The notes under the pieces: generated by a model | Seen by the model: the letters and a program-made list of their open reading frames with translations, nothing else | What the model was told of the DNA's origin: nothing | The model's database searches: none | Program-made: the position numbers and the translations under genes | Part shown: one piece after another, positions 1-35,174 of the stretch | How positions within the stretch are numbered: the stretch's first letter is position 1 | How the letters are laid out: each line of letters starts with the position of its first letter | NCBI GenBank assembly: GCA_013331635.1 | Contig: DUFZ01000009.1 | Coordinates: 1-35,174 of the forward strand | Direction: 5' to 3' | DNA from: Candidatus Woesearchaeota archaeon | GTDB taxonomy: Archaea > Nanobdellota > Nanobdellia > Woesearchaeales > GW2011-AR9 | DNA: 35,174 bases

Positions 1-37
1 GAGATTAGTTGTCCGACAGAGCATCTAATACACAAGG

Positions 38-45
38 TTTATAAG
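38..45 (+). promoter_or_regulatory. TATA box of the Nudix-like gene
   Basis: The sequence tttataag lies about 21 nt before the first ATG (62) and 27 nt before the second (68). Archaeal transcription usually starts about 25 bp after the box, so a leaderless mRNA is expected. Confidence 0.55.
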
Positions 46-61
46 TTATCCGCTAAAATCA

Positions 62-964
62 ATGTTTATGGCTGGAATAATAGACTTATTGTTAACTCCT
101 CGTACCGAAGAAGAAGCAGTAGTGATTAATCATACCAACGAATTAGTAGTTCTCGACAAAATACCTTACGATGGCGATCTTCCACTTAAAGAGTATGATC
201 TCAGCAGAAACTTTGTAGAGTGTTTGAGAACGGAAGTTCCTGCACCAAGAGCTAACACCTATGTTCTGAATATTGTTAAGGTAGAAGCAACTGAAAGTAG
301 AGTTACTTTATCAACCAATTATAGTACTATGCGCAGCCAGTTTGCTTTACGCCGATGGATTCCAGAATTAAGTTTAGATTCTCCAGAAAGAGCATTAATA
401 CTGCAATATGTTCTTCCCATTGGCGGAACGATGATCATAGAAAGCATTGACAAAAAAATTTTGATTGAGGAAAGAGGCCAAGTAGAAGTTCCTGGGAAAT
501 ATATGCTGGCGCCAGCTGGTGGTTGTGAGACTCGCAACTGGAAAGTCTTCCCAGAACCATTTCGCAGCATTAAAGGAGAGGCGTGGGAAGAAACGGGCTT
601 ACTTCCGGGCGATTATTCTCCTATTGGCCTAATAGGGGTAGCAAGAGATGTAACTGACGGATTTAACCCTACTTTGCTGTATCATACTACGATCCAACTT
701 CCACTGGAAGAAATTATTGCCAAAGCGGAAAGTCTTGCTCCGGAAGCAGGAGAGCATCAGCGGCTGATGGGGGTTGATGTTGAAAGTTCCGAGTTACTTC
801 ATTTCTGCACTAAAAACACCCCCCAAATGATAGGCAATGGGTTAGGGGGAATTATTGCTTTTGGAAATTATAAATATGGAGAGTCCTGGGTTCACGATGC
901 TACCCGCACTTTAGAGAAATATGGGTGGGAAATAAAAAATAATAATAGAAAATTCCCGGCATAG
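62..964 (+). CDS. Nudix-like hydrolase with N-terminal extension
   Basis: A protein of 300 residues. Residues about 115-230 look like a Nudix domain: the box lies around 153-181, with GG at 153-154 and a core GEAWEETGLL matching the E-x-x-E-E-x-G-hydrophobic part. The arginine that normally precedes the first Glu is Gly here, and the spacing to the upstream conserved Glu is one residue off, so activity is uncertain. Nudix enzymes cleave nucleoside-diphosphate-X compounds with Mg bound by the box glutamates. The first ~110 residues match nothing I recognise. ATG codons at 62 and 68 both fit the upstream TATA box. A HAD phosphatase gene follows 39 nt downstream on the same strand, so the two may be cotranscribed. 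The substrate cannot be told from sequence. Confidence 0.65.
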   Translation: MFMAGIIDLLLTPRTEEEAVVINHTNELVVLDKIPYDGDLPLKEYDLSRNFVECLRTEVPAPRANTYVLNIVKVEATESRVTLSTNYSTMRSQFALRRWIPELSLDSPERALILQYVLPIGGTMIIESIDKKILIEERGQVEVPGKYMLAPAGGCETRNWKVFPEPFRSIKGEAWEETGLLPGDYSPIGLIGVARDVTDGFNPTLLYHTTIQLPLEEIIAKAESLAPEAGEHQRLMGVDVESSELLHFCTKNTPQMIGNGLGGIIAFGNYKYGESWVHDATRTLEKYGWEIKNNNRKFPA

Positions 965-1003
965 GCTTTAATATTAAGAGATAATAATTATTAGTTAAGA
1001 ACC

Positions 1004-1693
1004 ATGACCAATAATAATCTTATACTTTATGACGTTGGTGCAGTCCTGCTAGAGCTTGATTACGGCTCATTCTATCGAGAGGCAAGCAGAATAACTGGAA
1101 GGACAGCAGAAGATTTACGTAAGGTACACAGTCAATTAGAGCTGGAAAGTCTTACAGGTCGTATGCCAAAACATCAATTCCTTGCAAGAATGAGACTAGA
1201 ACTTACCTCGGCGATAGGAAGTGATGACGAACTCATTCGTCTTTTACTCTTGAGCTGGCCACGTCCTATTCATGATATGGTTGCGCTCAAAAGGAAGACT
1301 GCTCAGGCTAATGCTGATATCGGTCTGTTCTCTAATATTGGAGACATTAGCTTGGAGCTTCTTACTACAAAATTCCCAGAAGTATTCGATTTACATGGAT
1401 CATTAGGACCAAGAGTATACTCATTTCAAGTAGGTGCAGTTAAGCCAAATATGCTTATGTATGAAGCAATTAATAGTTACAAAAAAGTAGTGCTGGTAGA
1501 AGACAAACCGAATTACCTACGCATTGGCATCGAGGAATTTGGCTGGAGTGGTGTTTATTATTTCAGTCATATCGATCCTGCAGAATCAATCAGGGCTGTG
1601 CAGGGCAAGCAAGAATTCATGCATCCAAGAATGCTGCATGCTAAGAGTGCAAAAGAAGTTGAAGCTGCACTTTTAACATTAGGATTTCTCTAA
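1004..1693 (+). CDS. HAD-superfamily phosphatase-like protein
   Basis: A cytosolic 229-residue protein with the HAD motifs in order: motif I DVGAVLLEL with nucleophile D10, motif II LFSN with S110, motif III VKPN with K147, and motif IV VEDKPN with E166/D167. The second motif-I Asp is Gly, as in the YihX-like sugar-phosphatase branch (DxGxV). A helical cap lies between motifs I and II. Members of this branch dephosphorylate small sugar phosphates or nucleotides; here a sugar phosphate is only an inference from the envelope-sugar surroundings. It sits 39 nt after the Nudix-like gene without an obvious TATA box, suggesting cotranscription. Confidence 0.75.
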   Translation: MTNNNLILYDVGAVLLELDYGSFYREASRITGRTAEDLRKVHSQLELESLTGRMPKHQFLARMRLELTSAIGSDDELIRLLLLSWPRPIHDMVALKRKTAQANADIGLFSNIGDISLELLTTKFPEVFDLHGSLGPRVYSFQVGAVKPNMLMYEAINSYKKVVLVEDKPNYLRIGIEEFGWSGVYYFSHIDPAESIRAVQGKQEFMHPRMLHAKSAKEVEAALLTLGFL

Positions 1694-1785
1694 AATTCAT
1701 AGTCATCACACCATAAAAGAGTAAAAACAAGAGAAAATTCTACTTCCAGTTGGATATACCTAACCATTATGATTTAAGCAGGAAG

Positions 1786-1794
1786 TTTTAAATA
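1786..1794 (+). promoter_or_regulatory. TATA box of the GT39-like gene
   Basis: The sequence ttttaaata is centred about 30 nt before the ATG at 1820. It lies in the 126-nt gap after the HAD gene and implies a separate, nearly leaderless transcript. Confidence 0.5.
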
Positions 1795-1819
1795 GGGTTT
1801 TCTGGCCATAAGGTTAAAA

Positions 1820-3754
1820 ATGAAAAGTGTTGCAGCTGTATTTAAAATATTTTTTACGACTAAAATATTTATCATTCTTTTGTTCTTAGTAATGCTTTTA
1901 TTGCGTTTAGTTTATTTAGATGCTGATCCCTCTTTTGTGAAAAGAGTTAGTGATTTATCTGATGAAGGCATCTGGGTTCATGGAGCCAGGTCATTGTTTC
2001 TCTTTGATGATCCTTCTCCCGATCAGGCCAACCAATCATGGTCTGTTACCATTTTACATACGCTGTTGATGGTCCTTTCTTTTTCTTTCTTTGGTGTTGG
2101 TCTTTACCAAGCTCGCCTAGTTTCGGCGTTATCAGGCTGGTTTATCCTCCTTATATTATACTTTTTCATCAAACGGCAGTGGGGAGAGAAACCAGCGCTG
2201 GTTAGTGTTTTAATTCTTGGCCTTAATGATACTTTCTTAATTTATAATAAATTAGCTTTTGGAGTTGTGCTCCCGGAGATGTTCATCCTTTTGGCTTTCT
2301 TTTTATGGTATAAAGGAGCAAAGAATAAAGTATTCTACCTTTTATCTGGAATAAGCTTTGCTTTGGCAATTTTATCCAAGTTATCAGCTTATTATTTTGC
2401 GTTAGTCTTTTTAATACTCTGGCTGCTGCAACTATATAGAAAAGAAACTCAAATTTCAGCTATTTTCTGGTTTGGGATAGGCAGCTTGATACTTCTGATT
2501 CCTTATGCTATCTTTTTAACTATTAATTGGGACGTTTTGTCGGTCAATTTTATGGTTCTCTATAATTTTTATAATTCAGATGGAAGCATCATACTAAACT
2601 TTTTTCGTTCTTTTTCTAACAACTTATTTGGGCTGCCCAGTATGTTCTTATTAATAGTGCTTACTGCTTTATATTTCCTCAAAAGAAACCGATTTCTGGA
2701 CCTAAGAGAGATGGATTTTGTTGAACTAACTGCCCTCTGCTGGCTGGTGGTTGGTTTTGTATCCATCGTTCTCTTAAGTGATTTAAGTGATCGCAGATTC
2801 TATGGCTTTCTGATACCAATGTCCATACTAAGTGCGAAGCTTTATCTGGAAAATGGTGCCATTGATCTTAATACTATTATCTCCAAGGTCAAGGAAAATT
2901 GTTTAAAAGGATTTTTGGAGAGGGGTATATATTCTCTTTTGTTTAGTTATCCCTTGGTTGCTCTTTTAGTTTCATCTGGATCTTTATATTTATGTAATCC
3001 CATTGGAAAGTGCAGGATTTTCCAATGGTACTTTCTTCTGATCTTTCTGGTCATTTTTATATTATTCCTGGCCGCTTTAACTTTCCTGAAAAGGAAATTT
3101 AAAGAATATTTTGTCCACTTCTTTACTGTCTCTAGCATCTGCCTGCTGGCACTTCTCCCGTTTTTTACCCTTTTACGCCATTTTTCCAGGCATTTTGGTA
3201 TTATTACTTCCACTCTTGACCAAGAGACGATTTATATCATTGCCTCCGCCTCATTTGTTCTTGTTATGATGGCTGCGTATGCCTTTCTATCGATTCGCTG
3301 CCGCAATTTACTTTTTTTAAAACCAACTCTCATTAAAGGTTTTTTAATGTTTTATTTTATAATAAGCGGTGGGCTGATTGGGCTAACTTTCATCAAGCCC
3401 TCTTTTACCCTGTCCGACAGCTCCCGCGATCTCATTATCCTTGGAAAATCAGAAGCTAGCGGGGCTTTAGATCAGGTTTTATCGATAAATTCTTTTTATT
3501 TGCCATTATTAATTACTGGTGGTGTTTTTGAACCAGTAAATAAGGAGCATGATAAAAATCGTATACACACTATTTTTAAGATGCAGTCTATGGATGGAAG
3601 ACCGCAAGAAGGTGGAGCCCGGCTTAGTGAGAAAGAGTATACTCATTCAACATTAATTAGGACTATCTATTTATTTCCCTATCCATTTACAGATAAATAT
3701 AGGGTGGTGATAAAAGTCTATGAAGTGGAGGGTTATAATAAAGAAAATGAATAA
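1820..3754 (+). CDS. GT39/PMT-ArnT-type membrane glycosyltransferase
   Basis: A protein of 644 residues with many hydrophobic helices (first at about 15-32, then about ten more between 80 and 530) and a short extracytoplasmic C-terminal part. After the first helix comes an acidic loop, SDLSDEGIW, with D48-E49; the PMT/ArnT (GT39/GT83) families carry their catalytic Asp and metal-binding acid in this loop. Such enzymes move a sugar from a polyprenyl-phosphate carrier to proteins or lipids on the outer face of the membrane. The polyprenol-phosphate glycosyltransferase at 24894-25544 could make such a donor. The gene ends 31 nt from the convergent rfbH. The family is fairly clear from topology; the sugar and acceptor are unknown. 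Confidence 0.75.
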   Translation: MKSVAAVFKIFFTTKIFIILLFLVMLLLRLVYLDADPSFVKRVSDLSDEGIWVHGARSLFLFDDPSPDQANQSWSVTILHTLLMVLSFSFFGVGLYQARLVSALSGWFILLILYFFIKRQWGEKPALVSVLILGLNDTFLIYNKLAFGVVLPEMFILLAFFLWYKGAKNKVFYLLSGISFALAILSKLSAYYFALVFLILWLLQLYRKETQISAIFWFGIGSLILLIPYAIFLTINWDVLSVNFMVLYNFYNSDGSIILNFFRSFSNNLFGLPSMFLLIVLTALYFLKRNRFLDLREMDFVELTALCWLVVGFVSIVLLSDLSDRRFYGFLIPMSILSAKLYLENGAIDLNTIISKVKENCLKGFLERGIYSLLFSYPLVALLVSSGSLYLCNPIGKCRIFQWYFLLIFLVIFILFLAALTFLKRKFKEYFVHFFTVSSICLLALLPFFTLLRHFSRHFGIITSTLDQETIYIIASASFVLVMMAAYAFLSIRCRNLLFLKPTLIKGFLMFYFIISGGLIGLTFIKPSFTLSDSSRDLIILGKSEASGALDQVLSINSFYLPLLITGGVFEPVNKEHDKNRIHTIFKMQSMDGRPQEGGARLSEKEYTHSTLIRTIYLFPYPFTDKYRVVIKVYEVEGYNKENE

Positions 3755-3785
3755 CTGTGGAAAAACCGCAAAAATAGTCCTTTTG
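3755..3785. terminator. T/A-rich gap between convergent genes
   Basis: The 31 nt between the convergent stops contain runs of A and T on both strands. Archaeal termination often uses T-tracts, so this gap may end both transcripts. No strong hairpin is visible. Confidence 0.3.
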
Positions 3786-5123
3786 TTAATTTTTAGTCTT
3801 GGGGGTCTCAAAAAATTCCTCAAAGCACTGCACTATATAAGAAATATGCTCCAGAGTTATGCTCGGATGAACACCGATCCAAAAGGTATTGTTCATGACA
3901 TAATCAGTATTTTCTAATGCACCGACAACCCGGTAGGTAACTCCTTCAAAGTACGGCTGTTTGGTGACGTTCCCCGAGAATAAGAGTCGTGTTCCTATTC
4001 CTTTATCATTGAGATATTGGGTCAGCTGTTCTCGGGTAAAATGGCAGTTTTCTTTGACCGATAAGAGAAAGCCAAACCAGCAAGGATCTGCCTGTTCAGC
4101 GGCTCTGGGGAGCTGCAGATACTGGTTGAACTTACTAAGACCTTGCCCAAGTAAGGAAAAATTCTCTTTCCTCTTCTCAATAAAAAAAGGAAGTTTCTCC
4201 AGTTGTGCTAAACCCAAGGCTGCCTGCATATCAGTTATCTTTAAATTGTATCCAATATTAGAATAGATATATTTGTGGTCGTAACCAAAAGGAAGCTGAC
4301 CTAACTGCCATTGAAATCTTTTTCCGCAGGTATTCTGACAGCCCGGCATGCACCAGCAGTCTCTTCCCCAGTCGCGAAAGGAACGGATTTCTTGAACCAG
4401 TAAATCATTATTGGTGATGACTGCTCCCCCTTCACCCATGGTAATTTGGTGCGCCGGGTAAAAGCTAAAAGTGGCAATGTCCCCAAAGGTTCCCACCAGT
4501 TTGTTCTCGTACCGGGAACCCAAGGCATCGCAGCAGTCTTCAATAAGCCACAAATTATGTTTTCGGGCAGTCTCTACTACTCTTTGAAGATTATAGGGAT
4601 TACCAAGTGTATGGGCCAGGAAAATAGCTTTTGTTTTTGGACCTATTGCTTTTTCAAGCAAGTCCGCCTTCACATTATATGTTTCTTTATCAATATCAAG
4701 TAATACCGGAACACAGCCAATCTGAATAACAGGATTTACAGTTGTTGGAAAACATGCTGCTACACCAATAACTTCATCTCCCCTTTGAATCCGCCGCTCC
4801 CCCAATCTGGGAGAAGTAAGCGCTGTCAGCGCCAGTAGATTAGCGCTGGAGCCGGAGTTGACTGTGATGGCATGCTTAACCTGCAAGAAATCACTCAACT
4901 TTTTTTCAAATTTTTTGGTGAACCTTCCTTCCGTCCACCATCCATCCAGCGATGCTTCCACCAACAGCTTAAGTTCTTCTGCATCAAATTTTTTCCCCGA
5001 AGGCTGGATGAGATCTTTTCCTAGCCGTATTTCTCGATTCTTAAAAGTAGTATCATAGTAAGCCTCAACGAGCTTACGTATCTCTTTTTTTATTTCATCA
5101 CTACTTAAATTTGAGGTTTCCAT
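3786..5123 (-). CDS. rfbH: CDP-4-keto-6-deoxyglucose 3-dehydrase (E1)
   Basis: A DegT-fold, PLP/PMP-dependent [2Fe-2S] enzyme of 445 residues (known E1 proteins are close to this length). It removes the C3 hydroxyl of CDP-4-keto-6-deoxyglucose. Two hallmarks are visible. The PLP-binding Lys of aminotransferases is His (H225 in SFYPAHQITMGEGG). The cluster ligands follow the E1 spacing C-x57-C-x-C-x7-C exactly (C198, C256, C258, C266). It is the last gene of the rfb-type operon and starts 19 nt inside the end of the reductase gene. E1 needs an iron-sulfur flavin reductase (E3, AscD/RfbI); none is encoded in this window. Confidence 0.93.
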   Translation of the reverse strand: METSNLSSDEIKKEIRKLVEAYYDTTFKNREIRLGKDLIQPSGKKFDAEELKLLVEASLDGWWTEGRFTKKFEKKLSDFLQVKHAITVNSGSSANLLALTALTSPRLGERRIQRGDEVIGVAACFPTTVNPVIQIGCVPVLLDIDKETYNVKADLLEKAIGPKTKAIFLAHTLGNPYNLQRVVETARKHNLWLIEDCCDALGSRYENKLVGTFGDIATFSFYPAHQITMGEGGAVITNNDLLVQEIRSFRDWGRDCWCMPGCQNTCGKRFQWQLGQLPFGYDHKYIYSNIGYNLKITDMQAALGLAQLEKLPFFIEKRKENFSLLGQGLSKFNQYLQLPRAAEQADPCWFGFLLSVKENCHFTREQLTQYLNDKGIGTRLLFSGNVTKQPYFEGVTYRVVGALENTDYVMNNTFWIGVHPSITLEHISYIVQCFEEFFETPKTKN

Positions 5124-5974
5124 TTGCTCAGATTATTTTCTATGCTTCTTGGCTGAAAGTTGATTCGTTTAATAAGTTTATGAATTTCTAAAGCGCATCG
5201 TTTGGGACGCAGGGCTGCAGCACCAAATTGCTCTGTGGAGAGAGGCTTAAGCAGTTGCGTGTCAAAACCAAACTCTTTTGCCACCGCCAGAGCAAATTCA
5301 TAATTTGAAAGGTTGTCCGGACCGCCAAGATGATAGATACCTGATGATTCCGTAGCTATCAGCCTAGCGATGGCCGTAGCAGCATCCTCAGTGCTGATAG
5401 GATTAGTATATTGATCATTGGTTATCTTGATTTGTTCTTTTCCTTTAAATTGTGTAATTAAACGCGCAAGAAAATTTCGTTGGTCATATCCTAAACTGTA
5501 AATTTTGGAAGTTCGAACAAGTAGAGAGCCTGGAGCTTGCATTGTAATTTGCTCTCCAGCTAGTTTCGTTTTGGCATAGGTATTGAGTGGATGGGGAAAA
5601 TCAGCTTCAGTATAATATCCTTTTGTACCATCAAAAACATAGTAGGTAGATATGAAAACAAGTTTCGCTCCTATTTTTTGTGCCGCTGCAGCAAGAGAGA
5701 AATGACCTTGCACATTAATGCTTTTAGCGAGTTCAGGAAGTTCTTCACATTTATCAACAGGAGTCATCGCCGCTGTATTTATAATGATAGTAGGCCTGAC
5801 CTCAGATATCACTCTATTGATTTGATCTTGATTTTGAATATCAAGATGAATGAGACCTTGTTTTTCAACATGATGATATGTTCCTGCAACTGTAGAGAAA
5901 AGACGTAATTCTTCCAACAGCGCTGTTCCTAACTGTCCACTTGCACCGACTAGGAGAATTTTTGGTTGTTTCAT
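5105..5974 (-). CDS. RmlD-like NAD(P)-dependent sugar-nucleotide reductase
   Basis: An SDR protein of 289 residues, the usual RmlD length. The N-terminus carries the dinucleotide motif (LLVGASGQLG), and the active-site region has YYVFDG followed by a YAKTK motif giving the catalytic Tyr/Lys pair. RmlD proteins reduce the 4-keto group of dTDP-4-keto-L-rhamnose. In this CDP operon the likely job is reduction of a CDP-4-keto-3,6-dideoxyhexose, comparable to AscF of ascarylose synthesis (inference). It starts 18 nt after the epimerase stop, with an AGGTGA-like ribosome-binding site upstream, and overlaps rfbH by 19 nt. Confidence 0.82.
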   Translation of the reverse strand: MKQPKILLVGASGQLGTALLEELRLFSTVAGTYHHVEKQGLIHLDIQNQDQINRVISEVRPTIIINTAAMTPVDKCEELPELAKSINVQGHFSLAAAAQKIGAKLVFISTYYVFDGTKGYYTEADFPHPLNTYAKTKLAGEQITMQAPGSLLVRTSKIYSLGYDQRNFLARLITQFKGKEQIKITNDQYTNPISTEDAATAIARLIATESSGIYHLGGPDNLSNYEFALAVAKEFGFDTQLLKPLSTEQFGAAALRPKRCALEIHKLIKRINFQPRSIENNLSKWKPQI

Positions 5975-5992
5975 GTTGTAGTCGGTTCACCT

Positions 5993-6442
5993 TCAGCCAT
6001 GTTTAATTCCCCAATCATACCCAATAGTTTTATCAAATGGATCCATACGCACGATCTCATCTGAACGGTGGGGGACATCAGTGCAGTTAGCAACGATGGC
6101 TTTTTCATTCCCTACTGCTTTAAAACCATTAACGACCCCGGGAGGAACCGATACCAAACAGTAATTGTCCTGCCCCACAAAAATCTCCTGCAATTCTTTA
6201 TTGGTTGGTGAATCAGGACGAGCATCATAGAGAACTAGTTTGATGTTGCCATCAACAACGGCATAATTCAAAGTCATTTCTTTATGAAGATGCCAGGCTT
6301 TGATTGCTCCCGGAAAAATAACTGAGAAGTAAATTTCCCCAAATTTCGTAAAATACTGTGAATCATTGCGCATCATCTGCATAACCATTCCGCGCTCATC
6401 CATCACTCTTTTAAGTGGAATAATGTTAACTCCTTTTATCAT
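5993..6442 (-). CDS. RmlC-like cupin, sugar-nucleotide epimerase
   Basis: A short cupin of 149 residues related to dTDP-4-keto-6-deoxyglucose 3,5-epimerase (RmlC) and to WxcM-like proteins. H51 and H53 (KAWHLHKE) lie where RmlC has its catalytic His region; YAVVDGNIKLVLYDAR is the central beta strand pair. Full RmlC proteins are about 180 residues, so this is a compact version. The start is set by a strong GGGAGG eight bases before the ATG at 6442; a frame extended to 6535 lies inside rfbG and lacks similarity. It overlaps rfbG by 17 nt. In this CDP operon it most likely epimerises a CDP-4-keto sugar (AscE-like, inference). Confidence 0.75.
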   Translation of the reverse strand: MIKGVNIIPLKRVMDERGMVMQMMRNDSQYFTKFGEIYFSVIFPGAIKAWHLHKEMTLNYAVVDGNIKLVLYDARPDSPTNKELQEIFVGQDNYCLVSVPPGVVNGFKAVGNEKAIVANCTDVPHRSDEIVRMDPFDKTIGYDWGIKHG

Positions 6443-7547
6443 TGTAATTTCCTCCCTGCAGTTGAGAATAAAAATCAATTTGTTTTGCACACAGTGCGTA
6501 TACATCTTGGGTGTGGAAATTTTTATACCAATCAACAGTCATGGTGATAGTTTGATCCATGGTCAAGCGCGGCGTCCATTGTAACATGAATTTTGCTTTG
6601 CTGTAATCTAGACTAAGGAGGTGTGCTTCATGTTTAGTGTTGGTATCATCCACCTGCTCCCAAGAACCAGTGCCCCAGCTATGAATTATCTTTTCCACCA
6701 GCTCCTGAACCGGAACGATACTATGTAAGTCTGGACCAAAGTTCCAACTTCCTATCCTATCACGGTTGTGCCATAATTGTGACCCTAACAGAAGATAGCC
6801 GCTTAGTGGTTCAAGGACATGCTGCCAAGGTCGAGTCGCTCGTGGATTGCGCAGGGAAATAGTCTTGCCATCTAAAAGTGCACGCATACAATCAGGTACA
6901 ATCCGATCCTTGGCCCAATCTCCTCCTCCTATGACGTTGCCGGCTCTCACCGATGCTATTGCCTGGTGGTTAGCTTGTTGGAAAAAAGAATTGATGTACG
7001 AATCTATAACCATTTCTGCGCAGGCCTTGCTGGCGCTGTAGGGATCGTGGCCGCCCAGCTCATCCTGCTCTCGGTATCCCCAGACCCAGCCTTTGTTTTT
7101 ATAGCATTTATCAGACGTAATCATGATGGCTGCTTTGACATTAGGGCTGTTTCTAATCGCTTCCAGTACATGCACCGTTCCCAGCACATTGGTGTGAAAG
7201 GTTGCTGCGGGTTGCTCATACGATTCCCGTACGAGTGGTTGTGCCGCTAAATGGAATACTATTTCTGGTTGGTGAAGAGCAACCATATTTTTTATGAACT
7301 CTCCGTTGCGGATATCTCCGATCATATGAGTTACTTTTTTTTGCAAGGCAGCACGTTGAAAAATGCCATCGGAATTTCCCTCATCTAAAGATATACCCAC
7401 AACCTTGGCACCAAGTTTTGCAAGCCAGAGCGCCAACCACGACCCTTTGAAGCCTGTATGACCCGTGATCAGGACAGTCCTTCCACGATAGACACTCAAA
7501 TCGCCAGTACTTTTAGTATTGCTTTTAGTATTAATGTCGTTAGTCAT
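6426..7547 (-). CDS. rfbG: CDP-glucose 4,6-dehydratase
   Basis: Converts CDP-glucose to CDP-4-keto-6-deoxyglucose. The 373-residue SDR has the NAD motif TGHTGFKGSW (from T28), the dehydratase-type active site TSDKCY (144-149), and Y170-x3-K174 (YSASK). HTGFKGSWL and TSDKCYKN are typical of RfbG. The frame stays open upstream to 7721, but those 58 residues lie within rfbF and look unlike the family. The ATG at 7547 overlaps the rfbF stop by 8 nt and has GGAAGGT upstream, so I start there. Second gene of the operon. Confidence 0.93.
   Translation of the reverse strand: MTNDINTKSNTKSTGDLSVYRGRTVLITGHTGFKGSWLALWLAKLGAKVVGISLDEGNSDGIFQRAALQKKVTHMIGDIRNGEFIKNMVALHQPEIVFHLAAQPLVRESYEQPAATFHTNVLGTVHVLEAIRNSPNVKAAIMITSDKCYKNKGWVWGYREQDELGGHDPYSASKACAEMVIDSYINSFFQQANHQAIASVRAGNVIGGGDWAKDRIVPDCMRALLDGKTISLRNPRATRPWQHVLEPLSGYLLLGSQLWHNRDRIGSWNFGPDLHSIVPVQELVEKIIHSWGTGSWEQVDDTNTKHEAHLLSLDYSKAKFMLQWTPRLTMDQTITMTVDWYKNFHTQDVYALCAKQIDFYSQLQGGNYNDKRS
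6451..6456 (-). promoter_or_regulatory. Shine-Dalgarno site of the RmlC-like gene
   Basis: GGGAGG read on the minus strand, with 8 nt spacing to the ATG at 6442. It decides this start and shows that operon-internal genes use Shine-Dalgarno initiation. Confidence 0.7.
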
Positions 7548-8313
7548 TCCAGACCTTCCAAGGCGTAGATTTCTGCCATAAGGCATTAAGATCTTCATAA
7601 TCTTTATAGGTGTCCATACAATGCCAAAACCCTTTATGATGATAGACACATACTTGCCGATTAGCAGATAGTTGAGGAAGCACTTTGGATTCAAACATGC
7701 AATCCTCCTGAAAATAATCAAAGAATTCCGGCTTGAGAACTAGAAATCCGCCATTGATGATGTCATTCATAGGGGGTTTTTCCGTAAAGTCTAATACTTC
7801 GTGATTGACATTTAATTTTATGAGCCCGTACTTCGAGACGGGATTGATGCCCGTGAGCGTACAGATTTTATCGTTTTGATGATGGAACTCCAGCAAGCTC
7901 TTAAGATTAATGTCCGCCACGCCGTCACCATAGGTCAGCATAAAATCTTCCCTGCCAACATAGGGCTGGATCATTTTGATGCGACCACCGGTTAAGGTGT
8001 TCTCTCCGGTATCCGCAAAAGTAACTTTGCAATCGGTCAGAAAGAAATTCTGGGTGTGGAAATATTCCTGTCCGGAAGAAAGATCAAGAGTAAAATCATT
8101 GGTCAGATACCTGTGCTCTAGAAAATATTTTTTGATTTGTTCCCCTTTATAACCAAGGCAGAGGACAAAGTCTTTGAATCCTTGAGAAGCATAAATTTTC
8201 ATGATATGAATCAGGATCGGCACGCCGCCAATCTCAACCAGAGGCTTTGGCTTGAATTCGGTCTCTTCGCGCAACCTGGTCCCCTTTCCACCACAGAGAA
8301 TGACAACTTTCAT
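7540..8313 (-). CDS. rfbF: Glucose-1-phosphate cytidylyltransferase
   Basis: Joins CTP and glucose-1-phosphate to give CDP-glucose, the first step of the CDP-deoxyhexose pathway. The protein has 257 residues, the canonical RfbF length, and begins with the nucleotide-binding loop GGKGTRL (8-14), followed by KPKPLVEIGG, the metal/sugar motif YGDGVAD near the middle, and FWHCMDTYKD close to the C-terminus, all characteristic of this enzyme. It is the first gene of the operon (rfbF, rfbG, RmlC-like, RmlD-like, rfbH), preceded by a palindromic TATA-like element. Confidence 0.95.
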   Translation of the reverse strand: MKVVILCGGKGTRLREETEFKPKPLVEIGGVPILIHIMKIYASQGFKDFVLCLGYKGEQIKKYFLEHRYLTNDFTLDLSSGQEYFHTQNFFLTDCKVTFADTGENTLTGGRIKMIQPYVGREDFMLTYGDGVADINLKSLLEFHHQNDKICTLTGINPVSKYGLIKLNVNHEVLDFTEKPPMNDIINGGFLVLKPEFFDYFQEDCMFESKVLPQLSANRQVCVYHHKGFWHCMDTYKDYEDLNALWQKSTPWKVWND

Positions 8314-8361
8314 AGTGCAGAAACACTTTTTTTAATGTTATAACTCTATTTTGCGATGAAG

Positions 8362-8371
8362 TTTATATAAA
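8362..8371 (-). promoter_or_regulatory. TATA box of the rfb operon
   Basis: The palindrome tttatataaa lies about 53 nt upstream of the rfbF ATG, which predicts a short leader of roughly 25-30 nt. Confidence 0.5.
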
Positions 8372-8421
8372 GTTTTTGATGCTTTATTCTATTTCACAGA
8401 AAGACGGCTAAAAAACAGACT

Positions 8422-9516
8422 TTATGGTAAACTTGGGCTTTTTGGCTGTTTTGTCTTCTCTCTCATAATATCCGCAAAACTGGCATAATCAATCTTTCCA
8501 TGATCGATTATCTCAAAGATTAATTCTTTACATCGTTCGCTCCAAGTATCTCGCAGACCATCCTTTACTCCGTGATAGGCTGTCACACAGGTGAGCATTC
8601 GTCCCGCTGAAAGAATTTTATCTACTTCACTATGCACTTGGGCAGAAGGATCGTACTTACTGCCAGCTTTTTGTAATGTCTTAAAGAAAATATCTTTTGC
8701 TTCTTCAAAAGTATTTTGATCAAAATAGTTTAGCAATTGTAATTGAATCATGTTAAATTCTAATGTAGGCATTCCCGCTTGACAAAATTCAAGATCAAAA
8801 TAACCAGAAGGCTTCCCTCTTTCATCTACCAGAAAATTTGTAGCATGAAAGTCAGCAAGCACGAGTACCGGTTTCTCATGATAGGATTTAAGTTGATCAT
8901 CCAGAGAGCTTATGCTTTTTCCAAAATAACTACGAATTTGATCCAATTCCGAAGATGTCGCTCCTCCTTTCTGCTCTTCTCTCTGTAATTTTAAATCTAC
9001 CATAGAGTTTAACCTTTGCGCGAAGGACTGTATTCCAGTTGGAAATATCTCCCCTCCCGGCATGATATCCCCATAGGAAGCGAAAACCACTTGCTGTGCT
9101 TTAGCAATATCTTCAGCTAGAAATTCCATGGAAGCAATAAAATCACTTTTAGAATAATTTTTTTCCTGGATAAATTGATTCCAAGGTACGCCGGGCATTC
9201 GCTGTGCAACAATGAAACTGGCTTCTAGTGAAGGAAATACACCATCAATTTTTGGAGCTGGTAAGTTTGCTGATTCTCGAACCAAATTGCACAAAAAAGC
9301 TTCTCTTTCTAAAGAAATGAGACCATTATAATGGAAATCCCTTCGCACTCCTCCAAAATCATGGGATCCTTTTTTTTCAAACCGAGCAACTAAGTTTCTT
9401 CCCTCACTTGTAAAAAAGAATATATCATGGCTAGACCCCTCAGGAACAAAGGTAATGTCATCGATTTGATATCCTTGGCTTTTGATATACTCTGAGGCTC
9501 TAGTTAAATTCATCAT
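8422..9516 (-). CDS. APH/choline-kinase-fold small-molecule kinase
   Basis: A protein of 364 residues with the aminoglycoside-phosphotransferase fold. The catalytic loop is ADFHATNFL (D222, N227; family pattern HxDxxxxN, with the first His replaced), and the metal-binding segment is YFDLEFCQAG (D241). The N-lobe shows VARFEKKGS and an acidic residue in ISLEREA, consistent with the ATP-holding Lys/Glu pair. Members phosphorylate antibiotics, choline, homoserine or sugars; an amino-sugar or sugar 1-kinase would fit the neighbours, but the substrate is not readable. The gene has its own leaderless-type promoter, is divergent from the DapA-like gene, and lies 108 nt upstream of rfbF on the same strand. 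Confidence 0.72.
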   Translation of the reverse strand: MMNLTRASEYIKSQGYQIDDITFVPEGSSHDIFFFTSEGRNLVARFEKKGSHDFGGVRRDFHYNGLISLEREAFLCNLVRESANLPAPKIDGVFPSLEASFIVAQRMPGVPWNQFIQEKNYSKSDFIASMEFLAEDIAKAQQVVFASYGDIMPGGEIFPTGIQSFAQRLNSMVDLKLQREEQKGGATSSELDQIRSYFGKSISSLDDQLKSYHEKPVLVLADFHATNFLVDERGKPSGYFDLEFCQAGMPTLEFNMIQLQLLNYFDQNTFEEAKDIFFKTLQKAGSKYDPSAQVHSEVDKILSAGRMLTCVTAYHGVKDGLRDTWSERCKELIFEIIDHGKIDYASFADIMREKTKQPKSPSLP

Positions 9517-9534
9517 TTTGACAGGTCAATAATC

Positions 9535-9545
9535 TTTATATTAAA
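9535..9545 (-). promoter_or_regulatory. TATA box of the kinase gene
   Basis: On the minus strand this reads tttaatataaa, centred about 24 nt before the ATG at 9516. It sits in an 80-nt divergent promoter region. Confidence 0.5.
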
Positions 9546-9571
9546 TTATAGTTTACTAGTTGCACAAGCTT

Positions 9572-9583
9572 TTTAAAATAAAA
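9572..9583 (+). promoter_or_regulatory. TATA box of the DapA-like gene
   Basis: An A/T-rich element, tttaaaataaaa, centred about 20 nt before the ATG at 9597, back to back with the minus-strand promoter. Confidence 0.4.
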
Positions 9584-9596
9584 ATATCCTTAAAAT

Positions 9597-10502
9597 ATGA
9601 TGGAAATTTCTTACACACCAAAAAGTGGAATAGTAGTCCCATTTATGCCCTTTTTGACAGAGAAAGAAAATTACGATCTCTTGGCAGTTGAAAAACAAGT
9701 AAACCACTTTATTGAAAGTAAAGTGGCAGGTATTTTTGTTCTAACCACCTGTGGTCAGTCAGGTAATTTTTCATTTCAAGAAAATCAAGATTTAGCAGAT
9801 ATCGTTCTTGATACTGCTCGGGGGAAAACTCCGGTGTATGTGGGAATCGGACGAACCAAAGAAGAACCTGATTATCCATCTAAAATGCTTGAACATGTGA
9901 TCGAAAAAAAAGCTGATGCAGCAGTAGTACTCTGTTCTGATATGTCCGCTGAAGAGCAAGTAGAACATTTTAGCCAACTGAACCACTATAATTTTCCTTT
10001 GGTAGCGTACAGCCTAGGAACACAGCAAAAGCAATTGAAGAAGGTTGAAGAAATTCTGGTAATGGAATCAGTTATTGGAATGAAATTAACCATTGATGTG
10101 CGACAGGCAGAAGCTAAAGAATATTTTGAGAGAGTTGTTAATTTAGGAAAGCCTGTATTTATGGGTGAAGACGTTGTTCTCTATGATGGATTAGAACTAG
10201 GTGCCCGTGGCGGGGTCAATGCCATTGCCAACCTTATGCCAGAAACAGTTGTTGCGTTATATGACAAGCATTTTGCTGGAAATAAATCTAAAGCTCAAGA
10301 GTTACAACAATCTATTAACACAGTTTTAGATGTGATTTATTATGGAAACGATGCCGAGGGGCACACCTTTGACGCAGCGGCGGCGCTGCAATGTGCAATG
10401 TTTCAGAGATTTGGATTTGGTTCCGTTACCATGAGACAACCTAAGCCAACCTATAGTGAAAAAGATGCAGAGATTATTAAGAGTGTTTTAAATTTTAGGT
10501 AA
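9597..10502 (+). CDS. DapA/NanA-family pyruvate-dependent aldolase-like protein
   Basis: A TIM-barrel protein of 301 residues, normal for the DHDPS/N-acetylneuraminate lyase family. The Schiff-base Lys is expected at K163 (VIGMKLT) and the catalytic Tyr at Y138 (LVAYSLG); GGVNAIANLMPE matches the family's GG-hydrophobic-ANL-P segment. The loop that usually reads TTGE is TTCGQSG here, and the residues after Lys are not the usual DSS, so the acceptor substrate probably differs. It precedes two neuB-type genes, so a role in making or breaking a 2-keto-3-deoxy acid is plausible (inference). It has its own promoter. Confidence 0.8.
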   Translation: MMEISYTPKSGIVVPFMPFLTEKENYDLLAVEKQVNHFIESKVAGIFVLTTCGQSGNFSFQENQDLADIVLDTARGKTPVYVGIGRTKEEPDYPSKMLEHVIEKKADAAVVLCSDMSAEEQVEHFSQLNHYNFPLVAYSLGTQQKQLKKVEEILVMESVIGMKLTIDVRQAEAKEYFERVVNLGKPVFMGEDVVLYDGLELGARGGVNAIANLMPETVVALYDKHFAGNKSKAQELQQSINTVLDVIYYGNDAEGHTFDAAAALQCAMFQRFGFGSVTMRQPKPTYSEKDAEIIKSVLNFR

Positions 10503-10557
10503 GTTCTTGATTAATTTTCATTATGGGTCTGTTATAGAGAGTAAAGATACACAAAAC

Positions 10558-10565
10558 TTATAAAT
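10558..10565 (+). promoter_or_regulatory. TATA box of the neuB operon
   Basis: The sequence ttataaat is centred about 26 nt before the ATG at 10587, fitting a leaderless transcript for the nonulosonic-acid operon. Confidence 0.6.
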
Positions 10566-10586
10566 CTTAGTTTAGCCTTACCAACC

Positions 10587-11648
10587 ATGAATTTTAATGG
10601 GGAATTGAGGGTAGGTAACCGTCGGGTGGGCCCTGGAAACCCCTGTTTTATTATTGCGGAAGCTGGTGTTAATCATGATGGCAATATTGAAAAAGCCAAG
10701 AGAATGATCGATGTAGCAGTAGCGGCAGGCGCCGATGCGGTGAAATTCCAGACATTTACCGGTGAAACTCTCGCTTCAAAGGATGCCATGTTGGCAACCT
10801 ATCATAAGAAAGGGGCAACATCAGAGAAAGAAACGTTAAAAGATTTGTTGAAGCGGTTAGAGTTGAATAAAGAAGAACATATTGCCTTATTCAAGTATGC
10901 GCGGGAAAGAGGGATCTTGATTTTTTCGACGCCGTTTGATGAAGCCAGCGTAGATATTCTAGAAGAGTTAAGAGTAGATTTGTATAAAATTGCGTCATTT
11001 AGTCTTACTAATTATCCTCTCCTTCGCCACATTGCCAGCAAGAATAAGCCGATGATTATGTCAACAGGATTACATAATTTAGGAGAGATAGAAGAGGCGG
11101 TTAAAGTCATTTATGAAACGGGGAATATCCAGTTAGCGTTGTTGCATTGCACTTCCCATTATCCTATTACTCCTTCCGATTCCAATTTACGGACGATGCA
11201 GACACTGCGGTTTGCCTTTGAAGTGCCGGTGGGCTATTCTGATCACACCATGGGTATTACTATCACTTTAGCTTCTGTTGCCATGGGAGCAAATATTGTG
11301 GAAAAGCACTATACTCTTAATACCCAGGCGTACGGAGTTGATCACGATGCCTCAATTAGCCCAGCAGAGTTATACCAATTAGTTCAAGGTATTCGTGATA
11401 TTGAGGCAGCCATGGGAACATCGAAGAAGATAATCCCAGACGTTGAAAAAGAAATCCAACGAGTGCATCGGCCCAGTCTCGTTTCAAGGGTGGATATTCC
11501 AGCTCATACTGTTCTAACATCAGAAATGCTGGTGATTAAGAAACCCGGAACGGGCATTCATCCCCGAGATTTGCCTTGGGTAATTGGAAAGAAAGCGAAA
11601 GTTACCATTGAAGCAGACCGTCTGATCAAAAAAGAGGATTTAGAGTAA
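10587..11648 (+). CDS. neuB: NeuB-type nonulosonic acid synthase, first copy
   Basis: Condenses phosphoenolpyruvate with an N-acyl-mannosamine-like sugar to give a nine-carbon 2-keto acid (sialic, legionaminic or pseudaminic type). The 353 residues comprise an N-terminal TIM barrel (about 15-275), with FIIAEAGVNHDG, ADAVKFQTF, STGLHN, HCTSHYP and GYSDHTMG, all classic NeuB motifs, and a C-terminal SAF/antifreeze-like domain (about 290-353) that closes over the active site. It is the first gene of a five-gene operon with its own TATA box. The motifs are canonical, so the class is secure; the sugar substrate is not. Confidence 0.93.
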   Translation: MNFNGELRVGNRRVGPGNPCFIIAEAGVNHDGNIEKAKRMIDVAVAAGADAVKFQTFTGETLASKDAMLATYHKKGATSEKETLKDLLKRLELNKEEHIALFKYARERGILIFSTPFDEASVDILEELRVDLYKIASFSLTNYPLLRHIASKNKPMIMSTGLHNLGEIEEAVKVIYETGNIQLALLHCTSHYPITPSDSNLRTMQTLRFAFEVPVGYSDHTMGITITLASVAMGANIVEKHYTLNTQAYGVDHDASISPAELYQLVQGIRDIEAAMGTSKKIIPDVEKEIQRVHRPSLVSRVDIPAHTVLTSEMLVIKKPGTGIHPRDLPWVIGKKAKVTIEADRLIKKEDLE

Positions 11649-11670
11649 GGAACTTAAAAATAAATTGGCT

Positions 11671-12711
11671 ATGGTTATCACAAAAATGAAAGAAATTGGA
11701 ATTGGTACTAAAGTTATTGGTGAAAATAAGCCTACTTTTTTCATTGCAGAAGTTGCTTGTGCACATGAAGGGAATTTTGATACTGCCAAAAAAATGATTG
11801 ATGTGGCTGTCGAGGCTCAAGCTGATGCCGTCAAATTTCAGATAATCAACAAAGAAGCCTATATGGTTCCATATCATCCTATTTATCCTATTGTAGAAAA
11901 AGTTGAGTTTACTCCTATACAATGGTCTGAACTGAGGAATTATGCCCAAAGGCTAGGAATTCTTTTCTTTGCTGACGGCTATGATGTTCCGTCTATTAAA
12001 GTTGCCAAGGAAATTAAGGTTGATGCTCTTAAAATTCATTCCTCAGATCTTACCAACCATGAAGCAATTGAAGAAGCGGCTAAGACCATGTTGCCACTAT
12101 TTTTGGGTGTGGGTGCGACCACTATGGATGAAATCAGCGCTGCCATTTCGCTCATTCGGTGCTATCATAATAACATAGTGATTATGCATGGCTACCAAGC
12201 TTTTCCCACCAGATTAGAAAGTCTTAACTTCAATTTTGTTAAAACACTCCACGCAGCCTATGGTCTTCCGGTTGGAATTCTAGACCACACTGAGGGTGAA
12301 ACATTTTTGAGCAAAGTTGTCCCTTTACTTACTCCATTTGTCGGAGCTCAGGTTATCGAAAAGCATTTTGTTCTTGATAGATCATTAAAAGGCATTGATT
12401 ATGAATCATCGGTCAATCCTAACACCTTAAAAGATATCGTTGCCAACTTAAGAGCTATGGGAACAACTTTTGGATCCGGTTTTCCGATAGTCAACTTTAA
12501 TGTTGAAGAACAAGCCTATCGTGACTTGATGAAAAAAGCCATCGTGGCAGAGATTAATATTCCTGCCAATGATATCATTAAAAGGGACATGGTCTCATTC
12601 AAACGAGCTGGACCAGGATTAAGACCCATGGATATAAATACCATCATTGGAAAAAAGACCAAACGGGCCTTCACCAAAAATGAAAAGATACTGAGGGAAG
12701 AATTACAATGA
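11671..12711 (+). CDS. NeuB-like synthase, divergent second copy
   Basis: A second NeuB-family protein of about 346 residues with barrel and C-terminal SAF domain. Compared with the upstream copy, key segments have changed: AGVNHDG becomes VACAHEG, HCTSHYP becomes MHGYQAFPT and GYSDHTMG becomes ILDHTEG, while ADAVKFQ, the His-Phe-Val-Leu-Asp segment and SAF residues are kept. This points to a different sugar substrate rather than redundancy. The start is uncertain: TTG 11665, ATG 11671 and ATG 11686 are all in frame; a weak AAGGA lies at 11647-11651. It follows neuB after 22 nt and overlaps the next gene by 4 nt (ATGA). Confidence 0.85.
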   Translation: MVITKMKEIGIGTKVIGENKPTFFIAEVACAHEGNFDTAKKMIDVAVEAQADAVKFQIINKEAYMVPYHPIYPIVEKVEFTPIQWSELRNYAQRLGILFFADGYDVPSIKVAKEIKVDALKIHSSDLTNHEAIEEAAKTMLPLFLGVGATTMDEISAAISLIRCYHNNIVIMHGYQAFPTRLESLNFNFVKTLHAAYGLPVGILDHTEGETFLSKVVPLLTPFVGAQVIEKHFVLDRSLKGIDYESSVNPNTLKDIVANLRAMGTTFGSGFPIVNFNVEEQAYRDLMKKAIVAEINIPANDIIKRDMVSFKRAGPGLRPMDINTIIGKKTKRAFTKNEKILREELQ

Positions 12712-14147
12712 GAGTAGGAATATTAATTGCCTGCCGCATGAAATCACAGCGGTTGCCCCAGAAAGCCTTGCTGCCCATTGTTGGTAAGCCTTTGATTGAC
12801 CACCTTATTGAAAGGGTAAAAAGTGCAAAGGTTCCCGAAGGTATTGTTCTGTGTACTTCAACCCATCCAGATGATGCAGTACTCGAAGAAGTTGCCCAGC
12901 GTAATGCAATCGGATTTTTTCGTGGCTCTGAGGAGGATGTCATGGGACGCTTTATTGCTGCGGCAGAAAAATTTGGCTTCGATGCCGTGGTGCGAGTAAC
13001 CGGAGACAATCCTCTTACCGATCCTGAACATATTGATCTGTTAATCAAGAGCCATATCGAGACCAGCGCTGATTTCTCAAAAGTGGAACAGCTTCCCTTA
13101 GGAGCCAACTGCGAAGTAATTTCGTTGTCAACGCTAAGGAAAGCGCATACACTTGCTGATGATCCAAATCTAAGTGAATACATGACAGCGTATCTCAAAC
13201 AACCAAAATACTTCAATATTAATTTATTGGAAGTTGATCCATATTTAAAACATCCCCAGATACGCCTCACCGTTGATGTGAAAGAAGACCTCCAATTAAT
13301 GGAAGAAATCTATCGGAGGTTGTACACTGAGCCAGGGAAAATTTTCTCCATACGCCAAGTAGTAGAGCTGCTCACTCAGCGAGAGCCGGAACTCTTAAAG
13401 ATTAATCAGAAAGTACCAGAGCGAGCACTTCCTAAAATCTTGATGAAAGGTGATCCCATAGCAGATAAGCCAAAAATTGTCCTTTGCGGAGCAAGAATGG
13501 ATGCCCATGCTGGAGTAGTATTGCAAATCATAGAAGAGTATGCACTATATAATGTGGTCGGTTTTGTGGATGATGACGTGCGTCTGCATAATACCATGAT
13601 TCAAGGTATTCCTGTTCTAGGAAGTATAGATGAACTACCCCAAAAAATTCCTGCTGGAACAACTGGTTTTTTTATTTGCAGTGGAAACAATGAATTTCGG
13701 GAACGATGCTATCATTTCCTCAAAAAACAGCACTATAAGCTTATTAATGTAATTCATCCCACTGCGCACTTATCCAGTACCACTGTGTTAGGAGAAGGTG
13801 TTTTTATAGGTGCTCATGTAGTAACTACTAATAAAGTCCATATTGGAAATGGGGTACTTTTGAATACTGCCTGTACTATAGATCATGATAATGTTGTAGA
13901 AGACTTTGTCAATATTAGTCCAGGATGCCATACCTCCGGCCGGGTAAAGATTAAGCGAGGCACTTTCTTAGGGACGGGCGTATCAATCTTACCCGACATT
14001 ACTATCTATGAGTATGCTCTTGTTGGTGCAGGAGCGGTAGTTACCAAAGATGTCCCCCCCCAAACTACTGTTGCCGGTGTTCCTGCAGTTCCGCTGGAGC
14101 ATATTGCTCTCTTAAAAAGGGGTGAAAATAGTGGCCAAAGACATTAA
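12708..14147 (+). CDS. Cytidylyltransferase-acyltransferase fusion (SpsF/NeuA-like plus NeuD/PglD-like)
   Basis: A two-domain protein of 479 residues. Residues 1-240 form a COG1861/SpsF-type nucleotidyltransferase: ILIACRMKSQRLPQKAL (5-21) is the CTP-binding loop and VRVTGDNPLTDP the metal-binding region (D100). Residues 254-470 form a NeuD/PglD-type N-acyltransferase: a Rossmann-like part (VLCGARMDAHAG) and a left-handed beta-helix of hexapeptide repeats, with catalytic-type H393 in CTIDHDN. The fusion could acylate an amino sugar and later activate the finished nonulosonic acid as CMP-sugar. It overlaps the preceding gene by 4 nt with GAGGGA nine bases upstream, and overlaps the next gene by 17 nt. 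Confidence 0.88.
   Translation: MRVGILIACRMKSQRLPQKALLPIVGKPLIDHLIERVKSAKVPEGIVLCTSTHPDDAVLEEVAQRNAIGFFRGSEEDVMGRFIAAAEKFGFDAVVRVTGDNPLTDPEHIDLLIKSHIETSADFSKVEQLPLGANCEVISLSTLRKAHTLADDPNLSEYMTAYLKQPKYFNINLLEVDPYLKHPQIRLTVDVKEDLQLMEEIYRRLYTEPGKIFSIRQVVELLTQREPELLKINQKVPERALPKILMKGDPIADKPKIVLCGARMDAHAGVVLQIIEEYALYNVVGFVDDDVRLHNTMIQGIPVLGSIDELPQKIPAGTTGFFICSGNNEFRERCYHFLKKQHYKLINVIHPTAHLSSTTVLGEGVFIGAHVVTTNKVHIGNGVLLNTACTIDHDNVVEDFVNISPGCHTSGRVKIKRGTFLGTGVSILPDITIYEYALVGAGAVVTKDVPPQTTVAGVPAVPLEHIALLKRGENSGQRH
14117..14125 (+). promoter_or_regulatory. Shine-Dalgarno site of the aminotransferase-SDR gene
   Basis: AAGGGGTGA resembles the ideal AGGAGGTGA and stands 5 nt before a GTG at 14131. It favours that start over the GTG at 14122, which lies within the site. 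Confidence 0.6.
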
Positions 14148-16305
14148 ATTAGTACAACCAAAAATTCATGACTTCGAATTATTTGTCCAAAGAGCTCGAA
14201 GCGCTTTTGATACAGGATACTTAACCAATAATGGCCCTTTTACTCAGCAACTTGAAAAAGAAATTACTCACTTTCTCGGTACTCCTTCCCTAACAGTGGT
14301 TAATGGTACTCTAGGCCTTGAACTTGTTCTTCGAGGCCTTAATCTCAAAGGAAAAGTAATTGTTCCCAGTTTTACCTATGTAGCGACTGCTCATGCTATA
14401 GCGCTGGCAGGATTAGAGCCATTATTTGTAGACATTGATCCAGAAACTTTGACGTTGGATCCAGAAAAAGTGGCTGCTGCCATTACTCCAGATACCTGCG
14501 CCATAGTGGCAGTTCACGTATTTGGGAATCCTTGTGCCATTGATCAGCTAATTGAAATAGCCCACCAGCATCATTTGCCCCTCTTATTTGATGCTGCTCA
14601 CGCTTTTGGGTCTCTCTATAAAGGCAAGCGCATTGGTCAATTTGGTACAGCAGAAATTTTCAGCACTCACGCTTGCAAGACCTTGATTTCTGCTGAAGGT
14701 GGTTTAGTATCTACATTTAATACTGCCTTATTTTCATATGTCCAGCGTGCTCGTAATTTTGGATTCATGAATTCTGAAGAAACTGAATTTGTGGGAACTA
14801 ATGCCAAGATGAGCGAATTGCATGCCATTGTTGGGTTAGATAGTTTTGCCTGTATTCGTCAATCAGTGGCAAAACAACAAGAGATTGCTTCCTGGTACTT
14901 TCGGTATTTGAAAAATATTCCTGGTTTGCGTTTCCAAAAAATAGAAGCAGGCGCCGAAAGCAATTATTTTAATTTTAGTATTATCATAGATCAAAATGAA
15001 TTTGGAATAGATAGGAATAAACTCTCTGAAATTTTGACTGCAGCTGGAGTTCAGAGCCGAAAATATTTTTATCGTCCTATTCATCAACACCAGGCCTATC
15101 AAAAGTACTCTTTATTTTCGCTTCCTCATACTGAATCAATTGCTTCTAACATCCTCTGCTTGCCGATGCATACCGGGCTAACAATTGATGATGTAGAATA
15201 TATTAGCACCATTATTCAGAAATCTTGCCACAGAAAGTCAAGCGTGTCTACGACACAACCCTCTTTATTGGTACCCAAGTCCAATTCTTTATGGGCCAAT
15301 CACTTGTCAAATCATACCATCAGAAGAGTTTTGGTAACTGGTGGGGCAGGATACGTTGGATGTGTTTTAGTGAAAAAACTTTTAGAAAAAGGATTCCAAG
15401 TAAGGGTATTGGATAAACTTATTTTTGGAAAAGAACCACTCTCCGATTTTTCTGTTAATCCTTATTTTGATTTGCAGATTGGAGCAGTTGAGGATAAATA
15501 TACTGTTGAAAAATGTCTTCAAGGAGTGGATGCTGTTATCCATCTTGCTGGATTGTCCAATGACCCCTCCTGTGAAATAAACCAGGATCTTACCAGAAAA
15601 GAAAATGTTGAAGCGACCAGAATTATCATCAATTTGGCTAAAGCGAGCGGCGTTAGGCGATTTATCTATGCTTCTTCCTGCAGTGTCTATGGCTTTACCG
15701 AAGGAGCAGTGGTCACTGAAGAAAGCCAGATAAACCCGCTCACCGCTTATGCAAAATCGAAAATTGATTGCGAAAAGATAATCCTTCCGGAAGCGAGAGA
15801 CGATTTGGTGGTCGCCGTCCTGCGGAAAGCGACGATCTACGGGCCTTCTCCCAGAATGCGTTTTGATCTGGTAATTAATACGATGACCGGAACAGCCAGG
15901 GGTGAGAATCGCATCACCATTAACGGTGGAGAGCAATGGAGGCCCTTCCTGCACGTTGAGGATGCAGCTGATGCCTATATTTTCATGCTGGAATCTGAAG
16001 CAAAAAAAATCAACGGGCAGGTTTTTAATGTAGGGAGTAACGAACAAAACGTGAAGATTGCGGATCTGGCCTATAATGTCGCTAAACTTATTCCCACTGC
16101 TAAAGTCGAACAAAGCCTTTCTCCGGACAACCGGAGTTATCGCGTCAATTTTGATAAAATTAATGCTCTCGGCTGGAAGGCGACGAAAACGATTGATGAA
16201 GGGATACTGGGCGTTGCCGAAATGTTCAACGATGGAAGAGTGAAAGATTTCCGTGACTTGAATTATTTTAATATCAAAAGGATGATTACGTATTTGAATG
16301 TCTAA
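14131..16305 (+). CDS. DegT-type aminotransferase fused to an SDR dehydrogenase/epimerase
   Basis: A two-domain protein of 724 residues. Residues 1-365 are a DegT/DnrJ/EryC1 PLP aminotransferase with the cofactor Lys at about 183 (STHACKTLISAEGG) and FDAAHAFGS for the PLP-binding Asp. After a linker (about 365-397), residues 398-724 are an extended SDR with GGAGYVG, YASSCSVYG and a YAKSK active-site pair. Together they could oxidise or epimerise a sugar nucleotide and aminate the keto group, as needed for an amino-sugar precursor of a nonulosonic acid (inference). No TDE-type dehydratase motif is seen in the SDR part. GTG start chosen by the ribosome-binding site; it overlaps the previous gene by 17 nt. 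Confidence 0.88.
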   Translation: MAKDIKLVQPKIHDFELFVQRARSAFDTGYLTNNGPFTQQLEKEITHFLGTPSLTVVNGTLGLELVLRGLNLKGKVIVPSFTYVATAHAIALAGLEPLFVDIDPETLTLDPEKVAAAITPDTCAIVAVHVFGNPCAIDQLIEIAHQHHLPLLFDAAHAFGSLYKGKRIGQFGTAEIFSTHACKTLISAEGGLVSTFNTALFSYVQRARNFGFMNSEETEFVGTNAKMSELHAIVGLDSFACIRQSVAKQQEIASWYFRYLKNIPGLRFQKIEAGAESNYFNFSIIIDQNEFGIDRNKLSEILTAAGVQSRKYFYRPIHQHQAYQKYSLFSLPHTESIASNILCLPMHTGLTIDDVEYISTIIQKSCHRKSSVSTTQPSLLVPKSNSLWANHLSNHTIRRVLVTGGAGYVGCVLVKKLLEKGFQVRVLDKLIFGKEPLSDFSVNPYFDLQIGAVEDKYTVEKCLQGVDAVIHLAGLSNDPSCEINQDLTRKENVEATRIIINLAKASGVRRFIYASSCSVYGFTEGAVVTEESQINPLTAYAKSKIDCEKIILPEARDDLVVAVLRKATIYGPSPRMRFDLVINTMTGTARGENRITINGGEQWRPFLHVEDAADAYIFMLESEAKKINGQVFNVGSNEQNVKIADLAYNVAKLIPTAKVEQSLSPDNRSYRVNFDKINALGWKATKTIDEGILGVAEMFNDGRVKDFRDLNYFNIKRMITYLNV

Positions 16306-16346
16306 AGTAGTGTTAGTTAGCGTAGAGTGATAATCTCGCTGGGTTT

Positions 16347-17321
16347 ATGCTCATGAACATTTTAGTGAAATCCGGAGTAGAACAGCTTCCCCTGTTTGAA
16401 AAAGAGGATTTCCCGTACTTTGAGGCTTATCTGAGGGGAGATGAAGATAAGAACGATCTGAACCAGCTTCTCCGGACGAAGATGAAACTGATTTCAATTC
16501 ACCTGCCGCATTCCATTCAAACAAGTTTAGGAAAGAGACCTATTGACTTCTGCGATTCTGGAGAAACCGGCAAGGCTTCTTTTTTGATATTAGAAAAAAT
16601 TCTTAATTTTTCGCAAAAAAATGATGTAAAGTATATCGTGATCCATCTTGGTTTTTATAATTATCTTACTGAAGATAGGTACTCCGTGCTGATGAGAACT
16701 GCTCAACGGTTTAAGGCTCTTCCTTCTGGGAAAGTTACTTTGTGTTTAGAAAATGTACCTTGCTGGACTAACCTTTGTTTTGAAAATGAGCCAGTAATCA
16801 GCGATGCAGAGCATTTTTCGTATTTTAAGAAATATTGCCCGAACATTGGATTGACTTTTGATACGGATCATCTGGCAATCACGGCCGTGTTTAAGCATTT
16901 TTATGATGGTTTTAAAGCAGGATATCTTGCCAGCGAAGATCGGAAAGCCTTTCGAGAGAAAATGGAGAAAGAAATCATGCAGGCAACTAGGAAAGCCCCA
17001 GATTTCTTTCGTAAGGCAGTAGAGCAGAAAATTATTGCCTTTTTATCACAGGTACAGCCAGATATGGTGCATGCAGTGGGCTCAGATTTCTGCCAGTATC
17101 AAGAGGGCAAAAAATTGCCTTTAGCGGGAGAGGCCTTGCCCTTGGGTTATAAAGGGATGATTAAAGGATTTCTTGTTGAAGACCGGTTGGATCATGCAGT
17201 ATGGCTTTCCCGCATCCCAAAAGAAACTTGGATAACCATTGAATTAATGCTTCGTCCGGAGTACAATTATATAGACCAAATACAAAAAAGTAGGAAGTGG
17301 ATAGCTGCTATTGCGCGATAA
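16347..17321 (+). CDS. Xylose-isomerase-like TIM barrel (AP endonuclease 2 family)
   Basis: A protein of 324 residues with the strand-end motifs of the sugar isomerase/AP endonuclease 2 superfamily: VIHLGF, CLENVP, GLTFDTDH and, at the end, ITIELML. The acids and His at these strand ends normally bind a divalent metal. Members interconvert keto and aldo sugars or epimerise sugar acids. The position as the last gene of the neuB operon (41 nt after the fusion gene) suggests a step on the precursor sugar, but this is inference. Start could be ATG 16347 or 16353; no clear ribosome-binding site. Its stop codon directly abuts the stop of the convergent gene. Confidence 0.7.
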   Translation: MLMNILVKSGVEQLPLFEKEDFPYFEAYLRGDEDKNDLNQLLRTKMKLISIHLPHSIQTSLGKRPIDFCDSGETGKASFLILEKILNFSQKNDVKYIVIHLGFYNYLTEDRYSVLMRTAQRFKALPSGKVTLCLENVPCWTNLCFENEPVISDAEHFSYFKKYCPNIGLTFDTDHLAITAVFKHFYDGFKAGYLASEDRKAFREKMEKEIMQATRKAPDFFRKAVEQKIIAFLSQVQPDMVHAVGSDFCQYQEGKKLPLAGEALPLGYKGMIKGFLVEDRLDHAVWLSRIPKETWITIELMLRPEYNYIDQIQKSRKWIAAIAR

Positions 17322-18881
17322 TTAAAGCTTCATAAGGTTATACACAGTCTGCACCACCCGTTCTGATGCTTTTCCATCAATCTTATAACAAAGCTCTTGT
17401 ACAAATTCATGTGCTTTTCGGGATGCTTCAGCTGAGGCACCCGATACCAACTGTGCCGCAGCTACAGCTCCGATATCGCTGGTATAATGAACAACAGTGG
17501 TAGCTTCCGCACTGCGAATAGCATCATTCAAAGGATTTTTTCCGTCAAAGAGATTGATGGTTAAGGTAGGACGACCAATAACCATCGCTTCCAAAGCAAC
17601 CGTTGAGCCAAATGTAATCACCAGATCTGAGTTCTCAATCAGCATATAATGATCATCTCTGTTGATGATCGATGTTACCTTTCCAGACATTCCGACTTCC
17701 TGAAGTATCTGCTCATATTCAGCTTGATGTTTTTCCCTTGGGTGGAGCTTGAGAGTAATTACCAAGTTTATTTTTTTTAAATCGGAGAGTATTTTCCTGA
17801 TTCTAGAAAAATAGGCATTTTTTTCGAGAAAACGGTCTTCTACTATCGGTGAAGTAGCTAAAAGGAGAGCCTTTCCATTTTTTTTCCGAGAAGAAATGAA
17901 TTTTTCTATACCATCAAAAATGATCGGACCTGTAACAAAGATATTATTTTTTGATACGCCTTGGCTGATTAGCTCATTTTTATGCCTTTGGCCAAACACA
18001 GAAAAATAAACATTAGGTGGTGTGTCTAATGTTGGGAGTGAGCCTAAGCCTAATCCATGCTGAACGACGACAACAGGGATTTTTTTAGTAATTGAAGCAG
18101 CGATAAGGCACTTTTCAATGATATTGTTTTGAGAGGTCAGGACGATTGCTTGCACGTTTTCTTCCTCTAATACTCGTTGAAAAGCATAATACTGCGTCAG
18201 AACTAGCGTAATGAAATCGAGTGAATAGAGGAAATCAAGATTGGGATGTATATAGGGATAAAAGTCCTGTGATTGATAGGAGAACATCTTTGTTTTATCA
18301 GAAAGAGAGATAGCTCTCCATTGCTGTGATAGTTGAGTAGCTAGGTGTCCCGCTTTTCTGATAATTTCTTTGGTGTAATAGTTGTACAGCGTATGATCAC
18401 TGGCACTAATTTTTCGAATAGAGAAGCGAGAGATCGGATCAGCAACCAGTGTGAATGGCTCAGCTTTACTTTGTTGAGCAATACTTTGCTCTATTTTTCC
18501 GATGCGAAAAGTTTCTTTGCCAAGATGATTAGTAAAAGTAAGCAGAAGCACTCTTGGTTTAGTGCGGAAATGAGATGGAGCAGAAGATATTTTCTGAGAA
18601 TGAACATTTCTCTTCACTAAATCGCTCCAAGAGACATATTTTCTGTATCCATAACTAAAAAGTGCAGTTTTCCAGGCAGGAATTTTTCGCGTAGTTTTTA
18701 GGTCTTCAATGGTAGCAAAAGGTCGAGGTAAAAGACTGCTGTATAAAATAGGCCGATAGAACCAGCTCAGAGGTATTCCATCAACAGAAAGTAACATATC
18801 TACAGGGACGCCCTTAACTGTTTTTGACGACCATTTGCCGATGAAGTCTTTAAATTCATCAAGATTCTTATCTCTACTCAT
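17322..18881 (-). CDS. GT-B-fold capsule/teichoic-type glycosyltransferase
   Basis: A 519-residue protein without signal peptide or clear membrane helix. The C-terminal half resembles CDP-glycerol glycerophosphotransferase/capsule polysaccharide GT-B enzymes: VVVQHGLGLGS, LKLHPRE, and the nucleotide-binding end SDLVITFGSTVALEAMVIGRP. Such enzymes use CDP- or CMP-activated donors among others, which suits the two CTP-dependent pathways made next door. A role in adding the nonulosonic acid or dideoxyhexose to a glycan is possible (inference). The N-terminal ~230 residues are not recognised. It has its own leaderless-type promoter and ends flush with the convergent TIM-barrel gene. Confidence 0.62.
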   Translation of the reverse strand: MSRDKNLDEFKDFIGKWSSKTVKGVPVDMLLSVDGIPLSWFYRPILYSSLLPRPFATIEDLKTTRKIPAWKTALFSYGYRKYVSWSDLVKRNVHSQKISSAPSHFRTKPRVLLLTFTNHLGKETFRIGKIEQSIAQQSKAEPFTLVADPISRFSIRKISASDHTLYNYYTKEIIRKAGHLATQLSQQWRAISLSDKTKMFSYQSQDFYPYIHPNLDFLYSLDFITLVLTQYYAFQRVLEEENVQAIVLTSQNNIIEKCLIAASITKKIPVVVVQHGLGLGSLPTLDTPPNVYFSVFGQRHKNELISQGVSKNNIFVTGPIIFDGIEKFISSRKKNGKALLLATSPIVEDRFLEKNAYFSRIRKILSDLKKINLVITLKLHPREKHQAEYEQILQEVGMSGKVTSIINRDDHYMLIENSDLVITFGSTVALEAMVIGRPTLTINLFDGKNPLNDAIRSAEATTVVHYTSDIGAVAAAQLVSGASAEASRKAHEFVQELCYKIDGKASERVVQTVYNLMKL

Positions 18882-18903
18882 ATGCTTACATGAAAAACTG
18901 CCC

Positions 18904-18912
18904 TTTAAAAAG
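18904..18912 (-). promoter_or_regulatory. TATA box of the GT-B gene
   Basis: On the minus strand ctttttaaa, about 27 nt before the ATG at 18881. This separates the gene from the upstream glycosyltransferase operon. Confidence 0.5.
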
Positions 18913-18989
18913 TTTTAGAAGCTTAATTCTTCATTGAAATATCTTCATCAATTCGTTGCCTTAAGTGATAATACTTCCAGTTCTTTAAA

Positions 18990-20351
18990 TTAGGAGAGTA
19001 GTGCTTTCCAGGTCTCAGCAATAATCTTTTGTGCACAATCCTGTGGTCTATTTTTAGTGTCAATAATTTTAGCAGAAACTAGTGAGGAAAGCTCAGCATA
19101 TTTTTGGCATTGCTGAGAGATATACTCAGGAGAAAAAGGTTGTCGTTTGATTTGTTCTATGCTTTCAGAATTTCTATCGATTTTTCCGCGCGAGATAAGA
19201 CTATTTACTTCTGTGGTTAGAACATATGAAAAATTTGGTTGAGGAAAGATTCGCAGCAGAAAAGGCAGTATAATACTCCTAGAAGAATAATTATATTGGC
19301 CATAGATATCATAAAAATACCTATCACTGATAATTAAATCTCCTTTTCGTAATCCTGGCTGAAGATGGATTAGATAGCGATAAAAGAACTCAACAAATAA
19401 GTAGACAAACAGGAGCTCCTGAAAGAAATCAAATTGTGAATATTGCCTGCTAAAATTTACTTCAGAGAATAATTTCTTATTGTTTCTGTGGAAAATATTA
19501 GAAAATAACTTGGTGAGAAAAAATGTTGGCTCCCAGCCGTAATAATAATATTGTTGTTTTTTGCCTAAATGAGAGGTTAGGGGTTGATACTGTTCTAGCG
19601 TTTTTTTGGCGAGAGTGCTCTTGCCACTCCCGTTTACTCCCATTAAAGCAATTAAAATTCCTCTTCTCTGGGGATTCATTTTTCGAATGGGGATCCTAGC
19701 TATTTTTTGAAAAAGATAAAAGGCTGTTGCCGGCTCTTTCCATAATTTAGGTGTCCATGAAATGAATAGTTTTTTTTTAGATAACTTGTGTGGGGATTTA
19801 TCAGAGAGTATCACTCTCTGAAATCCTTTTTCCCATCTATTCTTTTGTGTTTGCCAAAGGATATAATTTCTATCTGTAGTTGATTCATTTAATTTTAGGA
19901 AATAATTTATTTCTCTGTCTTTAATCTTAAAGTTTTCAAATAAGATATGCGCTGCGTGGATGAGGATAGAATCTTCAAGAGAGGGCAAGATAATCAGAGC
20001 ATTGACTCTTTTAGAACGGGCAAAGAGTTGTTTTTTATCTAATGCCTTCATCCCATGCCATGCTACTTCCCGATGCAGATGGATGGAATAGATTGTTCCC
20101 CTGATCAAACCACAGTACATGGTCTTGTATTTTTCCACTTTCTCAGATAGACGTACAACAAACCCATAGCTTTCCAGAATTGTAGCTGCTTGTTTATAAT
20201 CTTCTGTTGTCTCAAAAAGAATATCCAAATTTTTATTCTGGCCTTCAAAGATATGCTCACATTTAAAGAGAATATATTTCAGGCTATTTTTCTGAAAAAT
20301 TTCAAGTATTTGCATTATCCCTAAGGGCGTTTTCTGGTAGGAGTCAGTCAT
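18990..20351 (-). CDS. Nucleotidyltransferase-like plus P-loop (thymidylate-kinase-like) kinase
   Basis: A 453-residue protein in two parts. Residues about 10-150 resemble the minimal nucleotidyltransferase fold found in polysaccharide loci (NLDILFE with two acids, later EDSILIHAAHILFE). Residues about 230-453 are a P-loop kinase with Walker A GVNGSGKST (238-246) and ISDRYFYD, like thymidylate kinases. The target is unknown. It begins 4 nt inside the end of the upstream GT4 gene, so translation is probably coupled. It is the last gene of the glycan-assembly operon. Confidence 0.72.
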   Translation of the reverse strand: MTDSYQKTPLGIMQILEIFQKNSLKYILFKCEHIFEGQNKNLDILFETTEDYKQAATILESYGFVVRLSEKVEKYKTMYCGLIRGTIYSIHLHREVAWHGMKALDKKQLFARSKRVNALIILPSLEDSILIHAAHILFENFKIKDREINYFLKLNESTTDRNYILWQTQKNRWEKGFQRVILSDKSPHKLSKKKLFISWTPKLWKEPATAFYLFQKIARIPIRKMNPQRRGILIALMGVNGSGKSTLAKKTLEQYQPLTSHLGKKQQYYYYGWEPTFFLTKLFSNIFHRNNKKLFSEVNFSRQYSQFDFFQELLFVYLFVEFFYRYLIHLQPGLRKGDLIISDRYFYDIYGQYNYSSRSIILPFLLRIFPQPNFSYVLTTEVNSLISRGKIDRNSESIEQIKRQPFSPEYISQQCQKYAELSSLVSAKIIDTKNRPQDCAQKIIAETWKALLS

Positions 20352-21412
20352 TTTTCTTCTATCTCTGCATATACCCCCTGGTATCTTTTTAAAAATATTT
20401 CTTGAGAGAAATATTTCTCAGCAGTCTTTCGGCAATTTTTCTGGTACTGGGCATAATTCTTTCTAAGTTCTTGAATGGCTCTTGATAGATCTACGACCGT
20501 TGGTTCAAACACGACACCGCATTTTTCTCTGTTGACGATAGCAGCTATTTCCGTTTTTGAAGATACCAGGACCGGCTTTCCGGAAGCCAGACTTTCAATA
20601 GCGGAATTAGGGATGAGCTTAAGGTAATCATCAAATGCTGTATAGGGGATGATAGTGCAATGAGCTTTGGCATAAGTTTGGTTTATGTCGTTGACGATGG
20701 TGTTGGTTAGGTGAAGATTAGAGATATTTCTTTGTTCTTTTATCTCTTTAATTTTTTCGTATGCTCCCAATCTCCAGAGTAATTGAAATTTAATGTTTTT
20801 TTCCTGTTCTGCAGTGTTTACTAAGAGATTTATCCCCCTCTTCTCAAAATCTTGTTCCCTGGTTGGACAACTGGCATATAAAATAGTAAAAGAACTATTA
20901 TGATTTGTTACTGGTAAATAGGAAAATTTTGTTAAATCTACTGGTGGGTAAATTATCTCTATTTTCTGTTCTGGAAGGCCCAATGCCAAAAGATCTCGTT
21001 TTTGTTTTTCCGATTCAACAATTATTCTTAAGAGTTGGTGAAGGTACTTCTGCTTTTTCTTGACTTTGGTAAAATTACAGGAAGCAGCCGCAGTGAGAAT
21101 AGTCTTTTGGAGATTTAATACCCCTAAATAAGGAAGGTCTCCTAAAGAAGTGTAAATGTGGTTAATATCACTTTTTTTGCTCAAGGCATAAGCGTAAGGA
21201 AAGGTAAGAGGATAAAAAGAAAAATGGTGGGAGAAAAAATTCTGATGAAGAGAGAAAGAAGTTAAGCCATCTAAATGCAAATTGAATATTTTTGTAGTAT
21301 GATCTTTAGAAAAGTGTTCTGCCAGTAAAGCTACCTCTTTAGAAATAGCTTCATACGCTGGCCTATATCGCTGTACATAATAAGTTATTTTTTTTGGCAT
21401 AGGACTATCCAT
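20348..21412 (-). CDS. GT4 family glycosyltransferase
   Basis: A soluble GT-B protein of 354 residues (350 if the in-frame ATG at 21400 is used). The C-terminal nucleotide-sugar-binding region shows IPNSAIESLASGKPVLVSS, and IYPPVDLTKF marks the middle of the fold as in group 1 (GT4) transferases. The EX7E motif is modified: the first Glu is replaced (IPNSAIE). It presumably adds one sugar to a lipid-linked glycan on the cytoplasmic face. It overlaps the methyltransferase gene upstream by 28 nt and the kinase gene downstream by 4 nt. Confidence 0.82.
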   Translation of the reverse strand: MDSPMPKKITYYVQRYRPAYEAISKEVALLAEHFSKDHTTKIFNLHLDGLTSFSLHQNFFSHHFSFYPLTFPYAYALSKKSDINHIYTSLGDLPYLGVLNLQKTILTAAASCNFTKVKKKQKYLHQLLRIIVESEKQKRDLLALGLPEQKIEIIYPPVDLTKFSYLPVTNHNSSFTILYASCPTREQDFEKRGINLLVNTAEQEKNIKFQLLWRLGAYEKIKEIKEQRNISNLHLTNTIVNDINQTYAKAHCTIIPYTAFDDYLKLIPNSAIESLASGKPVLVSSKTEIAAIVNREKCGVVFEPTVVDLSRAIQELRKNYAQYQKNCRKTAEKYFSQEIFLKRYQGVYAEIEEK

Positions 21413-22143
21413 TCATACGGTTGATCTGAGGGAAAGTGCTCTCCTTTTTTGATAAGACGTTGGGCAAAAGTATGCATTCCTAGAATTTTGAACGGCCGGG
21501 AGAGTACTGCCTGTATCCGAAAGTGTGAGAGCACCGGATAAAGTTTTATCACCTGAAATCCGTTTTCATTAAGTTCATTAATCAACTGTCGCTTTTGATA
21601 AAGATGGTCATACACAAAGTAACGCTTCTTCCCAAGAATTTTACGCAGCGGCAGCACCACTTCTTTATTCATCGCTTCAAAGACCAAATATCCTTTATCA
21701 TTTAGTGCCCGATGGGCTTGCTGGTAAATTTTCCTTCGTTGCGGCTCCTGAAAGTGAAGCAGAAAACGGAATGTAAAAATAAGGTCAAATTTTTGTTTCA
21801 ATTTAAGATTGCTGGAGAAAAGATCGGCGTGGAGGAAAGTCCACTGTTTATTTTTTTGCTTCATGCGCTGTCTTGCTATCTCAATCATTTTTTCACTAGC
21901 ATCAATACTTGTTCCTCCAAAAATCTGAAGTTCAGTAGTGAGACGGGCAGGTCCAGGAGCAAATTCTAGAACTTTCTGTGGTTTTAGTTGAGCAATAATA
22001 GCGTTAAGGAGTGAGACCTGTCGTTGATGTTCAACTTGATTGAGTGGATCATGGAAGCGACGTTTAACATATTGTTGAGCTACGTTCTCCTGCTGGTAGT
22101 ACTTCCTGACCTCGTGCGGGGTGAATATCGTTGGCATAGTCAT
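21385..22143 (-). CDS. Class I SAM-dependent methyltransferase
   Basis: A cytosolic protein of 252 residues with Rossmann methyltransferase motifs: motif I VLEFAPGPARLT, the acidic end of strand 2 (GTSIDASEKMIEIA), FLHADLF, and FDLIFTFRFLLHF. The glycine-rich loop EFAPGPA is a slight variant of ExGxG. It lies between GT4 genes and likely methylates a sugar of the growing glycan or a lipid carrier (inference). It shares an ATGA overlap with the upstream GT4 gene. Confidence 0.8.
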   Translation of the reverse strand: MTMPTIFTPHEVRKYYQQENVAQQYVKRRFHDPLNQVEHQRQVSLLNAIIAQLKPQKVLEFAPGPARLTTELQIFGGTSIDASEKMIEIARQRMKQKNKQWTFLHADLFSSNLKLKQKFDLIFTFRFLLHFQEPQRRKIYQQAHRALNDKGYLVFEAMNKEVVLPLRKILGKKRYFVYDHLYQKRQLINELNENGFQVIKLYPVLSHFRIQAVLSRPFKILGMHTFAQRLIKKGEHFPSDQPYEWIVLCQKK

Positions 22144-23348
22144 GTTTGATATAATTGATTTAATTTTTTCGCTATAATTTGCCGACGATAGGTACTTTTG
22201 TCTGGAATTCTCATTAGTGGTTGATGATCAAGTTGGCTGTTCAATTGCTGCTGCAGTGCTATGATGTTGCCGGGCGCAACCAGAAAACCACCATCAGCCA
22301 TCGTTTCTTTAATTCCCCCAATGTCCGATCCAATCACCATTTTTCCTGCCGCTTGCGCCTCAATGGCAATCCGGCCGAACGGCTCCGGCCAGAGCGATGG
22401 AAAGACCACCACGTCGGCCTGGGCATAGATTTCCGGAATTTCACGGTAAGGAACCGGAGCATGAATCATTGCATCCAGATGGTTTTGGTCAATGATTTGC
22501 TGCAGTTGTTCTTTCATGGCGCCTTCCCCATAAAGGTCGCAGCGGCAGTTGATGCCTTTTATCGCCTCGAGAAGAACCTGGGGCCCTTTTGATTCCATCA
22601 GCGATCCCAGGAATAAAATCCGCGGTTTGCCAGCATTATCCTTGCCCTTTTTTTGGGCCTTTTGGAATGGCTTCAAATCCAGAGCATTTGGAATAACGGT
22701 GCTGGCGTGACCTTGTTGAATCAGCAGATTTTTAACGTAGTCGCTTATCGCAATCAGCTGGCAGTGCTGGAGAGCTTGGTTTAGCTTTTGGTAATGGTTA
22801 TAGACAAATAAGAGAAAAAAGGGATTATATTTCAAATACCATTTATTTTTCATCTTGCCGATTTCTTTGGAATGGCTCTGGCAGGGTACAAATTGGCGGA
22901 GCGAACATACCACTTTGCATTCTTCCTTTCCTCGGTACCAGCGGTCTCCCTTCGGACAGAGTGTGGGATAACTTTCGATGGTGGCAAAGAGCGGAATTCC
23001 CAGACTTCTTAATTTTGGTGCAGCGATAATGCTGGTGCCAATAAAGTGAATAATATCCGGTTTGATTTCCAAGGTGATTTTTTTAGTTTCTCGTTGGATT
23101 GATTTCGGGAACTTGAGGCTCCTAATCAGATTATTCTTGAAAGTGGAAGGATTTTGTCCCGTTTTCAGCCGCCGGTATATTTTTACTTCTTTTATTTCTT
23201 CATAAGGCTTTAGTTCAGAAAAATAAGAGGTGAGTATGGAAATAGCATGTCCCTGCTCGGCTAAAGCAGTGGCAATGGTCTGAAGATTTATTTCCCCCCC
23301 ACCCATGACTTTTGGAGGGTAATACTCGCTAAGGAAGAGAATATTCAT
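22140..23348 (-). CDS. GT4 family glycosyltransferase with Cys-rich insert
   Basis: A 402-residue GT-B enzyme starting with LFLSEYYPPKVMGGGE, a standard GT4 opening. The donor-binding site is visible as EPFGRIAIEAQAAGK (EX7E type) after VVFPSLWPE. An insert around residues 125-155 holds four Cys (TLCP, EECKVVC, VPCQ), a pattern in some GT4 enzymes that may bind metal or form a structural site. Probably cytoplasmic and acting on a lipid-linked glycan. It has its own TATA box in the 56-nt gap before it. Confidence 0.88.
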   Translation of the reverse strand: MNILFLSEYYPPKVMGGGEINLQTIATALAEQGHAISILTSYFSELKPYEEIKEVKIYRRLKTGQNPSTFKNNLIRSLKFPKSIQRETKKITLEIKPDIIHFIGTSIIAAPKLRSLGIPLFATIESYPTLCPKGDRWYRGKEECKVVCSLRQFVPCQSHSKEIGKMKNKWYLKYNPFFLLFVYNHYQKLNQALQHCQLIAISDYVKNLLIQQGHASTVIPNALDLKPFQKAQKKGKDNAGKPRILFLGSLMESKGPQVLLEAIKGINCRCDLYGEGAMKEQLQQIIDQNHLDAMIHAPVPYREIPEIYAQADVVVFPSLWPEPFGRIAIEAQAAGKMVIGSDIGGIKETMADGGFLVAPGNIIALQQQLNSQLDHQPLMRIPDKSTYRRQIIAKKLNQLYQT

Positions 23349-23370
23349 AATATAAATGAGTAAAAATTGA

Positions 23371-23378
23371 TTTATAAT
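23371..23378 (-). promoter_or_regulatory. Internal TATA box of the glycosyltransferase operon
   Basis: On the minus strand attataaa, about 26 nt before the ATG at 23348, in the only sizeable gap of this gene string. Confidence 0.5.
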
Positions 23379-23404
23379 AGTTATGGTATTGGATTCAGAG
23401 GGCC

Positions 23405-24547
23405 TTATTTTTTGCCCGGCAGAAGCTGCTCATACACCTTCAAGTATTTCTCAATATTTTTTTTCCATTCAAATCTTGGCATTTCTTTCCATTGATATTG
23501 GCCTTGCGCTACTTTGATAGCCTTGTCTGCTAAATCGTCTGCGTTCTTGCTGTTGAATATCTGATGTTTACCACCAATAATTTCCGGCAAGGAGCCAGCA
23601 TTGCTGATGACAACTGGTTTATTCATGGCCATGGCTTCGACGGCGTTGTAGCCAAATCCCTCGGAAACGGAAGGGATGATGACGCAGTCAGCCAGGCTCA
23701 CATAGGTTCGTAACCCCGGATAAGGACAGGATTCCAGCACCTGGATATGATTTGGAAGATTGAGTTGGCGAATGAGTTGATGCAATTCCTTAGTTTTCTG
23801 GGGGTATTTTTCAGCAGAGCCCAGCATGAGCAGCAAGGTCGCCGAGGGATTTTTTTCTATGATTTTTGGAACGGCTTGCAGAAGATATTCAAATCCTTTG
23901 GATGCCCCGGGACGGCCCCAGGCCAGGTACACAAAACGATTGTTGAGATTTAATCTTTTTTTTAGCTGCGTTATTTCTGTTTGCTTGATTTTTTTTTGAT
24001 TCCAGAACTGGTAATCTAAGCCATTGTAAACGGTTTGCACGTTGTCTGGTTTTATTTTACGTTTAAGCAAGTCCGCCTTGGTGGCGTTAGAGACGCAGAT
24101 GTAGTGGTCAAAGGGCAGGAGATAAATCATCCGTTCCAGCAGGTCGTGGAGAGTGCTTTTTATTTTTCCAAAACCTGTAATTTGCGTCCATTTTCCAACC
24201 CACACTTCGTGGACCGTTAACACTACTGGCTTCCCGGTTAGTTTTCCGGCAATCCAGGCGGGGAAAGCGCCATTAAAGGTGGTAGTTTGAATGATGTCAT
24301 GCTGTTGAGCGAGCTGGATAGCTTTAGGAATCGCGAAGAAGCTGAAGATGTAGCGGGAGAAGAAAGAAGGAATGCGGTGAACCGGCACTTGGTTGATAGT
24401 TTCACTGCGTGCCGTTCCTTTCATACGATGAGTGAGGATAGTGCCTTCATGGCCTCGTTGTTGAAAGCCCTCCGCCAGGTTTTTGAAGAGAACTTCTGCC
24501 CCGCCATAGTGAGGAAGGTAGTTCTCGCAGATGAAAAGGATTTTCAT
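23405..24547 (-). CDS. GT4 family glycosyltransferase
   Basis: A 380-residue GT-B protein. It opens with ILFICENYLPHYGGAE and carries VYNGLDYQFW, LAWGRPGASKGFEYLL and, for donor binding, SEGFGYNAVEAMAMNKPVV (EX7E). A canonical cytoplasmic group 1 transferase. It overlaps the DUF2304 gene by 4 nt, so its translation is likely coupled. The transferred sugar is not readable from sequence. Confidence 0.9.
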   Translation of the reverse strand: MKILFICENYLPHYGGAEVLFKNLAEGFQQRGHEGTILTHRMKGTARSETINQVPVHRIPSFFSRYIFSFFAIPKAIQLAQQHDIIQTTTFNGAFPAWIAGKLTGKPVVLTVHEVWVGKWTQITGFGKIKSTLHDLLERMIYLLPFDHYICVSNATKADLLKRKIKPDNVQTVYNGLDYQFWNQKKIKQTEITQLKKRLNLNNRFVYLAWGRPGASKGFEYLLQAVPKIIEKNPSATLLLMLGSAEKYPQKTKELHQLIRQLNLPNHIQVLESCPYPGLRTYVSLADCVIIPSVSEGFGYNAVEAMAMNKPVVISNAGSLPEIIGGKHQIFNSKNADDLADKAIKVAQGQYQWKEMPRFEWKKNIEKYLKVYEQLLPGKK

Positions 24548-24900
24548 GGTTTAGGCTGGTGGGGGTGCTGGAGCGCTTCCTCACGGACATATTTTTCCAG
24601 CTTTTTCTCCATTTTCTTGACCGAGCTATAGTTTTGGAATCCCAGCATCAGGAGAACAAAAAATCCCAGGACGACAAAAAAATCTAAGCGACGGTAAAAA
24701 TGGAGAGGAGCGATGATCGGGTCCAATGCCGAAGGGATTAGCCCGACGATTAAGAGGAGCATCCAGCAGCTGACCCATCCCAGGAACTCGGTGCGATTGA
24801 GTTCCTTTCGTTTATATTTGACGAAGGTAAAATAAGCCATGACTACCCCAAAAATGACTCCCAGGAATTGGATCCAAAAAGTGGTGCTTAAGCTTACCAT
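24544..24900 (-). CDS. DUF2304 small membrane protein
   Basis: A protein of 118 residues with three hydrophobic helices (about 9-27, 43-60, 73-90) followed by a charged tail with coiled-coil-like KKMEKKLEKYV. The pattern fits DUF2304, which is commonly found beside GT2 polyprenol-phosphate glycosyltransferases and thought to be a membrane partner for them. Here it directly follows such a gene with a 7-nt overlap, so a membrane anchor for the soluble GT2 is a reasonable inference. Confidence 0.75.
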   Translation of the reverse strand: MVSLSTTFWIQFLGVIFGVVMAYFTFVKYKRKELNRTEFLGWVSCWMLLLIVGLIPSALDPIIAPLHFYRRLDFFVVLGFFVLLMLGFQNYSSVKKMEKKLEKYVREEALQHPHQPKP

Positions 24901-25544
24901 AATCTTCCCCCTATCATCTTAGCTACGATCAACACTCCATCCAGAACCGTCGTTCCTTTGTATTTGTCCGCATAAATGGTCTCAATAGGGACCTGGATGT
25001 GTTTCAGCTGCTTTTTTCCCGCTTTTATAATCATTTCTGTTTCAACGTAATAATTAGTTGCATCCCAGCGTATTTTTGGATATGTTTGGGCAGTAAAAGC
25101 CCGATAGCCGCACTGGCTGTCGCCAATTTTAATTCCATAAAAAAGCTGCAGGCTTTTGTTGATGAAAGTATTGCCCACTTTGAATACGAAGGGCATGGAC
25201 TGAGGAACCTGGCGGGTTCCAAAGGCGATATCATACTGATTCAGCGCGGTGAGGAAAGAGGGTATTTCTTTTGGGTCATGCTGGCCGTCTGCATCCATGA
25301 CGACGAGGCGCTGGGCGCCCTGCTGTATCGCATACTCACAGCCGGTTTTAAGCGCCGCTCCCTTGCCCAGGTTTACTTTGTGCTGAAGAACCAGAGCGCC
25401 TGCCTGCTGGGCTTCCTGGCAGGTTAAGTCCGAGGAACCATCATCAACGACGATGATGTTCGGCGTGTACTGTTTAGCCTGTTGGATTACTCGGGCAATA
25501 GTATTCTGTTCATGGTGTGCCGGGATGATAATAAAATCGTTCAT
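24894..25544 (-). CDS. GT2 polyprenol-phosphate glycosyltransferase (DPM1-like)
   Basis: A 216-residue GT-A enzyme: IIIPAHHEQNTI at the N-terminus, IVVDDGSSD, the metal-binding VMDADGQHDP, and the DPM1-type QCGYRAF near the end. It has no membrane helices of its own. The family makes polyprenyl-phosphate-hexose, the donor for GT39-type enzymes such as 1820-3754. The frame stays open to 25712, but those 56 residues are antisense to a surface-protein relic, so I start at the conserved Met at 25544. First gene of the glycan-assembly operon. Confidence 0.88.
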   Translation of the reverse strand: MNDFIIIPAHHEQNTIARVIQQAKQYTPNIIVVDDGSSDLTCQEAQQAGALVLQHKVNLGKGAALKTGCEYAIQQGAQRLVVMDADGQHDPKEIPSFLTALNQYDIAFGTRQVPQSMPFVFKVGNTFINKSLQLFYGIKIGDSQCGYRAFTAQTYPKIRWDATNYYVETEMIIKAGKKQLKHIQVPIETIYADKYKGTTVLDGVLIVAKMIGGRLW

Positions 25545-25583
25545 TTTAATGGTTTTTCTTAGAGTAAAACTGGGGAAGGTTGA

Positions 25584-25591
25584 TTTATAAA
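25584..25591 (-). promoter_or_regulatory. TATA box of the GT2-led operon
   Basis: The sequence tttataaa lies about 43 nt before the ATG at 25544, giving a short predicted leader of about 15-20 nt. Confidence 0.4.
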
Positions 25592-25611
25592 AATTATGGA
25601 AGAAGTGGCTT

Positions 25612-25764
25612 AGCAACAGCCAGCAGTGGGTTGATTGTAAAGAAGGAATAAATTCTCTTCCCCTACCGCAATCGGGTGAGAATGAAGGGGTACGGTATGA
25701 AGCTATTGCCAATCGGTTTTCGTGTTATCAAGAAGGAGATCATTATAGTTGGGCAAAAAAGTAA
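25612..25764 (+). pseudogene. Relic 1: fragment of a B-type surface protein
   Basis: Fifty codons and a stop, without a start codon, reading SNSQQWVDCKEG and, at the end, IANRFSCYQEGDHYSWAKK. This matches residues 402-450 of B3 (SNSQQWIDCKEG to SCYQEGDHYAW) almost residue for residue, including a 24-nt identical stretch (25723-25746 and 32860-32883). The fragment corresponds to the region just after the point where B1 ends. It fills the gap between the GT2 promoter and the DUF104/VapC pair. Confidence 0.85.
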
Positions 25765-25780
25765 AAAATAAGAAGTAAAT

Positions 25781-25788
25781 TTTATAAA
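25781..25788 (+). promoter_or_regulatory. TATA box of the DUF104/VapC operon
   Basis: The sequence tttataaa is centred about 26 nt before the ATG at 25810; a leaderless toxin-antitoxin mRNA is expected. Confidence 0.6.
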
Positions 25789-25809
25789 GTTGACTACCAA
25801 TATCCCACT

Positions 25810-26055
25810 ATGAGCATTGAAATAGAAGGAATTTGGAAAGATGGCAAGATCATCCCCTTAGATGAATTAGAGCTAGAGGAAGATACAAAAGTATTTATTA
25901 CTATTCCTGCAATCGTGGGTGAAAAAATAAGCTTACCCAAACTAGCAGGAGCATGGAAAGATTATAGGACTAAAGACGGAAAAAATCTTGAAGATTTAAA
26001 AAAAGAAATTTTTGAGAGCAGAAAAATTACCTTGAGGAGAGAACATCATCTATGA
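25810..26055 (+). CDS. DUF104/AF2212-like antitoxin
   Basis: A protein of 81 residues. The start IEIEGIWKDGKIIPLDELELEE is the small beta-rich module of the DUF104/AF2212-like antitoxin family (pattern: acidic-Gly-Lys-hydrophobic-Pro-Leu). The charged C-terminal half (from about 50) probably wraps around and blocks the toxin. It overlaps the VapC start by 4 nt (ATGA), the usual antitoxin-first order. Such antitoxins often repress their own promoter, but no operator is evident. Confidence 0.82.
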   Translation: MSIEIEGIWKDGKIIPLDELELEEDTKVFITIPAIVGEKISLPKLAGAWKDYRTKDGKNLEDLKKEIFESRKITLRREHHL

Positions 26056-26444
26056 CCTTCTGCTTAGATACGGATATCATCATTGATTACTTGAAAGATT
26101 CTGCTCTGGTTGTAAAGCGTGTACATTCTCAACTTGGAAAAATCTCTACCACCCCCATAACTGCTTCAGAATTATATTATGGGGCTTATCGTTCAAATCA
26201 GATTGAACGGAGAAGGAAAGAAGTAGAAGAGTTACTGTTATTGTTTGAGGTGTTGCCTTTTACGCCAGCGGTATATGAACTATTTGGGAAAATTAAAGCT
26301 GAACTGAAAGAGAAAGGAGAGCCGTTGGATAACTTTGACTTGCTTATTGCTAGTTTCTGTATAGCTCACCATCAAACTCTTGTTACTAACAATCTTAAAC
26401 ATTTCTCACGTATTCCAGGTCTACATGTAGAAAATTGGAAGTAG
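26052..26444 (+). CDS. vapC: VapC-type PIN-domain ribonuclease toxin
   Basis: A complete PIN protein of 130 residues. Acidic active-site residues are visible in LDTDIIIDYL near the N-terminus, in the SELYYG segment (Glu) around residue 39, and in LDNFDLLIASF (Asp) near 97; VTNNLKHFSRIPGL closes the fold. VapC toxins cleave tRNA or rRNA. The DUF104 antitoxin gene overlaps it by 4 nt. Immediately after its stop begins a broken surface-protein fragment. Confidence 0.88.
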   Translation: MTFCLDTDIIIDYLKDSALVVKRVHSQLGKISTTPITASELYYGAYRSNQIERRRKEVEELLLLFEVLPFTPAVYELFGKIKAELKEKGEPLDNFDLLIASFCIAHHQTLVTNNLKHFSRIPGLHVENWK

Positions 26445-26771
26445 TTATGGAGAGTATATATTTATCAATCTAGTAATCCTTCTTCTGTTGGGGTTGCTGG
26501 TGGGGATATTACCAAGATTGATTGGGGTGTTGATCAATCGGATGGAACCAAGAGCTTTGATGGAAGTAAGTGGTGCTGGATATCCGCTTTCAGCAATGCC
26601 AAATTCCACGTTTTCACCATCAAACAACCGGATAAAACGTACGATATCGTTTCCAACAGCCAGCAATGGGTTGAGTGTTCGTTTACTAATCAGAAAGAAA
26701 ACGCATCAAATGTGGCAACTTCTTATTTTTCTTTACAAGAATGTAGTGCTTCGTGGAACAAATCATCTTGA
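26445..26771 (+). pseudogene. Relic 2: frameshifted fragment of a B-type surface protein
   Basis: From 26493 on, one frame reads GGDITKIDWG, then SKWCWISAFSNAKFHVFT, then KQPDKTYDIVSNSQQWVEC, and stops at 26771 after ASWNKSS. It matches B1-B3 around their WCW motif and beyond. The first part, GEYIFIN (resembling GQYLCLN of B1/B2), lies in a different frame, so there is a frameshift near 26470. There is no start codon. It abuts the vapC stop, and its last 49 nt are antisense to the end of the DUF3368 gene. A 27-nt block (26619-26645) is identical to B1 29281-29307. Confidence 0.83.
26619..26645 (+). repeat. 27-nt identical block shared by relic 2 and B1
   Basis: Identical to 29281-29307 and matched with two differences at 32713-32739 in B3. 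It encodes IKQPDKTYD. In B1 the similarity to longer family members stops at the end of this block. Confidence 0.85.
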
Positions 26772-27217
26772 ATCCAAAATCCCGCTTCACGCAGTGCCAG
26801 CAGCTCCTTTCGTAGCGATGGTATTTTTCCTTCTCTTTTCGCTCGCATTAATATCCCCACCGTTCCCGTTACTGGAATTTTATAAATCCTCGCGATAGAA
26901 CGAGCTTCTTTTTCGTCAAGCAAGAGAAGATCGAGTTTCTTTTCCATCGCCAAGGCAATCGCTTCTGCTTCTCCTTCGTCCAGCTCTTGGTGTAGTAACT
27001 GAAGAAAGGGCGAGGGAGTTACTCTATTTATTACGAGGAACCCTTTTTCTTTTTCCTGATGGAAAAATTGAACTCCTTCTTTTTCAGTATCAGTAAGTTC
27101 TTTCCATACTGCTTCGGTAATGAAAATGTGCGGATAGAACTCTTGGAGTAAGTGGAAACGATTAATCGAGAATAAAGAAATAAGTGGGGAGGTATTACTT
27201 ACGACTTTTTCGGGCAT
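26723..27217 (-). CDS. DUF3368 PIN-like toxin
   Basis: A protein of 164 residues resembling the DUF3368 branch of PIN nucleases. It begins VVSNTSPLISLFSI (acid-free N-S-P-L start typical of this branch), with ELDEGEAEAIALA and LLLDEKEARSIA for the acidic centre and VTGTVGILMRAK near the end. It follows the UPF0175 gene with a 23-nt overlap, the standard arrangement of this pair. The final ~16 residues are antisense to relic 2, so its C-terminus may have been reshaped by the junction. Confidence 0.85.
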   Translation of the reverse strand: MPEKVVSNTSPLISLFSINRFHLLQEFYPHIFITEAVWKELTDTEKEGVQFFHQEKEKGFLVINRVTPSPFLQLLHQELDEGEAEAIALAMEKKLDLLLLDEKEARSIARIYKIPVTGTVGILMRAKREGKIPSLRKELLALREAGFWIQDDLFHEALHSCKEK

Positions 27218-27455
27218 ACACTAGGTCCTCCTGAAGTTCTTCGGTGGTATAGTGCCGGGATATTTTTCTTTTTTTAAGCTCACTTAAAAAATCCCAGGTA
27301 GAAAGACCAGCTAGTTTTCGCGCTTTTCCCAGCGAAAGAGCTTCTCGTTGGTAGAGGGAGAGAGCTAATTCTTTGTCCAGTTCCTGCATTTGTTCCTTTG
27401 GCGGAATTTTAAGCGCCTGTACTATATCTTCAGGAATCACCACGGTAAGTGTCAT
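27195..27455 (-). CDS. UPF0175 family antitoxin
   Basis: A protein of 86 residues: VVIPEDIVQALKIPP opens it, then LALSLYQREALSLGKARKLAGLSTWDFL, the helix-turn-helix-like core of UPF0175 (ALSLGKAAELAG pattern), and a basic tail YTTEELQEDL. UPF0175 proteins accompany DUF3368 toxins and likely bind DNA and toxin. The start ATG at 27455 lies about 27 nt from a TATA box, fitting a leaderless mRNA. Confidence 0.88.
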   Translation of the reverse strand: MTLTVVIPEDIVQALKIPPKEQMQELDKELALSLYQREALSLGKARKLAGLSTWDFLSELKKRKISRHYTTEELQEDLVYARKSRK

Positions 27456-27478
27456 GTTTTTTTCTTAATCTACCTATG

Positions 27479-27486
27479 TATATAAA
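27479..27486 (-). promoter_or_regulatory. TATA box of the UPF0175/DUF3368 operon
   Basis: On the minus strand tttatata, about 27 nt before the ATG at 27455; divergent from the A1 promoter 40 nt away. Confidence 0.55.
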
Positions 27487-27522
27487 CATTTTCCTTGGTT
27501 TTTGCAGTTTCCCACCGCAACC

Positions 27523-27531
27523 TTTATAAAT
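27523..27531 (+). promoter_or_regulatory. TATA box of A1
   Basis: The sequence tttataaat is centred about 29 nt before the ATG at 27556. Confidence 0.6.
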
Positions 27532-27555
27532 AAGTAGTACTTATCAAGTAGTAAA

Positions 27556-27969
27556 ATGACACTTGCAACTTTACTTCAGCGCCTGACCCGCCCGGCAATC
27601 CTAGGACTGGCTCTGGCAGTTTCGCCGATATACGCTTGTGGCGGAGAGGAAAAAACTAATAATTATTATGGTGGTGTGAAAGGTGGAAGTGATTCTAATG
27701 AACAGCTTTGCAGAGATTCCTGTGAAGGGGTCGCCGGTTGTTGTAGGCGTGAAGGCGAAGATTTTTCAGATTATTGCGAAAATGGTGGGTCGTATTTTGA
27801 TCGTTTAAACTGTGTTGCAGATTGTAAAGGTTATATTCAAGAAGGTTCAGAAACAAAAGATAGTGTACAAGAAAGTATAAATTTATATAAATTTGGTTGT
27901 TGTTATATTGAAAGTATAAACAGTAATGGTCAGGGTGGGTTAAGATGTAAAGACAACGAACCCAAGTAA
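27556..27969 (+). CDS. A1: small Cys-rich secreted protein, lipoprotein-like
   Basis: A protein of 137 residues, family not recognised. An N-terminal signal-like segment (1-27, basic LLQRLTR then hydrophobic) ends in IYAC-GG with Cys28, like a lipobox. Then follow the acidic/Asn-Tyr-rich linker GGEEKTNNYYGG, shared with A2, and ten more Cys (52, 56, 62, 63, 74, 86, 90, 115, 116, 131), likely disulfide-bonded outside the cell. It has its own TATA box and precedes B1 by 81 nt. A role as partner or anchor of B1 is inferred only from the three repeated A-B pairs. Confidence 0.75.
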   Translation: MTLATLLQRLTRPAILGLALAVSPIYACGGEEKTNNYYGGVKGGSDSNEQLCRDSCEGVAGCCRREGEDFSDYCENGGSYFDRLNCVADCKGYIQEGSETKDSVQESINLYKFGCCYIESINSNGQGGLRCKDNEPK

Positions 27970-28050
27970 GTCATTTTTTGAAATAATCACTATTTTTCTA
28001 AACCTTACCAAAAGCTTAATAAGTTAACTTTATTTCTCTTTTATAAGTAA

Positions 28051-29322
28051 ATGAGTGGAAAAAAAGAGGTATTTGGATTAGTATTTATAATTATACTAGT
28101 CTTAAATAGCTTTCTCGTTTTTGCCGTTGGGGAACGTAGACTTAATGAGAATAAATATACTTCTATCAGCGGGCATTATTCTGAGGGAGGAAGTGATGAC
28201 GATTGCGACAATAAAGATGTTTACATCGATTGGAAATTTCAAGAAAGCCAGTCCATCGAAGTTCCTCATGAAGATGATTGTAGTCTAAATATTCCACGAT
28301 TTAGATCCCGTCCCTCGGAAGGTGGGTGCTGGTTTCTCGTTTATGAGCATGATGGAGAGTCTGATGACGATGGGGCGTGGTCAAGAGTTAGACCTGGACA
28401 GATTTTTGATCAGACCGCTTATAGAGAACCCTCTAATTTAGATTCGGGTTGGGATGAAAGTTGGTTCGAGGATTATTGTGATGAAAGTAATGATGCTTGG
28501 GACTGCGTTCTTGATTATAATTTTAAGTCCACTACTGCACTTATTTGCGTTAGTGATGACTATTGGCATGAATGTACTGGTACTGAAAGTAGCGAAGGGG
28601 TAGAAGGAGATATTGGAACCGTTGCGCAGCTTAATGATGAACTCTACGAGTGTATTTTAAATGAGAACGATTTTCCTATTTGGAAAAAAGTGGAAGGAAC
28701 AGACCTTGACGGAGATTTCTTAACAACAAGTGAAGGCGACTGCTCCGACAATCCCTCCACCGATCCTTCCTTCTGTTCCGACATAAAAAAGCCAGAAGAC
28801 TGTGGTTCTATCGAATCCCGTCAATGTGCCATCTGCATCAATCCCTCTGCACCTGAAATTTGCGGTGATGGAATTGACAATGATTGTAATGTTCAAACCT
28901 CAGATGACTGTAATAAAAACCAACCTGCCTGTGAACAAACTGCTCCAGATGTTCCGGGAGCGGAAGCTCAGCCTGTAGCAGAACCAGTACCAGCTGGTCA
29001 AACTCCACCTCTTCCATTCAATAATATTTATGGTCAAGCCTTTTCTTGGATTGATACTGCCGATGGGGGGAAATGCTGTGGATTTCAAGGAATGGATGAT
29101 TTAGGTAAACATATTGAAGCTAAAGATGGCTCCGGCCAATATCTCTGCCTGAATAAACAGCTAACTGGATATGAAAAGGCTACTCCAGATGCTATACCCC
29201 CAGGATGGGATAATGAAAAATGTACAGGAGATTGGTGCTGGATTTCTGCTTCAAGTAATGCTCAGTTCAACATTTTTACTATCAAACAACCGGATAAAAC
29301 GTACGATCTCACCCCTAAATAA
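28051..29322 (+). CDS. B1: secreted acidic Cys-rich protein with MopE-like motif, short form
   Basis: A protein of 423 residues with a signal peptide (about 1-25). Order of parts: a very acidic N-terminal region; the ICVSDDYWHEC motif (165-175); a metal-binding-type stretch DLDGDF at 218-223 followed by DCSDNPS; EICGDGIDNDC (269-279), the MopE-type putative Cu/Ca-binding signature; a Pro/Ala/Gln-rich linker; then FSWIDTADGGKCCG and DWCWISA (394-400). It ends just after KQPDKTYD (412-419), exactly where B3 continues for over 800 residues, so it looks C-terminally truncated. DNA identity with B3 is high from about 28800 on, low before. Confidence 0.85.
   Translation: MSGKKEVFGLVFIIILVLNSFLVFAVGERRLNENKYTSISGHYSEGGSDDDCDNKDVYIDWKFQESQSIEVPHEDDCSLNIPRFRSRPSEGGCWFLVYEHDGESDDDGAWSRVRPGQIFDQTAYREPSNLDSGWDESWFEDYCDESNDAWDCVLDYNFKSTTALICVSDDYWHECTGTESSEGVEGDIGTVAQLNDELYECILNENDFPIWKKVEGTDLDGDFLTTSEGDCSDNPSTDPSFCSDIKKPEDCGSIESRQCAICINPSAPEICGDGIDNDCNVQTSDDCNKNQPACEQTAPDVPGAEAQPVAEPVPAGQTPPLPFNNIYGQAFSWIDTADGGKCCGFQGMDDLGKHIEAKDGSGQYLCLNKQLTGYEKATPDAIPPGWDNEKCTGDWCWISASSNAQFNIFTIKQPDKTYDLTPK
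28819..28845 (+). repeat. 27-nt identical block shared by B1 and B3
   Basis: Identical to 32242-32268, encoding RQCAICINP just before the EICGDG motif. It marks recent duplication or gene conversion within an otherwise diverged family. Confidence 0.85.
29281..29307 (+). repeat. 27-nt block at the B1 truncation point, shared with relic 2
   Basis: Identical to 26619-26645. Five codons after it B1 stops, while relic 2 and B3 go on with SNSQQW. Confidence 0.85.
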
Positions 29323-29340
29323 GTACTTTTTAAGCAAAGG

Positions 29341-29348
29341 TTTAAATA
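29341..29348 (+). promoter_or_regulatory. TATA box of A2
   Basis: The sequence tttaaata is centred about 29 nt before the ATG at 29373, in the 50-nt gap after B1. Confidence 0.55.
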
Positions 29349-29372
29349 TTAGTATCACTTTTTAGTGTCAAA

Positions 29373-29780
29373 ATGAGTCTCACAAAACTTATTCGCACTG
29401 CAATTGTAGGAGCAGGAATTTCTCTAAGTTCTTACTATGCCCTAAATTGTGGTGGAGAAGAGACGACTAATAATTATTATGGTGGTTCTGAAGAAGGGAA
29501 GCAAAATTCTTATGTGGATGAGAATGGGAATTATAGTTGTGAAAGTGGAGTGAGAATGACACAAGAGCTATGTCTTGATTTGGTTGATGAAACTATGAAA
29601 AGACAGATGCTCAAGCCCAAAACTATGGAAGAATGTTTAGAAATTGAAACAGGTGAAGAAGAACCAAAGCCAGGACGAACTTTGAATGGATTGTTTGGTT
29701 GTATATATAATGTTTGTGCTAGTCAACTTGAATCTGTTACTGAAAATTTGCGTAAATGTGAGGCAGAATATTCTCCCTAG
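29373..29780 (+). CDS. A2: small Cys-containing secreted protein, lipoprotein-like
   Basis: A protein of 135 residues, paralogue of A1: similar signal segment (SLTKLIRTAIVGAG), Cys26 in ALNC-GGEE, and the shared linker TTNNYYGG. The rest is more diverged and has six Cys (56, 67, 88, 110, 115, 129). The mature part is acidic and probably lies outside the membrane. It is followed by B2 after 81 nt, the same spacing as A1-B1. Function unknown. Confidence 0.75.
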   Translation: MSLTKLIRTAIVGAGISLSSYYALNCGGEETTNNYYGGSEEGKQNSYVDENGNYSCESGVRMTQELCLDLVDETMKRQMLKPKTMEECLEIETGEEEPKPGRTLNGLFGCIYNVCASQLESVTENLRKCEAEYSP

Positions 29781-29826
29781 AGAAAGCTTAAAAAGTTCTT
29801 TCCTTGATAATAAATTGTTCGGTAGG

Positions 29827-29836
29827 TTTATAAATA
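29827..29836 (+). promoter_or_regulatory. TATA box of B2
   Basis: The sequence tttataaata is centred about 31 nt before the ATG at 29862, so B2 has its own promoter apart from A2. Confidence 0.6.
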
Positions 29837-29861
29837 TAGACTAATTCTTTCTATCTATTTT

Positions 29862-31052
29862 ATGGGACAAAAAAGGGGCATTTGTGTATTAGTACTAGTT
29901 CTATTAGCAGTCTTAATCCCATATAATTCTTTTGCAGAAGAAAGAGATATTTTTACAAAATATACTCATGTTATGAGTGACGTAGGGGAAGCGGAGGGGT
30001 GTGGTGATGATTCTGATCATTGGTCTACTATGGAAAAAGTGGACTGTAAGGACACTGATACTTCATTTGACTATGATGGTTACTGTGGGAGTGATTGCGA
30101 TGAAGATGGGTGTTTCTTTAGTTTTCCCCCAAGTCAGGGGTGTGCTTATATTATAACAGAAGATGACCATTTTGGGGATGATGATGATGGGGCTGCTGAA
30201 ATTAAGCCCGGAGAGATTATATCAGTAGAAGGAAATAAACTTCAAGTTGCCAGTTATCGGGATGGTGAAGATAACGAAAATGATTGGGATGATGGTTTCA
30301 AAGACTGTGGTACTAAATGGAAATCAGGAAATACCAGAGAGCTTCTCTGTGGTGATAATTTTTATTGGTATGAATGTGATGAACAGAGAAAAGGAAAAAT
30401 TATCGAATTTGCTCCAGAAGGAGAGGCGCTGGCTGAAAGATTCATTTGTGTTGAGTCAGAAGGGAAATATAAATGGGGTAAATTGGGAGAACTTGGTGAA
30501 AATTTAGATAAAGATTTTGATGGGGTTCCAGATTCATTTGATTGTGCCCCAGATAATCTTAATGTCCATCCCTCTTTTGCTTGTCCTGAGGTAAAAGATC
30601 CCGAAACTGGAGAGGGGGTATTAGATTGTAATGCACTGGGTGCAGTACCAGTAGCCGTGGAAATTTGCGGAGATGGTATCGACAATGATTGTAGTGATAC
30701 TCCTGCCGGAGATATAGAAATTAGGCGTGGAGATGAAGTGCATCAAGCGGGTGATATCACTATTAATGATGATTGTGATCTTCCATCCTATAAAAGTGCT
30801 TGCCAGAAACAGTATAATTGGATCGAGGGAGAGGGAAACAATTGTTGCGGTGATGATATCACCGATCTAGGTACAACTATTACTGCCGATTCCGGACAAT
30901 ATCTCTGTTTAAATTCCCAACAAACCCATGTCGCTGACGGTGATATTAAGTCAATTGAATGGGGCGCAGAGATCAATTCAGAAACAAAAGAAACTACCTG
31001 TAGCAATAGTGAGTGGTGCTGGATTTCTGCTTTGTATGATTTTCAAGCGTAA
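29862..31052 (+). CDS. B2: secreted acidic Cys-rich protein with MopE-like motif, shortest form
   Basis: A protein of 396 residues with a signal peptide (about 1-25, ending NSFA). Parts in order: an Asp-rich Cys-rich region (GCGDDSD, DYDGYCGSDCDEDG); LLCGDNFYWYEC (161-172), matching the same motif in B1 and B3; the acidic LDKDFDG and DCAPDN; EICGDGIDNDC (267-277); NNCCGDDITDLG; GQYLCLN; and EWCWISA (384-390). It ends six residues after WCWISA, even earlier than B1. This is the most diverged of the three. High Asp/Glu content suggests an adapted extracellular, cation-binding protein. Confidence 0.85.
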   Translation: MGQKRGICVLVLVLLAVLIPYNSFAEERDIFTKYTHVMSDVGEAEGCGDDSDHWSTMEKVDCKDTDTSFDYDGYCGSDCDEDGCFFSFPPSQGCAYIITEDDHFGDDDDGAAEIKPGEIISVEGNKLQVASYRDGEDNENDWDDGFKDCGTKWKSGNTRELLCGDNFYWYECDEQRKGKIIEFAPEGEALAERFICVESEGKYKWGKLGELGENLDKDFDGVPDSFDCAPDNLNVHPSFACPEVKDPETGEGVLDCNALGAVPVAVEICGDGIDNDCSDTPAGDIEIRRGDEVHQAGDITINDDCDLPSYKSACQKQYNWIEGEGNNCCGDDITDLGTTITADSGQYLCLNSQQTHVADGDIKSIEWGAEINSETKETTCSNSEWCWISALYDFQA

Positions 31053-31062
31053 TATTTAAATA
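31053..31062 (+). promoter_or_regulatory. TATA box of A3
   Basis: The sequence tatttaaata begins at the base after the B2 stop codon and is centred about 29 nt before the ATG at 31087. Confidence 0.55.
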
Positions 31063-31086
31063 GTAGTTCTTATTTAGTGGTAAATT

Positions 31087-31479
31087 ATGACCCTTGATAA
31101 TCTCATTCGGAGTTTTCGTATCGCTGTTTTAGGAGCTAGTTTAGCATTTGGTTCCTATGTCTGTGGAGGCGATGACTCCAGCAAAGCTTGTAAAACTGAC
31201 CTGGAATGTAAAGGTGACCGAGTGTGTATAGATGGATATTGCGAAGGAAATTCTGGTCAAGATATTAAGTATACCTGTGAGTCGGCGTGTAGAAACTTAG
31301 TTTATGAGTGTAAACCAGAAAGTCAAATGAAACAGTATGGAAGTCTTGAAGCAGGTTATTTGGCCTGTCTTCGTGATTGTACCGGAGCTGCAACTCTAGC
31401 AGGAGATGAGAATCCACCTTGGCCAATGAAAGTTTTAGAATGCTGGTCTGAAGGCTGTAATGGCGATTGGTGCCACTAA
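31087..31479 (+). CDS. A3: small Cys-rich secreted protein, lipoprotein-like
   Basis: A protein of 130 residues, third member of the A family. Signal segment TLDNLIRSFRIAVLGASL, then YVC-GGDD with Cys26. It lacks the TNNYYGG linker; instead residues 35-52 form a compact Cys module (CKTDLECKGDRVCIDGYC). Twelve further Cys in all suggest a disulfide-rich fold. It precedes B3 by 63 nt. Function unknown; the pairing with B proteins is the only context clue. Confidence 0.75.
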   Translation: MTLDNLIRSFRIAVLGASLAFGSYVCGGDDSSKACKTDLECKGDRVCIDGYCEGNSGQDIKYTCESACRNLVYECKPESQMKQYGSLEAGYLACLRDCTGAATLAGDENPPWPMKVLECWSEGCNGDWCH

Positions 31480-31506
31480 TTTTCCTCATTCTTATTATGA
31501 GAAAAG

Positions 31507-31516
31507 TATATAAAAA
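31507..31516 (+). promoter_or_regulatory. TATA box of B3
   Basis: The sequence tatataaaaa is centred about 31 nt before the ATG at 31543. Confidence 0.55.
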
Positions 31517-31542
31517 GAAGCAGTTTCATTAGCCTTAATAAA

Positions 31543-34500
31543 ATGATTAAAAAAAGAGGGATACTGGTCTTAATACTTTTAGTTCTATTTTTATTAGCTG
31601 AGGGGATCTCTGTTTTTGCATTAGATGTTAATAAAGAAAGATATCTTAGTGCTTACGTCTGTACTGACAATTCTGAGGTGGGCGATTGTGATAATATTGA
31701 TGGTGGTGGTATAACCTGGTACAAAATAGGAGAGACGTTCAAAAAGTGTGATGATACAAGATGCCAAGAGTCTTCGTTACCTCCTGAAAATGGTTGTTGG
31801 GTGAACGGAGTGGATGAAGCGTTTGGTAATGAATGCTCATGGGCTATCATTTCAAGAGGCGCAATTATTAATGCAGGCGGAGAAGTTGGAAACTGGTTGG
31901 ATCTTGGTTATCAGAATTATGATGACGATGGGGCTGATTCTTATTGTATTTTAGATAGTCACAATTTCCAAAATGGGAAAGGGGCAATGTTATGTACGGA
32001 TGATAATTTTTGGCAGGAATGTAATAAAGATGCTTTAGAATCGATTGCCTGGGTGAATAACTTTTTGTATAAATGTACTGAAAAGGAAAATGGGATAATT
32101 ACTTGGACAAAGCAAGATGGGGGAGTTGATGTTGATCACGACACCTATTCAACTCCCAACGACTGCAAAGACAACCCTTCCACCGACCTTTCCTTCTGTT
32201 CTGAAATAAAAACGAGGGAGGATTGTGGTTCTGTTGAATCTCGTCAATGTGCCATCTGCATCAATCCCAGCGCTCCTGAAATCTGTGGCGATGGAAAGGA
32301 TAACGACTGTAACCAGCAAACCTCCGATGATTGTAATAAAAATCAACCTGCCTGTGAACAAACTGCTTCGCCGGCTCCGCAAGCAGAAGCACAAGCCGCA
32401 CCAATACCCGAAGGTCAAACTCCACCTCCCCTCTTTAACAATATTTACGGACAGAAATTTTCTTGGATTGATACCGCCGATGGTGGGAAATGCTGTGGGT
32501 ACGGCGGAATTAACGATATTGGAACGCCGGCGGATGGTTCTGGTGGTTTTGCCGGGAATTATGTCTGCCTCAAAAACGCTCCAGCTATAGTGGGAGCGAC
32601 GAATATCAAAGTTGACTGGCCAGAAACTAAAGGTGATGGTTCTCCTGATCGCTGTGCAGGCGATTGGTGCTGGGTTCGTGCCGATGGCGCAGCCAAATTC
32701 CATATTTTTACTATCAAACAACCTGATAAAACGTATGATGTCGTGTCCAACAGCCAGCAGTGGATTGATTGTAAAGAAGGTTCACCAGCTACCTTACCGC
32801 AACCACTTTCCGCTGGAGACGAAGGAGTAAGTTATCTGGAAATTGCTAATCGCTTTTCCTGTTATCAAGAAGGAGATCATTATGCCTGGACAGAATGTTA
32901 CGGTGAAAATGAAGACGCAAAAAATGAAAATACTATCAAAGGAAGAGTCGCAGGTGAAGGGTTATATTCGTTATACCTAGTTGATAGAACTGAGAATCCT
33001 GAAGGTGAACTCTTTGGTGATAGGATTGAGATTAATACTCAAAAGGGGGGATATCAACAGTTTTATGGTGACCAAGGCTTTGATTTTGAGGGATATGATC
33101 AGCTAGAATTTATGGTAAAATTTGTAGGAGACAAAAATGGAGCCAATCTTGCTCGTCTGCCCAATCTTCCGGCTGACGTACAGCTTACTATCTATGGTCC
33201 ACTGGTGCGAAATGATCCGGGACAAGAAGAACCAATAAAATATTTTGAAGGAAAAGTGCTGGGAGATATACTCAATAGTCCTTCCTTTGATGGCTCTCAC
33301 TGGATGCTGGTGCAAGTACCTATTCCCAGTAACCTCAAAGATGTGCAACAAATTGTGATTGAAAGCGTTCCTTCTACCAATTTTATTGGCGTGAAGAATG
33401 TTAAAGTAAGTAAATCCAATGAGATCACTTCACCAGTTTGTTCCGGTAAGGATGATCGAGCGGCAAGTTCCTGGTTAACTAACATAGACCAAGGCGACAC
33501 AACTTTAAGTAAAATAACCGGTGAAGACTTATGTAAAGCTTTGTACGGTGACCATGCTTGGTTAGGCAATGACAACGAACTAGATTCTACTAAGCCTTCT
33601 GCCAACTGCTGTGGGAATGATAAACATGAATATTATGCTGGGCCAAGCAGAGAAAAATATGGATGCTGGAATTCTCAGCCCATAGAACAAGGACAGACGA
33701 CGATGAATGTGGTGTTTGAGGTGAAATATTCTCAAGAAGAAGTTATAATAAACTATCCTCTTGTTGACTTTGAATGGGGATTAACGATAACTCCGCAAGA
33801 GCAGATTGCTTCATATTATGTTATCTGTCGTGATGAGGGATACGACTTAGTTGATAAATGTGACCGGAAAAAGAATCCTTTTGTGAATGGTGATGAATAT
33901 TCTTGGGTGTTATTTGATGACCCCATTTGGATAAATAAATTTGATTTAAGATTTGAAGATTACCAAGAAGGTATTCTCACATTCTATCAGAATAATAGGA
34001 TAGTCAAAGAGCAAAGTTATACCACAGACAGTCATATTACTTTTGAACCTATTTTGGTTGATACTATTAAATTTAAACAAAATGGTGGTGGTCCTAATTT
34101 TAGATTTATTAGTGTTGGTCTTTCCACGGAGAATAATGCTAATAGAATTATTCGTCCTAATCAGGTTTCTGCGTTAGAGAGTCCAAAAATATTAGAAAAT
34201 GTAGTTGTTGATGCTGTACGTCTTCCTACCCATTTTGTCTATACTTATTCTTTGGTATATCAACATCCCGATATACAACTTTTCTTTCAATCAAACCAAC
34301 AAGAAATAACCTCTGCTGAGATACAAAGAGGAAAAGTTACTCTTTTTGCTGCTACTAATAAAGTAGAAGCGTCTTTCTCCGAACCACAACCAATCGAAAT
34401 TCCTTTACCCAAAACCTTCTCCTGCAACCAATCCTCCTGTCTCTTCCCTCTCCCCGGTCTCCCCCCCTACACTATCACTAACCCCCATCCGGAATTGTAT

Positions 34501-35174
34501 GAATTGTATTTTGTGGCAGGCTCAGAATCAAAAGATCAAACTTTGATTACCAATGATCCTGCTCAGAAATTTGAAGTGCCTGGCAATCTCCTGGCCACCA
34601 AAGTATCTCAGCAAGTCATCTATGTAAATACCGAAGAAAACGGAATTATTGACCAAAAGTTTTATGGATGTAATTCCGCCGATTTTGTGAATAATGGAGT
34701 TCCATCAAATTATTTCGAATCTCTTGGATACTGTCAATCTAAATCAAACCAATTCTGTTCACCCAGCGTGACCCACACTCCCGCAGATCAACCCAAAGAA
34801 CGCTTTACCACCATTAATAGCTGGAGTGATGAACCGTTAACCCAAGTTGGATATGAAGATATTAGCACCCAACTTCCTGAAAAAATTGAAGATTTACCAT
34901 CCCAATTGCAGCTGCGAGATATATCCATTGATGAAAAAGACCTCCCCCGCAATCATACCACCACCATCCTTCCGGCCCGAAATATGATTTCCAACGCCGA
35001 ATTTAAAATCAGTGGTCAAGAATTACCCCACTGGGAAATTATCAAAGATAATCTGTTGAAAGAAGATGAACGACCAGTACAGGATAATACCATCACTCTC
35101 GTAGCTGGCGAAGAACTTCGTTCTGAACGTATTGCCATCCCCTCAGCGAAAGAATTGTATTTTGAATCAGCGGG
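31543..35174 (+). CDS. B3: giant secreted Cys-rich surface protein with MopE-like motif (incomplete at right edge)
   Basis: I read the frame codon by codon from the ATG at 31543 and found no stop before the window ends: at least 1210 residues. Signal peptide about 1-26 (ends SVFA). The N-terminal module matches B1/B2: LCTDDNFWQEC (150-160), VDVDHD (195-200) with DCKDNPST, EICGDGKDNDC (246-256), FSWIDTADGGKCCG, DWCWVRA (374-379), KQPDKTYD (392-399). The tail unique to the long form starts with SNSQQW (402). Residues about 467-626 look like a jelly-roll carbohydrate-binding domain (YDQLEFMVKF, HWMLVQVPIP, IGVKNVKVS). A second Cys motif, ANCCGND then YGCW (687-709), follows. Probably a surface adhesin or sheath component; function unproven. 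Confidence 0.85.
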   Translation, partial: MIKKRGILVLILLVLFLLAEGISVFALDVNKERYLSAYVCTDNSEVGDCDNIDGGGITWYKIGETFKKCDDTRCQESSLPPENGCWVNGVDEAFGNECSWAIISRGAIINAGGEVGNWLDLGYQNYDDDGADSYCILDSHNFQNGKGAMLCTDDNFWQECNKDALESIAWVNNFLYKCTEKENGIITWTKQDGGVDVDHDTYSTPNDCKDNPSTDLSFCSEIKTREDCGSVESRQCAICINPSAPEICGDGKDNDCNQQTSDDCNKNQPACEQTASPAPQAEAQAAPIPEGQTPPPLFNNIYGQKFSWIDTADGGKCCGYGGINDIGTPADGSGGFAGNYVCLKNAPAIVGATNIKVDWPETKGDGSPDRCAGDWCWVRADGAAKFHIFTIKQPDKTYDVVSNSQQWIDCKEGSPATLPQPLSAGDEGVSYLEIANRFSCYQEGDHYAWTECYGENEDAKNENTIKGRVAGEGLYSLYLVDRTENPEGELFGDRIEINTQKGGYQQFYGDQGFDFEGYDQLEFMVKFVGDKNGANLARLPNLPADVQLTIYGPLVRNDPGQEEPIKYFEGKVLGDILNSPSFDGSHWMLVQVPIPSNLKDVQQIVIESVPSTNFIGVKNVKVSKSNEITSPVCSGKDDRAASSWLTNIDQGDTTLSKITGEDLCKALYGDHAWLGNDNELDSTKPSANCCGNDKHEYYAGPSREKYGCWNSQPIEQGQTTMNVVFEVKYSQEEVIINYPLVDFEWGLTITPQEQIASYYVICRDEGYDLVDKCDRKKNPFVNGDEYSWVLFDDPIWINKFDLRFEDYQEGILTFYQNNRIVKEQSYTTDSHITFEPILVDTIKFKQNGGGPNFRFISVGLSTENNANRIIRPNQVSALESPKILENVVVDAVRLPTHFVYTYSLVYQHPDIQLFFQSNQQEITSAEIQRGKVTLFAATNKVEASFSEPQPIEIPLPKTFSCNQSSCLFPLPGLPPYTITNPHPELYELYFVAGSESKDQTLITNDPAQKFEVPGNLLATKVSQQVIYVNTEENGIIDQKFYGCNSADFVNNGVPSNYFESLGYCQSKSNQFCSPSVTHTPADQPKERFTTINSWSDEPLTQVGYEDISTQLPEKIEDLPSQLQLRDISIDEKDLPRNHTTTILPARNMISNAEFKISGQELPHWEIIKDNLLKEDERPVQDNTITLVAGEELRSERIAIPSAKELYFESA
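32242..32268 (+). repeat. 27-nt identical block shared by B3 and B1
   Basis: Second copy of the block at 28819-28845, encoding RQCAICINP. Confidence 0.85.
32860..32883 (+). repeat. 24-nt identical block shared by B3 and relic 1
   Basis: Identical to 25723-25746, encoding part of CYQEGDHY. It ties relic 1 to the long-form tail. Confidence 0.85.

Follow-up and report, generated by a model that had tools for sequence, protein, structure and literature searches.

The array of gene pairs at the end of the window (the whole 35,174-nucleotide stretch of DNA analysed here) is, in a judgement that could as readily fall the other way, the diversifying end of a Woesearchaeota surface-recognition locus, in which a small protein (A) and the N-terminal part of a giant protein (B) form an exchangeable unit on the giant scaffold, with relics of such units lying upstream. 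Woesearchaeota are tiny archaea, mostly uncultured. Our comparisons, all made between sequences, show truncation of B copies, a conserved B scaffold with a fast-changing tip, both junctions of a replacement within one genus, and recurrence of the array in other genomes. We infer that other cells or viruses are recognised by way of this locus, that a membrane anchor keeps A on the outside of the cell, where it touches the B tip, and that A3–B3 is the expressed pair. The features of the window are as follows:

25609..25758, + strand: B remnant 1, corresponding to B3 residues 401–451, start lost (tblastn of B3, 67–68% amino-acid identity; DNA repeat D5/D7)
25810..26444, + strand: toxin-antitoxin module, AF2212-like antitoxin at 25810–26055 (PF01954, E 2.6e-6) and PIN-domain toxin at 26052–26444 (PF01850, E 7e-19)
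26457..26735, + strand: B remnant 2, corresponding to B3 residues 340–434, start lost (tblastn, 41% amino-acid identity over the stretch)
26723..27455, − strand: second toxin-antitoxin-like module, DUF3368 protein at 26723–27217 (PF11848, E 5e-15) and UPF0175 protein at 27195–27455 (PF03683, E 6e-27)
27523..27532, + strand: TATA-like box of A1, 33 nt 5' of the ATG
27556..27969, + strand: A1, 137 residues, small Cys-rich lipoprotein-like protein with the lipobox-like Cys at residue 28 (A-type profile, E 8e-28)
28051..29322, + strand: B1, 423 residues, with signal, tip and joint region, truncated at about residue 400 of the B family
29373..29780, + strand: A2, 135 residues, with a leader akin to that of A1 and a different mature part; TATA-like box about 32 nt 5' of the ATG
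29862..31052, + strand: B2, 396 residues, truncated just past the WCW motif; TATA-like box about 35 nt 5' of the ATG
31087..31479, + strand: A3, 130 residues, lipoprotein-like, with a CxxDxxCxGDRVCxxGxC module; TATA-like box about 32 nt 5' of the ATG
31543..35174, + strand: B3, the sole long copy, 1,210 residues, open at the contig end

The six open reading frames alternate as A1–B1, A2–B2 and A3–B3 on one strand, as the sequence-only reading had described. Their frames are intact, and a TATA-like box lies 31–35 nt 5' of the start codon in five of the six, which makes separate transcription probable for most of them. The A–B array also includes the two B remnants and both toxin-antitoxin modules, one lying between the remnants and one following them; remnant 2 has in addition a 78-nt DNA match to B1 (83%), and a toxin-antitoxin pair resembling the first module adjoins an A gene and a short B in genome G036. 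All three A proteins have a basic n-region, a hydrophobic stretch and a cysteine at the mature start (residues 26–28), which together form a predicted lipoprotein-type signal, and the Cys-Gly-Gly-acidic mature start noticed earlier reads CGGEE, CGGEE and CGGDD in A1, A2 and A3. Similarity between A1 and A2 is confined to the leader (E 5e-11), A3 matched only weakly (E 7e-5 and 2e-3), and the mature parts of A proteins are of two or more unrelated types.

The EICGDG and WCW motifs occur in B1, B2 and B3 alike, and B2 (LLCGDNFYWYEC) and B3 (MLCTDDNFWQEC) carry a near-exact copy of the longer LCxDxxWxEC motif, which reads LICVSDDYWHEC in B1. B1 and B2 are clear homologues of B3; the description of three equivalent large proteins was nonetheless misleading, because B1 and B2 end at about residue 400 and lack the C-terminal core, whereas full-length relatives span 1,441–1,830 residues, a length that rules out B1 and B2 as complete proteins. 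Only B3 is long, and it is itself cut by the contig end. Its tip (about residues 30–238) is followed by the joint region (about 240–470) and then by the scaffold common to giant B proteins, covering 253 of the 758 core positions up to the contig end; a further core piece of the B family lies on another contig (G000:C35:2-439), which contains an N gap. We define the giant family by this conserved C-terminal core together with a tail of the type ..WPQLTGKLR.

The B core was found in 131 of 191 genomes of the Woesearchaeota order and in 45 of the 49 genomes of the window's family. The usual locus reads rpp30-(A)-B-C-D, mostly with gene C adjoining and rpp30 ahead. Among the 33 family genomes that could be checked, A lies directly 5' of B (within 300 nt) in 19, which span many genera, and 786 nt from B in one more, whereas 13 have no A before B; in the split-B lineages G024 and G044, A also precedes the second B half. 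The order expected from the window thus recurs without being universal: its presence in 19 of the 33 argues against chance, and the 13 exceptions suggest that B works without A. Eighteen of the 19 good A matches (E ≤ 1e-5), many of them sequences on which the profile was trained, lie at B loci. The same profile found no A in 23 other families, and A-type leaders were also seen on unrelated lipoproteins elsewhere (L089, L091).

Neither A nor B gave a match above threshold in Pfam, NCBIfam, PADLOC or PDB sequences, and no toxin family for the B tip was found in Pfam, NCBIfam or PADLOC. A viral origin was rejected, as IMG/VR contigs held no B relative. AlphaFold2 models of the B3 N-terminal part (480 residues) and C-terminal core (760 residues), both with pLDDT 78, had no PDB match at E ≤ 0.001; no structural relative of the tip was found in the PDB, and the core gave only weak matches to CBM22/RetS-like jelly rolls (E 0.014–0.02, probability ~0.9). 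The EICGDGxDNDC stretch of B1 and B3 resembles the putative metal-binding motif of MopE (PF11617, Cu-binding_MopE) as a single motif, scoring 24.1 and 25.1 bits, under the curated cut-off of 27, and no other B protein among the 22 aligned matched PF11617.

Comparison of B proteins revealed a conserved scaffold interrupted by two fast-changing segments, an N-terminal tip (about residues 30–330) and a centre. Between G020 and G039, which belong to one genus, the scaffold is mostly 80–97% identical, whereas residues 35–297 drop to 12–30% identity (windows including gaps) and residues 857–1000 to about 20%, both with sharp edges. In two coexisting B variants, dN/dS reached 0.78–1.69 over residues 1–184 against 0.01–0.38 in most other windows; these variants have exact 141-nt ends in common and both join one C-terminal contig, in the manner of an assembly bubble. 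In G023/G040 the tip dN/dS was 0.33–0.75 against about 0.1 elsewhere, with similar dS. Tip dS was raised neither there nor in the two variants, which rules out swapping as the source of all tip change and points to substitution under relaxed or positive selection for much of it. Since most pairs of tips share one diverged fold, much of the difference may have arisen by point changes and needs no swapping. The joint region of B1 and B3 is 79% identical in amino acids and, judged by pN 0.14 and pS 0.56, is under purifying selection.

Exchange of a larger unit is apparent between G044 and G020, also members of one genus. Identity between the two is 94–95% over the 1.1 kb that ends at the A leader; the next 6 kb (A mature part, B N-terminal part and more) are not alignable, and from about B residue 1512 to the contig end identity is back at 95.7%. 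This clean double junction is seen in one genome pair, and its right junction spans no more than 185 nt, at the end of a contig. Within A, the leader is 97% identical (pS 0.12) and the mature part 40% (pS 0.67). On these alignments A and the B N-terminal part move together, since the replaced stretch begins at the A signal peptide and reaches about B residue 1512, between flanks of about 95% identity. The stronger proposal of fixed pairs, each B being served by an A of its own, fared poorly, given the B genes without A and the unrelated A mature types. Co-variation of A with the tip was not significant once B-core similarity had been removed (partial Mantel 0.11, p 0.054), leaving cognate pairing unproven, and no single A–tip pair was clearly transferred between genera; strict pairing was rejected.

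Orphan immunity genes outlive decayed partners. An orphan A common to G020 and G039 is 90% identical in its mature part and appears, from pN 0.06 and pS 0.30, to be under purifying selection, while a stop breaks its B partner in G020 and little of that partner is left in G039. Like those immunity genes, orphan A genes persist after their B partners have decayed. Because they are kept while B decays, A may be a lipid-anchored or immunity-like partner, as first suggested.

Similar arrays were found in G020, G011, G039 and G036, and in the first three, as in the window, orphan modules, each a variable part with its partner, lie beside a full-length gene. G020 carries A-short B-A-full B, linked via a 141-nt contig overlap; its orphan short B differs from the resident B in the tip and is 82–97% identical to it in the joint region. 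G011 reads rpp30-A-B leader remnant-HEPN/MNT-A-B leader remnant, with five tandem A-like genes on contig C117, and G036 has three A against one short B, so that several genomes have more A genes than B. All compared genomes are metagenome-assembled, and binning or mixed strains may produce an apparent array, yet the three pairs of the window share one contig.

In the explanation we favour, B would be a giant secreted Cys-rich protein with the architecture described above, and A a fast-changing lipoprotein-like partner encoded just 5' of it. The swapped unit would comprise the A mature part, the leader and tip of B and, often, further sequence; homologous recombination would use conserved sequence on each side, in the A signal-peptide region on the left and in the B core on the right. 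Units that had been displaced or duplicated would remain upstream, each an A with a truncated B, and would decay in time, and toxin-antitoxin genes would settle among them, perhaps stabilising the repeats. A1–B1, A2–B2 and the two B remnants would then be relics or spares and A3–B3 the active pair.

Contact-dependent antagonism of reversed polarity, in which the N-terminal tip of B does harm when delivered or displayed and surface lipoprotein A confers immunity to the cognate tip, seems to us unlikely: a tilA-tslA-like layout (PMC10730906), the excess of A genes in G036 and G011, the conserved G020/G039 orphan A and the joint change of A and B in G044/G020 speak for it, but B occurs without A, the tips are one diverged fold with no catalytic motif or toxin family found, A–tip co-variation is weak, and no secretion or delivery machine was identified. 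Neutral decay after tandem duplication and truncation, with A an unrelated upstream lipoprotein and the order functionally meaningless, is equally improbable. It would account for the frequent remnants and truncations, the A leaders on unrelated lipoproteins and the loci without A; against it stand the recurrence of A before B across genera and before the second half of split B genes, purifying selection on both the B1–B3 joint region and the orphan A, and the intact frames and TATA-like boxes of the window. Least probable is a store for antigenic or phase variation, with truncated units as silent donors converting the expressed full-length B for virus escape or host change, which would suit the G020 orphan short B and the two alternative N-terminal parts joining one C-terminal part, but the short copies, unlike silent cassettes, keep starts, signal peptides and mostly their own TATA-like boxes, no recombinase or repeat border was found, and no donor tract was shown to match an expressed tip.

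To our knowledge, little has been learned about the ways in which DPANN archaea recognise hosts, kin or viruses. An order-wide giant surface protein whose scaffold is stable while its tip varies within a genus makes a strong candidate for a recognition interface, and the A–tip idea is testable with small recombinant domains. It is doubtful, if conceivable, that the locus goes further and constitutes a DPANN recognition or antagonism system of reversed polarity, with an exchangeable tip, a cognate lipoprotein marking or protecting self, a store of orphan immunity genes and an array stabilised by toxin-antitoxin modules.

We found no description of an A–B locus in the open-access literature; three bacterial systems resemble it in part. 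In Staphylococcus aureus, the gene for the small lipoprotein TilA lies directly 5' of that for the large secreted TslA, whose active part is N-terminal and whose C-terminal part is conserved, and the upstream tilA copy number varies (PMC10730906). The A–B locus has the same order, a lipoprotein-like A leader, a variable N-terminus and extra upstream lipoprotein copies, whereas TslA has an N-terminal phospholipase domain and T7SS partner proteins, and B, at about 1,750 residues, is Cys-rich and archaeal, has no lipase or other Pfam domain and no PDB match for its tip, and can dispense with A. Tandem T7SS immunity paralogues (esaG, tipC) recombine between conserved blocks around a variable middle (PMC9484751), as A–B units appear to do, but there immunity genes alone are involved and here A together with the N-terminal part of a giant protein. 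In CDI/Rhs systems, a full-length giant surface protein is accompanied by an array of displaced units of variable part plus small partner, modules are exchanged between loci, and the partner often outlives the effector (PMC3150448). The orphan modules beside one full-length B gene recall this arrangement; CDI/Rhs toxins, however, are unrelated to one another, whereas B tips are one diverged fold with no known toxin activity and orphans that keep their start codons. The CDI/Rhs toxin is variable at the C-terminus with its immunity gene downstream, and the A–B locus is the mirror image, with an N-terminal variable part and A and the orphans upstream. If A is a cognate partner, the locus would be an archaeal equivalent of the bacterial modules that tell self from non-self, built the opposite way round.

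All six genes proposed by the sequence-only reading, in which small Cys-rich lipoprotein-like genes (A1–A3) alternate with Cys-rich secreted protein genes (B1–B3), were found as described in the window. B1, B2 and B3 are homologues of one another; the likeness between A1 and A2 is confined to the leader, the hydrophobic signal-like N-terminus, and A3 is weakly related to both. A TATA-like box lies 31–35 nt upstream of the start in five of the six genes (background 7% for 35-nt windows), and in B1 such a box stands just 11 nt upstream. Despite the short gaps between array genes (34–81 nt), these boxes fit separate transcription of most of them, with short transcript leaders. Two start-less B remnants (25609–25758 and 26457–26735) alternate with the toxin-antitoxin modules AF2212/PIN and UPF0175/DUF3368. 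A glycosyltransferase-like gene run on the minus strand (17322–25712) ends beside the first remnant. Further upstream, we identified by eye a surface-sugar gene cluster (3786–12711) encoding a DegT-like aminotransferase, dTDP-sugar type enzymes and two NeuB-like sialic/legionaminic acid synthases (10587–12711).

A profile of the B N-terminal part, built from the window, matched in 36 of the 49 genomes of its family. Complete members comprise ~1,440–1,830 residues, starting with M-x-K-K-R-G and a hydrophobic stretch and in most cases ending in ..FWPQLTGKLRV; B1 (423 residues) and B2 (396 residues) therefore end about one quarter along, and B3 is open at the contig end. Across the order, 191 genomes were sampled, and 131 of them carry the conserved C-terminal core; the B relatives come from MAGs labelled as Candidatus Woesearchaeota or Nanoarchaeota. 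The modeled core has a weak jelly-roll, carbohydrate-binding-like similarity, and the model of the B3 N-terminal tip (pLDDT 78) had no match among PDB structures.

The ancestral gene order, with rpp30 first, then A or different small genes, then B, C and D, is shared by several family genomes and other families sampled (loci L136 and L138). C is a 400–900-residue protein with the N-terminus K[GA]QITIF, and D is large and secreted. In G000, the 1.32-Mb genome whose contig C90 is the window, rpp30 (9295–9819, minus strand; a weak match, under the Pfam cut-off), C and D (2,064 residues) lie together on another contig (G000:C3, 866–9819), with just 190 nt at the B position between rpp30 and C; B has therefore relocated to the window's locus. 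At L085 (15202–18000), D carries carboxypeptidase regulatory-like domains and partially matches the Kustd1514 anammox S-layer model, far under cut-off. The M-x-K-K-R-G start is unusually constant before the hydrophobic stretch in B and D proteins at many loci (e.g., window 28051, 29862 and 31543), and may mark a dedicated type of signal peptide among large secreted proteins in this lineage. Some lineages split B into B-N and B-C, each half having its own A upstream in G024 and G044; fused B has a second fast-changing segment near the position of this split. At L070 (12630–15887) and L081 (4828–7309), B is divided over two ORFs, between which lie small gene X and another A.

That A precedes B held in part elsewhere: counted by eye from ORF lists, 19 of 33 family genomes have a lipoprotein-like gene within ≤300 nt upstream of B and 13 have no such gene at any distance, eight of the latter having rpp30 directly upstream. 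In G013, such a gene lies 786 nt from B, with a nucleotidyltransferase gene in between. A is a slot upstream of B filled by differing proteins, rather than one protein: one mature type is small and Cys-rich (A1–A3, G020, G039, G011, G033), another begins GNSPL-x-Y-LWE-like (G012, G016, G025), and odd forms reach 360 residues in G017 and 284 in G009. With a profile of 19 A proteins, 18 of 19 matches at E ≤ 1e-5 lay at B loci, the remaining one being at a contig end, and 23 genomes of other families gave no match; since many matches are training sequences, absence in other families is better shown than B adjacency. We also observed, at L152 (G011:C117, 738–3521), five A-like lipoprotein genes in tandem, nearly identical in their leaders and diverging in their mature parts, preceded by small gene X (MQINIEKKHFWVL..); a 325-residue protein of caspase-like HG..DACSSG look in A's place directly upstream of B at L080 (G007:C12, 5890–6867); and an inverted A-like gene between two B leaders at L067 (G019:C9, 314–1063).

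Comparison of close relatives revealed where the locus changes. Between G020 and G039, of the same genus, the B scaffold is mostly 80–97% identical and the tip and centre about 12–30%, with sharp borders inside about 40 residues; DNA similarity is absent from the A leader to B residue about 324. Between G044:C23 and G020, 94–95% identity over 1.1 kb extends as far as the A leader end, similarity is gone across mature A, the B N-part, small gene X, the second A and much of B-C, and identity returns at 95.7% over the final 185 nt, from B residue about 1512. Within the short A gene, pS is 0.12 in the leader and 0.67 in the mature part. The strongest case for a swap unit comes from these two comparisons; the A leader would form one border of the unit and the B core the other. 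The B variants of G011:C51 and G035:C95 have dN/dS of 1.08, 0.78 and 1.69 over residues 1–184 and mostly <0.4 elsewhere; for G023/G040, the tip gave 0.33–0.75 versus about 0.1 outside, with similar dS. The former two contigs are identical over their first and last 141 nt, the overlap of each with the start of G011:C7 is likewise exactly 141 nt long, and their record names carry k141. They resemble the two arms of an assembly bubble, that is, alternative N-parts on one C-part, even though they were binned in different genomes from sister samples.

Arrays recur in other genomes as follows.

Gene order in A-B arrays
G020: A, short B (in-frame TAA near its start), fragment, then A and full B across a 141-nt contig overlap
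G011: rpp30, A, B-leader remnant, HEPN/MNT pair, A, B-leader remnant
G039: A, B remnant, HEPN/MNT, A, B
G036: three A genes, AF2212/PIN, short B

Toxin-antitoxin modules are thus recurrent in A-B arrays, present in G011, G036, G039 and the window. In other arrays, such modules are known to stabilize repeats against deletion, as one of their roles.

The sequence-only reading also suggested that each A serves its own B. We lean slightly against A binding its cognate B: 13 family genomes have B without A, and A similarity barely correlates with tip similarity (Spearman 0.12; partial 0.11, p 0.054), while joint replacement of A and B speaks for pairing, as does an orphan A that both G020 and G039 carry, under purifying selection (pN 0.06, pS 0.30) despite a broken B. 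As a whole, the locus has the look of a recognition locus: its giant surface scaffold is conserved, its tip undergoes fast amino-acid change, its lipoprotein partner changes as well, and units are exchanged. From sequence, attachment to hosts, escape from viruses and kin discrimination are indistinguishable as its function. Neither A nor B is covered by a family model, and the open-access library searched contained no description of them. Conserved genes with broken partners are known among orphan CDI immunity genes, which the orphan A resembles in being kept while its partner is broken (PMC3150448). The A-B architecture resembles both TilA-TslA and orphan CDI/Rhs arrays, yet falls outside the definition of each.
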